Below the pieces are notes generated by a model. The model was given only the letters and a program-made list of their open reading frames with translations. It had not been told where the DNA came from and did no database searches. A program made the position numbers and the translations under genes. Source: Eubacteriales bacterium (GTDB lineage: Bacteria > Bacillota > Clostridia > Lachnospirales > Lachnospiraceae). From it: a stretch of 60,025 nucleotides of DNA. Positions 1 to 60,025 of the stretch are shown here, one piece after another. The stretch lies in contig JAUNPJ010000015.1 of assembly GCA_030536755.1 (NCBI GenBank), forward strand, positions 1-60,025, in the 5' to 3' direction. The stretch's first letter is position 1, and every line of letters starts with the position of its first letter.

Positions 1-170
1 CAGAAAAAGCAAGAAAATCGACATGCCTGGGCGGTGGTATCCCTCCCGGGCGAGTACGGTCATGTGGAAAGACTCCGGAAGTTATCGACCCGAAAAACCT
101 GCCGTTTGAAAGTGTTCCGTTGACCAGGAAAGCGGTGCACATACGACCGATTCGACAAACAGGAATTTAA
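1..170. other. Left-edge sequence, possible 3' end of a truncated gene
   Basis: The first 170 bases are clearly richer in G and C than the rest of the window. The plus frame starting at base 3 stays open to a TAA at 168-170 and would encode a basic, glycine- and proline-containing tail, but other frames on both strands are also open for much of the stretch. I do not recognise the protein. It may be the end of an upstream gene cut by the window edge. Confidence 0.25.
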
Positions 171-215
171 GAGAAAAGTAAACATAGGAATAAAAATCAG
201 AACAGGGGGAACATC

Positions 216-899
216 ATGTTAGGAACGATTGTGAATACAGGAACCATTCTTGCCGGAAGTGTGCTGGGAAGTGTGGTCAAGAAAGGAATTAAAGAAGAAT
301 ATCAGGATGCACTTTATAATGCTATGGGACTGGCGGCGGCAGTACTAGGGGTAAACAGTGTGGTTGGAAATCTTCCGGACAGTAATTATCCCGTGCTTTT
401 TATTTTGAGTCTTGCGTTGGGATCTTTGATTGGAACCATTGCGAATCTGAATGGAAAATTTAACGGATTTGTGGGAAAATTTTCTAAGTCTAATCTTGGA
501 CAGGGACTGTCTACAGGAATTTTGCTGTACTGTATCGGAAGTCTGTCGATTCTCGGACCGATTCAAAGCGCGCTGAACCATGACAATACATATCTGTTCA
601 CAAATGCAACATTGGATTTTGTGACATCTACGGTACTGGCATCTACCTATGGAATCGGAATGGCAGCGGCAGCGCTTGTCCTGTTTTGCTGGCAGGGAAG
701 TATTTACCTGTGCGCAGGGGCATTGTCTGCGTTTATCTCTCCGGAACTTATGTGTGAGGTCTCGATTGTAGGCGGCGTGCTGATTTTCAGTTCCGGTTTG
801 TCTATATTGGGAATCAAAGACTGCAAGACGTTGAATATGCTGCCGTCACTTCTTGTGCCGGTCATCTGGTTTGCAATCAGGAGTTTTTTGCCCATTTAG
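216..899 (+). CDS. DUF554 family integral membrane protein (YqgA-like)
   Basis: A 227-residue, very hydrophobic protein that matches the DUF554 family in length and pattern. It begins with MLGTIVNTGTILAGSVLGS, and the glycine-rich first membrane segment is typical of the family. About six or seven membrane segments can be seen, with a gap around residues 25-40 that probably lies in a loop. The start ATG follows a GGGGG ribosome site. The family is widespread in Firmicutes and is thought to be a transporter or channel, but its substrate is unknown. It stands alone: the downstream folate genes have their own promoter. Confidence 0.8.
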   Translation: MLGTIVNTGTILAGSVLGSVVKKGIKEEYQDALYNAMGLAAAVLGVNSVVGNLPDSNYPVLFILSLALGSLIGTIANLNGKFNGFVGKFSKSNLGQGLSTGILLYCIGSLSILGPIQSALNHDNTYLFTNATLDFVTSTVLASTYGIGMAAAALVLFCWQGSIYLCAGALSAFISPELMCEVSIVGGVLIFSSGLSILGIKDCKTLNMLPSLLVPVIWFAIRSFLPI

Positions 900-909
900 T
901 GTAAAAATT

Positions 910-927
910 GTTACTGTGAACAGTAAC
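910..927. repeat. Short palindrome, member of a dispersed repeat family
   Basis: Perfect inverted repeat GTTACTGT-GA-ACAGTAAC just after the DUF554 stop codon. The same arms occur at 21133-21159 with a longer loop, and related palindromes lie at 4264-4290, 21064-21090 and 34540-34584. There is no T-run, so it is a poor intrinsic terminator. Confidence 0.6.
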
Positions 928-966
928 TAAAAATTGGGATTTCCTGCATATTTTTGCGAAAAAAGC

Positions 967-994
967 TTGTGCTTTATAGAGAGTATGCTATAAT
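967..994 (+). promoter_or_regulatory. Promoter for the folate operon leader
   Basis: TTGTGC (967-972), a 16-base spacer and TATAAT (989-994). The -10 is extended (TATGC before the TATAAT), which compensates for the weak -35. Transcription would start near 1001, leaving a leader of about 250 nt before folE. Confidence 0.65.
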
Positions 995-1014
995 TAAGTC
1001 AAAATAGAATGATA

Positions 1015-1207
1015 TGCAAAATAGGCTCCATGCGTCAAGTGTTCAGTGGATGGGGAGTTGCCGCCGAAACGAAAAGTCTGTCTTACGATATGGAAGCCGC
1101 ACCCGTTGCAGCAATATAAGAGTACATCTCGTATTGTGTTAGGAATGGAAATAAGTCATACGTTCTGTCACAATGGAGATGTTTTTTGTTAAAAAAAACA
1201 GTCTCCA
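1015..1207 (+). promoter_or_regulatory. Probable tetrahydrofolate (THF) riboswitch with switchable terminator
   Basis: The leader fits a class I THF aptamer. P1 pairs TGCAA (1015-1019) with TTGCA (1106-1110). P2 pairs GGCTCCAT (1024-1031) with ATGG-A-AGCC (1090-1098). A TCAAGTG joint precedes a short P3 (GTGG 1046-1049 with CCGC 1061-1064), whose loop GGGGAGT is followed by ACGAA (1069-1073). GGG in the loop can pair with CCC in GCACCCG (1099-1105), the expected pseudoknot. Downstream, ACATCTC-gt-ATTGTG (1124-1138) pairs with CACAAT-g-GAGATGT (1169-1182) and runs into six Ts, a good terminator. The alternative hairpin TGGAGA/TCTCCA (1174-1207) excludes it. A folate synthesis operon directly follows. 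Match made by eye, not by covariance model. Confidence 0.7.
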
Positions 1208-1255
1208 GATATACCATAGGTTTATATGTTTTTATTACGAAAGGAGTCTGTTTTC

Positions 1256-1813
1256 ATGATGGACAAAGAAAAAATTAAAGAAGGCGTACGTTTAATGCTG
1301 GAAGGAATCGGCGAAGATATCACCCGAGAGGGGCTTCTGGAAACTCCTGACAGAATTGCCCGTATGTGTGAAGAGATTTACGGAGGACTGGGTCAGGAGG
1401 CAGATGAGCATCTGGCAAAACAGTTTACTGTAGATAACAATGATATGGTTATTGAGAAGGATATTACTTTTTATTCGACCTGTGAGCACCATTTGCTGCC
1501 GTTCTATGGAAAGGCTCATATCGGCTATATTCCAAATGGAAAAGTGGTGGGGTTGAGCAAGCTGGCGCGTACTGTTGATGTTTATGCGAGAAGACCAGAG
1601 ATTCAGGAAAAAATGACAGGGCTGATTGCAGATGCACTGGAGAGATGTCTGAATCCGCAGGGTGTGATCGTGATGCTGGAGGCAGAGCATATGTGCATGA
1701 CGATGCGCGGAATCAAGAAGCCGGGAACCAAGACGGTGACTATGGTGGTAAGAGGATGCCTGGAAAATGATTTTGAGAAGCAGAAAATGTTTCTTTCTAT
1801 GGTGAAGGATTGA
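1256..1813 (+). CDS. folE: GTP cyclohydrolase I
   Basis: Converts GTP to 7,8-dihydroneopterin triphosphate, the first step of folate synthesis, in the cytoplasm. The 185-residue protein carries the zinc and active-site signatures CEHHLLPF and [10 protein letters not shown], with the usual [16 protein letters not shown] stretch between them, and has normal family length. I place the start at the ATG at 1256 (a second ATG follows directly), nine bases after AAAGGAG; a more upstream in-frame ATG at 1226 has no ribosome site. First gene of a folate operon behind the THF-type riboswitch. Confidence 0.95.
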
Positions 1814-1814
1814 T

Positions 1815-2291
1815 ATGGAACGTGTAAATCGAATCTGGAATCATACATATTATCGGCAGTGCCTGGACAAAATCTCTGCTTTGGAGGCTGACAGGGAATT
1901 TTGTCGCCATACGCCGGAACATTTTCTGGATGTGGCGAGACTGACCTGGATTTTTGCAATGGAAGAAGGATTGGAGATAGAGAGGGGGCTGATTTATGCA
2001 GCCGCCCTTCTTCATGATATCGGAAGATTTCGTCAGTATGAGGATGGAACTCCGCACGATGCGGCCAGTGTGGAAATTGCGGAAAAAATTTTGCCGGAAT
2101 GTGGATATACACAGCAGGAAACTTCTGTGATTGTGGATATGATTGCATCTCACAGAAAAAAGGGCAGCCAGAAAGACATCAACCGCTTGTTTTACAAGGC
2201 GGATAAGATGTCGAGAAGCTGCTTTCTGTGTCCGGCTGAGAGAGAATGCAACTGGTCAGACGAGAAGAAAAATATGGTGATTCGTTATTAA
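1815..2291 (+). CDS. HD domain hydrolase in the folate operon
   Basis: A 158-residue HD-superfamily metal-dependent phosphohydrolase. Visible metal ligands are H36, the H67-D68 pair within LLHDIGRF and the Asp of the later KADKMSR motif. It starts one base after the folE stop, so translation is probably coupled. Its place directly between folE and folP suggests a role in pterin metabolism, for example removing phosphate from dihydroneopterin triphosphate, a step with no universal bacterial enzyme; that is inference. It may instead be a general nucleotide hydrolase. A CFLCPAERECNW stretch near the C-terminus adds three cysteines. Confidence 0.8.
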   Translation: MERVNRIWNHTYYRQCLDKISALEADREFCRHTPEHFLDVARLTWIFAMEEGLEIERGLIYAAALLHDIGRFRQYEDGTPHDAASVEIAEKILPECGYTQQETSVIVDMIASHRKKGSQKDINRLFYKADKMSRSCFLCPAERECNWSDEKKNMVIRY

Positions 2292-2300
2292 ATGATTACA

Positions 2301-2448
2301 GTGTCAAAAGGTATTCTCCACGTCATGCTTGCATGTAAGTGGAGGTATACCTTATTGACACGCCCCACATGAGCAAGAAGTGGGGCGGGGGCCCCATGGA
2401 TTGCGAATGCGGGGCAGGATTGTGGAAGTGCGCAGCACGAAACAATCC
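2301..2448. repeat. Compound palindromic element between folate genes
   Basis: Three inverted repeats in a row. GTGTCAA-aag-GTAT-t-CTCCAC pairs with GTGGAG-gt-ATACC-tta-TTGACAC (2301-2361). CGCCCCAC pairs with GTGGGGCG (2361-2387). GGATTG pairs with CAATCC (2417-2448). The middle part is much more GC-rich than its surroundings. It looks like a small non-coding mobile or palindromic repeat inserted in the operon. It has no transposase, and no second copy was seen in this window. Confidence 0.5.
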
Positions 2449-2505
2449 GTAATCAAGGTTTTGATACCTAAATCATTAAATTTAAAAGTAAAGAAGGACA
2501 ATACA

Positions 2506-3312
2506 ATGAAAATTGGAAACAGAGAGTTTGATTTAAAAAACGATATTTACATTATGGGTATTCTTAACGTGACACCCGATTCTTTTTCCGATGGAGGAAA
2601 ATGGAATGATATGGATGCCGCACTGCAGCATGTGGAGGATATGATTGCGGAGGGTGCTGACGTGATTGATGTGGGCGGTGAGTCTACCAGACCCGGTCAC
2701 ATACAGATTACGGAAGAAGAAGAGGCTGCCCGTGTAAAACCGATTATTGAGGCAATCAAGACCCGTTTTGATATTCCGGTATCCATTGACACTTACAAAT
2801 CCAGCGTTGCAAGAGTGGCTCTTGATGCGGGAGCAGATTTGATCAACGATGTCTGGGGCTTTAAATATGATGAGAAAATGGCTCCTCTGGCGGCAGAATA
2901 CGGTGTTGCCTGTTGTCTGATGCACAACAAACATGAAGCTGTCTATGACAATTTTTATGATGATATGCTCAGAGAGACACAGGAATGTGTGAACATTGCA
3001 AAGGCGGCTGGTGTGGCTGACGATAAGATTATGGTCGATCCGGGTGTCGGCTTCGGAAAGAATTACGAGATGAATCTGGAAACCATCAATCATATGGAGC
3101 GTTTTCATGAACTGGGCTATCCGATTCTTCTCGGAACATCCAGAAAATCTGTGATTGGTCTGACGCTCGATCTTCCGGCAGACCAGCGCGTAGAGGGAAC
3201 TCTTGTAACAACAGTTATGGCGGTACAGAAGGGATGCTCTTTTGTGCGCGTGCATGACGTAAAAGAAAACAAACGTGCCATTGATATGACAAAGGCGATT
3301 TTGCGTTTTTAG
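2506..3312 (+). CDS. folP: Dihydropteroate synthase
   Basis: Joins hydroxymethyl-dihydropterin diphosphate to p-aminobenzoate to make dihydropteroate. All family motifs are visible in order: ILNVTPDSFSDGG, GGESTRPG, SIDTYK, DPGVGFGKN, LLGTSRKS and VRVHDVKEN. The 268-residue length is normal. The open frame extends upstream to 2380, but that part lies in the palindromic element and has no protein character; the ATG at 2506 follows AAGAAGGA at the right distance. It is the conserved target of sulfonamides as a family. Confidence 0.95.
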   Translation: MKIGNREFDLKNDIYIMGILNVTPDSFSDGGKWNDMDAALQHVEDMIAEGADVIDVGGESTRPGHIQITEEEEAARVKPIIEAIKTRFDIPVSIDTYKSSVARVALDAGADLINDVWGFKYDEKMAPLAAEYGVACCLMHNKHEAVYDNFYDDMLRETQECVNIAKAAGVADDKIMVDPGVGFGKNYEMNLETINHMERFHELGYPILLGTSRKSVIGLTLDLPADQRVEGTLVTTVMAVQKGCSFVRVHDVKENKRAIDMTKAILRF

Positions 3313-3324
3313 CCGGAGGAAGAG

Positions 3325-4140
3325 ATGGACAAAATACATATTAAAAATCTGGAAGTCTATGCGAAGCACGGAGTGTTTCCGGAGGAAAATGTACTGGGAC
3401 AGCGTTTTGTGATTTCTGCTGTTTTGTATACCGATACAAGGGAAGCAGGGCGTACCGATGATCTGACAAAATCGATTCACTACGGAGAGGTCAGCCATTT
3501 TATTAAGAAATTTATGGAAGAGCATACGTTTCAGCTTCTGGAGACGGTGGTGGAACGTTTGGCTGAGGAAATGCTTTTGACGATTCCAAGACTGTATAAA
3601 GTACAACTGGAACTGAAAAAACCCTGGGCGCCGGTCGGTCTTCCGTTGGAAACGGTTTCAGTAGAAATCGAGCGTCAGTGGCACAGAGCATTTCTTGCTC
3701 TTGGTTCGAACATGGGTGACAAGAAGGCTTATCTGGAGATGGGTGTGAGAGGAATCAGGGAGACAAGAGGCTGTGAGGTAATCTCGGTCTCTGATTTTAT
3801 CACAACAGCACCGTATGGCGGCGTGGAGCAGGATGATTTCCTGAATGGAGCGATGGAGATTCGCACTCTTCTGACTCCGGAGGAACTGTTGGAGCGTCTT
3901 CATGAGATTGAGCAGGATGCCAACCGGGAACGGATTGTTCGATGGGGACCGAGAACTCTGGATCTTGATATTTTACTGTATGATGATCTGGTTATGGATA
4001 CGCCGGATCTTCATATCCCTCATATCGAAATGCACAAGAGGGATTTTGTTTTAAAACCGATGGCTCAGATTGCGCCGTATGTGCGCCACCCGGTTTATCA
4101 CCGTACTGTAGGGGAACTTCTGGCACAACTGGATGTATAG
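3325..4140 (+). CDS. folK: Fused dihydroneopterin aldolase / HPPK
   Basis: A 271-residue bifunctional enzyme. Residues 1 to about 118 are FolB (dihydroneopterin aldolase; MDKIHIKNLEVYAKHGVFPEE, then the LLETVVERLAE stretch). About 120-271 are FolK (hydroxymethyl-dihydropterin pyrophosphokinase; LALGSNMGD, TAPYGGVEQDDFLN, RWGPRTLDLDILLYDD). They act in sequence just before FolP. The fusion is common in clostridia. It begins 12 bases after folP with a GGAGGAAGAG ribosome site and ends the operon at a terminator. No folC or dihydrofolate reductase gene is in the window. Confidence 0.93.
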   Translation: MDKIHIKNLEVYAKHGVFPEENVLGQRFVISAVLYTDTREAGRTDDLTKSIHYGEVSHFIKKFMEEHTFQLLETVVERLAEEMLLTIPRLYKVQLELKKPWAPVGLPLETVSVEIERQWHRAFLALGSNMGDKKAYLEMGVRGIRETRGCEVISVSDFITTAPYGGVEQDDFLNGAMEIRTLLTPEELLERLHEIEQDANRERIVRWGPRTLDLDILLYDDLVMDTPDLHIPHIEMHKRDFVLKPMAQIAPYVRHPVYHRTVGELLAQLDV

Positions 4141-4153
4141 AAATGGTAAAGCA

Positions 4154-4186
4154 CCGTCATGAGAGTAAAATCTTATGGCGGTTTTT
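4154..4186 (+). terminator. Intrinsic terminator of the folate operon
   Basis: CCGTCATGAGA (4154-4164) pairs with TCTTATGGCGG (4171-4181), with a six-base loop and a following T-run. Confidence 0.85.
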
Positions 4187-4197
4187 CTATATAGAAC

Positions 4198-4226
4198 TTG
4201 TCTAAATACAAAAAACAGGATATACT
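4198..4226 (+). promoter_or_regulatory. Promoter for the polyphosphate enzyme gene
   Basis: TTGTCT (4198-4203), a 17-base spacer, TATACT (4221-4226). It lies between the folate terminator and the next gene. Confidence 0.6.
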
Positions 4227-4263
4227 AATTGTATGAATAATTGGCACGTTTTTTAGAAAAAAT

Positions 4264-4290
4264 GTATCTGTTCAGTACCTTCACAGATAC
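4264..4290. repeat. Dispersed palindrome, GTATCTGT family
   Basis: GTATCTGT (4264-4271) and ACAGATAC (4283-4290) flank an 11-base loop. The reverse complement is nearly identical to 21064-21090 and to the right part of 34540-34584. It sits in the leader of the next gene. Confidence 0.65.
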
Positions 4291-4319
4291 GAAAAAATAA
4301 GACAGAACGGGGGTGTCCT

Positions 4320-5813
4320 ATGCTGGAAAAAATTGATTTGACAAAGAAAATGACAAAAGAAGAGTACAAAAAGAGAATGCCCGAGCTGGAGGCTGAAATC
4401 GGCAGATTGCAGAGAGAGTGCAAAAATCTCAATATTCCTGTGATGATCGCGTTTGAAGGGTACGATGCAGCCGGAAAAGGACTGCAGATTGGCGAACTGA
4501 TTCATGCGATGGATCCAAGAGGATTTCAGGTGTTTGCGGTAAAACGTGAGACGGAAGAAGAAGCGATGCATCCGTTTATGTGGCGTTTCTGGACGAAGCT
4601 TCCGCCGAAGGGAAGGATTGCGCTGTATGATACGAGCTGGTATCGCAAGGTATTAAACGAGCGTTTTGAGGGAAAAACGAAGGAAAAGGATACACAGAAA
4701 GCGTATCATTCGATTCGTGCGTTTGAACAGCAGCTGACGGATGACGGAATGGTGATCATCAAGCTGTTTCTTGACATTGACAAAAAGGAACAGAAGAAGC
4801 GTTTTAAGAAGCTGATGGATTCCAAAGATACTTCCTGGAGAGTCAGCGAGCATGATCTGGAACGCAACAAGGAGTATGACCTTTATACAGAAATCAATGA
4901 AGAGATGCTGCAGGCAACTGATTCGGACTATGCGCCGTGGACGATCATCGAGGCAAATGACAGACGATTTGCGACCGTCAAAATTTATACGACCGTCATC
5001 AATGCTATGGCTGCGGCGGTAGAAAAAGCGAAGAATCCATGTAAGAAATCTGGCAAGGGTGAGCCTGTGATTTCTGATCCGACTCTGGAGGCGTCAACAC
5101 TGTCCAAGGTGGATCTGAGTGTAAGCCTGACGAAAGAGGAATACAAAGAAAAACTGGAGAAACTGCAGGAGAAAATTCAGAAGCTGCACGGTGAGATTTA
5201 CAGAAAGAGAATACCCGTCGTGCTGGGCTTTGAGGGCTGGGATGCAGGCGGAAAGGGCGGAGCCATCAAGCGCCTGACAGAGAAGATGGATCCGAGAGGC
5301 TATGTGGTAAATCCGACAGCATCTCCGAATGACATTGAGCGCGCCCACCATTATCTGTGGCGTTTCTGGCGCAATATGCCGAAAGCCGGTCATGTGGCTA
5401 TTTTTGACAGAACCTGGTATGGCCGCGTGATGGTAGAAAGAATCGAGGGATTTTGCAGTGATGCGGAATGGCAGAGAGCGTATCGGGAAATCAACGACAT
5501 GGAGAAGGACCTGACGGATGCAGGTGCGATTGTTATCAAATTCTGGATGCAGATTGATAAAGACGAGCAGAAGCGCCGTTTCACGGATCGCCAGAACAAT
5601 CCGGATAAACAGTGGAAGATTACGGACGAGGACTGGAGAAACCGTGAAAAATGGGATCAGTATGAGGTTGCAGTCAATGAGATGCTGATTCGTACTTCCA
5701 CACCGAAGGCTCCGTGGGTCGTAGTGGAAGGAAATGATAAATATTATGCCAGAATCAAAGTTCTGGAGACGGTAGTGGAGGCAATTGAAGCGAGACTGAA
5801 AGAAAAGAAGTAG
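4320..5813 (+). CDS. pap: Polyphosphate:AMP phosphotransferase, tandem PPK2 domains
   Basis: Transfers phosphate from polyphosphate to AMP, giving ADP. The 497 residues form two PPK2 domains, about 10-235 and 255-495. Each has a Walker A loop (FEGYDAAGKG at 45-54; FEGWDAGGKGG in the second). The second has the full DRTWYGRVMVER signature, while the first reads DTSWYRKVLNER and lacks the arginine and glycine. The C-terminal domain is therefore likely the catalytic one, as inferred for two-domain members. Length fits the Pap family. The next gene starts nine bases after the stop. Confidence 0.88.
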   Translation: MLEKIDLTKKMTKEEYKKRMPELEAEIGRLQRECKNLNIPVMIAFEGYDAAGKGLQIGELIHAMDPRGFQVFAVKRETEEEAMHPFMWRFWTKLPPKGRIALYDTSWYRKVLNERFEGKTKEKDTQKAYHSIRAFEQQLTDDGMVIIKLFLDIDKKEQKKRFKKLMDSKDTSWRVSEHDLERNKEYDLYTEINEEMLQATDSDYAPWTIIEANDRRFATVKIYTTVINAMAAAVEKAKNPCKKSGKGEPVISDPTLEASTLSKVDLSVSLTKEEYKEKLEKLQEKIQKLHGEIYRKRIPVVLGFEGWDAGGKGGAIKRLTEKMDPRGYVVNPTASPNDIERAHHYLWRFWRNMPKAGHVAIFDRTWYGRVMVERIEGFCSDAEWQRAYREINDMEKDLTDAGAIVIKFWMQIDKDEQKRRFTDRQNNPDKQWKITDEDWRNREKWDQYEVAVNEMLIRTSTPKAPWVVVEGNDKYYARIKVLETVVEAIEARLKEKK

Positions 5814-5822
5814 CAGAGTTTT

Positions 5823-7220
5823 ATGAACATAAAAAGACAACTTTTGATTGTGATAGTGGCTGCAATTCTTGCCATAGGCGGGGCAGCCGCTTACCAATCT
5901 TATGAAACGAAGAGAGAACAGCAACAGGAGGAAGAGGAAAGAGCGGCAGAAGAGGCCGCAAAAAAGAAAGAAGAAGAAAAACGAAACAGACAGATCAAAG
6001 CTTTGGAAGCAGAGGCGCAGGTCATCGTGGATGAGCTGGCAAAGGTGAATACCGATGAGTCAGTATGCCAGGATGTATCTTTGGCGGCTTCCACAGCCAG
6101 AAAAGTGAAAAAGAAAATCCAGGCTTTTCAAGAAGCACATACAGAGGAAGAAGAATCCATTCTTAAAAGTTCTCTGGAGATGCTGGATAAAGCCATGGAA
6201 AGTGCGAAGGCGTTGATTCGGATGCAGAAAATTGACAAGACGCTCGCACAGATTTATGACAGTGAAGAAAATATAGTGGCTATGAGTACCGCCAAAAACG
6301 ATCAGATTTTTCGTGATGTGCAGAAGGAAATGTGGAAGCTTCCGCAGGAAGCTTATCCAAAGAAGATGGAAGCGTACAATACGGCTATTTCCGAAATTTC
6401 TGAAGCGTGGGATTATGTGAATGATGAATATCATTATGAGACGAGCACTCTGAAGGTATCGGTCATTCCAAAGAAGAATTCCTACACAAAATATTGGATT
6501 TGTCATATTCAGACATTTAGTACGCAGCAGATGTGTTCGGCTCTGTCCGGAGGAACTTACGGCAATCCGCGCACAAAGACCTCAGCGGAGGTCGCGGATC
6601 ACAATGGCGTTATTGGTATCAACGGCAGCGGCTTTGATTATGGAAGCGGTATTCCGGCGCCGGGAAAGAGTATGATCAAAAGTGGGAAGGTTTACAATGA
6701 TACATATTCAAATGGAAATATTATGTGCGTGACGAGAGATGGCGGCATGTTTACAGCCATTGCAGGCATGACAACCGAGGATATGCTGAATCGCGGCGTA
6801 TGGGATACATATTGCTTTGGACCGACTCTGGTGGAAAATGGGAAGGCGTATGAGATTACCAGCGCTTTTCAGCAGACGTATCGCTACCAGAGAACCGTGA
6901 TCGGGATGGTGAATCCCGGTGATTACTATATTCTGGTTGTGGATGGAAAGGGAGCAGGCGGCTCGGAAGGCATGACCTACGAAGAGATGCAGAAAGTGCT
7001 TTTGGATCTGAACTGCCAGTATGCTTATAATCTCGATGGCGGAGGCTCTACTACGCTTGTGTTCAAAGGCAGAGTCATAAACTCACTCACAGATGGAGGC
7101 AATGAGCGTCCCTGTGCGGATATCCTGTATTTTATTGATGCGGGAGACGGAGGGGAAGGCGATGACATTATCATTCATGAGGATGAGGCGATGCTGAAGC
7201 CGCCATCCTCCGGAGAATAA
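5823..7220 (+). CDS. Membrane-anchored phosphodiester glycosidase (NAGPA-like)
   Basis: A 465-residue extracytoplasmic protein. Residues 1-27 are a signal anchor (IKRQLLIVIVAAILAIGGAA). About 30-200 are highly charged, rich in Glu, Lys and Ala, and probably coiled coil. About 215-450 are a phosphodiester glycosidase (NAGPA/DUF2233) domain with the hallmark NLDGGGSTTLVF and an earlier GINGSGFDYG. The family removes sugar phosphodiester caps and is often linked to exopolysaccharide or wall polymers; the substrate here is unknown. No strong ribosome site is seen at the start, so it may be translated by coupling to pap. Confidence 0.85.
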   Translation: MNIKRQLLIVIVAAILAIGGAAAYQSYETKREQQQEEEERAAEEAAKKKEEEKRNRQIKALEAEAQVIVDELAKVNTDESVCQDVSLAASTARKVKKKIQAFQEAHTEEEESILKSSLEMLDKAMESAKALIRMQKIDKTLAQIYDSEENIVAMSTAKNDQIFRDVQKEMWKLPQEAYPKKMEAYNTAISEISEAWDYVNDEYHYETSTLKVSVIPKKNSYTKYWICHIQTFSTQQMCSALSGGTYGNPRTKTSAEVADHNGVIGINGSGFDYGSGIPAPGKSMIKSGKVYNDTYSNGNIMCVTRDGGMFTAIAGMTTEDMLNRGVWDTYCFGPTLVENGKAYEITSAFQQTYRYQRTVIGMVNPGDYYILVVDGKGAGGSEGMTYEEMQKVLLDLNCQYAYNLDGGGSTTLVFKGRVINSLTDGGNERPCADILYFIDAGDGGEGDDIIIHEDEAMLKPPSSGE

Positions 7221-7225
7221 AATAC

Positions 7226-7262
7226 CCCCATAATTCCTGGTTTGGGAATTATGGGGATTTCT
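7226..7262. terminator. Bidirectional terminator
   Basis: CCCCATAATTCC (7226-7237) pairs perfectly with GGAATTATGGGG (7245-7256). T-rich sequence follows on both strands, between convergent genes. Confidence 0.85.
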
Positions 7263-7266
7263 TTGT

Positions 7267-8241
7267 TTATCTGTCAAAATGGATGCCGCCCCAGTAGAGG
7301 TTGTCTTTCATGATGGTCTCAGGGAGAAGTTCAACGCCTTCGAGTGCCCATTTCTTATATTCAGCAAAGCCTGTACGGTCAATGATGTAGCCGATGTGCT
7401 CTTTGCCGCCCGGAGCATTCGGGGAGATATATTCCTTGACGTAGCGATATGTGTTGAGAATGATTTTTACAATGCTGTCCTCGTCTGCCCATATCAGGAA
7501 GTCCTGTCCAAGACGTGGATTTTTCTTGCCGGTGCGTCCCATCAGTGTCAGCTTGTAATATTTCTGTTTGCTTCTTGTGAGAGCGCGGGTCGGGCATTTC
7601 GTGACGCAGACACCGCAGCCGATGCATTTTTCCTCATCACGGATGATTTTGTGGTTTTCCATGCGAAGGGCATCGACAGAAAGACTCTTACATCCTTTCA
7701 TGCAGGCCTGACAGCTGACACAGCGTGACGGATCGTACTGCGGCATGGTCATGCCGATGATGCCGAAATCGTGCATGCGAACCTTGGCACAGTCGTTGGA
7801 GCAGCCGGTCAGTGCAATTTTAAAATGCAGATCATTGGGGAAAATCTCTTTTTCAATTCGTTTTGCGAAATTCGCGGTGTTGTAATTGGCAAATGGACAG
7901 ACATTGTTTCCGATGCAGGCGGATACGTTTCTTGTTCCGGAAGCCGGGTATCCGGTGCCGGGTTCTGCCTGGTTGATGTCGAGCAACTCGATGATCGGCT
8001 GTAGCATCTCATTGATGGCATCCGTATCCTTCAGCTGGATTCCTTCAATCTCAAATCCCTGGCGTGTAGTCAGATGTACGATTCCGTTGCCGTACTTTTC
8101 TGCAATTTCCTGTACCATACCGAGAATTTCGGCCTTCAGATATCCGCCGGGGACACGGATACGTGAGGCGCCGATACCTCGTTCTTTGCTGATTCGAAAC
8201 GCATTCTTTTTGGCTTTTTTTGTATTAATATCCAAACTCAT
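7267..8241 (-). CDS. asrC: Anaerobic sulfite reductase subunit C (siroheme subunit)
   Basis: Catalytic subunit of the NADH-dependent anaerobic sulfite reductase that makes sulfide from sulfite in the cytoplasm. The 324-residue protein has a siroheme/[4Fe-4S] reductase core with the ligands CIGNNVCPF and LTGCSNDCAK. Two ferredoxin-type motifs follow (CVSCQACMKGC and CIGCGVCVTKC). The start is the ATG at 8241, after AGGAGG; the GTG three codons upstream overlaps that ribosome site. Last gene of asrABC. It could feed sulfide to the cysteine synthesis genes in this window. Confidence 0.95.
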   Translation of the reverse strand: MSLDINTKKAKKNAFRISKERGIGASRIRVPGGYLKAEILGMVQEIAEKYGNGIVHLTTRQGFEIEGIQLKDTDAINEMLQPIIELLDINQAEPGTGYPASGTRNVSACIGNNVCPFANYNTANFAKRIEKEIFPNDLHFKIALTGCSNDCAKVRMHDFGIIGMTMPQYDPSRCVSCQACMKGCKSLSVDALRMENHKIIRDEEKCIGCGVCVTKCPTRALTRSKQKYYKLTLMGRTGKKNPRLGQDFLIWADEDSIVKIILNTYRYVKEYISPNAPGGKEHIGYIIDRTGFAEYKKWALEGVELLPETIMKDNLYWGGIHFDR

Positions 8242-8253
8242 ATGTTGCACCTC

Positions 8254-9045
8254 CTAATCCACCAGATGTTTTGCCTGTGCGTAATTGAATACGGGACCGT
8301 CCAGGCAGATGTAGGTGGAATCAATCTTGCAGTGACCGCATTTTCCAAGTCCGCAGCACATTTTTCGCTCGTGGGAAATCCAGATATTTTCTTCCGGAAC
8401 ATTTCTCTTTAAAATCTCCATGATCGTAAATTTGATCATAATCGGAGGTCCAACAGCGATAAATGCTGTGTTTTCGATGTTGGCGATCGGGATGTCCGGA
8501 ATGTATTTTGTGACCATTCCGACAGGACCTTCATAGCCCTCCGGAGCATTGTCTACCGTCTGGATGACCTGGAGTGTCTGCTTCCACTGTTCAAAATCCT
8601 GGCGAAACAGGATGTCCTCCGGGGATTTGAAGCCTGCGATCAACGTTGTGCTGGCTGCCTCTGACGGATGAGCGGAGAAATAGTCCACGATGCCCTTGAC
8701 AGGGGAAAGACCGGTTCCGCCTGCGATGATGATTACCTCTTTGCCTTTGTAGTTGGCAATGTCAAATCCATTGCCGTAAGGTCCGCGCATCAGCAGTGTG
8801 TTTCCGACATAATTTTCAAAAATCTGGTTCGTAACTTTTCCAACCTTGCGGATGGTCAGGTCTACGGTATCTTCACCGATGCCGCTGACGGAAATGGGAG
8901 CTTCGCCGTACTTTGGAATCGAAACCTCAAAAAACTGTCCCGGCAGTACGTTTCCGGAGTAACTCATGCGGAACGTGTACTCAATATCGGTGTGACGGAT
9001 GATTTCTTTTACCTCAGATGGAAAGGGAATGTATTCATTTTTCAT
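8254..9045 (-). CDS. asrB: Anaerobic sulfite reductase subunit B (flavin subunit)
   Basis: Electron-transfer subunit of AsrABC, related to dihydroorotate dehydrogenase electron transfer and ferredoxin-NADP reductase proteins. About 263 residues: a flavin-binding barrel, a nucleotide-binding domain (IIAGGTGLSPVKGIVDYF) and a C-terminal [2Fe-2S] site with CCGLGKCGHC. The ATG at 9045 overlaps the asrA stop as ATGA; another ATG two codons upstream (9051) is equally possible. It passes electrons from NADH towards AsrC. Confidence 0.94.
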   Translation of the reverse strand: MKNEYIPFPSEVKEIIRHTDIEYTFRMSYSGNVLPGQFFEVSIPKYGEAPISVSGIGEDTVDLTIRKVGKVTNQIFENYVGNTLLMRGPYGNGFDIANYKGKEVIIIAGGTGLSPVKGIVDYFSAHPSEAASTTLIAGFKSPEDILFRQDFEQWKQTLQVIQTVDNAPEGYEGPVGMVTKYIPDIPIANIENTAFIAVGPPIMIKFTIMEILKRNVPEENIWISHERKMCCGLGKCGHCKIDSTYICLDGPVFNYAQAKHLVD

Positions 9046-10046
9046 TCGCATGGTTCCTCCTTTGCCAGTTTATTGATTAGATTTGCATAGGAAATATATT
9101 CCGGACAGACGGCGTCGCATCTGCCGCAGCCGACGCACATCGGGAACCCGAAACGTTTTTCAAAATCGTACAGTTTGTGCATCACCTTAAAGCGCATGCG
9201 CTCCCCTTGACTCTTGCGGAAGCTTCCTCCTCCGGCGATGTCGGTATAGCCATCTACCTGGCAGGATGCCCAGACTCTGCGGCGTTCTCCGACATTGGCA
9301 TTGTCGCGGTAGATGATATCCTGCATTGTAAAGCAGGTACAGGTCGGACAGACGAAGTTGCATCTGCCGCAGCCGATACAGCGACTCGTGTACTCATCCC
9401 AGACAGGATTTTTATAGCTTTCCACGGACAGTTTTTTGGGAAGGGTAACTTTTTCCTGATTTTCTGCTGCATACTCGGGAGAAACCACACAGTCTTCCTT
9501 CGGGGCATCTGCGAAGTATTTTGCCAGTTCTTCGCATTTGCAGTCTGCCAGCACGGTGGAATCACTGATTTTCAGGTACAGGTCGTAATCATCTGTCTGG
9601 TTGGTTCCAAGGCTTGCGCAGAAGCCATTCGCGCAGGTACTGCTGCAGCCCATCAGCACAAATTTTGCTTTTTCACGCAGGCGTTTGTAATAGAAGTCTT
9701 CCGGACCATTGTTCAGGTAAATGGTATCCAGTCTTTTGAGTGCGTGAAGATCACAGCTTCGCAGGAAAATCAGGATTCCTTTGTCCGAAAGAGCAGGAAC
9801 GGAAGTCTCTTCTTCTGTAAAATAGAAGAGTGTTTCGTTGACCGGAAACAGTGCCTCTTTGAAGGAATAATCGGATTTACGATCAAATTCGATATCCTCT
9901 AAGCTTTCTGCCTCCCCATAGCGGATTACATCCGTGTCAGAATAGCATCCTTCGCCGGGAAAGACCATGGGGGCGAAAATGCGATAATCTTTTTTCATCT
10001 GTTTGAACATATCATCGGCGGTAGTTCGACTTAATTGATATCCCAT
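9042..10046 (-). CDS. asrA: Anaerobic sulfite reductase subunit A (iron-sulfur subunit)
   Basis: Iron-sulfur subunit of AsrABC. The 334-residue protein has two C-terminal [4Fe-4S] ferredoxin motifs, CIGCGRCNFVCPTC and CVGCGRCDAVCPEY, separated by the family's usual spacer. The frame is open further upstream, but the ATG at 10046 sits seven bases after AAGGAG and gives the standard N-terminus MGYQLSRTTADDMF. First gene of the reverse-strand asr operon. A GTGA-N6-TCAC dyad lies about 70 bases upstream, suggesting control by the adjacent Crp/Fnr-like protein. Confidence 0.94.
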   Translation of the reverse strand: MGYQLSRTTADDMFKQMKKDYRIFAPMVFPGEGCYSDTDVIRYGEAESLEDIEFDRKSDYSFKEALFPVNETLFYFTEEETSVPALSDKGILIFLRSCDLHALKRLDTIYLNNGPEDFYYKRLREKAKFVLMGCSSTCANGFCASLGTNQTDDYDLYLKISDSTVLADCKCEELAKYFADAPKEDCVVSPEYAAENQEKVTLPKKLSVESYKNPVWDEYTSRCIGCGRCNFVCPTCTCFTMQDIIYRDNANVGERRRVWASCQVDGYTDIAGGGSFRKSQGERMRFKVMHKLYDFEKRFGFPMCVGCGRCDAVCPEYISYANLINKLAKEEPCE

Positions 10047-10103
10047 GTGTTTACTCCTTTGCATATGATTTCGTTTTGTAGTACCTCTATCATACAGGAA
10101 AAC

Positions 10104-10136
10104 AAAAAAAGATTCCGTGACGGGTATCACGGAATC
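10104..10136 (-). terminator. Terminator of the Crp/Fnr gene that also carries an operator-like dyad
   Basis: On the minus strand GATTCCGTGA...TCACGGAATC forms a ten-pair hairpin followed by seven Ts, an intrinsic terminator. The regulator's stop codon lies inside it. The centre, CGTGA-N6-TCACG (10116-10131), matches the half sites and spacing of the dyad in front of the regulator gene (10898-10913). It may therefore also be the operator for asrABC. Confidence 0.7.
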
Positions 10137-10822
10137 GGTGGAATTCCTGTTTTGTAAAAACAGACCATGTTTTCTTTGTCGATGACGTAAATTCTTCGTT
10201 TGTGCAGAGCAATCAGTCCATATTCGGACAGCTTTTTGCAGGTGCGAGAGGTGGTTTCACGCGGCGCACCCAGCAAGTCTGCAAGAAAGGTGATGCTCAT
10301 ATCGAGATCGATCATGATGCCTCTTTCAGTTGGCATTCCGAAATCTCTGGAAAGCTTCCAGAGTTTGGCGGCCAGCTTTCGCTCCAGATAGATACTTCCA
10401 ACCGTATTTTTGAGCTGATGCTGCAACCGCCATATTTTTCGTTCCTGATACTGCAGCAGCCTCCTCGTAAGTCCGAAATCCTTCTCCATAAGGTTAAGAA
10501 GCGCTTTTTGACGAATCACAAAGAAGTGGCATGGCTCCAGCGTTTCGCAGTAGATGGTGCTGGAGCCTGACAGCAGGCTTTCGTTGGCAATGCTGTGTCT
10601 GCCAAGGATAAACAGAATTTTTTTCTTGCCGCATTTGGTTAGATTGTAAATCTGAACTTTGCCGTCCAGGATAAAGAAAATATTGGAAATCTCCTCACCG
10701 GCACGAATGCAGAGCGTTTTGCGTGGAAAAGAAATGACCTTTCCTAATTGAAAAAATTCCTGTCTGGTATGTTCGCTGGCGTATTCCAAAACCCACGAGA
10801 GGGCGGATTGTTTGTTTGGCAT
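10127..10822 (-). CDS. Crp/Fnr family regulator, likely controls asrABC
   Basis: A 231-residue transcription factor with an N-terminal cyclic-nucleotide-type barrel (IFFILDGKVQIYNL) and a C-terminal winged helix (TFLADLLGAPRETTSRTCKKL). It has no N-terminal cysteine cluster like that of E. coli FNR, so direct oxygen sensing by such a cluster is not supported. The start at 10822 is eight bases after CAGGAG. It sits immediately upstream of asrABC in the same direction. Likely a local regulator of sulfite reduction; the ligand is unknown. Confidence 0.88.
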   Translation of the reverse strand: MPNKQSALSWVLEYASEHTRQEFFQLGKVISFPRKTLCIRAGEEISNIFFILDGKVQIYNLTKCGKKKILFILGRHSIANESLLSGSSTIYCETLEPCHFFVIRQKALLNLMEKDFGLTRRLLQYQERKIWRLQHQLKNTVGSIYLERKLAAKLWKLSRDFGMPTERGIMIDLDMSITFLADLLGAPRETTSRTCKKLSEYGLIALHKRRIYVIDKENMVCFYKTGIPPIP

Positions 10823-10897
10823 GACTTGTTCTCCTGAAAATCGTAATGAAATAGGTAAAATATCCATTCTATTTTACACGATTTTGGCTACAATGTC

Positions 10898-10913
10898 TGT
10901 GATATTTCTCACA
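10898..10913. promoter_or_regulatory. Crp/Fnr-type operator (TGTGA-N6-TCACA)
   Basis: A perfect TGTGA-tatttc-TCACA dyad, identical to the classical Crp consensus half sites, 76 bases upstream of the regulator start. Probably autoregulatory. Confidence 0.7.
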
Positions 10914-10922
10914 ATAGCAAAA

Positions 10923-11732
10923 TTACTGAAGATTCAGTCGTTTTGTCATGATGTACCTGGTGGCGAACCAGAACAAAACTGCGCATACGACGGAGAGAAT
11001 CAGAGACAGCAGCATCGGGGTGAACATCATATCTGCGAGTGCCACATGGAAACCTGCTGGAGTTGTAACTGTGGAAGCAACGGGATCAAAATCTGTTGCA
11101 AATAGAATGATTACTCCTGCAATCTGTTGTACGATGTAGGTCGCAATGTAGACGCCGATGCTTCCGAGAACCTTGTGAATCTTACACAGGTTGCCCACTG
11201 CCACACAGAAGTAAAGCTGTATCGTCATGACAAATGGTGAGAGAATCAGGACGATCAATGTGATCCATGCAGTGAGATTAAAATCAGCAAAAATCTTCAT
11301 CAGTTCTCTCATGATATCTCCAAGATCCACAAAAAATTCTTTGTGTCCGGCAAGAATAAAAATGGCAATCATCAGAACGACTGCATCAATCACCATCCAT
11401 AAAACGGAGCAGATTCCCTTGGAGAGAATGATCTGTGTCGGTGTTACCGGCAGTGTGTTGGTGAGATAACCCTGATCGGTAAATACATTTTTGTAAAAAC
11501 GGTACGCCAGATACACATAAGTAAACAGGCAGACACTTCCAATGACCATGACCATGGCAAACATCAGCAGTGCGTTGACGGTATCCAGAATATAACTGCC
11601 GCTCTCGCCCATACCACCGCTCAACTGCAGGGTGATACGGTCAAAAATCGCCATCAAAAGCACGATTCCATGCATCAAAAGGAGCATTTTCGATGCTGTT
11701 TTCCATTCATATTTCAACAGTTTTTTTAACAT
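10923..11732 (-). CDS. ABC-2 type transporter permease
   Basis: A 269-residue membrane protein starting MLKKLLKYEWKTASKMLLL, typical of small ABC-2 permeases. About six hydrophobic segments are visible. It overlaps the end of the ATPase gene by seven bases and has its own GGGAGG ribosome site, so the two are coupled. With the upstream GntR regulator it forms a YtrA/YtrB-like operon, a type often induced by cell-wall stress. The substrate cannot be read from the sequence. Confidence 0.82.
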   Translation of the reverse strand: MLKKLLKYEWKTASKMLLLMHGIVLLMAIFDRITLQLSGGMGESGSYILDTVNALLMFAMVMVIGSVCLFTYVYLAYRFYKNVFTDQGYLTNTLPVTPTQIILSKGICSVLWMVIDAVVLMIAIFILAGHKEFFVDLGDIMRELMKIFADFNLTAWITLIVLILSPFVMTIQLYFCVAVGNLCKIHKVLGSIGVYIATYIVQQIAGVIILFATDFDPVASTVTTPAGFHVALADMMFTPMLLSLILSVVCAVLFWFATRYIMTKRLNLQ

Positions 11733-12424
11733 TTGAACACCTCCCTGAACAGTTCGTCTACGGACTTACCCTGGTTGAAGCGGATGTCATCGACATCTGC
11801 CTGCAGACGAATCTTCCCGTTTTGAATAAAAATGACATGATCCAGAATATTTTCGACATCAGAAATCAAGTGTGTGGAGAATAAAATCGTCGCATCCTCC
11901 TCATAATTGTTGATGATCGTATTCAGGATATAATCACGGGCTGCCGGGTCGACACCGGCAATCGGCTCATCGAGACAGTATAGTTTAGCCCTGCGGCTCA
12001 TGACAAGAATTAGCTGAACCTTTTCTTTTGTACCCTTTGAGAGTGTCTTGATGCGAAGCGAAGGGTCAATGTTTAATTTGTCCAGCATATCTTTGGCGCG
12101 GCTCGTATCGAAATCCTCATAGAAATCAGAAAAATAAGAAATCGCATCGGATACTTTCTGGCTTTCGTCGAGATAAGTTCTCTCCGGAAGATAGGAGACA
12201 ATCTTCTTTGTGGCTACACCGGGAACCATGTGATTGATCAGCAATGTTCCCTCACTGGGAGTCAGAAGACCGTTGATTAGTTTGATCAAAGTAGTTTTTC
12301 CGCTTCCGTTCGGACCGAGAAGTCCAATAATTCTTCCTGATTCCAAAGATAAGTTGATATGGTCCAAAGCAACCTTTTTGCCATAAGTTTTAGTCAGATT
12401 TTTGCATTCAAATATGGTACTCAT
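11726..12424 (-). CDS. ABC transporter ATP-binding protein
   Basis: A 232-residue ATPase. Walker A is GLLGPNGSGKTTLIKLING, the signature reads LSKGTKEKVQLIL, and Walker B is LYCLDEPIAGVDP. LSKG instead of LSGG is common in the antibiotic- and peptide-export (BcrA/YtrB-like) branch. The start overlaps the GntR stop as ATGA, after GGAGG. Partner of the permease downstream. Confidence 0.88.
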   Translation of the reverse strand: MSTIFECKNLTKTYGKKVALDHINLSLESGRIIGLLGPNGSGKTTLIKLINGLLTPSEGTLLINHMVPGVATKKIVSYLPERTYLDESQKVSDAISYFSDFYEDFDTSRAKDMLDKLNIDPSLRIKTLSKGTKEKVQLILVMSRRAKLYCLDEPIAGVDPAARDYILNTIINNYEEDATILFSTHLISDVENILDHVIFIQNGKIRLQADVDDIRFNQGKSVDELFREVFKC

Positions 12425-12792
12425 GACGGATCCTCCTTCAACATTTTTTCAATCAGCTGTATAACTTTTTTCTGGTCAAATCCCATCTGGCGCATTTTGT
12501 CCAGAAATTCCTGAATCTGCGTTGCCGCCAGTTCCTCTCGCATTTGTTCAATCATAGCTTTATCCTCCGTAATAAAACGCCCGCTTGTTCTGAGCGAATG
12601 AACCAGACCATTTCGCTCAAGTTCGGACAATGCTTTCTGCATGGTATTGGGGTTCACGCCTGCTTCTGCTGCCAGATCACGAACGGATGGCAGTTTATCG
12701 CCGGGCAGATATTTTCCTGCAACAATATCCAGAGAAACCCGCTCCACGATCTGCAGGTATATGGGGCGGCTGGAATCCAGATTCCATGACAT
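12421..12792 (-). CDS. GntR family regulator, YtrA subfamily
   Basis: A 123-residue protein with an N-terminal GntR winged helix (IYLQIVERVSLDIVAGKYLP, LPSVRDLAAEAGVNPNTMQKAL) and only a short C-terminal dimerisation tail, which defines the YtrA type. It begins the ABC operon after GGAGGTGATTGC. It probably represses its own operon by binding the perfect palindrome at 12812-12837. Confidence 0.9.
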   Translation of the reverse strand: MSWNLDSSRPIYLQIVERVSLDIVAGKYLPGDKLPSVRDLAAEAGVNPNTMQKALSELERNGLVHSLRTSGRFITEDKAMIEQMREELAATQIQEFLDKMRQMGFDQKKVIQLIEKMLKEDPS

Positions 12793-12811
12793 GCAATCAC
12801 CTCCATTGACT

Positions 12812-12837
12812 TATTGTATTAATGACTTAATACAATA
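12812..12837. promoter_or_regulatory. Palindromic operator of the GntR/ABC operon
   Basis: TATTGTATTA (12812-12821), six bases, TAATACAATA (12828-12837): a perfect ten-base inverted repeat 20 bases upstream of the GntR start, in the promoter region. Confidence 0.7.
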
Positions 12838-12929
12838 ATACATGCAAAGGAGAGAAATGTCAAGGAGAATTTTTAGAAAATTTGTGATATACTATGAAAA
12901 AATAATATGAGACATGAGGAGTGATAATT

Positions 12930-14735
12930 ATGAACAATGGTGGAAAGATTCCAGCAAGATGTGAGATGAAAAAGGAAGACCAGTGGAAAATGGAAGACCT
13001 GTATGCTTCTGATGAAGTGTGGGAGCAGGATTTTCAAAAGCTGAAAGAACAGATGCAGGAGTTTTCCAGGTACGAGGGAACCATGGGAGACAGTGCCGAG
13101 CAGTTGTATCAGGTGCTTACAGAGCAGGATCGGCTGAATATGCTCATGGAAAATGTTTATGTCTATGCAAACCAGAAAAATCATGAGGACATGGGAAACG
13201 GAACATATCAGAAGATGGCGGGAAGAGCGCAGTCTCTGATGAGTGCGCTGTCAGATGCAGTTTCCTTTGTGGAATCGGAACTTTTGGAGATTCCGCAGGA
13301 AAAGCTGCAGAAATTCCTGGAGGAAAAGGAAGAATTACGTTTGTATAAACGCTATATCGACGAGAAATTCAGAGAGAAAGAGCACATTCTGTCAAAGGAA
13401 ATGGAAGCGGTACTGGCGAAGGCGTATGAGTTGGGAAAAGCGCCACAGAATATTTTTCAGATGTTTAACAATGCGGATATTGATTTTGGAACTGTGCACG
13501 ATGAGGAAGGAAGAGAAGTACAGTTAAGTCACGGCAGATATATTCAGTTTCTGGAAAGCAAGGATGTGCATGTGCGCCGGGAGGCTTTTGAAAAACTGTA
13601 TGAGGCTTACGAAAAACACAGAAATATGCTGGCAGCTGCGTTTGATGCGAATGTCAAACAGGAACTTTTCTTTGCCGACATGCGCCATTACGGTTCTTCC
13701 CGCGAGGCGGCACTCTCTTACAGTCATATTCCATTGGAAGTGTATGACAAACTGATCGAGGCGGTGCATGAAAATCTGCCTCAGATGTACAACTATGTAG
13801 CACTCAGAAAGAAAATCATGGATGTGGATGAGCTGCATATGTACGATGTGTACGTTCCGCTTGTGAAACAGGCAGAGAAAAAATATTCGTTTGAGGAGGC
13901 AAAGGAGATTGTGAAAAAAGGCCTTGCTCCGCTTGGAGAGGAATATGCGCAGATTCTGGAAGAAGGATTTTCCAATGGCTGGATTGATGTCTATGAAAAT
14001 CAGGGCAAGCGAAGCGGCGCCTATTCCTGGGGTGCTTATGGCACACACCCATATGTATTGCTCAACTACAACGGAAACCTCAATCATGTGTTCACACTTG
14101 CCCATGAGATGGGACATGCCATCCACAGCTATTATTCAGACAAAACACAGCCGTATCCTTATGCAGGATATCGGATTTTTGTGGCAGAAGTGGCATCTAC
14201 CTGCAATGAGGCGCTGCTGATTCACTATTTGCTGGAGCATGCCCAGGATGATCAGGAAAAAGCGTATCTTGTAAACTATTTCCTGGATCAGTTTAAGGGC
14301 ACACTGTATCGCCAGACGATGTTCGCAGAATTTGAAAAAATTGTGCATGAGCAGGTGCAAAACGGCGAGAGCCTGACTGCGGATGGTCTCTGTGAGACTT
14401 ATTACCAACTGAACCAGCAGTATTTTGGTGAGGGAATTGTGCATGATTCACAGATTGCGATGGAGTGGAGTCGTATTCCGCATTTTTACACGCCGTTTTA
14501 TGTGTATCAGTATGCCACCGGCTTTTCGGCTGCCATTGCCATTAGCAGCAAGATTCTGGCAGGGGAACCTGGAATTATAGAAAAATATAAAAAATTCCTG
14601 AGCGGCGGTTCCAGCATGGACTGCATTGATCTTCTGAAGCTGTGCGGTGTGGATATGACAAGCCCGCAGCCGGTGAATGATGCATTAAAAGTATTTGGCG
14701 AGTATGTGAATCTCTTCGCTGAAATTATAAAATAA
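12930..14735 (+). CDS. pepF: Oligoendopeptidase F (M3 family)
   Basis: A 601-residue cytoplasmic zinc peptidase that cuts oligopeptides. The zinc site is LAHEMGHAIHSYYSD (HExxH), with the third ligand in the downstream AEVASTCNEALL. N-terminal helices and length are normal for PepF. I use the ATG at 12930, eight bases after GAGGAG; a GTG three codons earlier overlaps that site. It stands alone between two reverse-strand genes. Confidence 0.95.
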   Translation: MNNGGKIPARCEMKKEDQWKMEDLYASDEVWEQDFQKLKEQMQEFSRYEGTMGDSAEQLYQVLTEQDRLNMLMENVYVYANQKNHEDMGNGTYQKMAGRAQSLMSALSDAVSFVESELLEIPQEKLQKFLEEKEELRLYKRYIDEKFREKEHILSKEMEAVLAKAYELGKAPQNIFQMFNNADIDFGTVHDEEGREVQLSHGRYIQFLESKDVHVRREAFEKLYEAYEKHRNMLAAAFDANVKQELFFADMRHYGSSREAALSYSHIPLEVYDKLIEAVHENLPQMYNYVALRKKIMDVDELHMYDVYVPLVKQAEKKYSFEEAKEIVKKGLAPLGEEYAQILEEGFSNGWIDVYENQGKRSGAYSWGAYGTHPYVLLNYNGNLNHVFTLAHEMGHAIHSYYSDKTQPYPYAGYRIFVAEVASTCNEALLIHYLLEHAQDDQEKAYLVNYFLDQFKGTLYRQTMFAEFEKIVHEQVQNGESLTADGLCETYYQLNQQYFGEGIVHDSQIAMEWSRIPHFYTPFYVYQYATGFSAAIAISSKILAGEPGIIEKYKKFLSGGSSMDCIDLLKLCGVDMTSPQPVNDALKVFGEYVNLFAEIIK

Positions 14736-14749
14736 CATGATGTAAAAGC

Positions 14750-15712
14750 TTATAAGGTGATCAGTTCTCCCGTGTTGGAGGTATCGTATCCTCCAAAATG
14801 TTTCAGGGCACTGCGAAAACTTTCGGAGCATACCGCGCTCTGGATAGCGGGAAAAGCAGGATGCTGCAGCAGAGCAGAACTGCATACCAGCATTAGACTT
14901 GCTCGGGTCAGAGGGATTCCCTCCAGGTCGTGGCAGGTGTTTAGCTGTGACAGATCACCGATGCCTGCATCTGCCTGATTGGAAGAGACGGCAGTGGCAA
15001 CGGAAAGATGCGAGAGCATTTCTTTCCGGTACCCGTCAATTTGAGTCGGGCTGTAATGGTTTTCTTTCAGAAAATCATCCAGAAGCATGCGGCATTCGCA
15101 GCCGCGTTCGCGGTTGACTGTACTTACATCAGAGCGACAAAAATCGGGAAGTCCTGAAATATCTTTGGGATTTCCCTTTTTTATATAAATGCCGAGTGAA
15201 AGATCACACAGAGTCAGCAGGCAGACAGACATTCCGGGAAGCATTCCCGAGATCAGCCGATCATCCCGCGCGCCATTTTTTTGATACGGAAGGCAGACCA
15301 ATGCCAGATGTGTTTTCTGAAAATACAGGGAATACAGGCTGTTATAGCTGTTCATGTAAGAGTGCAGCATGGGATATCCCTCACCGGACTCTTCCATGCA
15401 GCTTCTCAGCAGTTCGATCATCTGTCCGGTCTGACCGCTGATGATGAGTCCGCTGTCGTTTTGCAGATAGTCCATCTGCAGGATGGCGGAATCGGCAGCG
15501 GTGCGGTTGGGAGAACGGTTTTCTTTTATAGAAGGTTTTTGGGTGGGCTGTCCGGAAGAACCAAGATAACAGTCAAGCTGCGCCTGACTGATACGAAGTT
15601 GTTTGCCGACTTTTGTTGCCTGGAGTTCCCCACGTTTGATCAGTTCGTAGACGGTTGTCTTTTTGATTTTTAATTGTTGTGCAACTTCTTGTGCAGTATA
15701 GATTTTTTCCAT
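14750..15712 (-). CDS. HTH regulator with binding-protein-like domain, likely for the mod genes
   Basis: A 320-residue protein. Residues 1-52 are an excisionase/MerR-type helix-turn-helix (YTAQEVAQQLKIKKTTVYEL). A short linker follows. About 80-300 resemble the periplasmic-binding-protein-like ligand domain found in molybdate or tungstate regulators. It is divergent from modA with 218 bases between them, and those bases hold a strong promoter flanked by a 17-base direct repeat. It very likely senses molybdate or tungstate and controls modABC. It is not a classical ModE, whose effector part is a TOBE domain. Confidence 0.8.
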   Translation of the reverse strand: MEKIYTAQEVAQQLKIKKTTVYELIKRGELQATKVGKQLRISQAQLDCYLGSSGQPTQKPSIKENRSPNRTAADSAILQMDYLQNDSGLIISGQTGQMIELLRSCMEESGEGYPMLHSYMNSYNSLYSLYFQKTHLALVCLPYQKNGARDDRLISGMLPGMSVCLLTLCDLSLGIYIKKGNPKDISGLPDFCRSDVSTVNRERGCECRMLLDDFLKENHYSPTQIDGYRKEMLSHLSVATAVSSNQADAGIGDLSQLNTCHDLEGIPLTRASLMLVCSSALLQHPAFPAIQSAVCSESFRSALKHFGGYDTSNTGELITL

Positions 15713-15790
15713 AGAATCCTTTCTTTCTTTTCGGTTTTGTTTTTTCCTTAATCTTAAAGTACTCTATTTTAATGAAGTTTGTCAATTGTA

Positions 15791-15887
15791 TTTATTCTTT
15801 GTTTTTTTTGAATAAATAGGAACAAAAAACAGATAATGGTTGACAATGGGATGAAAGTGAATTAAAATTAATAAATAAGAACAAAAC
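15791..15887. promoter_or_regulatory. modA promoter with flanking operator repeats
   Basis: The promoter is TTGACA (15840-15845), 17 bases, TAAAAT (15863-15868). A direct repeat AATAAATA(G/A)GAACAAAA occurs at 15811-15827 (upstream of the -35) and 15870-15886 (at the start site), 59 bases apart. The upstream copy is also half of an inverted repeat TTTATTC/GAATAAA (15791-15816). Positions suit repression by looping or side-by-side binding. Confidence 0.7.
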
Positions 15888-15930
15888 TAAACAATAGTGA
15901 ACGAAACTGTTGATAGGAAAGGGGAAACGT

Positions 15931-16824
15931 ATGAAAAAAAGAAGTTTAGCAATTTTATTGACAGCAGCATTAGGAATCAGTTCTCTGGTTGGCTGCGGAG
16001 GAACGAAAGAGGAGGCTGCTGATACAGCAGCGGCTGAGACAGAGGCTCCTGCAGAGGAAGAGGCTGAGGCAGAAGAGACAGAAACTCCTGCTGAGGAGAC
16101 GGCAGAAGAAGAAAAAGTAGATGTGTATGCATTTATCGCTGCCAGCCTGAAAAACACCATGGAGGAGATCAAAGCGAACTATGAGAAAGATCATCCGAAT
16201 GTAAATATCATTTACAATGCAGACAGTTCCGGAACTTTGCAGACACAGATTGAAGAAGGCGCGCAGTGTGATATTTTCTTCTCTGCTGCAACAAAACAGA
16301 TGGATGCGTTAAGTGAAGGCGGTTATATTGTAGATGGTTCTGTTGTAAATCTTCTGGAAAATAAAATTGTTCTGATCAAACCAACGGGTGCGGAGACGGC
16401 AGTGACTGGTTTTGACAATATCACAGAAGCTTCCAGCATCGCGCTGGCAGGCGAGGATGTACCGGTTGGACAGTATGCAAGAGAGCTGTTTACGAACCTT
16501 GGAATTTTGGATCAGGTAATGGCAATGGAGATTAACGAAGGCGCGAACGTAACAGCTGTACTGACAGCCGTTGCAGAGGGAAGCAATGAAGTTGGTGTTG
16601 TTTATGCAACAGACGCAGCTTCTATGCCGGACGATGTTGAGATTGTTGCAGAGGCTACGGCAGATCAGGTATCCCAGGCTATTTATCCGGTAGGACAGGT
16701 AAAAGATGAGCAGGCTTCTGAGGCAGAAACAAAAGCAGCAGAAGAATTCCTCAACTACCTGACAACAGATGCAGGTACGATGGACTTATTTGTACAGGCA
16801 GGATTTAAACAGTTTACAGAATAG
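15931..16824 (+). CDS. modA: Molybdate ABC transporter, binding lipoprotein
   Basis: Extracellular binding lipoprotein for molybdate or tungstate. The 297-residue precursor has a lipobox SSLVGC, then a low-complexity Ala/Glu/Thr linker (about residues 30-65) and a ModA domain beginning VYAFIAASLKNTMEE with the oxyanion-binding NADSSGTLQTQIEEG and DIFFSAA segments. The ATG at 15931 follows AAAGGGG. First gene of modABC. Molybdate and tungstate cannot be told apart by eye. Confidence 0.93.
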   Translation: MKKRSLAILLTAALGISSLVGCGGTKEEAADTAAAETEAPAEEEAEAEETETPAEETAEEEKVDVYAFIAASLKNTMEEIKANYEKDHPNVNIIYNADSSGTLQTQIEEGAQCDIFFSAATKQMDALSEGGYIVDGSVVNLLENKIVLIKPTGAETAVTGFDNITEASSIALAGEDVPVGQYARELFTNLGILDQVMAMEINEGANVTAVLTAVAEGSNEVGVVYATDAASMPDDVEIVAEATADQVSQAIYPVGQVKDEQASEAETKAAEEFLNYLTTDAGTMDLFVQAGFKQFTE

Positions 16825-16876
16825 TATTTTCAGTATATAATTGAAAAGTAAATAAATGACAAAGGGGGTGCCGAAT

Positions 16877-17575
16877 ATGCTTGAAATAATGGAGAATATT
16901 GACTGGAGCCCTCTTTTTATATCCTTAAAGACGGGAATTTTGGCCACCATTTTTGCATTTTTTCTTGGCGTTGCCGCTGCGCGGCTGATTATGCGGCTGA
17001 ATAATACGGCAAAGGCGGTTGTAGATGGAATTTTGACACTTCCGCTGGTGCTGCCGCCTACAGTTGCAGGTTTCTTTCTGCTTCTGTTGTTTAGTCTGCG
17101 TCGTCCGTTCGGTAAGTTTTTGATGACACAATTTGATATTAAGATTGTACAGACCTGGCCGGGATGTGTGATTGCGGCGCTTGTGATCGCATTTCCTTTG
17201 ATGTATCGAAATGCCAGAGCGGCTTTTGAGCAGGTGGATGTGAATGTGATTTATGCAGGCAGGACGCTTGGAATGTCTGAGAGGACAATCTTTTGGAAGA
17301 TTGTCGTTCCCATGGCAGCACCTGGTCTGGCTTCCGGAACGGTGCTGGCGTTTGCAAGAGCCATCGGTGAGTACGGTGCGACCTCCATGCTGGCAGGAAA
17401 CATTCTCGGAAAGACGAGAACCGTGTCTGTTGCCATTGCTTCGGAAGTTGCGGCAGGAAACTGGGATGTTGCCGGTTTCTGGGTTTGTGTCATCGTCATG
17501 ATTTCTTTTGTGATCGTGGCATTGATCAACTTTGTATCAGGCAAAAATATAAAAAATGTAAACAGGTGGATGTAA
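16877..17575 (+). CDS. modB: Molybdate ABC transporter permease
   Basis: A 232-residue inner-membrane permease with about five membrane spans. The ATPase-coupling loop AIGEYGATSMLAG is the ModB version of the EAA motif. The start at 16877 lies after AAAGGGGGTG; an in-frame ATG at 16856 is upstream of that site and less likely. The stop is one base before modC. Confidence 0.93.
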   Translation: MLEIMENIDWSPLFISLKTGILATIFAFFLGVAAARLIMRLNNTAKAVVDGILTLPLVLPPTVAGFFLLLLFSLRRPFGKFLMTQFDIKIVQTWPGCVIAALVIAFPLMYRNARAAFEQVDVNVIYAGRTLGMSERTIFWKIVVPMAAPGLASGTVLAFARAIGEYGATSMLAGNILGKTRTVSVAIASEVAAGNWDVAGFWVCVIVMISFVIVALINFVSGKNIKNVNRWM

Positions 17576-17576
17576 C

Positions 17577-18629
17577 ATGGCATTAGAAGTAAATATCCGC
17601 AAAAAATTCGCAGGATTTTGTCTTAGCACAGAATTCACGACAGATGGCGGATGTCTGGGAATTCTCGGTGCATCCGGATGTGGAAAAAGCATGACGCTGA
17701 AATGTATTGCCGGGATTGAAAAACCTACAGAGGGAAGAATTGTATTAAATGGACAGGTATTGTTTGATTCGGAGAAAAAGATTGATGTTCCGGTTCAGCA
17801 AAGGCGTGTTGGTTACCTGTTCCAGAATTATGCATTGTTTCCTACGATGACGGTAGAGGAAAATCTTTCGATTGCGATGCACGGAAGAAAAGAAGAAAAA
17901 AGAGGAAAAATTGAGTCATATATTAAGAAGTTTCAGCTGACAGGATTGGAAAAGCGCTATCCGTCCCAGCTTTCGGGAGGTCAGCAGCAGCGCGTGGCGT
18001 TGGCAAGAATGCTGCTTTGCGAGCCGCAGATTCTGATGTTGGATGAGCCGTTTTCGGCTTTGGATGGATTTCTGAAAGATACGCTGCAGATGGAAATGCT
18101 GGAACTGATCCGCGAGTTTTCGGGAGATGTGCTTATGGTAACGCATTCCAGGGATGAAGTATTTAAATTTTGTGACCATATGGTACTTCTGTCCGAGGGA
18201 AATTGTATCCTGAAGGGAAAGACGGCAGAGATTTTTGCAAGTCCAGGTTATATGGAGGCTGCGCGGCTGACAGGCTGTAAAAATATTTCTCCGATCGAGA
18301 AGATCAGTGATTATGAACTCTACGCTTTGGCATGGAAAATGCGGCTTCGGACAGCAGAGAAAATAGAAGACTATATCCGCTATGTGGGAATTCGCGGGCA
18401 TCGCCTTATTCCGCAGCAGAATGCGGACGGAGAAAATGTGATGAAAATCAGACAAACGGGTTATTCTGAAACACCTTTTGAAAAACAGTTTCTTTTTTGC
18501 AATGCGGAGGATGAAACAGCAGAGAAGATCTGGTGGATGAAGAAAAAGGAAAGCTTTTTAGCAGAAAAACAGGAAACATTTCCTTCTTACATGCAGTTCC
18601 CGAAAGAGCATCTGATGCTCCTTCGATAA
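17577..18629 (+). CDS. modC: Molybdate ABC transporter ATPase
   Basis: A 350-residue ATPase: Walker A GASGCGKSMTLKCIAG, signature LSGGQQQRVALARML, Walker B ILMLDEPFSALD. Residues after about 215 form a C-terminal extension that I do not recognise as a clear TOBE domain. A separate one-domain TOBE protein follows 58 bases later. It completes the importer. Confidence 0.92.
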   Translation: MALEVNIRKKFAGFCLSTEFTTDGGCLGILGASGCGKSMTLKCIAGIEKPTEGRIVLNGQVLFDSEKKIDVPVQQRRVGYLFQNYALFPTMTVEENLSIAMHGRKEEKRGKIESYIKKFQLTGLEKRYPSQLSGGQQQRVALARMLLCEPQILMLDEPFSALDGFLKDTLQMEMLELIREFSGDVLMVTHSRDEVFKFCDHMVLLSEGNCILKGKTAEIFASPGYMEAARLTGCKNISPIEKISDYELYALAWKMRLRTAEKIEDYIRYVGIRGHRLIPQQNADGENVMKIRQTGYSETPFEKQFLFCNAEDETAEKIWWMKKKESFLAEKQETFPSYMQFPKEHLMLLR

Positions 18630-18687
18630 AAAAGTTTTAAAAAGGTGCGATAAAATAACAAAAATACAAAAAGAGAGGTAAAAAACA

Positions 18688-18897
18688 ATGAAAATCAGTG
18701 CAAGAAATCAGTTCAAAGGAAAAGTAGTGGAGATTAAAGAAGGTGCAGTAAATGGCATCGTTTCCATCGACATCGGCGGCGGAAATGTTGTATCTGCAAC
18801 CATCTCTATGTCTGCAGTAAAAGATCTTGGCCTTGAAGTTGGAAAAGATGCATATGCAATTGTAAAAGCTACATCTGTTATGGTAGGAATCGACTAA
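18688..18897 (+). CDS. Molbindin (single TOBE domain molybdopterin-binding protein)
   Basis: A 69-residue Mop-type protein, the usual size for a one-domain molbindin. It starts MKISARNQFKGKVVEIKEGA and contains VNGIVSIDIGGG and LGLEVGKDAYAIVKATSVM, all standard family features. Such proteins form oligomers that store molybdate or tungstate in the cytoplasm. AGAGAGG lies upstream, and the gene ends the mod operon at a strong terminator. Confidence 0.93.
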   Translation: MKISARNQFKGKVVEIKEGAVNGIVSIDIGGGNVVSATISMSAVKDLGLEVGKDAYAIVKATSVMVGID

Positions 18898-18898
18898 G

Positions 18899-18980
18899 AG
18901 ATGCCCTCTTAAAAGAAACCCCGAAGATTGTGACCAGTGGCCGCAGTCTTTGGGGTTTCTTTTTGTCTCATAGGGCATCT
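18899..18980 (+). terminator. Nested terminator of the mod operon
   Basis: AGAAACCCC (18914-18922) and GGGGTTTCT (18952-18960) form the stem, followed by Ts. An outer pair AGATGCCCT (18899-18907) and AGGGCATCT (18972-18980) encloses it. Confidence 0.85.
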
Positions 18981-18986
18981 TGTTTC

Positions 18987-19015
18987 TTGCAAAAATGGGG
19001 AAAACGGCATATAAT
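18987..19015 (+). promoter_or_regulatory. Promoter for azlCD
   Basis: TTGCAA (18987-18992), 17 bases, TATAAT (19010-19015), 30 bases before azlC. Confidence 0.75.
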
Positions 19016-19045
19016 GCAGACAGACAATTACAAAGGGAGAAAGAG

Positions 19046-19750
19046 ATGACGATTAAATATGCTTTGAAACGATCCCTGCCGGTCATGGCAGGTTATCTTG
19101 TTCTGGGGATGGGATTTGGGATATTGCTGAAAACAAAAGGTTATGGTGTGGGATGGGCTTTTTTTATGAGCCTTTTTATTTATGCCGGTTCCATGCAGTA
19201 TGTAACAATTAACTTTTTGGCAGGCGGTGCCACAGTAATTTCGGCAGCATTGATGACTCTTATGGTAAACGCCAGACATTTGTTTTATGGAATTTCCATG
19301 ATTGAGAGGTACAGGGATACAAAGCCGTATAAGCCATATCTCATATTTGGACTTACAGATGAGACGTATTCTCTCGTATGCAGCGGAAATGTGCCGGAGG
19401 GAGTAGATGAGAAAAAATATTTTTTTATGCTGACTTTGCTGAATCAGTGCTATTGGATTACAGGAAGCGTGGTTGGTTCACTGATTGGAAGCCTGATTAC
19501 TTTCAATACAGCAGGAATTGAATTTTCCATGACAGCTCTTTTTCTGGTAGTATTTGTAGATCAGTGGAAAAGTGTAAAGGACCACACCAGTGCAGTTGTG
19601 GGAGTGGGAACATCGGTTGCCTGTCTTCTTATTTGTGGAGCAGAGAGGTTTTTGATTCCAACGATGATTGCGATAACGGTAATTCTTACAATTTTAAGAA
19701 AAAAACTGGATGCGCAGGAAACAAAAAAGGAGGCATTGGAAAATGTCTGA
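19046..19750 (+). CDS. azlC: Branched-chain amino acid exporter, large subunit AzlC
   Basis: A 234-residue membrane protein, normal for AzlC, with [25 protein letters not shown] and [10 protein letters not shown] motifs. Works with AzlD to export branched-chain amino acids or analogues. The ATG at 19046 follows AAGGGAG; the frame is open further upstream, but that segment contains the promoter. Overlaps azlD by eight bases. Confidence 0.93.
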
Positions 19751-20069
19751 CATACATTCTGTAGCGGTAATCGCAGTTGTTGCCATAGTCACTATGCTGC
19801 TGCGTTTTATTCCTTTTGCTGTTTTTGGCAGGGATAAAAAAACACCAGAATATATTACTTATATTTCTTCAGTTCTGCCCTATGCTATTATGGGAATGCT
19901 GGTTGTGTATTGTTTGAAAGACGTAAGTATCACGGCGACACCTCATGGGATTCCGGAGCTGGTTGCTGGGGCAACTGTGGTAGGGCTACATCTTTGGAAA
20001 GGAAATACACTGGTTAGTATTGTGGCGGGAACGGTTGTGTATATGCTGTTGATTCAGTGTGTTTTTTAA
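19743..20069 (+). CDS. azlD: Branched-chain amino acid exporter, small subunit AzlD
   Basis: A 108-residue membrane protein with four hydrophobic segments and the family's early [18 protein letters not shown] stretch. The ATG at 19743 lies inside the azlC end, after GGAGG, so the two are coupled. A decayed copy of part of this gene lies at 20470-20505. Confidence 0.92.
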
Positions 20070-20091
20070 AAGATTTGATGACGAATGGATA

Positions 20092-20361
20092 TTAGTGTTT
20101 TAACAGAAAAAATTGGCAGGGGTGCGGTGGCTGGATCCGGCATCTGGAAGTGGAAATTTTCTTACGGAAACGTATATCAGCATCCGGCGTTTGGAAAATG
20201 AAGTCATAAAAGAATTGCAGGGTGGTCAGATTATTTTTGGCTTTTACAAGTTCATTTCTAATTGCGTTGTCAAACTGTTCTGATGAAAATCCATACCCGA
20301 TACTATTGGAATGAAATTTGTTATAATAATCTAGGATAAACATTTCCAATTTCTTTCTCAT
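20092..20361 (-). CDS. Small hypothetical protein
   Basis: An 89-residue open frame starting MRKKLEMFILDYYNKFHSNS, preceded by a clear GGAGG seven bases before the ATG, which is the main reason to keep it. I do not recognise a family. The last 20 residues are low quality (PPHPCQFF), so it may be the truncated 5' part of a longer gene. It lies in a stretch that also holds an azlD relic, so the region has probably been rearranged. Confidence 0.45.
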   Translation of the reverse strand: MRKKLEMFILDYYNKFHSNSIGYGFSSEQFDNAIRNELVKAKNNLTTLQFFYDFIFQTPDADIRFRKKISTSRCRIQPPHPCQFFLLKH

Positions 20362-20464
20362 ACAAAAACCTCCATTCATTTTTATTTTTTTGTAATGTTT
20401 CTATCTGGTGCGTTTGTGAGTTGATTTCTAAAGAAATATGTGATGATGTTGTGGTTTATTTCTG

Positions 20465-20505
20465 TTGTTGTTTTTGGCAGGGATAAAAAACATCAGATTA
20501 TATTA
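20465..20505 (+). pseudogene. Short azlD relic
   Basis: Bases 20470-20490 are identical to 19821-19841 inside azlD, and the similarity continues imperfectly to about 20505. No reading frame remains. Confidence 0.55.
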
Positions 20506-20506
20506 T

Positions 20507-20550
20507 AAAACCCAGAGATTGTGATTAGTAATCACAGCCTCCGGGTTTTT
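20507..20550 (-). terminator. Terminator of the cupin gene
   Basis: AAACCC...GTGATTA/TAATCAC...GGGTTT forms a long, slightly bulged hairpin with A- and T-rich ends on both sides. It is directly downstream of the reverse-strand cupin gene. Confidence 0.75.
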
Positions 20551-20557
20551 CTTGTTC

Positions 20558-20914
20558 TTAAGATAACACGCCTGTCTCGTTGTAGATCAGTGCCATGAAT
20601 TCTACATCGGAATCAGAATTGTTCTCGATGCTGTGGTATTGTCCGACTTCGATGATGCAGCAGTCGCCAGGGCCTACTTTTGTTACGCTTTTGTCGTTGT
20701 CGATGAAATCAGCTTCACCTTTTAAAATGAAGTAAGGCTCTGTCTCTTTCAGATGCTGATGCCAGCCAACGCTGGAGCCTGGAGGAAGAACCACTTTTGC
20801 GTACATTCTGCCGTGTCCCATCAGTTCCTCTCTGCTGATGATGTGATTGACATAGGCCTTGCCTTTGCCGCCTGCCAGACCTTCTACTTCTACCATATTT
20901 GCTTTCCGAACCAT
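20558..20914 (-). CDS. Single-domain cupin protein
   Basis: A 118-residue cupin with the metal-binding motif GWHQHLKETEPYFILKGEAD and the second-motif histidine in VGQYHSIEN. It is probably a small metal-dependent binding protein or enzyme of unknown substrate. AAAGGAG precedes the ATG. Its neighbours (azlD, ilvE) concern branched-chain amino acids, but nothing in the protein points to that pathway. Confidence 0.85.
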   Translation of the reverse strand: MVRKANMVEVEGLAGGKGKAYVNHIISREELMGHGRMYAKVVLPPGSSVGWHQHLKETEPYFILKGEADFIDNDKSVTKVGPGDCCIIEVGQYHSIENNSDSDVEFMALIYNETGVLS

Positions 20915-20947
20915 ATTTGATGACTCCTTTCCTTTTTTTGAAAATTA

Positions 20948-21159
20948 GTAACTGTTCACCAGGTAATATCCCGCGAGGTGTTTTCATGCATTTTGCATGA
21001 AAATCCCGAGACATACAAGCCAAAATCCCATCATCAAAGATGATTTTTCATGGATTTTGGCTCGTATCTGTGAGGGTACTGAACAGATACAAAAATTATA
21101 ACATTGTGAAGAGACACTGTCAAAAAATATTGGTTACTGTGAACGGAGTGAACAGTAAC
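20948..21159. repeat. Cluster of palindromic repeats upstream of ilvE
   Basis: This fills most of the 356-base gap. From left: the GTAACTGTTC motif (20948), shared with 34540; TTTTCATGC/GCATGAAAA (20981-21003); GCCAAAATCC/GGATTTTGGC (21019-21061) with ATCATC/GATGAT inside; GTATCTGT/ACAGATAC (21064-21090); and GTTACTGT/ACAGTAAC (21133-21159). The last two belong to the dispersed families at 910, 4264 and 34540. Confidence 0.7.
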
Positions 21160-21198
21160 AAATATTGCACTTTACTCTGTGAAAATGCTGTGTATGGC

Positions 21199-21227
21199 TT
21201 GAAAAACAGAGTTTTTCGTATTATAAT
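21199..21227 (+). promoter_or_regulatory. Promoter for ilvE
   Basis: TTGAAA (21199-21204), 17 bases, TATAAT (21222-21227). The leader is too short for a T-box or attenuator. Confidence 0.8.
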
Positions 21228-21270
21228 GCAGGTTATAGAGTTTTTAGGAAAAAGAATGGAGGCCATACAA

Positions 21271-22296
21271 ATGGAAAAAAAGAACATTGACTGGGGCAAT
21301 CTGGGATTTAGCTATATGCCTACAGAGAAAAGATACGTTTCCAATTATAAAGATGGAGCATGGGATGAAGGCTGTCTGACCGAAGATGATAAAGTTGTAA
21401 TCAGTGAGTGTGCCGGTGTTTTACAGTATGCACAGACTGTTTTTGAGGGTATGAAAGCCTATACAACAGAAGACGGACGTACCGTTGTATTCCGCCCGGA
21501 CTTAAATGCAAAGAGATTAAAAGATTCCGCTGAGAGACTGGAGATGCCGGCATTTCCGGAAGAACGTTTTCTGGATGCGATTCGTCAGCTGGTAAAAGCA
21601 AACGAAGCTTATGTACCGCCATATGGTTCTGGAGCTTCTTTATATATTCGTCCATATATTTTCGGAACAAACCCTGTCATTGGTGTAAAACCGGCAGATG
21701 AGTATCAGTTCCGCGCATTTACTACACCAGTAGGACCATACTTCAAAGGTGGAGTAAAACCATTGACAATTAAAGTGAGTGATTTTGACCGTGCAGCTCC
21801 GCATGGAACCGGTCACATCAAAGCTGGTCTGAACTATGCAATGAGCCTCCACGCAATCGTGACTGCTCATGAAGAAGGATATGATGAAAATATGTATCTG
21901 GATTCCGCTACAAGAACATATGTAGAGGAGACAGGTGGTGCAAACTTCCTGTTCGTGACAAAAGACAATACGGTTGTAACACCGAAGTCTGACACCATCC
22001 TGCCATCCATCACAAGAAGATCCCTGATTTATGTGGCAGAGCATTATCTTGGACTGAAAGTAGAAGAAAGACCTGTTCCATTTGAAGAAGTAAAAGATAT
22101 GGCAGAGTGTGGTCTTTGCGGAACCGCAGCAGTGATTTCTCCTGTTGGAAAGATTGTTGACCACGGAAAAGAAATCTGTCTGCCAAGCGGAATGACACAG
22201 ATGGGACCGATTACTCAGAAACTGTATGACACACTGACTGGAATCCAGATGGGACGTCTGGAGGCTCCGGAAGGATGGATTATGGAGATTAAATAA
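21271..22296 (+). CDS. ilvE: Branched-chain amino acid aminotransferase
   Basis: PLP enzyme (fold IV) for the last step of leucine, isoleucine and valine synthesis and the first of their breakdown. The 341-residue protein has GMKAYTTEDGRTVVFRPDLN, the PLP lysine in HIKAGLNYAMS, and EETGGANFLFV, and is of normal length. The frame is open far upstream through the repeats, but the ATG at 21271 follows GGAGG and lies after the promoter. Confidence 0.95.
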   Translation: MEKKNIDWGNLGFSYMPTEKRYVSNYKDGAWDEGCLTEDDKVVISECAGVLQYAQTVFEGMKAYTTEDGRTVVFRPDLNAKRLKDSAERLEMPAFPEERFLDAIRQLVKANEAYVPPYGSGASLYIRPYIFGTNPVIGVKPADEYQFRAFTTPVGPYFKGGVKPLTIKVSDFDRAAPHGTGHIKAGLNYAMSLHAIVTAHEEGYDENMYLDSATRTYVEETGGANFLFVTKDNTVVTPKSDTILPSITRRSLIYVAEHYLGLKVEERPVPFEEVKDMAECGLCGTAAVISPVGKIVDHGKEICLPSGMTQMGPITQKLYDTLTGIQMGRLEAPEGWIMEIK

Positions 22297-22318
22297 CAGA
22301 ATATGATGATAAACATAT

Positions 22319-22352
22319 CGGCGCAGTCTCAGGGAGGCTGCGCTGTTTTTTT
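22319..22352 (+). terminator. Terminator of ilvE
   Basis: GCGCAGTC (22321-22328) and GGCTGCGC (22335-22342 region) form a stem with one G-T pair, followed by seven Ts. Confidence 0.8.
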
Positions 22353-22371
22353 GAATATTTTAAAAACATAG

Positions 22372-22400
22372 TTGACAGATAGGTAAAATACGGATATAAT
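22372..22400 (+). promoter_or_regulatory. Consensus promoter of the Rrf2 regulator gene
   Basis: TTGACA (22372-22377), 17 bases, TATAAT (22395-22400), perfect sigma-A boxes. The spacer and flank AGGTAAAATACGGATATAAT could hold an operator, but I cannot define it. Confidence 0.85.
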
Positions 22401-22489
22401 CTATAAAAACAAAACATATTAAAATGATAGGAAATGGAGGCCCGCATGAGATTCCGGTGTGGCGAAACACGGAATCTATGGAGAAAAAT

Positions 22490-22936
22490 ATGAAAATTTC
22501 GAAAAAATGCAGATATGGTCTAAGGGCTTTGATTGATCTTGCTGTAAATTCGGGGAGTGAGCATATCGTATTGGGAACAATTGCAGAGCGAAATGGGATT
22601 TCTCCGCAATATCTGGAACAGGTTTTTGCAAGTCTGAGAAGAGCCGGGATCGTAAAAGGAATCAAAGGTTCTCAGGGTGGCTATCGGCTGAATGTCGATC
22701 CTGCGGATCTTACAGTTTCGAGAATACTGGAAGTATTAGACGGAAGTTATGAGATTGAGGAAGAGGAAGTGCCGGATGACAGCCATGGAGGAGGCATTGC
22801 CAGCAGTATTCAGACGCTTGTCATTGATCCGATCAACAGTCAGCTGGAAACTACGTTAAACAGTGTTACACTTGAGGATCTGAAAAAAAATTATCTGGAT
22901 TATACAGAATATTATCAGGGTATGTATTATATTTAA
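22490..22936 (+). CDS. Rrf2 family regulator, CymR-like
   Basis: A 148-residue Rrf2 protein: MKISKKCRYGLRALIDLAV, a winged helix with ISPQYLEQVFASLRRAGIV, and the wing KGSQGGYRL. Only one cysteine is present, near the N-terminus, so the three-cysteine iron-sulfur site of IscR is absent. That favours a CymR-like role (repressor of cysteine metabolism, usually working with cysteine synthase). This fits the sulfur genes that follow, but no operator was identified. ATG at 22490 after TGGAG. Confidence 0.85.
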   Translation: MKISKKCRYGLRALIDLAVNSGSEHIVLGTIAERNGISPQYLEQVFASLRRAGIVKGIKGSQGGYRLNVDPADLTVSRILEVLDGSYEIEEEEVPDDSHGGGIASSIQTLVIDPINSQLETTLNSVTLEDLKKNYLDYTEYYQGMYYI

Positions 22937-23002
22937 CAGGCCGTTTGACAGGGAAAAGAACGAATCGTGCGGAATGCTTTTTCGAGGCGTTATATCGGCA
23001 AA

Positions 23003-23039
23003 AAAGAGGGCTGAGGAATTTAGGAAGGCTCTCTTTTTG
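23003..23039 (+). terminator. Terminator of the Rrf2 gene
   Basis: AAAGAGGGCT (23003-23012) pairs with GGCTCTCTTT (23027-23036), including G-T pairs, followed by Ts. Confidence 0.7.
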
Positions 23040-23054
23040 TATATAATAAAAATC

Positions 23055-23083
23055 TTGACGCATACGAGATAAAATACTATAAT
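23055..23083 (+). promoter_or_regulatory. Promoter for the gshA-led operon
   Basis: TTGACG (23055-23060), 17 bases, TATAAT (23078-23083), 60 bases before the first gene. No internal terminator is visible until after hydE. Confidence 0.8.
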
Positions 23084-23143
23084 ACATATAAGATATATAG
23101 GAAAAGTGCGCAAAAGAAGAAAAACAGAGAGTGGGATGCAGAT

Positions 23144-24430
23144 ATGAGTTTAGATTTTAAGAATCCGAATATAAGGAAGCATATGCTGGAAGGTAAGTTT
23201 GGTCTGGAAAAGGAGAGTCTGAGAGTGACGCCGAAGGGATTTTTGGCACATACGAAACATCCTTTCGGGAAAGATCCACATATGGAGCGAGATTTTTGTG
23301 AAAATCAGACGGAACTGATTACCGGCGTGGCGGACAGTGCGGAAGATGCATGGAAACAGCTCGAAGAGCTTCAGAAGAAAGCCGTAAAAACGTTGTTGAA
23401 TCTGAAGACGGGAAAAGAATATCTGTGGCCATTTTCAAATCCGCCGTATGTGCTGGGAGAGAAAGATATTCCGATTGCAGATTATCAGGGAGTTTTGCAG
23501 GGGAAGACGCTGTACCGGGAATATCTGGCAGCCAAATATGGAAAAAGAAAAATGCTGTTCTCCGGTATTCATTTTAATTTTTCTTTTTCAGAAGCGCTTC
23601 TGGAGGAAGGGTATCGCAACAGTGGTCTGGAAAGCAGACAGGAATATAAGGACAGAATTTATCTGGAATTGGCGAAGAAAGTCACAAAATACAGCTGGCT
23701 GATCGTGTATCTGACAGCGGCCAGTCCTGTTCTGGATGGTTCCTTTTTTCATAAAGAAGAACTTGGAAAAACAGTGCTGAAAAATCTGGCATCTCCGCGA
23801 TGCAGCAAGATAGGATACTGGAATGATTTTAATCCTATTCTGGAATACGAAAGTCTGGAAAGATATGTGGAGAGCATCGAAAGCTATATCAAAACCGGAC
23901 AGCTCAAGGAGGCAGCGGAGTTGTACTATCCGGTTCGGTTAAAACCACAGGGGCTTAATACGCTGGAGCGGCTGAAAACTTCCGGAGTGGATCACATAGA
24001 ATTGCGGATGTTGGATCTGAATCCGCTGGATCCGGTAGGAATTCAGAAAGAAGATGTGCAGTTTTTGCATCTGTTTTTGTTGTATCTGATGTCTTTGAAG
24101 GAAGAAGAATTGCTTCCGTTTGAACAGACAATGGCAATCCGGAATACAAAAAGGGCTGCCAGGTATGACGAAGAGACGATTCGGATTGAGTTGGGATGGA
24201 GCAGTGCACTTCCTGTGAAAAATGCGGCATTGTATGTATTGGCTTCGATGGAGCGCTTTGTTCGGTCACTGGGCAGTCAGGAGCTGGTGGAGATTGTCCG
24301 GTATCAGGAAGAGAAGCTGTTTTGCCCGGTGAAACGATATGCCGTTCAAGTACGGGAGCTTTTTGAAGAGGATTATGTAAAAGATGGAATCCGGCTGGCG
24401 GAAAAGTATGCCGGTATGCTGGGAAAATAG
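23144..24430 (+). CDS. gshA: Glutamate-cysteine ligase (GshA / GshAB N-terminal type)
   Basis: Joins glutamate and cysteine with ATP to make gamma-glutamylcysteine. The 428-residue protein starts with the catalytic FGLEKESLRVTPKG and continues with ERDFCENQTELITG, FSGIHFNFSFS and an LRMLDLNPLDP segment. These match the enterobacterial-type ligase and the N-terminal half of GshAB. No ATP-grasp glutathione synthetase half is fused or adjacent, so gamma-glutamylcysteine itself may be the product used. First gene of an operon with a second, unrelated ligase downstream. Confidence 0.88.
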   Translation: MSLDFKNPNIRKHMLEGKFGLEKESLRVTPKGFLAHTKHPFGKDPHMERDFCENQTELITGVADSAEDAWKQLEELQKKAVKTLLNLKTGKEYLWPFSNPPYVLGEKDIPIADYQGVLQGKTLYREYLAAKYGKRKMLFSGIHFNFSFSEALLEEGYRNSGLESRQEYKDRIYLELAKKVTKYSWLIVYLTAASPVLDGSFFHKEELGKTVLKNLASPRCSKIGYWNDFNPILEYESLERYVESIESYIKTGQLKEAAELYYPVRLKPQGLNTLERLKTSGVDHIELRMLDLNPLDPVGIQKEDVQFLHLFLLYLMSLKEEELLPFEQTMAIRNTKRAARYDEETIRIELGWSSALPVKNAALYVLASMERFVRSLGSQELVEIVRYQEEKLFCPVKRYAVQVRELFEEDYVKDGIRLAEKYAGMLGK

Positions 24431-24471
24431 CGTAACCAGACAGAGGAAAATGACAGAAAGGAAGAGGCATC

Positions 24472-25245
24472 ATGTGTGAGTTGTTTGGAATCAATTCAGA
24501 AGAAAATATCCAGATCAATGATTATCTGAAAGAATTTTTTTCTCACAGCCATGCACATCCGCATGGCTGGGGAATGGCATGTATGAATGGGCATACTGTT
24601 CAGGTGGAAAAGGAACCTATGCAGGCAAGCAAGAGCAATTATCTGAAAGAGAGACTTTCTGTACCTGTTCAGGTGAAAAATGCATTTGCACATATCCGTT
24701 ACGCGACGATTGGAAATGTGGAATATCGCAATTGCCACCCATATACGAAGAAGGACAAGTCGGGAAGATGGTGGACGTTGATTCACAATGGAACGATTTT
24801 TGATTATGCTCCGCTGAATAAATACGTGAGCATCCAAAGCGGTGATACGGACAGTGAACGAATCCTTCTGTATCTCGTAGAACTGGTCGATCAGGAGGAG
24901 CGAAGATTGCAAAGACCTCTGGATGCAAAGGATCGGTTTTGGCTTCTGGATTCAGTCATTGCGAAAATGGCAGAGGGGAATAAGCTGAATCTGATGCTGT
25001 ATGACGGGGAATTTTTTTATGTACATACCAATTATCAGGATTCTCTTTATGAATTGGAAAAGGAGAACCAATTCCTGTTTTCTACCTCTCCGTTGAGTCA
25101 GGAAGCATGGCATCCGGTAACTTTTACGACACTGTTGGCCTATCAGAATGGGAAAAGAGTTCTGACGGGTACGAATCATGGAAATGAATACAAAGACAGC
25201 GAAGAAAATATGAAGTTCTTATACAGTATTTTCTCGAATCTGTAA
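24472..25245 (+). CDS. Class II glutamine amidotransferase-like hydrolase (YafJ/EgtC type)
   Basis: A 257-residue N-terminal-nucleophile amidohydrolase. Cys2 is the nucleophile (MCELFGINSE). RYATIGNVEYRNCHPY, HNGTIFDYAPLN and SGDTDSERIL are family segments. No synthase domain is fused. In mycobacteria the EgtC member cleaves a gamma-glutamyl amide. Its position between two glutamate-cysteine ligase genes makes a gamma-glutamyl substrate plausible here, which is inference. Confidence 0.83.
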   Translation: MCELFGINSEENIQINDYLKEFFSHSHAHPHGWGMACMNGHTVQVEKEPMQASKSNYLKERLSVPVQVKNAFAHIRYATIGNVEYRNCHPYTKKDKSGRWWTLIHNGTIFDYAPLNKYVSIQSGDTDSERILLYLVELVDQEERRLQRPLDAKDRFWLLDSVIAKMAEGNKLNLMLYDGEFFYVHTNYQDSLYELEKENQFLFSTSPLSQEAWHPVTFTTLLAYQNGKRVLTGTNHGNEYKDSEENMKFLYSIFSNL

Positions 25246-25282
25246 CATACAAAAATTAAAATGGAAAAGAGGTGAAACGTAG

Positions 25283-26305
25283 ATGTCATTTTATGAGATG
25301 CTTGAAACAATAAATTCAAATTGCAGGAATGTGGCGATTACGGTGATCGAGGGCAGCCATGTGGGAGAAAAAGCACTTCTTTCTGATGGAAAACTGCTGT
25401 GGGAATCGGAAGAGAATGGATTTTTTTCACAGAAATGGGATTTTATCAAAGCAATAGACAGTGGTGTGCGGGAACTGGACGGACAGAAACTGTACTTTGA
25501 ATTGATTGGCAGTCAGAAAAAACTGGTAATCTGCGGAGGCGGACATGTATCCATTCCGATTATCAAAATCGGAAAAATGATTGGATTTCAGGTGACGGTT
25601 TTGGAAGACCGGCCCAAATTCGCAGACGATGCGAGACGCGCAGGCGCTTCGAAAGTAATCTGTCAGCCGTTTCGGGAAGGGCTTTCGCAGATTGAGGGAG
25701 ATACAGATACTTTTTTTGTGATTGTGACGAGAGGACATCGCTACGATCAGGTATGTCTGGAGAGTATTGCGAAAAAACCACATGCTTATATCGGGATGAT
25801 CGGCAGTAAGCTTCGTGTAAAGAAAGTAAAAGAGGCTGTAATAGAACAGGGAGCAGATCCACAGGTTATTGCACACGTCTATACACCGATTGGTCTGGAT
25901 ATCGGTGCTGAGACTCCGGAGGAAATCGGGGTGGCTATTATGGCGGAGATTATCGATGTAAAAAATAAGAGAAAGTCAGCCTGCGGATATCCGAAAGAGC
26001 TGATGAAAGCGATACAAAGCCAGGATGAATATAAAAAGCATAAAATTCTTGCGACGATTGTCTCGCGAAGAGGTTCTGCACCACGCGGCATTGGAACAAA
26101 AATGCTGGTTTTTCCGGAGGGAAGTTGTGTGGGCACCATCGGCGGTGGCTGCGTGGAAGCAGATATTTTTCAAAAAGCGCTTTTTATGCTGCGAAGCAGT
26201 GATTCAAAATCAAAACTATGCCATGTCGACATGACCGGAAGAGACGCTGAGGAGGAAGGCATGGTATGCGGTGGTGTGATTGATGTATTTTTGGAATGGA
26301 TTTAG
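25283..26305 (+). CDS. XdhC family molybdoenzyme maturation protein
   Basis: A 340-residue XdhC/CoxI-type protein in swapped order: a Rossmann domain comes first (LVICGGGHVSIPIIKIGKMI, about 80-225) and the XdhC_CoxI domain last (VSRRGSAPRGIGTKML, TIGGGCVEADI, GMVCGGVIDVF). The family sulfurates or inserts molybdenum cofactor into xanthine dehydrogenase-like enzymes; the order seen here is common in clostridia. No molybdenum hydroxylase gene is in the window. MOSC follows 12 bases later. Confidence 0.85.
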   Translation: MSFYEMLETINSNCRNVAITVIEGSHVGEKALLSDGKLLWESEENGFFSQKWDFIKAIDSGVRELDGQKLYFELIGSQKKLVICGGGHVSIPIIKIGKMIGFQVTVLEDRPKFADDARRAGASKVICQPFREGLSQIEGDTDTFFVIVTRGHRYDQVCLESIAKKPHAYIGMIGSKLRVKKVKEAVIEQGADPQVIAHVYTPIGLDIGAETPEEIGVAIMAEIIDVKNKRKSACGYPKELMKAIQSQDEYKKHKILATIVSRRGSAPRGIGTKMLVFPEGSCVGTIGGGCVEADIFQKALFMLRSSDSKSKLCHVDMTGRDAEEEGMVCGGVIDVFLEWI

Positions 26306-26317
26306 GGGGATTTACGA

Positions 26318-26782
26318 ATGAACAAACAGGGAAAAATAATTGCAATCTGTATCAGTGAACAAAAGGGAACGCAGAAGCATGAGGTGGAAAAGGTAAATCT
26401 GATCGAGGATTGGGGAATTGAACATGATGCACATGCAGGCAAGTGGCATCGCCAGGTAAGTCTGCTGGCACTGGAAAAAATCGAGGAATTTCGCGAAAGA
26501 GGCGCACAGGTGGATTTTGGTGCTTTCGGAGAAAATCTGATCGTGGAGGGCTTTGACCTTCGGACATTGCCGCTTGGGACGAGATTTCGGATTGGAGATG
26601 CACTGCTGGAACTGACTCAGATTGGAAAGAAATGCCACAGTCATTGTGAAATCTATAAAGTGGTAGGAGACTGCATTATGCCAAGAGAGGGCGTTTTTAC
26701 AAAAGTTTTAAAGGGAGGAACTGTCTGTCCGGGAGATACGGTGGAGCTGATTGAACTGGAAGAGGCTCCACAGCAGATATAG
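26318..26782 (+). CDS. MOSC domain protein
   Basis: A 154-residue stand-alone MOSC protein, with HDAHAGKWHRQVSLLALEKI, FGENLIVEGFDLRTLPLGT and the conserved cysteine in QIGKKCHSHCEI. MOSC domains bind sulfur or molybdenum cofactor and often help sulfurate molybdoenzymes. Short proteins of this kind are often next to MoaC or MogA, here next to XdhC. Confidence 0.9.
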   Translation: MNKQGKIIAICISEQKGTQKHEVEKVNLIEDWGIEHDAHAGKWHRQVSLLALEKIEEFRERGAQVDFGAFGENLIVEGFDLRTLPLGTRFRIGDALLELTQIGKKCHSHCEIYKVVGDCIMPREGVFTKVLKGGTVCPGDTVELIELEEAPQQI

Positions 26783-26832
26783 GCAGGAATGTCTCCCGCA
26801 GGAAAAATACAGTCAGAGAAAAGAGGGACAAC

Positions 26833-28218
26833 ATGGACAGAGAATTTGTACGGGAACAGCTGTATCAAAAATACATTGCACCCACAAAGAAAAAAAGAAA
26901 AAATTATGTTGGTATTGAAATTGAGATGCCGATTATCAATCTGAACAGGGAAGCGGTTGATTTTACGGTTATACATCGAATCACGGACTGTTTTAGGAAG
27001 CATTTTCAGTTTCAGGAGGCTGGAAGAGACGAGGAAGGAAATATTTATTCCATCTCGGATTACGTGCATGGAGACATTTTGTCCTACGATTGTTCTTACA
27101 ACAATCTGGAGCTTTCTTTGGGAAAAGAGAAAGAATTGTTTTCGATTCAGCACCGTTTTCTGTCTTATTATGATTTTTTGCAAAACGAGATGGGAAAGCA
27201 TCACTATACATTGACGGGAATGGGTGTCAATCCATATCGGATTTACAACCACAATGTGCCGATTCCCAACGGCCGCTACCGGATGTTGTTTCATCATTTG
27301 AATTCCTATAAGAATTATGATCTTCCCATGTTTTTTCATGAGTATCCGGCATTTGGAACCTTTTCCAGTGCATCGCAGGTGCAGCTGGACGTGGATTACG
27401 AAGAACTGCTGCCGACGATTCAGGCTTTTTCCAAACTGGAGCCAATCAAAGCGGTATTGTTTTCCAATTCCGTTTTGCTGAATGAGCATGAGGACCTGCT
27501 CTGCTGCAGGGATATGTTCTGGGAAAACAGTACACATGGAATTAATCCTCATAACGTAGGTATGTTTGACTGCAGCCTGGATAGTGAGGAAGATCTGCTT
27601 TCCTATATTGAGTCCACCAGTATTTACTGTGTGGAGCGCGGTGAAAAATACATCAATTTTCCGCCGGTGAATATCATGGAATATTTTGAAAAGCCATGGG
27701 TGGAGGGCGAATATTATGAAAACGGTGTGTATAAAAAAATCCGTGTGACACCTCAGATTGAGGATATTCAGTATCTGCGGACATTTAAATTTGAGGATCT
27801 GACCTTCCGCGGTACGATTGAATTTCGAAGTGTGTGCTGCCAGCCGATTCAGGATGCCATGACGGTTGCGGCATTTCATCTTGGACTTAAAAACGAGCTG
27901 CGGGCACTGAATGAGCTGCTGGAGCAGGATCATGTCATTTATCATCATGGATATACGGCAGGAGAATTGAGAAAGATGTTTGTGCAGCAGGAATGGCCGT
28001 CTTTTGTGAATCAGGATGAACTCTATGTACTGGTTGGAAAAGTGCTTGAGTTGGCGAAAAAAGGTCTGGAGAGCAGAGGATACGGGGAAGAACGTCTTCT
28101 GGAGCCTCTGTTTGAACGCATGGAAAAACGCACAAATCCGGCGAAAAAAATGTTGGAACTGAGAAACAGTGGAGTCGATATGCAGGAGATCATCCGACAG
28201 TACGGGCAGGCAAAATAA
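26833..28218 (+). CDS. Glutamate-cysteine ligase family 2-like enzyme
   Basis: A 461-residue protein of the GCS2 (plant/EgtA-like) ligase superfamily, with YVGIEIEMPIINL near the start and the acidic metal-binding segments DYVHGDILSYDCSYNNLELS and FRGTIEFRSVCCQPIQDAM. It is unrelated in sequence pattern to the GshA five genes upstream. It could make gamma-glutamylcysteine or another gamma-glutamyl amide; the substrate is not determined by sequence. AGAGGG lies before the ATG. It is part of the gshA-hydE run. Confidence 0.78.
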   Translation: MDREFVREQLYQKYIAPTKKKRKNYVGIEIEMPIINLNREAVDFTVIHRITDCFRKHFQFQEAGRDEEGNIYSISDYVHGDILSYDCSYNNLELSLGKEKELFSIQHRFLSYYDFLQNEMGKHHYTLTGMGVNPYRIYNHNVPIPNGRYRMLFHHLNSYKNYDLPMFFHEYPAFGTFSSASQVQLDVDYEELLPTIQAFSKLEPIKAVLFSNSVLLNEHEDLLCCRDMFWENSTHGINPHNVGMFDCSLDSEEDLLSYIESTSIYCVERGEKYINFPPVNIMEYFEKPWVEGEYYENGVYKKIRVTPQIEDIQYLRTFKFEDLTFRGTIEFRSVCCQPIQDAMTVAAFHLGLKNELRALNELLEQDHVIYHHGYTAGELRKMFVQQEWPSFVNQDELYVLVGKVLELAKKGLESRGYGEERLLEPLFERMEKRTNPAKKMLELRNSGVDMQEIIRQYGQAK

Positions 28219-28238
28219 CAGAAAAGAGAGGTGCCGAA

Positions 28239-29270
28239 ATGATTGATAAATTTTTGGAACTTCATACACTCTCAAAATCGGAATATCTGGAATTGCTGCA
28301 ATACTGGGAGAATGAAGAGGTTGTAAAACGGCTGAGAACAGAAGCTGTGAGACTTCGAAAACAGTATTATGGAGACAAGGTATTTACAAGAGGTTTGATT
28401 GAGTTTACAAATTACTGCAAAAACAACTGTTACTATTGCGGAATCCGAAATGGAAACCGCCATGTGGATCGATACCGTCTGACAGAGGATGAAATCCTGG
28501 AATGTTGTCAGACGGGATATGAACTGGGATACCATACGTTTGTCCTGCAGGGCGGAGAGGATCCTTATTATCATGACGAGAGAATGGAGCATATCATTCG
28601 TGCTGTCAAGAATCAGTTTCCGGATTGTGCGTTAACTTTATCACTGGGAGAAAAATCTTATGAAAGTTACCGCAGGTTCCGGGAGGCTGGAGCCGACCGT
28701 TATCTGCTTCGCCATGAAACGGCAGATGAGACGCTGTATCGTTCTTTGCATCCATCATCCATGAGCCTGAAAGCTCGCAAACAATGTCTGTTTGATCTGA
28801 AAGAACTTGGCTATCAGGTAGGTGCCGGATTTATGGTAGGTGCGCCGGGGCAGACACTGGAGCATCTCGCAGAAGATCTTGTGTTTTTGCAGGAATTGCA
28901 GCCGCAGATGATCGGAATTGGACCTTTTGTGCCGCATCATGATACGATTTACGCAGAGGAAAAGGCGGGAAGCGTGGAGCTGACGCTCTTTTTGCTGTCT
29001 GTGATCCGTATTATGTTTCCAAAGGTACTGCTTCCTGCCACAACGGCATTGGGTACGATGGATCCGAGAGGAAGAGAAAAAGGCCTTGCTGTGGGCGCAA
29101 ATGTTGTGATGCCAAATCTGTCACCGGTGAAAAATCGCAAGCTCTATGAGCTTTATGACAACAAAATCTGTACCGGAGAGGAAGCTGCAGAGTGCAGGGG
29201 ATGTCTGGGACGAAGAGTAGCCAGTGCAGGATATCGTCTTGTGGAAGACAGAGGAGATGCGCTGGTTTAA
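28239..29270 (+). CDS. hydE: [FeFe]-hydrogenase maturase HydE (radical SAM)
   Basis: A 343-residue radical SAM enzyme that helps build the dithiolate bridge of the hydrogenase H-cluster. The cluster motif is NYCKNNCYYCGIRN (CX3CX2C), followed by HTFVLQGGEDPYY, the LRHETADETLYRSLHP segment and VGAPGQT, all typical of HydE. HydF, HydG and the hydrogenase are not in the window. It ends the gshA-led run, before a hairpin. Confidence 0.92.
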   Translation: MIDKFLELHTLSKSEYLELLQYWENEEVVKRLRTEAVRLRKQYYGDKVFTRGLIEFTNYCKNNCYYCGIRNGNRHVDRYRLTEDEILECCQTGYELGYHTFVLQGGEDPYYHDERMEHIIRAVKNQFPDCALTLSLGEKSYESYRRFREAGADRYLLRHETADETLYRSLHPSSMSLKARKQCLFDLKELGYQVGAGFMVGAPGQTLEHLAEDLVFLQELQPQMIGIGPFVPHHDTIYAEEKAGSVELTLFLLSVIRIMFPKVLLPATTALGTMDPRGREKGLAVGANVVMPNLSPVKNRKLYELYDNKICTGEEAAECRGCLGRRVASAGYRLVEDRGDALV

Positions 29271-29282
29271 ATGAATCAAACG

Positions 29283-29311
29283 GCGAAGCGGATTGAAAAT
29301 ATCCGTTTCGC
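29283..29311 (+). terminator. Probable terminator after hydE
   Basis: GCGAAGCGGAT (29283-29293) pairs with ATCCGTTTCGC (29301-29311). The T-run is short (TTTGT), so read-through into nadA is possible. Confidence 0.55.
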
Positions 29312-29349
29312 TTTGTAATGAATATGAGTGAAAAGAAGAGGGAAAAACA

Positions 29350-30261
29350 ATGAATGAAGAAATAAAAAAACAGATTGCACAGTTAAAAAAAGAAAGAGAT
29401 GCCGTAATTCTTGCACACTATTATGTAGATGGTGAAGTGCAGGAAATCGCGGATTTTGTGGGAGATTCTTATTTCCTGGCAAAAAAGGCAACGGAAATTC
29501 CTTCCCGTGTCATTATTTTTTGCGGTGTGTCTTTTATGGGAGAAAGTGCAAAAATATTGAATCCGGAGAAAACAGTCGTGATGGCAGATGAATTCGCGGA
29601 CTGTCCGATGGCGCATATGATTGACGCAGACACGATTCGGGAAACACGCGAGGCGCATCCGGATGCAGCTGTTGTTTGTTATGTGAATTCTACTGCAGAG
29701 ATCAAAGCCCATTCAGATGTCTGTGTCACTTCCTCGAATGCTCTGAAAATCGTAAAAAATCTCCCGAATAAAGAGATTTTCTTTATTCCTGATAACAATC
29801 TGGGACGCTATGTGGCAAAACAGCTTCCAGAGAAAGAATTTATTTTCCACGATGGATTCTGTCATGTACATAAGAGCATTCACAGAGAAGAGGTATTGAA
29901 AGCCAAAGAGGCAAAACCGCAGGCACTTGTTCTGGCACATCCGGAATGTACCGGAGACGTTTTGGAGATTGCAGATTTTGTGGGAAGTACATCACAGATT
30001 ATTGCATATGCGACGAGTTCGGAAAACAAGGAATTTATCATCTGCACCGAGATGGGTATTTTTTATGAGCTGCATTTGAAAAATCCGGAGAAGAAATTTT
30101 ATTCCGTTGGACACAGACAGTTCTGCCCGAATATGAAGCGGATCAAACTCGAAGGCGTGCTGCATGCTCTGGAGAGCCTGAGTCCGGAAGTAGAGCTGGA
30201 CGAAGATATGCGCCTGAAAGCAAAAGAGCCTCTTCAGAAAATGCTGGAGCTGGCACAGTAA
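29350..30261 (+). CDS. nadA: Quinolinate synthase A
   Basis: [4Fe-4S] enzyme that condenses iminoaspartate with dihydroxyacetone phosphate in NAD synthesis. The 303-residue protein has ILAHYYVDGEVQEIADFVGD and the three cluster cysteines, in the segments FCGVSFMGE, AHPECTGDV and HRQFCPNMKR. Its usual partners nadB and nadC are not adjacent. It sits at the head of a run of sulfur-transfer genes, perhaps because its cluster needs such genes (inference). Confidence 0.95.
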   Translation: MNEEIKKQIAQLKKERDAVILAHYYVDGEVQEIADFVGDSYFLAKKATEIPSRVIIFCGVSFMGESAKILNPEKTVVMADEFADCPMAHMIDADTIRETREAHPDAAVVCYVNSTAEIKAHSDVCVTSSNALKIVKNLPNKEIFFIPDNNLGRYVAKQLPEKEFIFHDGFCHVHKSIHREEVLKAKEAKPQALVLAHPECTGDVLEIADFVGSTSQIIAYATSSENKEFIICTEMGIFYELHLKNPEKKFYSVGHRQFCPNMKRIKLEGVLHALESLSPEVELDEDMRLKAKEPLQKMLELAQ

Positions 30262-30290
30262 GTAATGTGAATAAAAAGAGGAGATTTATT

Positions 30291-31490
30291 ATGGGAAAAC
30301 ATACATTTGGAAGCGAATATGGATTTCAGACAAGGGCAGTACACACAGGAAATGATGTGGATGGAGAGACAGGTGCCATCAAACGACCGATCACCATGGC
30401 GAACAGCTATGAACTCCCCTATGATCCGACAGATTTGAACTGGAGCAGTGCGGGAGGCAATCTCTATACGAGAAACGGAGGTTCCAACCAGAAATATCTG
30501 CAGGAAAAGATTGCCAGTCTGGAGGGCGGAGAGGACTGTATTGTGCTGGCTTCCGGTGTGGCTGCATTGTCGGGATTGTTTTTTGCATTGCTGGAAAAAG
30601 GAGATCACGTGATTTTTTCCAGCGTGACGTATATTGCAGTATATCGTCTGCTGCATGAACTTTTGAACAACAAATTTGGCGTGGAGACAACGATTGTGGA
30701 CACTTCTGATTTGGAGAATGTCAAAAAAGCGATTCGCCCCAATACCAAATTGATTCACATAGAGACACCGGGCAATCCGACCTTGAATATTTCTGATATA
30801 CGTGCGATTGCAGATGTCGCGCATGAGCATGGGGCACTGTTATCGGTGGACAATACCTTCGCGTCACCGTTTAATCAGCGTCCGATTGAGCTTGGCGCGG
30901 ATTTTTCTGTGGAGAGTCTGACTAAGTATATCAATGGCCATGGAGATGCCATGGGGGGCTCGATTACCGGAAAGAAGGAGTACCTGGATATCATTCGGGC
31001 ACAGTCTCAGATCAATCTGGGAGGAACCATCAGTCCGTTTAATGCATGGCTGATCATGCGCGGAGCAGTGACACTGCCGCTTAGAATGAAACAGCATAAC
31101 GAAAACGCGCTGGCTGTTGCAAAGTGGCTGCAAAAACAGGACTGTGTGAGTTTTGTGGCTTATCCCGGACTGGAAGACCACAAAGGCCATGAGATTGCTG
31201 CAAAACAGATGAATCCGGGCTTCGGAGGTGTTCTTTCGTTTGGACTGAAGGCAGATCACGATACGCACAATCGATTTGTGAGCCATCTGAATGTGATCAC
31301 ATCTGCAGTTTCTCTTGGACACGACGAAAGTCTGATTGTATTTCTTGGTGAAAATGATGAGCGTCAGTATTTGTATCCGGATGAATTCTCCAATGGCTTT
31401 TTCCGCTTTTCAGTGGGAATCGAGGATGTAGAAGACATTATCGGAGATCTGCGTCAGGCACTGGAAAAAACAGGATTTTCCACAAAATAA
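30291..31490 (+). CDS. Trans-sulfuration PLP enzyme (cystathionine gamma-synthase/lyase family)
   Basis: A 399-residue fold-I PLP enzyme with the family signature VDNTFASPFNQRPIELGADF and the PLP lysine in SVESLTKYINGHGDAMGG. The family includes cystathionine gamma-synthase, gamma-lyase, methionine gamma-lyase and O-acetylhomoserine sulfhydrylase, which cannot be separated here by eye. Its position before a serine acetyltransferase favours a role in cysteine/methionine interconversion. The ATG at 30291 follows AGAGGAG; an upstream in-frame ATG at 30267 is before that site. Confidence 0.88.
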   Translation: MGKHTFGSEYGFQTRAVHTGNDVDGETGAIKRPITMANSYELPYDPTDLNWSSAGGNLYTRNGGSNQKYLQEKIASLEGGEDCIVLASGVAALSGLFFALLEKGDHVIFSSVTYIAVYRLLHELLNNKFGVETTIVDTSDLENVKKAIRPNTKLIHIETPGNPTLNISDIRAIADVAHEHGALLSVDNTFASPFNQRPIELGADFSVESLTKYINGHGDAMGGSITGKKEYLDIIRAQSQINLGGTISPFNAWLIMRGAVTLPLRMKQHNENALAVAKWLQKQDCVSFVAYPGLEDHKGHEIAAKQMNPGFGGVLSFGLKADHDTHNRFVSHLNVITSAVSLGHDESLIVFLGENDERQYLYPDEFSNGFFRFSVGIEDVEDIIGDLRQALEKTGFSTK

Positions 31491-31504
31491 GAAAGGCTTG
31501 AACC

Positions 31505-32695
31505 ATGAAAACGATAGAAGTAAGTGAAATTGAGAAATTGGATCCTGCGTCAGTGACGATCATTGATGTACGAAAAGCAGAAGATTATGCGAGAAATACG
31601 ATTCCCCATGCAGTCAATATTCCAATAGAAACATTTCAGGAAGGTCTGCCGCAGCTGGACAGAGAGAAGCCTGTGTATGTGCTGTGTCATACCGGAGAGA
31701 AAAGTGAGGCAATCGTGGAGCAGTTGGAGGATGCTGGCTATGATGCGGTAAATATCGTCGGCGGTTATCGTGCCTTTTTGCGCCTGCAGTTAAGCAGGAC
31801 GTTGGAGAAAGGGACTGGAATTGAGGAAAGAACAAAAGAAATCGAGAGAAGCTTGATCAAGAAATTTCGAAAACCAATCTGGAGAAAATTTACGAAGGCA
31901 GTACAGGAATATGAACTGGTACAGCCGGGAGATAAGATTGCTGTTTGTATATCGGGCGGCAAGGATTCCATGCTTATGGCGAAACTGTTTCAGGAGCTGA
32001 AAAGGCATGGAAAGATACCGTTTGAACTTGTGTTTCTCGTGATGAATCCGGGATACAATGAAGACAACTGGAACATTATTCAGGATAATGCAAAAATTCT
32101 CGGAATTCCGCTGACGGTATTCGAGAGCGATATTTTTAATATTGTGGCGGGGGTTGATAAGAATCCCTGCTATTTATGTGCGCGTATGCGAAGAGGATAT
32201 CTGTATTCACATGCCAAAGAACTTGGATGTAACAAGATTGCACTTGGTCATCATTTTGATGATGTCATTGAGACGATTTTGATGGGGATGCTCTACAGCG
32301 GAAAAGTGGAAACAATGATGCCAAAGCTGCACAGCATTCATTTTGAGGGAATGGAGCTGATTCGTCCGCTCTATATGGTAAAAGAGGCAGATATTAAGGC
32401 ATGGCGGGATTATAACCGGCTGAACTTTATCCAGTGTGCCTGCCGGTTCACGGAAAACTGTGCGACCTGCGGAGGCGGCAGAGGATCTAAGCGGGATGAG
32501 ATGAAGGAACTGATCGCACAGTTTCGTCAGACAAGCGATGTCATAGAGGCGAATATTTTCAAAAGCGTCCATAATATCAATCTGCGAACTGTTATTGGAT
32601 ATCATAAGGATGGGGAAGCGTATCATTTCCTGGATGATTATGATTCCTATAAAATGGGAGAAAAAACAGAAGGAAAGACAGAAGAAACATGTTGA
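31505..32695 (+). CDS. Rhodanese-TtcA-like sulfurtransferase fusion
   Basis: A 396-residue fusion. Residues 1 to about 100 are a rhodanese domain with the persulfide cysteine in VLCHTGEKSEA. About 110-390 are a PP-loop ATPase of the TtcA/TtuA class with the loop VCISGGKDSMLM, CYLCARMRRG and a C-terminal CACRFTENCATCGGG, which provide cysteines for an iron-sulfur cluster. TtcA-type proteins thiolate tRNA. The fused rhodanese would pass sulfur directly to the ATPase part. The last seven bases overlap tcdA. Confidence 0.85.
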   Translation: MKTIEVSEIEKLDPASVTIIDVRKAEDYARNTIPHAVNIPIETFQEGLPQLDREKPVYVLCHTGEKSEAIVEQLEDAGYDAVNIVGGYRAFLRLQLSRTLEKGTGIEERTKEIERSLIKKFRKPIWRKFTKAVQEYELVQPGDKIAVCISGGKDSMLMAKLFQELKRHGKIPFELVFLVMNPGYNEDNWNIIQDNAKILGIPLTVFESDIFNIVAGVDKNPCYLCARMRRGYLYSHAKELGCNKIALGHHFDDVIETILMGMLYSGKVETMMPKLHSIHFEGMELIRPLYMVKEADIKAWRDYNRLNFIQCACRFTENCATCGGGRGSKRDEMKELIAQFRQTSDVIEANIFKSVHNINLRTVIGYHKDGEAYHFLDDYDSYKMGEKTEGKTEETC

Positions 32696-33498
32696 ATCAA
32701 TTTTCAAGAACAGAATTATTATTAGGTAAGGATGCCATGGAAAGGCTGGAAAAGTCCAGAGTGGCAATTTTTGGTGTCGGTGGTGTGGGTGGATATGCGG
32801 CAGAGGCTCTGGCAAGGAGCGGAGTGGGTACAATCGATTTGATTGACGATGACAAAGTGTGTCTGACAAATCTGAACCGCCAGATCATTGCTACCAGGAA
32901 AACGGTTGGCAAGTATAAAGCAGACGTTATGAAAGAACGGATCCTGGAGATTAATCCTCATGCGGTGGTTCATACACATAAATGCTTTTTTCTTCCCGAA
33001 AACAGGGATGAATTTGATTTCAGTCAGTATTCTTATGTGGTAGATGCTGTGGACACAGTCACAGCTAAAATTCAGCTGGTTTTGGAGGCACAGGAGGCCA
33101 ATGTACCGATTATCAGCAGCATGGGAGCCGGAAATAAGCTGAATCCGGCAGGCTTTGAGGTAGCAGATATTTACGAGACATCGGTCTGCCCTCTGGCTAA
33201 GGTCATGCGCCGGGAGCTGAGAAAACGAAACATCAAACATCTTAAGGTGGTTTATTCCAAAGAAAAGCCTATACGTCCGATTGAAGACATGTCGATCAGC
33301 TGCCGAACGCATTGTATCTGTCCGCCCGGTGCAAAGCATAAATGTACGGAGCGGAGAGATATTCCGGGCTCGGTGGCCTTTGTGCCGTCTGTAGTCGGGC
33401 TGATTATGGCGGGGGAAGTCGTTCGCGATATTGCAGAAAATCCAGATGTGATAAAAAAGTCTAAAGAGATTGAACTGAAAGACGATAGTATTGTATAA
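32689..33498 (+). CDS. tcdA: tRNA threonylcarbamoyladenosine dehydratase (TcdA)
   Basis: A 269-residue E1-like ATPase that cyclises t6A37 to ct6A in tRNA. It has the nucleotide-binding GVGGVGGYAAEALARSG, the LNRQIIA arginine loop and TSVCPLAKVMRRELRK, matching YgdL/CsdL-type proteins. In E. coli this protein works with a cysteine desulfurase (CsdA). Coupled by overlap to a tRNA-thiolation-like gene, giving a small tRNA-modification pair within the sulfur region. Confidence 0.9.
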   Translation: MLNQFSRTELLLGKDAMERLEKSRVAIFGVGGVGGYAAEALARSGVGTIDLIDDDKVCLTNLNRQIIATRKTVGKYKADVMKERILEINPHAVVHTHKCFFLPENRDEFDFSQYSYVVDAVDTVTAKIQLVLEAQEANVPIISSMGAGNKLNPAGFEVADIYETSVCPLAKVMRRELRKRNIKHLKVVYSKEKPIRPIEDMSISCRTHCICPPGAKHKCTERRDIPGSVAFVPSVVGLIMAGEVVRDIAENPDVIKKSKEIELKDDSIV

Positions 33499-33546
33499 TA
33501 CTTGTGAATATGGATACTATCGCGAGCTAAAGGAGAAAAACAAATC

Positions 33547-34500
33547 ATGAATCACAGGCTTGAAAAAGAAGTAAATCAGCTGGTAGAGGCGATTATCGAG
33601 GATTATGACAAGGGAAGGGACATCGATGATGTGATAGAGAATTTTACAAATCCGAATAAGGATGACATTATCAAGATTTTAGATCAGCTTCGCAATGTCA
33701 TTTTCCCGGGGTATTATAAGAACAAAAGTTATCATGTATATACTGTCAGAAATAATCTGTCCATGCAGCTGGAGGATGTACTCTACAATCTCAGCAAACA
33801 GATTTCACGTGTGCTGAAGTATCTTCCGAAATACGCAGGATGGGAAGAAAGGGAACTTCTGCATGAAGGAGAAAAACTTTCCCTGCAGTTCCTTGGGAAA
33901 ATCACGCAGATTCGTGCGTTGATTCAGACAGATCTGCAGGCGGCATATGATGGAGATCCGGCGGCTTTCAATAAGCCGGAAATTATTTTTTCGTATCCGG
34001 GTTTGTATGCCATTATGGTGAATCGGATTGCGCATGAACTCTATCTGCTCGGCATCCCGCTGATACCAAGAATGATGACAGAATATGCGCATACGCAGAC
34101 AGGAATTGATATCCATCCGGGTGCTGTGCTTGGAAAATATTTTTTCATCGATCACGGAACCGGCATTGTAATCGGTGAGACAGCTATCATTGGTGATTAT
34201 GTGAAAATCTATCAGGGTGTAACAGTTGGAGCTTTGTCTACCAGAGGTGGTCAGAAGCTCAATGGAAAGAAGAGACATCCTACGATAGAAGATAATGTGA
34301 CTATTTACGCCGGAGCATCTATCCTTGGCGGTGATACAGTGATCGGACATGACTCTGTCATTGGAGGCAATGCGTTTATCACAACCTCGATACCACCCAA
34401 TACAAGAGTCAGTATCAAAAATCAGGAATTGGAGTATAAGCAGGGCAAGGGAAACAATAAAGAAATCAATCAGAGTGAGGAATGGTATTATATCATCTGA
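33547..34500 (+). CDS. epsC: Serine O-acetyltransferase, copy 1
   Basis: Makes O-acetylserine from serine and acetyl-CoA for cysteine synthesis. The 317-residue protein is EpsC-like: about 190 helical N-terminal residues followed by a left-handed hexapeptide beta-helix with IDIHPGAVLGKYFFIDHGTG (catalytic histidines) and VTVGALSTRGGQKL. About 89% identical by my manual count to copy 2 at 40144, and of the same length. AAAGGAG precedes the ATG. No cysteine synthase (cysK) gene is present in the window. Confidence 0.92.
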   Translation: MNHRLEKEVNQLVEAIIEDYDKGRDIDDVIENFTNPNKDDIIKILDQLRNVIFPGYYKNKSYHVYTVRNNLSMQLEDVLYNLSKQISRVLKYLPKYAGWEERELLHEGEKLSLQFLGKITQIRALIQTDLQAAYDGDPAAFNKPEIIFSYPGLYAIMVNRIAHELYLLGIPLIPRMMTEYAHTQTGIDIHPGAVLGKYFFIDHGTGIVIGETAIIGDYVKIYQGVTVGALSTRGGQKLNGKKRHPTIEDNVTIYAGASILGGDTVIGHDSVIGGNAFITTSIPPNTRVSIKNQELEYKQGKGNNKEINQSEEWYYII

Positions 34501-34539
34501 GATTTTTCCTTTGACGATTATGATTTTTATAGAATGGAG

Positions 34540-34584
34540 GTAACTGTTCAGCAGGTAATATCTGTGAGGGTACTGAACAGATAC
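34540..34584. repeat. Dispersed palindrome between epsC copy 1 and larE
   Basis: It joins GTAACTGTTCA (34540-34550), as seen at 20948, to TCTGTGAGGGTACTGAACAG and ATAC (34561-34584), as seen at 21064-21090. The combined element suggests that both motifs belong to one repeat unit. Confidence 0.65.
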
Positions 34585-34598
34585 GAACGGAGAAACAT

Positions 34599-35420
34599 AT
34601 GAGTAATATAGATGAAAAACTGAAAAATCTTCAGGACAATCTTCGCAGTCTTGGAAGTGTTGCTATTGCTTTTTCAGGAGGCGTGGACTCTACATTTTTG
34701 TTGAAAGTGGCGCATGACGTCCTGGGTGACAAAGTGCTGGCGGTGACGGCTTCTTCCTGCTCTTTTCCCAAAAGAGAACTGGAGGAGGCAAAGACATTCT
34801 GTCAGGAACATGGCATTCGTCATGTGATTTGCGAATCTGAAGAACTGGAGATAGAAGGATTTCGGCAAAATCCTGTGAATCGCTGCTATTTGTGCAAGCG
34901 GGAATTGTTTGAGAAAATCGGGGCGATTGCGGATCAAAATCAGATGGCGGCCGTTGCGGAAGGCTCAAACACGGACGACAATGGAGACTACAGACCGGGC
35001 CTTCGTGCAATTGAAGAATTAAAAGTAAAAAGCCCTCTTCGGGATGCACAACTGTCCAAAGAAGAAATTCGCAGGCTGTCAAAGAGGGAAGGGCTTCCTA
35101 CCTGGAAGAAACAGTCTTTTGCGTGTCTGGCTTCCAGATTTGTTTACGGGGAGACGATTGATGAGAAGAAGCTTGGCATGGTAGACCGGGCGGAACAGCT
35201 TCTTCTGGACTTGGGATTTCATCAGGTGCGGGTGAGAATTCATGGAACGATTGCAAGAATCGAAGTGCTGCCGGATGAACTGGAAAGATTTGTAAAGAAA
35301 GAGATCAGAAATCTTGTCACAGAAAAATTCAAAGAATATGGATTTTCCTATGTTACACTGGATCTGGAAGGTTATCGAACCGGCAGTATGAATGAAACTC
35401 TGGGAGAAAACGTTTTCTAA
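34599..35420 (+). CDS. larE: ATP-dependent sacrificial sulfur transferase LarE
   Basis: A 273-residue PP-loop enzyme with the loop IAFSGGVDSTFLLKVAHD, NRCYLCKRELF and FACLASRFVYGE, which holds the conserved cysteine. LarE inserts sulfur into the pyridinium dithiocarboxylate precursor of the nickel-pincer cofactor, giving up its own cysteine sulfur or using a cluster. LarB and LarC are not in the window, so this copy may serve another sulfur transfer here (inference). The last codons reappear downstream of epsC copy 2. Confidence 0.9.
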   Translation: MSNIDEKLKNLQDNLRSLGSVAIAFSGGVDSTFLLKVAHDVLGDKVLAVTASSCSFPKRELEEAKTFCQEHGIRHVICESEELEIEGFRQNPVNRCYLCKRELFEKIGAIADQNQMAAVAEGSNTDDNGDYRPGLRAIEELKVKSPLRDAQLSKEEIRRLSKREGLPTWKKQSFACLASRFVYGETIDEKKLGMVDRAEQLLLDLGFHQVRVRIHGTIARIEVLPDELERFVKKEIRNLVTEKFKEYGFSYVTLDLEGYRTGSMNETLGENVF

Positions 35421-35436
35421 AAAAGAAGAAAGAGAA

Positions 35437-35549
35437 GGACAGGAGACGGTTTTGTGTCCGGAATCTGAGATAGATCCGGACAAAAACCTGTCCCCTGTCC
35501 TTAATTTTAAAGAGAAAGTATGAAATCAATGAACACGATTTCATACTTT
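35437..35549 (+). terminator. Two strong hairpins after larE
   Basis: First: GGACAGG...GTCCGGA (from 35437) pairs with TCCGGAC...CCTGTCC (to 35500), a long bulged stem. Second: AAAGTATGAAATC (35515-35527) pairs perfectly with GATTTCATACTTT (35537-35549) and runs into a T-rich tract. The second half recurs at 41218-41233. Confidence 0.75.
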
Positions 35550-35569
35550 CTTATTTTTATTTATTCATG

Positions 35570-35598
35570 TTAATGGTACAGTGTTCCCAAGATATACT
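35570..35598 (+). promoter_or_regulatory. Candidate promoter of the encapsulin operon
   Basis: TTAATG (35570-35575), 17 bases, TATACT (35593-35598), 33 bases before the JAMM gene and after strong hairpins. The -35 is weak. Confidence 0.5.
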
Positions 35599-35630
35599 TT
35601 GAGAAATCAGAGAAAAGAAGGTGAGAAAAT

Positions 35631-36122
35631 ATGCTGATTCTTAACAAGGAAACAACAGATAAGCTTTTCTCCCATGCAAGATCCGAATATCCAAAAGAAT
35701 GCTGCGGAATCCTGTTAGGCAGGCGGTTGGGAGAACAAAGAATTGCGTCAGCGGCGATTTCAACCAGGAATATGGCAGATGAGGCACAGACGCAGTTTTT
35801 GATCAATCCTCTTGAGATTGTCAGGGCAGAGAAGACTGCAGAATTGCAAAATCTGGAGATTGTGGGATTTTATCATTCACATCCCGATTATGAGGCGATC
35901 GTTTCACAGGCAGATGTGCTGCATATGATTGCGGGATATTCTTATTTGATTATTTCTGTGAAAAACGGTGTACATATCAGGGCGCACAGTTTTGAAAAGC
36001 AGATACACAAGGATATGGATGCAAAAGAGGAAATCTTGATAAATAAGGAGAAGAAAAATGGGAATTTCAGTATATATATCAGCAACGCTGAGGAGTTTTG
36101 TAAATCGAAATGCCCGGCTTGA
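35631..36122 (+). CDS. JAMM (M67) metallopeptidase, Mec-like
   Basis: A 163-residue zinc isopeptidase-type protein. Glu22 precedes CCGILLG, and the zinc motif is FYHSHPDYEAIVSQAD (HxHx7Sx2D), complete. In Mycobacterium tuberculosis a JAMM protein (Mec) releases cysteine from the carrier CysO, and in other bacteria JAMM enzymes trim ubiquitin-like carriers. The next gene encodes a sulfur-carrier domain with an internal Gly-Gly, its likely substrate (inference). The last 65 bases overlap that gene; the C-terminal 21 residues come from the overlap and may be dispensable. Confidence 0.85.
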   Translation: MLILNKETTDKLFSHARSEYPKECCGILLGRRLGEQRIASAAISTRNMADEAQTQFLINPLEIVRAEKTAELQNLEIVGFYHSHPDYEAIVSQADVLHMIAGYSYLIISVKNGVHIRAHSFEKQIHKDMDAKEEILINKEKKNGNFSIYISNAEEFCKSKCPA

Positions 36123-37521
36123 GATAGAGGGAACGACAGTTCGCGAAATATTGGAGCATTTGCAGGAGGAGTATCCGGATAGCAGGAAAGGACTGTTTGA
36201 GGAGGACGGCTCACTTCGGCCATTTGTCAGTGTCTATGTCAATGACGTTAGAATTTCAGAAGCAGTGCAATGGGAAAATTCTTTGTACGAAACAGATGAG
36301 ATTCTACTTCTGCCTGCGATTGCGGGAGGTGCACCTGTGGAAAGTGTTATTTCAGATGAAAGAAGAAAGGAAGTATCTCTGGGAGACCATGAAATCGAAC
36401 GTTTTAACAAGCATCTGATGCTTCGTGAAATCGGAGTCAAAGGGCAAAAGAAAATTATGGCAGCGAAAGTGCTGGTGATTGGTCTGGGGGCTCTTGGGTC
36501 TCCGGTCGTACAATATCTGGCGGCAGCAGGAGTGGGAACGATAGGAATTGCTGATTTTGATGAAGTTTCTCTTGGAAATCTGCAAAGTCAGGTGATTCAT
36601 GGAACCAGAGATGTACATCGTCCCAAGACTGCGTCTGCGAGGGATTCTATTAAGGCGATTAATCCGAAAATTAAAATTCAGGTAATCAATGAAAAAATAG
36701 AGGCTGACAACATTGAAGAAATTATAGAAGGATACGATGTCATAGTGGATTGTACGGATAACTATAAATCGCGTTATCTGATCAATGATGCCTGTGTCCT
36801 GCAGGACAAGCCGGCGGTATTTGGTGCAATGTATCAGTTTGAGGGACAGGTGAGTGTCTTTGATGCAAAATCCGGACCGTGTCTGCGCTGTCAGTTTCCC
36901 GCTCCGCCGCCGGCCGGCCTTGTTCCTACTTGTGCGGAGGGCGGCGTCATCAGTCCTTTGCCGGGGATTATTGGAAGTGCACAGGCAAATGAGGTGCTGA
37001 AGCTGCTTGTCGGAGGAGGAGAAAGTCTGACTGGAAAACTGCTCATGGTGGATACATGGAGGCTTCGTACATCCATTCTTCCGGTTCATAAAGATGAAAA
37101 CTGTCCGGTTTGCGGAAAACATCCATCTATTTTGGAAGTGGAAAATTTTGATTATGAAGATTTCTGTGGATTAAAGCAGGATGAATATGAAATACCTGTG
37201 GAGGGAATTGATGCAGAAGAACTGGCGATAAGAATTGAAAATGGAGATCCGATGACGATTGTGGATGTCAGAGAACCTCATGAGCGTGCGATTCAGCGTT
37301 TTCCAAATGCAATCATCATACCAATCGGACAACTGGCAAGGAGACAGAAAGAACTGGATCCCGATGTAGATACTATTTTTATCTGCAAAGAGGGAAAAAG
37401 AAGTATTCTGGCAATCAATACATTGCGGGAAGCCGGCTATAAAGGTCCGATGTACAACTTGAAGGGTGGAATAGAATCGGCAAAGAATATCATCTTTTCG
37501 AATGAAGCAGGATGGCTGTAA
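36058..37521 (+). CDS. Sulfur-carrier / E1-like / rhodanese triple fusion
   Basis: A 487-residue cytoplasmic fusion. Residues 1-91 are a MoaD/ThiS-like beta-grasp carrier ending in AIAGG (Gly90-Gly91), but the chain continues instead of stopping there. About 110-365 are a MoeB/ThiF-type adenylating domain: GLGALGSPVVQYLAAAGVG, LQSQVIH, DCTDNYKSRYLIND, and two CxxC pairs (CLRC, CPVC) for zinc. About 385-487 are a rhodanese with active cysteine in FICKEGKRS. It thus holds carrier, activation and sulfur donor in one chain. AAGGAG precedes the ATG inside the JAMM gene. Confidence 0.9.
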   Translation: MGISVYISATLRSFVNRNARLEIEGTTVREILEHLQEEYPDSRKGLFEEDGSLRPFVSVYVNDVRISEAVQWENSLYETDEILLLPAIAGGAPVESVISDERRKEVSLGDHEIERFNKHLMLREIGVKGQKKIMAAKVLVIGLGALGSPVVQYLAAAGVGTIGIADFDEVSLGNLQSQVIHGTRDVHRPKTASARDSIKAINPKIKIQVINEKIEADNIEEIIEGYDVIVDCTDNYKSRYLINDACVLQDKPAVFGAMYQFEGQVSVFDAKSGPCLRCQFPAPPPAGLVPTCAEGGVISPLPGIIGSAQANEVLKLLVGGGESLTGKLLMVDTWRLRTSILPVHKDENCPVCGKHPSILEVENFDYEDFCGLKQDEYEIPVEGIDAEELAIRIENGDPMTIVDVREPHERAIQRFPNAIIIPIGQLARRQKELDPDVDTIFICKEGKRSILAINTLREAGYKGPMYNLKGGIESAKNIIFSNEAGWL

Positions 37522-37592
37522 AGTTTCTCTGGGAAATACAGAATTGGAGAAATTTGACATAGAATCAAAATGAAAAACAGGAGGTTAGAATC

Positions 37593-38540
37593 ATGGCAAA
37601 AGAGGTACAGGGAATCAATGCATTAGGAGCGCAGGCGGCATATAATCTTGCCAATGTGACAAAAACAAAACCACAGTATGGAGCTCTTACACCAAAGTGG
37701 TTAACAAAATTACTGGAATTTAAGGGGCTGGAAACAGGCATTTACCGTGTGAATAAGGTTGTAGAAGGAGAAACGCCACTGGATGTTTTGTGCAGTCAGA
37801 CGAAGAAGTCTGATATCATTCCGGATGGCTATATTGAGTATGAAACAGAACCAAGAGAATATCGTTTGAATTCTATTTCTACGATCATCAATATCAATAC
37901 TGCGATTGAGGATGTGTATAGTTCCCCTTATGATCAGGCAAAGGAGCAGTTGTCTCTGGCTATTGAAAGTTTGAGAGAGCGACAGGAAAGCCAGTTGATC
38001 AATAACGATGATTATGGACTGTTGAAAAATGTACCGGATTCGCAGAGAATCCAGTCACGTACAGGAGCGCCTACACCCGATGATCTGGATGAATTGATTA
38101 CAAAAGTATGGAAGGAGCCGTCCTTCTTCCTTGCACATCCGAGAGCGATTGCAGCATTTGAGAGAGAATGCACAAAGAGAGGTGTCCCGCCTGTAACCGC
38201 CAATATTGCGGGAGGAACTTTCATCCTATGGAGAGGAATTCCGATTATTCCAACAGATAAACTCATGGTAGATGGTCTGAAGAATCCGAAGAGCCAGAGT
38301 GGAAAGACGAATATTTTGCTGATTCGTACCGGAGAAGCGAAACGTGGTGTGATCGGACTTTATCAGGCAGGAATGAAAAATGAACAGTCAAGAGGCCTGT
38401 CAGTAAGATTCCGCGGAATTGATGATAAAGGAGTTGCATCTTATCTGTTATCTTTGTACTGCTCAGCAGCGATTCTGGCTGATGACGCAATTGCAGTATT
38501 GGAAGATGTCGAGGTAGGTGAATATTATGACTATGAATAA
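37593..38540 (+). CDS. srpI: Family 2A encapsulin shell protein (SrpI-like)
   Basis: A 315-residue HK97-fold shell protein of family 2A, starting with the extended N-terminal arm seen in this family (GINALGAQAAYNLANVTKTK). RVNKVVEGETPLDVLC, ISTIININTAIEDVYSSPYD, FFLAHPRAIAAFERECTKRG and GVASYLLSLYCSAAILADDAI all match SrpI-type proteins. These form roughly 25 nm protein shells; the Synechococcus homologue packages a cysteine desulfurase. Here the cargo gene overlaps its 3' end by 14 bases. AGGAGG precedes the ATG. Confidence 0.93.
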   Translation: MAKEVQGINALGAQAAYNLANVTKTKPQYGALTPKWLTKLLEFKGLETGIYRVNKVVEGETPLDVLCSQTKKSDIIPDGYIEYETEPREYRLNSISTIININTAIEDVYSSPYDQAKEQLSLAIESLRERQESQLINNDDYGLLKNVPDSQRIQSRTGAPTPDDLDELITKVWKEPSFFLAHPRAIAAFERECTKRGVPPVTANIAGGTFILWRGIPIIPTDKLMVDGLKNPKSQSGKTNILLIRTGEAKRGVIGLYQAGMKNEQSRGLSVRFRGIDDKGVASYLLSLYCSAAILADDAIAVLEDVEVGEYYDYE

Positions 38541-40119
38541 TTCCAGAGGAAATGCCGCAAATTATGGGTTACCTTCCGAGCTGGAATTAGAGGGACTGGC
38601 AAATCAGTTATTTTCAGATATAGATGGAAGCCTTTTTGAGCCGGAAGTGTGCGCCAATGGGATTGAAAAACTGGTTACATATGGTGATACGGGTATATTT
38701 GATGTGGCTGCAAGCAAGATAGCCGGAGTATCAGGCGGCTGGGATTTTGAGAATATCCCTGGCGTACTGAAAAAGGAATCCGGCAGCAGTGTGGAAGCAC
38801 AAGCAGCGACAGGATATTCACCACGTGTGATTTCCGAGCAGCAGGCGCAGACCCCAGCAGCAGGAAACCCTGCCGCAGCAGCTGCACACAAAGGTGATCC
38901 CCAGATTGTCGTGGGAAGTAAGAGCCTTGCTCAGATTCGTCAGGATTTTCCAATTCTTCAGGAGAAGATCAATGGAAATCCTCTGATCTGGTTGGATAAT
39001 GGAGCTACAACACAGCGCCCCAGACAGGTTATAGACAGGCTTACTTATTACTATGAACATGAAAATTCCAACGTGCACAGAGGCGCCCATACTCTGGCGG
39101 CAAGATCTACAGATGCCTATGAAGGAGCAAGACAGATCACAGCGGACTTTATCGGTGCACCTTCAAAAGACAACATTATTTTTGTGAGAGGAACGACAGA
39201 GGGAATTAACCTGGTTGCTCATTCTTATGTAAAACCACTTCTGCAGCCGGGAGACGAGATTATTGTATCTTTGTTGGAGCATCATGCAAACATTGTTCCA
39301 TGGCAGCTTATTGCACAGGAGACGGGAGCTGTGATTAAAGTGATTCCGGTAGATCAATCGGGACAGCTTCTCCTCTCCGAATATGAAAAATTATTTACGA
39401 AAAGAACAAAGTTTGTCTCTGTGACACACGTTTCCAATGTACTTGGAACCATCACGCCGGTGGCAGAATTAATTGCCATTGCACATCGGCATGGTGTCCG
39501 CATTCTGGTTGACGGAGCTCAGTCAGTGGCGCATATCCCGGTGAATGTGACTGCTTTGGATGCTGACTGGTTCGTATTTTCCGGACATAAGATTTATGCT
39601 CCTACAGGCATTGGCGCTGTTTACGGAAAAAAAGAAATTCTGGAAGAGGCAAAGCCTTACCATGGCGGTGGAAATATGATCAAAGATGTTACCTTTGAGC
39701 GAACCATATACAATCCTGCACCCAATAAATTTGAGGCGGGAACTGCAAGCATTGCCGATGCGGTAGGACTTGGTGCTGCCCTGGAATATCTGAACCAGAT
39801 TGGAATGCCGGAGATCAGCAGATATGAACATGAACTGGTCAGCTATGGAATGAAAGAGCTGGGAAAAATCAAAGGACTACATCTGATCGGTACGGCAGCT
39901 GAAAAATCCAGCGCACTTTCCTTTGTTATGGATGGCATTTCCGATGAAGCGGTTGGAAAGAGACTGGATCAAAATGGAATTGCTGTGCGTGTGGGGCATC
40001 ACTGTGCACAGCCGATTCTGAGACATTATGGACTGGAAAGCGTGGTACGCCCTACTCTGGCGTTATACAATTCATTTGAGGATATTGATGCTCTGGCAAA
40101 AGTCCTCCGTTCATTATAA
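38527..40119 (+). CDS. Encapsulin cargo cysteine desulfurase (SufS-like with targeting N-terminus)
   Basis: A 530-residue PLP enzyme that takes sulfur from cysteine as persulfide and releases alanine. Residues 1 to about 135 are an extension absent from ordinary SufS: it begins with a conserved-looking GLPSELELEGLANQLFSDI, continues to a GGWDFENIPG stretch, and ends in a low-complexity Ala/Gln/Pro linker. This is the type of domain that directs family 2A cargo into the shell. The rest is SufS-like, with PLP lysine in FSGHKIYAPTG and the persulfide cysteine in VRVGHHCAQP. Start ATG at 38527, after AGGTAGGTG. Confidence 0.93.
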   Translation: MTMNNSRGNAANYGLPSELELEGLANQLFSDIDGSLFEPEVCANGIEKLVTYGDTGIFDVAASKIAGVSGGWDFENIPGVLKKESGSSVEAQAATGYSPRVISEQQAQTPAAGNPAAAAAHKGDPQIVVGSKSLAQIRQDFPILQEKINGNPLIWLDNGATTQRPRQVIDRLTYYYEHENSNVHRGAHTLAARSTDAYEGARQITADFIGAPSKDNIIFVRGTTEGINLVAHSYVKPLLQPGDEIIVSLLEHHANIVPWQLIAQETGAVIKVIPVDQSGQLLLSEYEKLFTKRTKFVSVTHVSNVLGTITPVAELIAIAHRHGVRILVDGAQSVAHIPVNVTALDADWFVFSGHKIYAPTGIGAVYGKKEILEEAKPYHGGGNMIKDVTFERTIYNPAPNKFEAGTASIADAVGLGAALEYLNQIGMPEISRYEHELVSYGMKELGKIKGLHLIGTAAEKSSALSFVMDGISDEAVGKRLDQNGIAVRVGHHCAQPILRHYGLESVVRPTLALYNSFEDIDALAKVLRSL

Positions 40120-40143
40120 ATAAACAAAGGAGAGATAAAGAGC

Positions 40144-41097
40144 ATGAATCACAGACTGGAAAATGATGTAAACCGGCTTGTAGAGCAAATCATAGAGGAT
40201 TATAAAAAGGGAAGAGATATCGACGATATTGTAGAGAATTTTACCAATCCGAATAAGGATGATATTGTAAAAATACTGGATCAGATTCGAAATATCATAT
40301 TTCCGGGATACTATAAAAATAAAAGTTATCGTATCTATACAGTCAGAAATAATCTGTCTATGCAGTTAGAAGATGTACTGTATAATCTCAGCAAGCAGAT
40401 ATCCATTGTCCTGAAATATTTACCGGAATACGCGGGAAAGGAAGAACGGGAACTGCTGTATGAAGGAGAAAGACTGTCTTTGCAGTTCCTGGAAAAAATT
40501 ACAAAAATTCGAGAACTGATTCAGACAGATCTTCAGGCGGCGTATGATGGTGATCCTGCCGCTTTCAATAAACCGGAGATTATTTTTTCTTATCCGGGAC
40601 TGTATGCCACCATGGTAAACAGAATTGCGCATGAGCTTTATCTGCTCGGTATACCACTGATCCCGAGAATCATGACAGAACATGCACATACAGAAACCGG
40701 CATTGACATCCATCCGGGGGCGGTTCTGGGAAAATATTTCTTTATTGACCATGGTACGGGGATTGTGATAGGTGAGACGGCTATTATTGGAGATAATGTA
40801 AAAATATACCAGGGAGTGACCATCGGTGCTTTATCCACCAGAGGTGGCCAGAAGCTGCACGGAAAGAAGAGACATCCTACGATAGAAGACAATGTGACAA
40901 TCTATGCGGGGGCTTCGATTCTTGGAGGAGATACGGTGATCGGGCATGATTCTGTGATTGGCGGAAATGCATTCATCACTACCTCCATTCCTGCTGATAT
41001 GAGAGTCAGCATCAAAAATCAGGAGCTGGAGTACAGACAAGGAAAGAGAAACAGTAAGGAAATCAGCCAGAGTGAGGAATGGTATTATATCATTTGA
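40144..41097 (+). CDS. epsC: Serine O-acetyltransferase, copy 2
   Basis: A 317-residue EpsC-like enzyme, near-twin of the protein at 33547. Most differences lie in the N-terminal helices; the hexapeptide domain with HPGAVLGKYFFIDHGTG is nearly unchanged. It follows the desulfurase by 24 bases with GGAGAG, so it is part of the encapsulin operon. Serine acetyltransferases commonly accompany family 2A encapsulins, which fits the idea that cysteine supply and cysteine desulfuration are tied together. Confidence 0.92.
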   Translation: MNHRLENDVNRLVEQIIEDYKKGRDIDDIVENFTNPNKDDIVKILDQIRNIIFPGYYKNKSYRIYTVRNNLSMQLEDVLYNLSKQISIVLKYLPEYAGKEERELLYEGERLSLQFLEKITKIRELIQTDLQAAYDGDPAAFNKPEIIFSYPGLYATMVNRIAHELYLLGIPLIPRIMTEHAHTETGIDIHPGAVLGKYFFIDHGTGIVIGETAIIGDNVKIYQGVTIGALSTRGGQKLHGKKRHPTIEDNVTIYAGASILGGDTVIGHDSVIGGNAFITTSIPADMRVSIKNQELEYRQGKRNSKEISQSEEWYYII

Positions 41098-41108
41098 TAA
41101 AAGAGAAT

Positions 41109-41270
41109 GAAAACGTTTTCTAAAAAAGAAGGATAAAACATAGAAAACACCTGAAACTGTGAAACATCATGAAAAATAAAGGCATTTTTAAGAAGAAAGT
41201 GTGGAAGCGTTGCATACGATTTCATACTTTCTTCTTTTATTTTTTGTGTGTGAATGATACAGTGGGGTTA
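41109..41270 (+). pseudogene. Relic of the larE 3' end and its downstream hairpin
   Basis: The 23 bases at 41109-41131 are identical to 35406-35428, which include the last codons and stop of larE. After about 87 bases, 41218-41233 is identical to 35537-35552, the right arm of the hairpin after larE, followed by a shared TGNTACAGTG block. No larE body is present. It marks the end of a duplicated segment. Confidence 0.7.
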
Positions 41271-41321
41271 ACTGAAAAACAAGACGATTTGAAAATGATA
41301 ATAAATAAGGGAGTGGTAATC

Positions 41322-41483
41322 TTGAAAAAATTTATAGAGTTATTATGTATGAAATTTATGTGGAAGAAGGAAGATAAGAGTTCGATGGATTATTATATCT
41401 ATCACAGTATGATGATCACTCCGGGAGCTTACCGTGGATTGGCAGTTTCCAAAGGAATTTTGAAGGAAAAGACAGGCACGTAG
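41322..41483 (+). CDS. Small hypothetical protein before the DUF2325 gene
   Basis: A 53-residue frame read from a TTG start at 41322, eight bases after AAGGGAG, encoding MKKFIELLCMKFMWKKED at the start. It then has tyrosine- and methionine-rich and basic stretches. The frame is also open upstream from 41169, but that part runs through the larE relic. No family recognised. It ends 13 bases before the next gene, with which it is probably cotranscribed. Confidence 0.5.
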   Translation: MKKFIELLCMKFMWKKEDKSSMDYYIYHSMMITPGAYRGLAVSKGILKEKTGT

Positions 41484-41496
41484 AGGAGGGAGCGGT

Positions 41497-41772
41497 ATGA
41501 GTATTGTGATTGTTGGTGGAAATGAACGTATGGAAAATGATTATCGTAAAATATGCAGAAAACATCAGTTTAAAGCAAAAGTGTTTACAAAAGTAAAAGG
41601 ACCGATACGTAATCAGATTGGAGAACCGCAACTGATTGTAATTTTTACGGATACCGTTGCACATAAAATGTCCATGGCGGCAAAAAAGGAAGCGAAGCAT
41701 AAAGATATTCCGGTGACGTATGTGCACAGCAGCAGTGCGACTGCACTGGAACAGGCATTAGCAATTTATTAA
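41497..41772 (+). CDS. DUF2325 domain protein
   Basis: A 91-residue protein that fits DUF2325 in size and in its start SIVIVGGNERMENDYRKICRK, with a Rossmann-like strand-loop and a later FTDTVAHKMSMAAKKEAK and VTYVHSSSATAL. The family is found in many Firmicutes and is of unknown function. A strong GAGGAGGGAG ribosome site precedes it. A terminator follows. Confidence 0.85.
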   Translation: MSIVIVGGNERMENDYRKICRKHQFKAKVFTKVKGPIRNQIGEPQLIVIFTDTVAHKMSMAAKKEAKHKDIPVTYVHSSSATALEQALAIY

Positions 41773-41789
41773 TAGAAAAATATAAGACA

Positions 41790-41817
41790 AGACATGCCAG
41801 AAGGTGTGTCTTTTTTT
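41790..41817 (+). terminator. Terminator after the DUF2325 gene
   Basis: GACATGCC (41791-41798) pairs with GGTGTGTC (41803-41810), allowing G-T pairs, followed by seven Ts. Confidence 0.7.
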
Positions 41818-42055
41818 CTGCCCGAAAACAGAAAAAACAGAGATTATTTTTTAAAAATAAGCAGTCGTGAGAAAAAAATAGGGCACTGCGACGTTCAAAT
41901 AGACCAAAAACCCTTATAAACAGCGGAAAAAAGAGACTGTCAACGTTTTCAAAATATCATTTAAAACATAGAAATATAGTCGGAAAAGCAGGAAAAAAGA
42001 CGCACGAAATAATGAAAAAACGAAAAATATAAGATGTCGATTTCAGAATCTCTCG
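41818..42055. other. AT-rich gap upstream of metK, no gene seen
   Basis: I see no gene, tRNA or riboswitch core here. It contains a CAACGTTTTCA motif (41941-41951) that recurs at 55255-55265, upstream of the other importer operon. Confidence 0.5.
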
Positions 42056-42084
42056 TTGTTATTTTGATGTTTCGCGTTTATGAT
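42056..42084 (+). promoter_or_regulatory. Promoter for the metK / nitrogenase-like operon
   Basis: TTGTTA (42056-42061), 17 bases, TATGAT (42079-42084). The leader is only about 55 nt, too short for a SAM riboswitch. Confidence 0.65.
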
Positions 42085-42146
42085 TTAGAAAAGTTTTCAA
42101 AGGAAACAAAAAGCAAAAATAAATGAGATAGATGGAGGAAAAAGTT

Positions 42147-43325
42147 ATGGGAAAATTATTTACATCAGAATCAGTAACAGAGGGACATCCGGACAAGATC
42201 GCAGATCAGATTTCAGATGCAATTTTAGATGCACTGTTAGAGCAGGATCCCAAATCCAGAGTTGCAGCAGAAACGACAGTAGCAACGGGACTTGCTCTGG
42301 TGGTAGGAGAAATCACAACAAAAGCATATGTGGATATTTCTAAAGTGGTCAGAGACACCATCCGGGAAATCGGCTATAAAAATGCAGGCGGGTTTGATGC
42401 AGATTCCATTGCAGTACTTACTTCGATTGATGAACAGTCCGCAGATATTGCTCTTGGAGTGGATAAGGCATATGAATCCAAACAGGAGAACGCAACAGAG
42501 GATTATGGAACCGGTGCAGGCGACCAGGGAATTATCTTTGGATACGCAACGGATGAAACGCCAGAGTATCTGCCGCCGGCAATTTCCTTTGCACACAGAC
42601 TGACAAGACAGCTTACAAAGGTCAGAAAAGATGGAACCTTACCTTATCTGAGACCCGACGGAAAATCACAGGTAACGGTAGAATTTGGGGAAGACGGTAC
42701 AACCGTAAAGCGAATTCATACGATTGTCATTTCTACACAGCATGAAGACTATGTCAGCCTTGAGCAGATTCGAAAAGATATCATTGAGTTTGTCATTAAG
42801 CCGGTTATTCCGACAGAACTGCTAGATGAGGACACCATTTACTATGTAAATCCGACAGGACGATTCGTGATTGGCGGTCCACAGGGAGATGCTGGATTGA
42901 CTGGAAGAAAGATTATCGTAGACACCTACGGAGGAACAGGACGCCATGGCGGCGGAGCTTTTTCCGGAAAGGATCCGACTAAGGTAGACCGTTCTGCAGC
43001 CTATGCAGCAAGATGGGTAGCCAAGAATCTGGTTGCGGCAGGCATTGCAAAAAAAGTGGAAGTAGAGCTGGCGTATGCCATTGGCGTGGCAAAACCTGTT
43101 TCTATTGCAGTCGATACATTCGGAACAGGAACTATCCCGGAAGAAAAAATCGTGGAAGTGATTGAAAAGGTATTTGATTTGAGACCGGCAGCGATTATTG
43201 CAGCGCTTGACTTACAAAGACCAATCTATAAACAGACAGCCGCTTATGGACATTTTGGAAGAACAGACATTGACCTTCCATGGGAAAATCTGGATAAGGT
43301 AGAAGAAATTAAGGAAAATTTATAA
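42147..43325 (+). CDS. metK: S-adenosylmethionine synthetase
   Basis: Makes SAM from methionine and ATP. The 392-residue protein has [35 protein letters not shown] and [20 protein letters not shown], all normal. The ATG at 42147 lies after TGGAGG; the ATG at 42132 is upstream of that site. It is separated from the NifH-like gene by 45 bases without a terminator, so it appears to be the first gene of that operon. This links SAM supply to the downstream radical SAM protein and MTA/SAH nucleosidase. Confidence 0.95.
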
Positions 43326-43369
43326 AAAGAACGGATCAATCCATTAACGAAGCGAAAGGAAATAAGAAA

Positions 43370-44245
43370 ATGGCAAATAAAATTGGAAAACATATCGCGA
43401 TATATGGAAAGGGAGGAATTGGAAAGTCCACCACGACTTCAAACATCAGCGCGGCACTTGCGGAAGCGGGATACCGGGTAATCCAGATTGGCTGCGATCC
43501 CAAAAGTGATTCCACGAACACTCTGAGGGGAAACAATTATCTGCCGACTGTGCTGGACAGTCTGAGAGAAGGAAATAAGATTCACCTGGATGATATTTCA
43601 GTGAAAGGATTTAACGGAGTGTTGTGTATTGAATCAGGCGGACCTGTTCCCGGAGTAGGATGCGCAGGAAGAGGCATCAATGCAGCTGTCAGTCTGCTGC
43701 AGGAGTTAAATCTGTTTGAAGAATTTAAACCGGATTATGTTTTGTATGATGTTCTTGGTGATGTCGTGTGCGGAGGATTTGCAGTTCCGATCAGAGACGG
43801 AATTACCGATCGGGCATATGTGGTAAGTTCTTCCGATTTTATGGCAGTGTATGCGGCAAATAACTTATTTAAAGCAATCAACAAGTATGCACCGACCGGA
43901 GGAGCAAAATTGGGAGGTGTGATCGCAAACAGCATCACAGCCGGATATTCCAGAGCCATTATTGATGATTTTACCAGAAAGACAGGAACAAAGGTGGCCG
44001 GCTATGTCAACCGTTCCCTTGTAGTGCAGCAGAGCGAACTGTACGGAAAAACAGTCATTGAGGCGAATCCGTCCTCGGAACAGGCGGATATTTACAGAAA
44101 TCTTGCCAAATATATTGCAGAAAATGAAGATCTGGTAGTTCCGAATCCACTGGGAGTCAGTGAACTTCGTGACTGGGCAAGAGAATGGGGAGACAAAATT
44201 TATAATCTGGATGCAGGTGTTGTATCCGGTGCGGAGGCCATTTAA
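43370..44245 (+). CDS. Nitrogenase-like reductase, NifH-like iron protein
   Basis: A 291-residue ATP-dependent electron donor of the NifH/BchL superfamily. P-loop [16 protein letters not shown], the first cluster cysteine in GVGCAGRGI, the second in [11 protein letters not shown], and the switch region [10 protein letters not shown] are all intact. It can therefore hold a [4Fe-4S] cluster between two subunits and reduce a partner DK protein. It is followed directly by D- and K-like genes. No nif assembly genes or nitrogen regulators are nearby. Confidence 0.93.
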
Positions 44246-44262
44246 AGAGAAGGGAGGCTGCT

Positions 44263-45669
44263 ATGAGCTTTATAGAAGAAAGAAAGGCTCTGACAAGAGA
44301 AAAACGATTAAGCACACTGAGTCATTACAACGGATCTCTGGAACAGCTTCGAAATGATGTGAAGGGCGCCGAAATACGACAGAGAATCCGGACGTTTTCC
44401 CAGATAACCAATGATGAGATTTTATTTGCAATCCGGCTGCTCAGTAAAGTGGAACAATCCGCCATCGTTGTGCATGGAGCAGTGGGATGCGCGGCATCCG
44501 GCATATATTTTAACGAGGAAAAAAGTCTTCATTGGTATTCTACGAATCTAAACGAGAGAGATACAATTCTGGGAGGAGATGAGAAGCTGCGAAAGGCGGT
44601 CATCAGAGCTTACGAGGAACAAAACCCGAAAGTAATCTTTATTGTAGGCACGCCGGTTGTAGCGATCAATAATGATGATGTGAATTCCTGCATTCTGGAA
44701 CTGGAAGAAGAGCTGGATGTAAAGATTGTATCTATTTATACCGATGGGTTTAAAACGAAAGCACCGACGACCGGATACGACATTGTACTGCATGCACTCC
44801 TTCGTTATGTGGTGGAAAGAAATCCAAAAGAGAAAGAAGATTTTATCAATGTGGTAACCGTATCTGAGAATAAAGAAGACATTGCTGCTGTGGTAAAGAT
44901 ACTGAAAGATCTGGATATTGCATATCAGCTTGTTCCGCAGTATTCCGGCATTGAGAAAATCAGGAAATCAGGTTCGGCAAAAGGAACCATCTGCCTGAAT
45001 GCAGACGAGGGAGAATACTTCGCAAAAGGACTTGAGGAATTGACAGGGGTTCCGTATATCAGAACAGAATCACCGATCGGTGTCCGCGGAACAAGACATT
45101 TTATCAGAAAACTTGCAAAGGCATTAGCGATAGAAGAGAAGGCAGCAGAGTACATCAAGAACAGAGAAGAAGAAGTACTGAAAAATGTGCAGCGGGAATT
45201 ATTTGCCGGCAGAAGCGTTTTTCTTGATACGAAACTGGCATTAACAGAAAATCTGGTTGATTTTGTGGAAAGCCTTGGTGGAAAAATAGCAGGAATTGCA
45301 GTTACTTATGTGGATTTAAATAACCGGCATGTAATTGAAAAATTGGATTCTCTCATGAATGCCATGCCGGTTGTTGTTGCGAATGGACAGCCTTTTGAAA
45401 AGGCAAATCTGTTGTCAAAAGAGCATATAGATTTTTATGTCAGCACAGAAGAAGATGTTGCTTTTGCCGCACAGCAGGGAAGCATACCAGTATCACTTGC
45501 ACATGTACCCATCTTTGGTTATGAAGGAATCCGACAGTTTGTTGGACTGATAGAAAAATCAGAAGCAGCGGACGGAATCCGAAAATTGATTCTGGAACAG
45601 AATGCATTTTATAAGGCTTCCTGGCTGAAAAAGAGCAGTAATTGGTATGTGAAACAGGAGGTGAGATAA
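44263..45669 (+). CDS. Nitrogenase-like component 1, D-type subunit
   Basis: A 468-residue protein of the NifD/NifE oxidoreductase superfamily. Only three cysteines are present: VHGAVGCAAS and NSCILELEEE, which fit two P-cluster-type ligands, and GTICLNADEGEY, which fits the position of the FeMo-cofactor cysteine of NifD. The first NifD P-cluster cysteine has no counterpart, and the histidine position near the C-terminus reads IFGYEG. It is therefore not a normal nitrogenase. GGGAGG precedes the start, and the stop overlaps the K gene by one base. Confidence 0.87.
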   Translation: MSFIEERKALTREKRLSTLSHYNGSLEQLRNDVKGAEIRQRIRTFSQITNDEILFAIRLLSKVEQSAIVVHGAVGCAASGIYFNEEKSLHWYSTNLNERDTILGGDEKLRKAVIRAYEEQNPKVIFIVGTPVVAINNDDVNSCILELEEELDVKIVSIYTDGFKTKAPTTGYDIVLHALLRYVVERNPKEKEDFINVVTVSENKEDIAAVVKILKDLDIAYQLVPQYSGIEKIRKSGSAKGTICLNADEGEYFAKGLEELTGVPYIRTESPIGVRGTRHFIRKLAKALAIEEKAAEYIKNREEEVLKNVQRELFAGRSVFLDTKLALTENLVDFVESLGGKIAGIAVTYVDLNNRHVIEKLDSLMNAMPVVVANGQPFEKANLLSKEHIDFYVSTEEDVAFAAQQGSIPVSLAHVPIFGYEGIRQFVGLIEKSEAADGIRKLILEQNAFYKASWLKKSSNWYVKQEVR

Positions 45670-47000
45670 TGCAGACAGTAATAAAAAATCCACGAAACGG
45701 ATGCGGACTGCATGGTGCTGTCCAGACAGTACAGGAAATCAAGGGCGTTGTACCGATTGTTCATTCCAATGCAGGCTGTGCTGTTTCCAATTATCTTGCC
45801 AATCAAGCTTCCGGGCTTGGAAATGGATTTGTAAGTGGATATTCGATCCCGGGAACGGATGTACAGGAACGCCATGTCATTTTCGGAGGCGCATCCAGAT
45901 TGAGGGAACAGATTAAAAATACACTTAAGGTCGTAGAGGGTGAGCTTTACATTGTGCTCAACAGCTGTGAATCAGCCATGGTAGGAGATGATATCGATGC
46001 CATGACGAGAGAGGCGCAGGAACAGGGTGAAAGTGTCATTGATTCTCTGATCGCAGGCTTCCATGGAGACAGCCATTATGGATATGAAAATGTACTTGCA
46101 GATATCATTAGAAAACTTCCCGAAGTAAAAAAAACAGAGGGAGAAAAAATAGAGAACCTTGTGAACATATTTGGAATTCTTCCACAGAAAGACATTTATT
46201 TTAAAGGTGATCTGGAAGAAATAAAACGGATTCTGGAGGGAATCGGATTAAAAGTCAATACATTCTTCGGATACACAGATGGAGTACAGGAACTGGTACA
46301 GGCGCCAGGGGCAGCTTTGAATCTTGTATTTTCAAAATGGGGAATTAAAGCGGCGAAAGAACTGGAAAGACTGTATGGAATCCAGAGTCTGGTGTATACA
46401 TCCGTACCAACCGGAATACGGGAAGTAAGAGAATTTGTAAATGAATTGACAGAGAAACTTTCGTTAGATGAAGAAAGAGCACAGCATTTTCTGCAACAGG
46501 AAGAGGAAAACTTCCGGTATTATTTCAGAGGAATTGCCGAGAGCTTTTTTCAGGAACATATTGGAAAAAAAGTTGCAATTGTAGGAGATGAGAGCAATGT
46601 AATCCGATATGCCTCTTATCTGAAGGAATATCTGGGAGCGATTGTTGAAACAGCAGTCGTAACAGACTTTTTTCCAAGCGAAGAATTTACACAAAGTGCA
46701 AAAACCGAGCAGCTGAAAGGAATTGCAAAACAAGTACATTTTTCACAGGATGGAACAGAAATCAATAAGATTTTGAGACACAGTGATGTGGAATTACTCC
46801 TTGCAAGTTCTCTTGAAGATGAGGTCGCAGAAAAAAAAGGAATCCTGAACTTTACCGTCTCTTATCCGGTTTACGAAAAAGCAATCCTGAATAAGAGTCA
46901 TGTGGGAATCAGAGGAGCACTTACCTTTACAGAGGATTTTATCACGAAAGTGAAAGAAAGCAATCGAATCCGGGAGAAAGCGCTGGAGAAAGTGATTTAA
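45669..47000 (+). CDS. Nitrogenase-like component 1, K-type subunit
   Basis: A 443-residue NifK/NifN-like partner. It has three cysteines at P-cluster-like places: NPRNGCGLHG, HSNAGCAVSN and LNSCESAMVGDD. Together with the D-type protein it would form the substrate-reducing complex fed by the NifH-like protein. The ATG at 45669 overlaps the D stop (TAATG) and follows AGGAGG. Having both D and K sets it apart from the two-protein CfbCD type of methanogens. Confidence 0.87.
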   Translation: MQTVIKNPRNGCGLHGAVQTVQEIKGVVPIVHSNAGCAVSNYLANQASGLGNGFVSGYSIPGTDVQERHVIFGGASRLREQIKNTLKVVEGELYIVLNSCESAMVGDDIDAMTREAQEQGESVIDSLIAGFHGDSHYGYENVLADIIRKLPEVKKTEGEKIENLVNIFGILPQKDIYFKGDLEEIKRILEGIGLKVNTFFGYTDGVQELVQAPGAALNLVFSKWGIKAAKELERLYGIQSLVYTSVPTGIREVREFVNELTEKLSLDEERAQHFLQQEEENFRYYFRGIAESFFQEHIGKKVAIVGDESNVIRYASYLKEYLGAIVETAVVTDFFPSEEFTQSAKTEQLKGIAKQVHFSQDGTEINKILRHSDVELLLASSLEDEVAEKKGILNFTVSYPVYEKAILNKSHVGIRGALTFTEDFITKVKESNRIREKALEKVI

Positions 47001-47029
47001 ATCATAAATCAAAAGAGGAGATAGCAGTT

Positions 47030-48148
47030 ATGAGAAAAAAAGGATTAAGAGTTTTAGCTGGAACTGTCATTTTTAGCCTGTTGCTTATAGGATGCGGAAA
47101 TAATGCGGCGACAGATACGAAAAATACAAAAACAGCATCTGAAGAAGCAACGGGTAATGAAACAACAGACGAAAAAACAAGTTCTTCTGAGTTGCCCACA
47201 GGTCATGTAGCGGATAAAGTTGTGGTTGCTTATGGTGATACTACAGGAACAGGTTTGTGTACCGGACTGTTGGGAATTGCCAGAGATAGCGGATATATAG
47301 AAGAAGAGCTGAATAAAATCAACGTAACATATGAAGACATGCCAATGATTGGAATGGGACCGGCAATTAATGAGGCATTTGCCGCAGGTAGTGTTGATAT
47401 TGGAAGTATGGGAGATGTTATCGCAGTGACAGGAAAATCAAATAATGTGGACACTAAGGTAATTTCATGGAGCAAAGGTCTTAAGGCATCTTCTATCGTT
47501 ACAGCACCTGGGTCTGATATTAAGTCAATTTCAGATTTAAAAGGAAAAAAAGTGCAGGCTTATCAGGGAACATTTATGTACAGGGATTTGATTGAATATC
47601 TGAAGCTTGGCGGATTGACCATTGATGATATTGAGTATGTAAACTGCAATGCAACGGAAGCAATTTCTATGCTTCTGACAGGTGGCATTGATGCATCTGT
47701 CAATGAAGGATATCCATTGGATACCGCACTGAAAGGAGGCGGCGAAGTTCTCGTAGATGGAAGAGATGAAGAGTATGCGTCCTTAAGAACGAATGGAGTA
47801 ACTTTGGTAAGAACAGAATTTGCAGAAAAAAATCCGGATATTGTTTATGCATTTGTGAAGGCACTGGCGAGAGCTTATCAAGATACTTTAAAAGATCCGG
47901 AAATATATTTTACACAATATGAAAAAGCAGGAGGAAACATCGATGTATTAAATTACAGCAATCCGAATCATATAATTGGAGAAACGATTGTTCCTACGGA
48001 GGATGAACTGAAGACGGAAAGTGATCTTATAGACTTTTTAGTTGAGCAAAAGCTTATTTCCGAGAAAGTTGATCTTGATGAGTGGACAAGTACATCTGTG
48101 TTTGCGGAAGCTGCATTTAACGAACTCGGAATGGAACTTCCTGAGTAG
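47030..48148 (+). CDS. ABC importer binding lipoprotein, sulfonate/nitrate type (first set)
   Basis: A 372-residue lipoprotein of the SsuA/TauA/NrtA superfamily. The lipobox is LLIGC, then a Thr/Glu/Ser-rich linker, then VVVAYGDTTGTGLCTGLLGIA and the family's AFAAGSVDIGSMGD segment. It probably binds a small sulfur compound, given the operon, but the ligand cannot be read from the sequence. AGAGGAG precedes the start. Next to its permease and ATPase genes. Confidence 0.87.
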   Translation: MRKKGLRVLAGTVIFSLLLIGCGNNAATDTKNTKTASEEATGNETTDEKTSSSELPTGHVADKVVVAYGDTTGTGLCTGLLGIARDSGYIEEELNKINVTYEDMPMIGMGPAINEAFAAGSVDIGSMGDVIAVTGKSNNVDTKVISWSKGLKASSIVTAPGSDIKSISDLKGKKVQAYQGTFMYRDLIEYLKLGGLTIDDIEYVNCNATEAISMLLTGGIDASVNEGYPLDTALKGGGEVLVDGRDEEYASLRTNGVTLVRTEFAEKNPDIVYAFVKALARAYQDTLKDPEIYFTQYEKAGGNIDVLNYSNPNHIIGETIVPTEDELKTESDLIDFLVEQKLISEKVDLDEWTSTSVFAEAAFNELGMELPE

Positions 48149-48156
48149 GAGGCAAT

Positions 48157-48921
48157 ATGGACAAATACAAAAAATTGGGATTCAGTCTTATTCTGCCAGC
48201 GATTATCCTGTTTATCTGGTTTTACAGCACAACTTATAAAGGTGTTCCTGATGCGATTCTTCCAACCATACAGTCTGTAGGAAAAGCATTCAAGACAACA
48301 ATAACAAGCGGGCAGCTTCAGGAGGATTTGCAGGTAAGCTTTATTCGAGTGATCAAAGGGTATTTATGTGCGGTTTTGCTGGGAATTATTGCAGGCGTTT
48401 TGACAGGAATGAATGAGTATATAAAAGTTTTTCTGAATTTAACATTGACTACGATTCGTCAGATTCCAATGGTCGCATGGGTTCCGCTGATTATCCTGTG
48501 GTTTGGAATTGATGATATGTCAAAGATAGTAACAATTGTACTTGCTGCTTTTTTCCCGGTCATGATTAATGTATCGAATGGAATTGCTACAACACCGAAA
48601 GCATATCTGGAGCTGGCAAGAATTTACAAAATGTCTCCGTGGAAAACTTTTATAAGAGTGTATCTTCCTAATGCGTTGCCGTCTGTTTTTGTTGGATTAA
48701 GACTGGCCCTTGGAAGCTCATGGATGGCGGTTGTGGCAGCGGAAATCCTGGGAGCTACCTCTGGAATGGGATATCGACTTTCCTTTTCAAGAACATTGAT
48801 GCAGCCGGATATTATGTTTACCTGTATGATTGTGATAGGAATTGTTGGCATCATTATGGATAAATTGTTATTGTATTTATTCCAAATTCTTACTCCATGG
48901 TCAGACGAAAAGAAAGGGTAA
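48157..48921 (+). CDS. ABC importer permease (first set)
   Basis: A 254-residue membrane protein of the SsuC/TauC type with about six membrane spans and the coupling loop ELARIYKMSPWKTFIRVYLP. It is similar in pattern to the permease at 56227. It starts eight bases after the binding protein stop. Confidence 0.9.
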   Translation: MDKYKKLGFSLILPAIILFIWFYSTTYKGVPDAILPTIQSVGKAFKTTITSGQLQEDLQVSFIRVIKGYLCAVLLGIIAGVLTGMNEYIKVFLNLTLTTIRQIPMVAWVPLIILWFGIDDMSKIVTIVLAAFFPVMINVSNGIATTPKAYLELARIYKMSPWKTFIRVYLPNALPSVFVGLRLALGSSWMAVVAAEILGATSGMGYRLSFSRTLMQPDIMFTCMIVIGIVGIIMDKLLLYLFQILTPWSDEKKG

Positions 48922-48926
48922 CGGTT

Positions 48927-49709
48927 ATGACTGAGTTGAACGAAGAAATTTTAAAAATAGAAAATTTAAATCATTATTTTCAGGTAAATGGAGAGGAATT
49001 TCAGGTTTTAAAAGATATTAATCTGACTGTCAATAAAGGGGAGTTTATTACAATTGTAGGCCACAGCGGATGTGGAAAAAGTACGTTGCTTAGAATCATA
49101 GCAGGCCTGCAAAAAAACTCTGAGGGAACAGTTATCAGGAATGGAAAGCCTTTGACGGAACCGGATTCAGATTGCGGAATGGTATTTCAGGAACACAGAT
49201 TACTTCCATGGCTGAAAATTAAGGATAATGTTGGATTTGGACTGGAGGGAAAATCCAGAGCAGAAAAGGATAAGCTTGTAAAGGATTATATTAAATTGGT
49301 TCATCTGGACGGCTTTGAAAATGCATATCCGAAGCAATTGTCAGGAGGTATGGCACAAAGGGCGGCAATAGCCAGAGGACTGGTGACAAATCCGGATATC
49401 CTTTTACTGGATGAGCCGTTTGGAGCATTGGATGCGCTTACCAGAATTCAAATGCAAAAAGAAGTGCTGAACCTCTGGAATCAGAAAAAAATAACAATGA
49501 TATTAGTTACACATGATATAGACGAAGCGATTTTTCTTGGACAAAGAGTGATCGTTATGAGTTCCAGACCCGGTGAAATTAAAGAAATTATAAAAATCGA
49601 ATCGAATATGGCAAAAAAAAGAGGGTCTTTGGATGCGTCATATTATAAACGTAAAATTTATAAATATTTTTTTGAAGATTCAGAGGAAGAAATTGACTAT
49701 GTAATTTAG
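48927..49709 (+). CDS. ABC importer ATPase (first set)
   Basis: A 260-residue SsuB/TauB-type ATPase: GHSGCGKSTLLRIIAG, LSGGMAQRAAIARGL and LLLDEPFGALDALTRIQMQ. The ATG at 48927 follows AAAGGGTAAC; an in-frame ATG at 48897 lies within the permease gene. A strongly similar ATPase is encoded at 55432. Confidence 0.9.
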   Translation: MTELNEEILKIENLNHYFQVNGEEFQVLKDINLTVNKGEFITIVGHSGCGKSTLLRIIAGLQKNSEGTVIRNGKPLTEPDSDCGMVFQEHRLLPWLKIKDNVGFGLEGKSRAEKDKLVKDYIKLVHLDGFENAYPKQLSGGMAQRAAIARGLVTNPDILLLDEPFGALDALTRIQMQKEVLNLWNQKKITMILVTHDIDEAIFLGQRVIVMSSRPGEIKEIIKIESNMAKKRGSLDASYYKRKIYKYFFEDSEEEIDYVI

Positions 49710-49751
49710 AAAAAATTTGAAAAACTGAGAAAGGATTGGACAGGAGTATAT

Positions 49752-50927
49752 ATGGGTTTAAAAGATCAACTTTACGAAGAATTATTTTTAAAACTGAGAA
49801 TTGAGATTGAAGGAATTAATGCAAGACCAAAGGATTTTGTTAATCTGGCACTGGGAACAGAATATATCGAGAGAGTACATATAGATCCTGAGAAACTGAC
49901 GGTTCTTAAGCCCGGAACATTATTGCCTTCGGGATTCAGAACACCTCATGGTCTGCATATTGGATTTCCATGGAATCCAAAATCAGCTTTTGGGATAGCT
50001 TATCACGATGGAGAACATTTTTTACAGGAAAATGGAAAAGATGTATTTCCGATTCATTTTGATAAGAGACCAAAATATTATTCGGAAGACACAACAGATG
50101 GTGTACCAATGCGTTGGATTTCGAACTATGATGTGCCAAGCAAGACTGTAAGAGTTACTTATAGTAATCAGTGTGCTTTGCAGGACAAAGGTCTTGATTG
50201 TAAGTTTTGCCATGGACAGGCAGCACACAATCCTAATAATGTACAGGACCAGCTCAAAAATCCTCGACAGATTGGAGAAACTTATGCGAAAGCAATCGAA
50301 TTGGATGGGGCTGCTCACTTTCAGCTTACAGGAGGATTTTTGCCGGAACGCCGGGAAGTGGAATATTATCTTGATATTGCAGAAGCACTTGCAGATTATA
50401 CGGGACTTGAAGATTTCAATGCAAATGCATGCGTTGGAGCTCCTGCAGATCTTACTGTTTTGGAACGATATAAAGAAGCTGGCTTTAAGAGTATTGCGTC
50501 AAATCTTGAAATCTGGGATGAAGGAATTTTTAAAGCGATTTGTCCGGGAAAATATCTTGAAGTACCGGGTGGATGGAAGCATTGGGTAGAAGCATTGGAG
50601 TACGGTGCACAAGTATTTGGGTTCGGAGAAGTAGGGTCAAACTTTGTAGGAGGTTTGGAACCGAAAGATTCCCTGTTAGAAGGTGTCCAGTACTTAGCCG
50701 AGAAAGGTGTGGTAGCAGGCGTCAGCATCTTTCATGCAGTTCCTGGTTCCGGACTGGATGGACACAGATGCCCGGAACCGGATTGGTATTTTGGCGTTGG
50801 AAAAGAAATTTACAAGATTCATAAGAAACATGGTTTTTCATTTAGACAGCTTTCGCAGGTAAAACCTGGAAACAGTATGCTTGAACACGATATATTCAGA
50901 ATTGAAGAAGGAATACCGTTTGATTAA
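49752..50927 (+). CDS. Unusual radical SAM protein of the nitrogenase-like operon
   Basis: A 391-residue protein with a BioB/HydE-like barrel in outline. The presumed cluster site is SNQCALQDKGLDCKFCHG, that is CX8CX2C rather than the usual CX3CX2C. Later come QLTGGFLPERREVEYYLDIA, SNLEIWDEGIFKAICPGK and GFGEVGSNFVGGLEP, which match barrel strands of BioB-like enzymes. I do not know its product. Options are a cofactor-building enzyme standing in for NifB, or a sulfur-chemistry enzyme. The neighbouring nucleosidase would remove 5'-deoxyadenosine. CAGGAG precedes the ATG. Confidence 0.78.
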   Translation: MGLKDQLYEELFLKLRIEIEGINARPKDFVNLALGTEYIERVHIDPEKLTVLKPGTLLPSGFRTPHGLHIGFPWNPKSAFGIAYHDGEHFLQENGKDVFPIHFDKRPKYYSEDTTDGVPMRWISNYDVPSKTVRVTYSNQCALQDKGLDCKFCHGQAAHNPNNVQDQLKNPRQIGETYAKAIELDGAAHFQLTGGFLPERREVEYYLDIAEALADYTGLEDFNANACVGAPADLTVLERYKEAGFKSIASNLEIWDEGIFKAICPGKYLEVPGGWKHWVEALEYGAQVFGFGEVGSNFVGGLEPKDSLLEGVQYLAEKGVVAGVSIFHAVPGSGLDGHRCPEPDWYFGVGKEIYKIHKKHGFSFRQLSQVKPGNSMLEHDIFRIEEGIPFD

Positions 50928-50939
50928 GGTGGAGAGTAC

Positions 50940-51650
50940 ATGAGCAGCAGAGAAAATAAATATAGTAAGATTGCAATTGTAAGTGCAATGGAGGTCGAGC
51001 TGGAATATGCAGACAGATTTCTGACAGGAAGAGAAGGATGGGTAAAACTGACGGAGAACAGCTATCAATATTTGAATGGTACGACAGTTTATACAAGGGT
51101 AGTGGGTGCAGGAAAGGTAAATTCTGCTTTTCAGACCTCTGATGTGATAAATGAGTATCATCCTGATTTGGTGGTAAATGTAGGATATGCCGGAGGATTA
51201 GCGAAAGGTGCCAGGAAAGGAGATGTTGCAATTGGAACAGATTATGTTCAGGTTGATTTTTATCCATTCATTGGACAGAGACCTCCAGAGGCAGAGACAC
51301 CACAATTTTTAATCGATGCATTGCAAAAAGAAGCAAAGGAACTTGAGATTCCTGTCTTTACAGGAAAAATTGCAACGGGTGATTTTTTCCTGCATAGTGC
51401 AGAAGAAAAAAAGAGGATTATTTCAGAATTTGAACCAATTGCATTTGATATGGAATCGGCGGCGATTGCACAGGTTGCTGCATATAAAAATGTTGATTTT
51501 GCAGTATTGCGTACCTTTTCTGATTTGGCAGATGACGATGCACTGGATTCTATTACGGATACCAGCATTCAGCAAGAAAACATAAAAATATCTATTGAAC
51601 AAAGACCAATTGTGCTGCTTTTGTCTACTCTGGAAAAACTTGTTTTTTGA
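50940..51650 (+). CDS. MTA/SAH nucleosidase family protein
   Basis: A 236-residue nucleoside phosphorylase-superfamily enzyme that removes adenine from methylthioadenosine, S-adenosylhomocysteine or 5'-deoxyadenosine. Catalytic residues are visible: the Glu in VSAMEVELEYA, the Glu in AFDMESAAIAQV, and the Asp in LRTFSDLADDDA. It starts 13 bases after the radical SAM gene. In this operon it would recycle SAM by-products, including the 5'-deoxyadenosine that inhibits radical SAM enzymes. Confidence 0.9.
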   Translation: MSSRENKYSKIAIVSAMEVELEYADRFLTGREGWVKLTENSYQYLNGTTVYTRVVGAGKVNSAFQTSDVINEYHPDLVVNVGYAGGLAKGARKGDVAIGTDYVQVDFYPFIGQRPPEAETPQFLIDALQKEAKELEIPVFTGKIATGDFFLHSAEEKKRIISEFEPIAFDMESAAIAQVAAYKNVDFAVLRTFSDLADDDALDSITDTSIQQENIKISIEQRPIVLLLSTLEKLVF

Positions 51651-51669
51651 GAGTTCGAGAGGAAAAAGT

Positions 51670-53421
51670 ATGTGGAAGCATTTGTTCAAAAAATATTGGT
51701 TTTCAATCATTGCAGCACCCATTTTTATGTGCGGTGAGGTTGTGGTAGATTTGCTGCAGCCAAGATTCATGTCAATCATTATAGATGAAGGCGTTTTAGG
51801 CGTATCAAATCATTACATAGGAAATCTCCATTTGGTTATTGTAACTGGGATGCAGATGATAGGATTAGTATTATGTGGTGTGATCAGTGCTATTATTTCA
51901 GGAATTTTTGCACATTCCTGCGGTCAGAAATTTGGAAATGATATTCGAAAAATGGCTTTTCATAAGGTGATGTCATTATCCTTTGCACAGATTGAAAAAA
52001 TTGGAACGAGTTCGATCGTCACCAGGATAATCAATGATATTTCACAGATCCAGCAGCTTGTCAGAATGAGTATCAGTGCATTTGTCAGAACCCTTCTGTT
52101 ATTTGCCGGGGGTATTGGATTTATGTTGACACTTGATTTTCATTTTGGTCTGGTAGTACTGGCGGTTTTACCATTAATTGCGATATGTATTACTGTTTTT
52201 ATGAGAAAGACGAACGAGGTCTTTTTAGAATTACAGAAGAAAATAGATGTTGTAAATAATATTGTTCAGGAAAATGTATCAGGCTCCCGAGTGGTAAAAG
52301 CTTATGTGAAAGAAGAATATGAAAAAGAACGTTTTGGAAGAGCAAATGAGGATTTAGTAGAAACACAGTTAAGAGCATTGTTATTCATCGCACGAATGAC
52401 ACCGATTATGAATATCGTATTGAATATAGCTGTTGTTTTTATTATAAAAATTGGTGCGATACAGGTGGAAGCCGGGGGTGTTACGCCTGGAAATGTTATG
52501 GCCGCAATTACATATATTACGCAGATATTAAATGCTGTCATGGGGATTTCTATGATTTTCCAAACCGTATCGAGAGGAATTGCCTGCTCCAGACGCGTGC
52601 AGGCAATTCTGGACTGTGAGCCGGATATTCGAGATGGCACTTGCACACAAAAGTCCACGGTTTATGGAAAAATTGAATTTCAAAATGTATCGTTTTCCTA
52701 TCCTGATATGAAAGAGGAAAGAGTGATTCGAAATTTCAATTTTACAATAAATTCCGGAGAAACCATAGGAATTCTTGGTTCAACCGGAGCCGGGAAAAGC
52801 AGCCTGATTCAACTGATTCCAAGGTTTTTTGACACAACGGAAGGAAAAATACTCATTGATGATATTAATGTAAAGGAATATTCTCTGAGAGACTTGCGGG
52901 ACAAGATTTCTTTTGTGTTTCAGCATAGTGAAATTTTTAGCGATACCATAGAAAATAATATTTTATGGGGAAATAAACAAGCTTCTGCGAAAGAAGTGGA
53001 AAAGGCGGCTGAAATTGCACAGGCAAAAGAATTTATTTTAGCAAAAGAAAAAGGGTTTCAAACTGAGGTAAGCCAGCAGGGAAACAGTTTATCCGGTGGA
53101 CAAAAGCAGAGAGTAGCCATTAGTCGGGCTGTTCTGAAAAAATCTGAAATATTGATATTCGATGACAGCACCAGTGCACTGGATTTAAAGACCGAGGCAG
53201 ACTTATATGAAAGTCTTCAACGCGAATGTCCGAATAGCACTAAGATTATTATTGCTCAACGTATTGCATCAGTAAGAAATGCAGATCGAATCATTGTTCT
53301 GGAAGAAGGACAACTGAATGCTGTTGGAACTCATGAGGAATTATTAAGAAGTAGTGAAATATATCAAGATATTTATAATTCCCAGTTGAAAATTGGAGGA
53401 ACTGTGCATGGCAGACCATAA
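51670..53421 (+). CDS. ABC exporter half-transporter A
   Basis: A 583-residue fusion of a six-span membrane domain and an ATPase (GSTGAGKSSLIQLIPRFF, LSGGQKQRVAISRAVL, ILIFDDSTSALD). Walker B ends DD rather than DE, so the catalytic glutamate is missing, as in one half of many heterodimeric exporters. It therefore probably pairs with the next gene. The ATG at 51670 follows GAGAGG; the frame is open upstream into the nucleosidase gene. Substrate unknown. Confidence 0.87.
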   Translation: MWKHLFKKYWFSIIAAPIFMCGEVVVDLLQPRFMSIIIDEGVLGVSNHYIGNLHLVIVTGMQMIGLVLCGVISAIISGIFAHSCGQKFGNDIRKMAFHKVMSLSFAQIEKIGTSSIVTRIINDISQIQQLVRMSISAFVRTLLLFAGGIGFMLTLDFHFGLVVLAVLPLIAICITVFMRKTNEVFLELQKKIDVVNNIVQENVSGSRVVKAYVKEEYEKERFGRANEDLVETQLRALLFIARMTPIMNIVLNIAVVFIIKIGAIQVEAGGVTPGNVMAAITYITQILNAVMGISMIFQTVSRGIACSRRVQAILDCEPDIRDGTCTQKSTVYGKIEFQNVSFSYPDMKEERVIRNFNFTINSGETIGILGSTGAGKSSLIQLIPRFFDTTEGKILIDDINVKEYSLRDLRDKISFVFQHSEIFSDTIENNILWGNKQASAKEVEKAAEIAQAKEFILAKEKGFQTEVSQQGNSLSGGQKQRVAISRAVLKKSEILIFDDSTSALDLKTEADLYESLQRECPNSTKIIIAQRIASVRNADRIIVLEEGQLNAVGTHEELLRSSEIYQDIYNSQLKIGGTVHGRP

Positions 53422-55201
53422 TAGATTAGCGGGCAAAGGGCGACTTATCTTTGAAAAAACGGAGAAACCAAAGAAAATAAAGGAAACACTTTTGCGGTTG
53501 GAAAAGTATTTTGCTGATGAATGGAGGCTGCTCATAAAGCTTTTCGTAATTGTATTGATGATTGTTATCTGTGCTGTCTATGTCCCTAAATTGCAGAGTC
53601 AGGTAATTGATCATATAACAAATGGAGAATTTGGAAAGGTTTCAGGAGGACTTGCGACTATGGCTCTTGTATATGTAGTGCAGTGTATCTGTACCTGGAT
53701 GCAGGGGTGTATGGGAGCAAAGCTGAGCCAGAATATTGTCAAACAAATGCGAAAAGATTTATTTGATAATATGGTTTGTCTGCCAATCTGTTATCTTGAT
53801 AAGCATTCACATGGAGATCTGATGAGCCGTATGACAAATGATATTGAAAATATATCGAATACTGTTTCACAATCGGTTAGTTCTATGTTTTCTGGCATAT
53901 TTACCATTATTGGTACTGTTTGTATGATGTTTTATTTATGTCCAAAACTGGCAGCACTTTCCTGTATAACAGTTATTATGACTGTTACTGCAACAAAGTT
54001 TCTGTCGGGGATTATGCGGAACTTTTTTCAGAAACGGCAGGAACTGCTGGGAAGTCTAAATGGTAAAGCGGAGGAAATGATAAATGGATACAAAACAGTT
54101 ATTGCCTATAATGGACAGGAGAAAATTGAGGAAGAATTTATTCGGATTACAGATGATTTGACAAAGGTAGGAATTTATGCGGAAATCATAAGCGGAGCTA
54201 TGGGGCCGGTTATGAATGCAATTAATAATTGCAGCTTTGTGATCATTGCAGCGTTCGGCGGTTATTTTGCCTTAAAAGGTGATATTTCAATTGGAATTAT
54301 TTCTGCATTCATTGTATATGCAAAGCAATTTGGAAGACCGATCAGCGAACTGGCGCAGGTGTATGGACAGATACAGACCGCAATCGCAGGTGCTGAAAGA
54401 GTATTTGAAATTATTGATGAAAAGGCAGAGGACAAAAGTGGCTCGACGAATATGGATAAGAGCAGAGGAATACTGAACTTTGAACATATCAATTTTTCAT
54501 ATAATCAGGGAAAACAGGTGCTAACAGATTTTTCCATGCAGGTTAACGAAGGCGAGAAAATTGCACTGGTAGGTGCGACAGGGAGTGGAAAAACTACAGT
54601 GGTCAATCTTTTGATGCGTTTTTATGAGGTTGACAGTGGAGAGATATTGATTGATGGAGTCAATATCAAAGATATTAGCTGTGATGAACTGCGAAGAAAT
54701 ATTGCAATTGTTCTGCAGGATACGGTGTTCTTTGAAGATACGATACAGAATAATCTGAAATATTCCAGAGAAAACGCATCAGATGCGGAGATGATAGAAG
54801 CAACAAAGCTGAGTCATTGCCATAACATGATAAAGCAACTCCCATCGGGATACCAGACTTATCTGAAAGGAAAGGGAGATAATCTTTCGCAGGGACAAAA
54901 ACAGCTTTTAGCGATTGCAAGGGCGTTTTTGGCACAGCCTAAGATTTTGATACTTGATGAAGCTACTTCTAATATTGACACTCGCACAGAAAAAAGAATA
55001 CAGGATGCAATGACACAATTAATGAAAAACCGAACAAGTTTAATTATTGCACACAGATTATCAACAATACAGGATGCGGATTGTATCATTGTCATGGATC
55101 AGGGAAGGATTATCGAGAAAGGAAAACATGATGAACTGATTCAAAAGCATGGAAAGTATTATGAACTTTATATGACGCAATTTGCGGGAATAAGTATTTG
55201 A
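53408..55201 (+). CDS. ABC exporter half-transporter B
   Basis: A 597-residue partner with six membrane spans and an ATPase (GATGSGKTTVVNLLMRFY, LSQGQKQLLAIARAFL, ILILDEATSNID). Here the signature is LSQGQ and the catalytic glutamate is present, complementing the first half. It overlaps that gene by 14 bases. The last gene before a strong terminator. Its place in a C-S metabolism operon hints at export of a product or by-product, but this could be unrelated. Confidence 0.88.
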   Translation: MADHNRLAGKGRLIFEKTEKPKKIKETLLRLEKYFADEWRLLIKLFVIVLMIVICAVYVPKLQSQVIDHITNGEFGKVSGGLATMALVYVVQCICTWMQGCMGAKLSQNIVKQMRKDLFDNMVCLPICYLDKHSHGDLMSRMTNDIENISNTVSQSVSSMFSGIFTIIGTVCMMFYLCPKLAALSCITVIMTVTATKFLSGIMRNFFQKRQELLGSLNGKAEEMINGYKTVIAYNGQEKIEEEFIRITDDLTKVGIYAEIISGAMGPVMNAINNCSFVIIAAFGGYFALKGDISIGIISAFIVYAKQFGRPISELAQVYGQIQTAIAGAERVFEIIDEKAEDKSGSTNMDKSRGILNFEHINFSYNQGKQVLTDFSMQVNEGEKIALVGATGSGKTTVVNLLMRFYEVDSGEILIDGVNIKDISCDELRRNIAIVLQDTVFFEDTIQNNLKYSRENASDAEMIEATKLSHCHNMIKQLPSGYQTYLKGKGDNLSQGQKQLLAIARAFLAQPKILILDEATSNIDTRTEKRIQDAMTQLMKNRTSLIIAHRLSTIQDADCIIVMDQGRIIEKGKHDELIQKHGKYYELYMTQFAGISI

Positions 55202-55296
55202 TAAAAATCGAAAACATTCTAAAACAAACAATTGATGAACAAAACAACAATGTGCAACGTTTTCATAAAAAGCCAAAAAACATCTATATTTTACCC

Positions 55297-55334
55297 AAAA
55301 ACAGCTGTTAAAAGAGAAAAACAGCTGTTTTTTT
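55297..55334 (+). terminator. Terminator of the nitrogenase-like operon
   Basis: AAAACAGCTGTT (55298-55309) pairs with AACAGCTGTTTT (55319-55330), followed by a run of Ts. Confidence 0.85.
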
Positions 55335-55365
55335 GCACTTTTTTCAGATAAGTGTGACACCGTTT

Positions 55366-55408
55366 TCAGGATTCCTGATTGATAATAGACATCAAAGTCT
55401 ACTATAAT
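55366..55408 (+). promoter_or_regulatory. Promoter with palindromes, second importer operon
   Basis: TTGATA (55379-55384), 18 bases, TATAAT (55403-55408). The spacer contains TAGAC-N6-GTCTA (55386-55401), and the perfect palindrome TCAGGA-T-TCCTGA (55366-55378) touches the -35. One may be a repressor site and the other an activator site. Confidence 0.65.
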
Positions 55409-55431
55409 CCAATCCAACAGGAGGAGACAAC

Positions 55432-56214
55432 ATGAAAGATAAAGTGATCATTAATGTAGAACATTTAAACAAACGTTTTCTTGTAGATAATCAGCCGGTA
55501 GAAGTATTAAGAGACATTAATCTTCAGATTAAAGCGGGTGAATTCGTTACCATTGTAGGACATAGCGGATGTGGAAAAAGCACATTATTAAAGATTATCT
55601 GTGGCCTGGTGGACTATGAAGATGGACTTGTAGAGAGAAATGGTCATAAAGTGACAAAGCCTGGACCGCAATGTGGAATGGTGTTTCAGGATCACAGACT
55701 GCTTCCATGGCTTAAGATTAAGGAAAATGTAGGCTTCGGTCTGAAAAAGCTTCCCAAAGAGGAGCGGGAGAAAAAGGTTCAGCAGCATCTGGAAATGGTC
55801 GGATTAGCAGGATTTGAGAACAGTTATCCGGCACAACTGTCAGGAGGCATGTCACAGAGGGCAGCGATTGCACGAGGTCTGGTAAACAGTCCAACGATAC
55901 TTTTGCTGGATGAACCCTTTGGTGCATTGGATGCGCTGACAAGAATTCAGATGCAGAAAGAAATCATCCGTATTCAAAAGCAGGAGGGAACGACCATGGT
56001 CATGGTCACTCATGATATTGATGAGGCAATTTATCTGGCAGATCGCATTGTAGTTATGTCTGCAAGGCCGGGAGAAATTCAGGATATTATCACAGTGAAT
56101 AAGGCAGATTCCAGACGACGAAACAGTGCCGGATTTAACGCGTATAAGAAAAAAATATACGATTATTTCTTTGCAGGTACAGACGACGAACATGAGATTG
56201 AATACAACATTTAG
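55432..56214 (+). CDS. ABC importer ATPase (second set)
   Basis: A 260-residue SsuB/TauB-type ATPase with GHSGCGKSTLLKIICG, LSGGMSQRAAIARGL and LLLDEPFGALDALTRIQMQ. It is close in sequence to the ATPase at 48927, suggesting an old duplication of the importer. GGAGGAG precedes the ATG. First gene of the operon with permease, sulfatase and binding lipoprotein. Confidence 0.9.
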   Translation: MKDKVIINVEHLNKRFLVDNQPVEVLRDINLQIKAGEFVTIVGHSGCGKSTLLKIICGLVDYEDGLVERNGHKVTKPGPQCGMVFQDHRLLPWLKIKENVGFGLKKLPKEEREKKVQQHLEMVGLAGFENSYPAQLSGGMSQRAAIARGLVNSPTILLLDEPFGALDALTRIQMQKEIIRIQKQEGTTMVMVTHDIDEAIYLADRIVVMSARPGEIQDIITVNKADSRRRNSAGFNAYKKKIYDYFFAGTDDEHEIEYNI

Positions 56215-56226
56215 GAGGAAGAAAAG

Positions 56227-57003
56227 ATGGGCAAAAACAGTACATGGCAGGCAGCAGTGAAGGGATTGATCATTCCGGTTATTGTTGTCATCGCATGGAT
56301 CATAGTGACGGCGCGAGGCAGCATTCCCATTGGTATTTTGCCGAAGCTTCCTATGGTAGGAGATGCTTTTAAAGAACTGATAGAGACCGGACAACTCAAG
56401 GAAGATTTGTTCCTCAGTTTTTCAAGGGTATTGAAAGGATATCTGGTGGCGGCGGTGATTGGAATTGTGCTGGGATCGCTGGCCGGAATGTTTCTGACAG
56501 TTCGCCAGCTGATTGTTCCGGTAATAACGGTCATACGGCAGATACCGATCATTGCCTGGATACCGCTGATTATTCTGTGGGCGGGTATTGGTGAGTTATC
56601 AAAAGTTATTATCATTGCACTTGCGGCATTTTTCCCGATTCTGGTAAATACGGAAAACGGTATCGCGAGCACGCCGGAGGGATTTGTGGAAGTGGCACAT
56701 TTGTATAATCTGAATCCATGGGAGACATTTGTGAATGTTTATCTCCCACATGCGATTCCGAGTATGCTGGTAGGATTGAAGTTGGGTCTCAGTACTTCCT
56801 GGATGGCCGTGGTAGCAGCAGAGATGATCGCATCCAGTTCCGGTATCGGATACCGGCTGACTTATGCGAGAAGCATGATGGAAGCGAATATTGTCATTGC
56901 ATGCATGATTATCATTGGGCTTGTGGGAGTTGCCATGGACAAGCTGATCGGCTGGGTATTTGGATTGCTCACTCCGTGGCAGAAAGCAATTAAAAAATCA
57001 TAA
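56227..57003 (+). CDS. ABC importer permease (second set)
   Basis: A 258-residue SsuC/TauC-type permease with the coupling loop EVAHLYNLNPWETFVNVYLP and about six membrane spans. It parallels the permease at 48157. It starts 12 bases after the ATPase with AGGAGG. Confidence 0.9.
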   Translation: MGKNSTWQAAVKGLIIPVIVVIAWIIVTARGSIPIGILPKLPMVGDAFKELIETGQLKEDLFLSFSRVLKGYLVAAVIGIVLGSLAGMFLTVRQLIVPVITVIRQIPIIAWIPLIILWAGIGELSKVIIIALAAFFPILVNTENGIASTPEGFVEVAHLYNLNPWETFVNVYLPHAIPSMLVGLKLGLSTSWMAVVAAEMIASSSGIGYRLTYARSMMEANIVIACMIIIGLVGVAMDKLIGWVFGLLTPWQKAIKKS

Positions 57004-57015
57004 GGAGATGAAGAC

Positions 57016-59289
57016 ATGAGTAAAAAAACGATATTTACAGGAACGACAGGACGCACGCTGGCTGAGACAAGATATCGATATCACACGATTGATAACAATC
57101 CAAAAGGAGCACCGAATGTTATTTATATTCTTCTGGACGATATGGGATTCGCACAGCTTGGATGTTATGGGTCTTCCATTGAGACACCCAATATTGACCG
57201 GCTTGCTGCGGAAGGGCTTCGCTACAACAATTTCCATACAACAGCGGTATGCTCCGCAACAAGAACTTCTCTTCTGACAGGGGCAAATCACCATGCTGCC
57301 GGCTGTGCCAATCTGATTGAGATGCGTACAGGAGCGCCAAATAACCAGAACGGCAATCTGAAGCCGGAATATGCAACGATTGCTGAGATTCTGAAAGAGT
57401 ATGGTTATGCAACATTTTGCACAGGAAAATGGCATCTCAGTGCTGACCAGCATACGCCGGGACCGGTAACGGGCTGGCCGCTCCAGAAGGGATTTGACCG
57501 GTATTATGGCTTCCTGCAGGGAGAGAATGACCAGTATCATCCGCATCTGATCCGTGACAATACGGCCGCCAAACAGCCGAAAACAGCAGAGGAAGGCTAT
57601 CTGTTCTCCGAAGACATTGTGGATAATGCCATTGATTATCTGTTTGAGCATCAGATTAATTTTCCTGAGCAGCCGTTTTTCTTGTATCTTCCTTTTGGAG
57701 CTATGCACACACCGCACCATGCACCGAAAGAATATATTGATCATTATAAAGGAAAGTTTGATGCAGGATGGGATGTGATCCGGCAGCAGTGGTTTGAAAA
57801 TCAGAAGCGTATCGGAATTATCCCACAGGATGCCGAGCTGACAGAAAAGAATCCTTATGTGCGTGACTGGGCAGATTTAAATGAGAAAGAAAAGGCTGTT
57901 TATGCACGGGAGATGGAAGCGTTTGCAGGCATGCTGACGCACACAGATGCTCAGATCGGAAGAGTACTTGATTATCTGGAGAAAAGTGGTGTGCTGGATG
58001 ATACGATTATCGTTTTCTTATCGGACAACGGAGCCAGTGCGGAAGGTGGTATTGATGGACGTTTCAATGCCATGCGTGGTCAGGATATCACAGTAAGAAG
58101 CGAGGGAGAAATCGATTTCGCCTACGAGCATCTTGATGAGATTGGAACAGAATTGTCTTTTAATCATTATCCGACAGGATGGGCAAACTGCGGCAATACT
58201 CCATTTCAGTGGTATAAAATCTGGGCACATGAAGGCGGCATCAAAGACCCATTGATCATCCGTTATCCAAAGGCGATTCAGGAACCTGGAGGTGTACGCA
58301 GTCAGTATCATCATGTCAGCGATATTACGCCAACGATTCTGGATATCATCGGAGTGGACAAACCGGAGTTTATCAAAGGCGTACATCAGGAGCCGTTTCA
58401 CGGAATCAGTTTTCAATATACATTTAACCATGCGGATGCTCCTACAGAAAAATATATTCAATATTATGAAGTACATGGAAATCGCGGCATCTACAAGGAT
58501 GGATGGAAAGCAGTCGTGAATCATTGCTTTACAGAAGAGTATGAAAACGATGAATGGGAGCTGTACCATGTGGAGACAGATTATTCCGAAAAGTATAACG
58601 TGGCAGAGCAGTATCCGGAAAAACTGCAGGAGCTGAAAGAAGACTTTATGCATGAGGCGGGAAAATATGGTGTGTTCCCGATGCTTCGCTTCCCGATGCA
58701 CGGCAAACCGGAAAATTTAGGCAGACAGTATGGAGAGCGGATGGAATTTCCGGAGAAAGTCCTGGAATTTCGCCATATCATCAAGCCGGTAAATCTGGTA
58801 GCTGCGAGAAATGTGATTGCGCAGTCAGTCAGCCATGTTCTGACAGCAGAAATTCACCGTGATTCTGAACTGGAGGACGGTGTGGTTTACAGCAACGGAC
58901 AGCGTTTTGGAGGGATTTCTTTCTATATTAAAGATAATAAGCTGAAATATTACTATAACGCCAATACGGCGGATGGTTATCTGGCAGAATCACAGATTGA
59001 GATCCCTGTGGGGGATGTGTCTGTCGGATACAGCTTTATCCGAGGTATCAAGTCCGCGCATGTAACCTTGTATATCAATCATGTACCCGTGGGAGAGGCA
59101 GAGATTGAACGGCTTGCCTATATGGTAGGATTTTCTTCTTCCATCGGTGATAATAAATATTCTCCGGTATCTCCGGAGTATGAAGTTCCGTTTGCATTTC
59201 AGGGCAGAATTGAATATCTGAAGATACATCAGTTTGCTGCGAGTGCAGATCCAAGAGAAGAACTGGCAAAATTATTGTCAGTTGAATAA
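57016..59289 (+). CDS. Cytoplasmic arylsulfatase family enzyme (CSATR type)
   Basis: A 757-residue sulfatase that removes sulfate from organic sulfate esters. Metal ligands ILLDDMGFAQLGCYG, the formylglycine site VCSATRTSLLTG and the FCTGKWHLS and FLSDNGASAEGG segments are visible; the C-terminal third is a separate accessory domain. The cysteine box is CxAxR, a form modified by anaerobic radical SAM maturases (anSME), none of which is in the window. No signal peptide is present, so it acts inside the cell, probably on imported substrate. The long N-terminal domain matches enzymes of the large arylsulfatase group. Confidence 0.9.
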   Translation: MSKKTIFTGTTGRTLAETRYRYHTIDNNPKGAPNVIYILLDDMGFAQLGCYGSSIETPNIDRLAAEGLRYNNFHTTAVCSATRTSLLTGANHHAAGCANLIEMRTGAPNNQNGNLKPEYATIAEILKEYGYATFCTGKWHLSADQHTPGPVTGWPLQKGFDRYYGFLQGENDQYHPHLIRDNTAAKQPKTAEEGYLFSEDIVDNAIDYLFEHQINFPEQPFFLYLPFGAMHTPHHAPKEYIDHYKGKFDAGWDVIRQQWFENQKRIGIIPQDAELTEKNPYVRDWADLNEKEKAVYAREMEAFAGMLTHTDAQIGRVLDYLEKSGVLDDTIIVFLSDNGASAEGGIDGRFNAMRGQDITVRSEGEIDFAYEHLDEIGTELSFNHYPTGWANCGNTPFQWYKIWAHEGGIKDPLIIRYPKAIQEPGGVRSQYHHVSDITPTILDIIGVDKPEFIKGVHQEPFHGISFQYTFNHADAPTEKYIQYYEVHGNRGIYKDGWKAVVNHCFTEEYENDEWELYHVETDYSEKYNVAEQYPEKLQELKEDFMHEAGKYGVFPMLRFPMHGKPENLGRQYGERMEFPEKVLEFRHIIKPVNLVAARNVIAQSVSHVLTAEIHRDSELEDGVVYSNGQRFGGISFYIKDNKLKYYYNANTADGYLAESQIEIPVGDVSVGYSFIRGIKSAHVTLYINHVPVGEAEIERLAYMVGFSSSIGDNKYSPVSPEYEVPFAFQGRIEYLKIHQFAASADPREELAKLLSVE

Positions 59290-59318
59290 CAACATATAGA
59301 AACAGGAGGAATTAGAAA

Positions 59319-60025
59319 ATGAGAAATTGGAAAAAAGTAACAGCAGCAGTACTGGCAGGTTTGATGGTGATGGGAATGACAGCCTGCGGCTCTGAAGGAG
59401 AAAAAGAAAGCAGTACACAGGAAGCACAGAAAACAGAAAGTACAGATACAACAGAAGAAAAAACAACAGATTCTTCGGAGTATAAAACTCTTCGCATTGG
59501 ATGCGGTGACGCGGTGAATCATAATCTGATTGATTTGGCAGGTGTTGCACAGTCCAAAGGATACCTGGAGGAAGAATTAAATGAGGTAGGCTGGACCTAC
59601 GAGGCTACAGGATTTGCCGGACAGGGACCGGAGATTAATGCCGCTTTGATGAGCAATTCTCTGGATGCCGCAACTTACGGAGATTTTCCTACATTAACAG
59701 GAACTGGATCCGGAGCAGACTTTTCTGCGGTAGCGGTACTGGATCCTTCCCTTACTTATGGTATTTTTGTGGCTGACGATGCCATTCAGAAACCGGAAGA
59801 TCTGGAAGGAAAGAAGATTGTCGTTCAGCAGGGAACAGCACTGTACTATTTCTGGGAGCAGTTTGTAAAAGAAACAGGTATTGATGCAGATTCCATTGAA
59901 GTGATCAATTCTAATGTAAGTGATGCAGTTTCTTTACTTCAGACGGGTGACGCAGATGCGTTCGTATCAGCAGGATATTCTTTGGGGTACTATGAAAAGC
60001 AGGGACTGGGACATCGTCTGGAAGG
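59319..60025 (+). CDS. ABC importer binding lipoprotein (second set), truncated by the window
   Basis: The first 235 residues of an SsuA/TauA-like lipoprotein; the gene continues past the right edge. Lipobox GMTAC, then a Thr/Glu/Ser linker, then LRIGCGDAVNHNLIDLAGVA, a YLEEELNEVG segment and GPEINAALMSNSLDAATYGD, parallel to the protein at 47030. ACAGGAGG precedes the ATG. It is the substrate receptor for the transporter encoded two genes upstream, probably for a sulfate ester or sulfonate. Confidence 0.88.
   Translation, partial: MRNWKKVTAAVLAGLMVMGMTACGSEGEKESSTQEAQKTESTDTTEEKTTDSSEYKTLRIGCGDAVNHNLIDLAGVAQSKGYLEEELNEVGWTYEATGFAGQGPEINAALMSNSLDAATYGDFPTLTGTGSGADFSAVAVLDPSLTYGIFVADDAIQKPEDLEGKKIVVQQGTALYYFWEQFVKETGIDADSIEVINSNVSDAVSLLQTGDADAFVSAGYSLGYYEKQGLGHRLE

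Follow-up and report, generated by a model that had tools for sequence, protein, structure and literature searches.

The window analysed here, a 60,025-nucleotide stretch of DNA from a member of the Lachnospiraceae, carries nitrogenase-like genes H, D and K between a SAM synthetase gene and a sulfonate-type importer, and raises the question of what reaction such an enzyme would perform there. A preliminary description had read the locus as an anaerobic sulfur salvage unit following the logic of methylthio-alkane reductase (Mar), with a nucleosidase for MTA removal. The gene set, order, single strand and short gaps that it reported were confirmed by ORF positions and profiles. Nine ORFs, all on the plus strand, occupy 42132-51650 in the order metK, H, D, K, importer, radical SAM gene and nucleosidase gene, and neighbours either overlap slightly or lie no more than 44 bases apart:

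42132..43325, +, metK, operon-borne SAM synthetase (TIGR01034, 586 bits, cut-off 309; inner ATG at 42147)
43370..44245, +, isrH-like, NifH-type reductase with Cys98 and Cys134 (PF00142, Fer4_NifH, 316 bits; cysteine list)
44263..45669, +, isrD-like, NifD-type subunit with one P-cluster cysteine, Cys76 (PF00148, Oxidored_nitro, 217 bits; tree; ligand columns)
45669..47000, +, isrK-like, NifK-type subunit with Cys12, Cys37 and Cys100 (PF00148, 228 bits; tree; ligand columns; start in the ORF list, TTG at 45642)
47030..48148, +, sulfonate-type substrate-binding protein (TIGR01728, SsuA_fam, 130 bits, cut-off 164)
48157..48921, +, importer permease, SaoP/SsuC-like (profiles, below curated cut-off)
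48897..49709, +, importer ATPase, SaoA/SsuB-like (profiles, below curated cut-off)
49752..50927, +, isrB-like variant radical SAM protein with Cys141-x8-Cys150-x2-Cys153 and a conserved Cys264 in CPGK (NF045502, 405 bits, cut-off 125; cysteine columns)
50940..51650, +, MTA/SAH nucleosidase (TIGR01704, 86 bits, cut-off 74)

H scored slightly below the cut-off of the nifH model (375 against 394 bits). D and K matched Nif, DPOR, COR and Cfb models, in each case with a score far below the curated cut-off; the best model for D was nifE (111 against 505 bits). DPOR, COR and CfbCD were ruled out by these catalytic-subunit scores. Nitrogenase NifHDK was ruled out by the curated NifD and NifK scores and by the absence of NifB: a genome-wide profile search found none, the best match scoring 30 bits where the cut-off is 344. 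The earlier statement that no nif genes lie nearby agrees with this search and, for the other nif genes, with a reading of the ORFs.

A D scan of genome contigs returned 30 loci: one from Rubrivivax and 29 whose titles name Lachnospiraceae, Clostridiales or related groups. In quick trees with SH-aLRT support, built from ORFs of at least 160 residues and from rows without R. capsulatus, D grouped with Rubrivivax in a 33-row clade (SH-aLRT 98), separate from NifD/E and from 25 Mar-type rows. K belonged to a 32-row clade (SH-aLRT 94) outside 24 Mar-type rows. The branches of the Rubrivivax and G295 rows are long, and the Rubrivivax D is a 170-residue fragment.

These placements bear on the proposal that the operon encodes a Mar, which would use an [Fe8S9C] cluster to cleave the C–S bonds of methylthio compounds reductively. 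Among solved structures, that of Mar (9fmg) comes closest to both H (MarH, 9fmg_D, 394 bits) and D (134 bits), and C–S bonds are cleaved by Mar and by the Isr system considered below alike. Mar (MarBHDK) has P-cluster and [Fe8S9C] ligands, and MarB has NifB motifs (PMC12552129). Mar-type D rows had Cys at all three P-cluster columns and at the column of the cofactor cysteine, Cys270, in 24/24 rows with a letter there; the window D has Asp51, Cys76, Pro131 and Asn246 at these four columns. The P-cluster ligand columns of the window sequences are Cys in one of three cases in D and in three of three in K. Two of the four His-rich Mar columns, the candidates for the cofactor ligand His429, lacked His in Isr-type rows. 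By Pfam, no NifX adjoins HDK in the window. The radical SAM protein beside HDK is not NifB-type, and the order D, K, radical SAM recurs in the Rubrivivax locus (L036). Because D and K lie outside the Mar-type rows in the very phylogeny that the preliminary description had proposed, two of the three D cluster cysteines and the cofactor cysteine are gone, and no NifB was found, Mar membership was ruled out; we regard that reading as extremely improbable.

The isethionate reductase described from Rhodobacter capsulatus in 2024 (IsrBHDK, together with SsuCAB) matches more closely. It acts on isethionate and releases sulfite, and growth on isethionate requires B, H, DK and SsuCAB (PMC11423573). The window likewise combines HDK, a radical SAM protein and a sulfonate importer, and its cluster cysteines, Cys76 of D (the Cys88 equivalent) and Cys12, Cys37 and Cys100 of K, parallel the published Cys74 of IsrD and Cys12, 37 and 99 of IsrK (PMC11423573), the match resting on published positions and gene content. 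The solved chains closest to the substrate-binding protein were SsuA (3uif, 2x26) and taurine-binding 6ssy; the radical SAM protein had a single, uninformative match among solved structures, of 25 bits over 52 residues. Given that isethionate is the substrate of the published system and sulfite its product, the cargo is likely a sulfonate rather than a methylthio compound. We hold with high confidence that this is a sulfonate desulfonation operon of the Isr type, joining an importer, C–S cleavage by radical SAM protein and HDK, MetK and the nucleosidase, with AsrABC, encoded elsewhere in the window, acting on the sulfite. It probably assimilates a sulfonate and, by analogy, isethionate is the likely substrate. 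The idea of an anaerobic sulfur unit survives as an operon for acquiring sulfur, with a nitrogenase-like enzyme of Group IV type; its methylthio cargo gives way to a likelier sulfonate.

Further genes were identified elsewhere in the window:

35631..36122, +, JAB-domain protein (Pfam)
36058..37521, +, ThiS-ThiF-rhodanese fusion (Pfam)
37593..38540, +, family 2A encapsulin shell (PF19307; NF041162, 489 bits, cut-off 380)
38518..40119, +, cysteine desulfurase (NF041166, 779 bits, just below the cut-off of 800; SufS family, 541 bits, cut-off 475)
40144..41097, +, serine O-acetyltransferase (EpsC model NF041874, 155, cut-off 150; cysE, 162, below 211)
7267-8250, 8254-9051 and 9042-10130, -, asrC, asrB and asrA, anaerobic sulfite reductase (TIGR02912, TIGR02911 and TIGR02910, all above cut-off)

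The cysteine desulfurase is a probable encapsulin cargo. We take the 'major membrane protein I' of R. capsulatus to be an encapsulin as well. That gene neighbours isr, together with sufS2, serine acetyltransferase and rhodanese genes (PMC11423573), and the window similarly has a cysteine desulfurase, an encapsulin, a serine O-acetyltransferase and a rhodanese fusion. An Rfam scan of the window gave only a THF riboswitch and a Clostridiales-1 RNA, and thus no known RNA control 5' of metK; the loci of five relatives gave three tRNA matches only. The sequences upstream of metK were also extracted and inspected by eye. A promoter and terminator scan was uninformative because its counts matched expectation (43 sites found, 42.4 expected; 9 found, 9.8 expected).

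In the mechanism we propose, the importer would take up a small sulfonate, isethionate being the best guess. The IsrB-type radical SAM protein and ATP-driven HDK would jointly cleave the C–S bond and presumably then free sulfite, the substrate being chosen by the radical SAM protein and not by HDK. AsrABC would turn sulfite into sulfide for assimilation, MetK would provide SAM, and the nucleosidase would dispose of 5'-deoxyadenosine. The genome has three metK genes, the further copies lying on other contigs (best on C16). The presence of metK and an MTA/SAH nucleosidase inside the operon could instead suggest that these are the core enzymes, salvaging MTA or other SAM-derived methylthio sulfur. 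By profile, however, there is no other MTA-salvage gene among the nine, the importer and its binding protein look sulfonate-type, and metK accompanies radical SAM cassettes even where HDK is absent, which indicates a role in supplying SAM and removing 5'-deoxyadenosine. We judge such salvage very improbable. Clearing 5'-deoxyadenosine from the radical SAM enzyme is also the more likely task of the nucleosidase, in place of the MTA removal first assigned to it.

The association of HDK with importer, radical SAM and nucleosidase genes, claimed in the preliminary description, proved widespread across Lachnospiraceae in a neighbourhood survey of the 29 relatives' loci. These contained H (29), D (29), K (28), metK (27), permease (24) and nucleosidase (18), several absences being contig ends. 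A radical SAM protein of the NF045502-type family occurred in 26/29, that of L009 belonging to a sister branch. Counting against the Isr reading, two of the 29 genomes lacked an NF045502 protein at E 1e-30, and one genome, G076, had a 240-bit NF045502 protein without an Isr-type D. In the same-genus genome G136, no D match was found, and a second metK adjoins, by eye, a different kind of radical SAM-like ORF. A K query of 398 and 299 genomes around Rubrivivax recovered, as Pseudomonadota members, Rubrivivax itself only, and blast matches and reading revealed no importer gene of the operon's type in the Rubrivivax contig of 8.3 kb. The window radical SAM protein is 44% identical to the one behind D and K in Rubrivivax; in a tree of ORFs of 300 residues or more that omits six loci (L121, L123-L127), the two group only weakly (83, open fork). 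The cysteine count additionally omits outlying rows from L105, L116, L117, L119 and L120.

Relatives pair one HDK with one or two radical SAM and importer cassettes, which we assigned manually on the basis of gene order. A single D is accompanied by two Isr-type radical SAM genes in twelve of 29 genomes. In a Mantel test of 36 cassettes from 27 genomes, radical SAM divergence correlated with that of the permease at r 0.90 and with that of D at r 0.40. Cassettes with no identified permease or cut by contig ends (L017, L029, L036, first of L132, second of L133, L134 and L026) were left out, and so was the sister branch. No partner swap within nine two-cassette genomes beat the actual pairing (1/512). 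Three genomes in which nothing matches PF00148 also have related units of metK, radical SAM and importer genes. The radical SAM protein tracks the permease far more than D, and such units exist without PF00148; this suggests that the radical SAM protein sets the substrate, and the relatives' cassettes seem to serve several.

The same data bear on whether HDK is itself the substrate-specific catalyst, with the radical SAM protein only its activase or cluster maturase. The Isr paper does not settle the role of IsrB beside HDK and mentions activases, IslB among them (PMC11423573). Among 299 sampled genomes, all 5 with an Isr-type D (at least 190 bits, our own cut) also had an NF045502 protein, and the radical SAM–D correlation, albeit weak, is beyond chance (0/2000; 1/5000 after clustering). 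Against this stand the two-to-one pairing, the closer tie to the permease and the units lacking PF00148; the extra metK in cassette units further suggests stoichiometric use of SAM. We therefore consider a substrate-specific HDK unlikely. Tentatively, and with some doubt, we propose that, in Lachnospiraceae, interchangeable cassettes of radical SAM and importer genes, each with its own sulfonate, share one HDK as their power unit. The radical SAM protein would recognise the substrate and start C–S cleavage with SAM as co-substrate, HDK would supply a common ATP-driven reduction, and the sister branch would use importer and metK without HDK.

If correct, the assignment places the 2024 sulfonate pathway firmly in rumen and gut Lachnospiraceae and removes from this operon the Mar claim, with its ethylene and methane precursor. 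The cassette pattern would make IsrB's role beside HDK addressable by swapping, and it suggests that several more sulfonates serve as anaerobic sulfur sources.

As the Isr-type system is already known from the purple bacterium R. capsulatus, the Lachnospiraceae operon appears, by sequence, to be a further member of that kind. It differs in gene order (metK, HDK, importer, radical SAM, nucleosidase), in having metK and the nucleosidase as additional operon genes, in Asp at the NifD Cys62 column, where IsrD is reported to have Arg (PMC11423573), and in relatives with up to two radical SAM and importer cassettes. The isethionate sulfite-lyase IslAB also releases sulfite from isethionate anaerobically, and restored growth of an R. 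capsulatus DK mutant (PMC11423573), but is a glycyl radical enzyme that works without HDK. Mar shares the nitrogenase superfamily and C–S bond cleavage; its D ligands and NifB are absent from the window organism. The NCBIfam family NF045502 includes both the window protein, which has HDK beside it, and importer-linked members from genomes without HDK. Beyond the literature that we found is the combination of one HDK with one or two cassettes, in which radical SAM gene and importer travel as a swappable unit. In some Mar-type islands, several DK pairs accompany one or a few H and NifB genes, and the scheme proposed here, of one HDK and many cassettes, would be the inverse.

The genes around metK and HDK had been described preliminarily as a one-strand operon with short gaps, and this was confirmed: all nine were read intact on a single strand between 42132 (metK) and 51650 (nucleosidase), some of them overlapping and none more than 44 bases from the next. 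Their Pfam and NCBIfam assignments matched expectation. The NifD- and NifK-like proteins (D and K) are of the nitrogenase component 1 type; their matches to Nif, DPOR, COR and Cfb models scored far below the curated cut-offs. The NifH-like protein (H) reached 375 bits against a nifH cut-off of 394; in a comparison with solved chains, the nearest was MarH of methylthio-alkane reductase (Mar), at 394 bits, followed by NifH at 272. According to a contig scan, the named relatives are mainly Lachnospiraceae and unplaced Clostridiales MAGs. The window features considered here are as follows.

7267-10130, minus strand: AsrABC
Directly upstream of the operon: JAB, ThiS-ThiF-rhodanese, family 2A encapsulin, cysteine desulfurase and serine acetyltransferase
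42132-51650, single strand: the nine-gene operon
49752-50927, plus strand: the operon's variant radical SAM protein (IsrB-type, NF045502)

Several further features were observed in the window. Two serine acetyltransferase genes, closely alike by eye, lie ∼6 kb apart (33547-34500 and 40144-41097). At 15910-18629, a binding protein of molybdate type (TIGR01256; 126 bits, cut-off 63) is followed by genes that by eye resemble its permease and ATPase. A second importer of sulfonate type lies at 55432-60025, with a sulfatase gene between those of the permease and the binding protein. ATPases with 75-83% identity to that of this importer occur in loci L025-L027, L030, L031, L033 and L113, and a sulfatase 56% identical to the one in the window adjoins metK-HDK in L035. 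Finally, as judged by eye, four relatives' loci (L016, L019, L020 and L025) share a short piece of conserved sequence between a small ORF and metK, with what may be a hairpin and a T run; it had no Rfam match in those loci and was not seen in the window.

D and K were placed with quick IQ-TREE phylogenies (61 and 60 rows, respectively; SH-aLRT support, no bootstrap), in which long branches were flagged. The Mar-type references came from two plasmid records and, among the eighteen other Bacillota genomes that gave matches in a 398-genome sample, from nine; the label is used broadly, such that some rows may not be true Mar. The D protein of one plasmid reference (L042) scored 295 bits to solved MarD (9fmg), and NifB, NifX or OAHS neighbours occurred in many, not all, of the Mar-type stretches of the nine Bacillota genomes. 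In the D tree, the window grouped with 29 Lachnospiraceae-type rows, Rubrivivax and two further genomes (33 rows, SH-aLRT 98); the corresponding K clade comprised the window, 28 Lachnospiraceae-type rows and the same additional members (32 rows, SH-aLRT 94). Neither clade included any of the Mar-type rows, of which there were 25 for D and 24 for K.

The cluster ligands were compared in the same rows. At the three columns of the NifD P-cluster cysteines, all 24 Mar-type rows with a letter have cysteine, and the window protein has Asp51, Cys76 and Pro131; cysteine was present at the Cys76 column in 31 of the 32 Isr-type D rows with a letter. The cofactor cysteine was likewise present in 24 of 24 Mar-type rows; all 32 Isr-type rows carry Asn or Asp there, the window protein Asn246. 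Every one of the 31 Isr-type K rows with a letter kept all three cysteines. A genome-wide search of the window's genome yielded no NifB, the best match scoring 30 bits against a cut-off of 344. Based on the D and K clades, the D ligand columns and the NifB search, we rejected a Mar identity for the window HDK, and with it the Mar-type logic of the preliminary description.

Other NifD/NifK-like arrangements were also encountered. Mar-type islands of Bacillota (L091-L102; G692, G378, G501, G534 and others) can carry several DK pairs, some separated by importer or OAHS genes, with few or no H or NifB genes in the stretches. Within a single sulfur island of the Lachnospiraceae genome G320 (L143-L144), ∼18 kb separate an Isr HDK from one of Mar type; this genome has no NF045502 protein at E 1e-30. 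In the window's own genome, contig C108 contains two more divergent NifH/NifD/NifK-like sets (L040, 10822-13916 and 18899-19666; L041, 8-2121) surrounding HypF-, HypD- and HypE-like genes assigned by eye; none of the five set proteins scanned reached a curated cut-off.

Gene maps of the relatives revealed a metK-HDK core with a variable number of cassettes, each made up of a binding protein, permease, ATPase and variant radical SAM protein, placed 5′ or 3′ of HDK. Genome-wide, each of 29 Lachnospiraceae-type genomes had one Isr-type D. Isr-type radical SAM genes numbered two in 12 genomes, one in 15 and none in 2; in this count, one second copy is truncated by the edge of its contig, a single gene divided between two contigs counts once, and sister-branch copies in two genomes are left out. 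Across 36 cassettes from 27 genomes, radical SAM distances correlated with those of the permease (r 0.897), and less so with D (0.40), as did permease with D (0.31); 0 of 2000 permutations reached any of these values. When radical SAM proteins were swapped within each of nine two-cassette genomes, only the observed arrangement of 512 reached the radical SAM-permease correlation (mean 0.46). After clustering at 85% D identity (26 cassettes, 19 genomes), the correlations were 0.852 for radical SAM-permease (0/5000) and 0.349 for radical SAM-D (1/5000), and of the 128 arrangements obtained by swapping in seven genomes, one reached the observed radical SAM-permease value. Between radical SAM and ATPase, r was 0.691 (33 cassettes).

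Part of this co-variation would be expected if radical SAM and permease genes were inherited together as one linked block. However, the core is linked too, the radical SAM gene in some loci lying directly 3′ of K (28 bases in L019), yet D tracks radical SAM weakly. Accessory genes agree in part with the type of radical SAM protein: all 4 members of one sub-branch have a short-chain dehydrogenase, which gave no other match above 150 bits in the searched loci. MATE transporters lie within several cassettes. Among the open-access papers that a literature search listed, no title or abstract opening describes more than one radical SAM cassette for a given HDK, an absence that carries little weight. 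Within the finding, it is this cassette pattern that merits follow-up.

Related radical SAM proteins also occur in units without HDK. A sister branch of 11 rows (support 100, midpoint root) includes metK, radical SAM and importer units in G002 (L114), G014 (L115) and G122 (L113). PF00148 at E 0.001 had no match in these genomes (94, 99 and 96% complete, respectively) or in two others of the nine searched. The neighbours of sister-branch radical SAM genes include dehydrogenases of the alcohol and malate/lactate types in L110, a hydroxyacid dehydrogenase in L108 and, in L114, a sulfite exporter of the TauE type. Of 11 genomes examined, 10 have one metK copy within a radical SAM unit of this kind or the isr operon and another elsewhere, G136 being the exception. 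Cys264 is common to 52 of 52 radical SAM rows compared, and the Cys141/150/153 triad is complete apart from two individual positions, one residue being unreadable and the other Tyr150 of L010. The HDK-less units, extra metK and kept cysteines fit an enzyme that may use SAM as a co-substrate on imported compounds.

From gene content, a pathway can be proposed in which the operon importer would take up a sulfonate, from which radical SAM protein and HDK would release sulfite. AsrABC would reduce sulfite to sulfide, to be fixed by serine acetyltransferase and later sulfhydrylation enzymes.

The window operon is very probably a further member of an already described system, the isethionate reductase (Isr; IsrBHDK with SsuCAB) of Rhodobacter capsulatus. 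In R. capsulatus, growth on isethionate requires each of isrB, isrH, isrDK and the Ssu-type importer; the 26-kb locus also includes, induced on isethionate, sufS2 and the genes for 'major membrane protein I', serine acetyltransferase-2 and a rhodanese protein. Intestinal bacteria are counted among Isr carriers, and what IsrB does is described as unclear (PMC11423573). An Isr HMM has been built for mouse-gut genomes (PMC12330013). The sulfur island of JAB, ThiF-rhodanese, encapsulin, cysteine desulfurase and serine acetyltransferase lies 3′ of isr in three loci (L140, L142 and L143) among 14 genomes mapped. With respect to published positions, Cys76 of the window D protein and Cys12, 37 and 100 of K resemble the single cluster cysteine of IsrD, Cys74, and Cys12, 37 and 99 of IsrK (PMC11423573).
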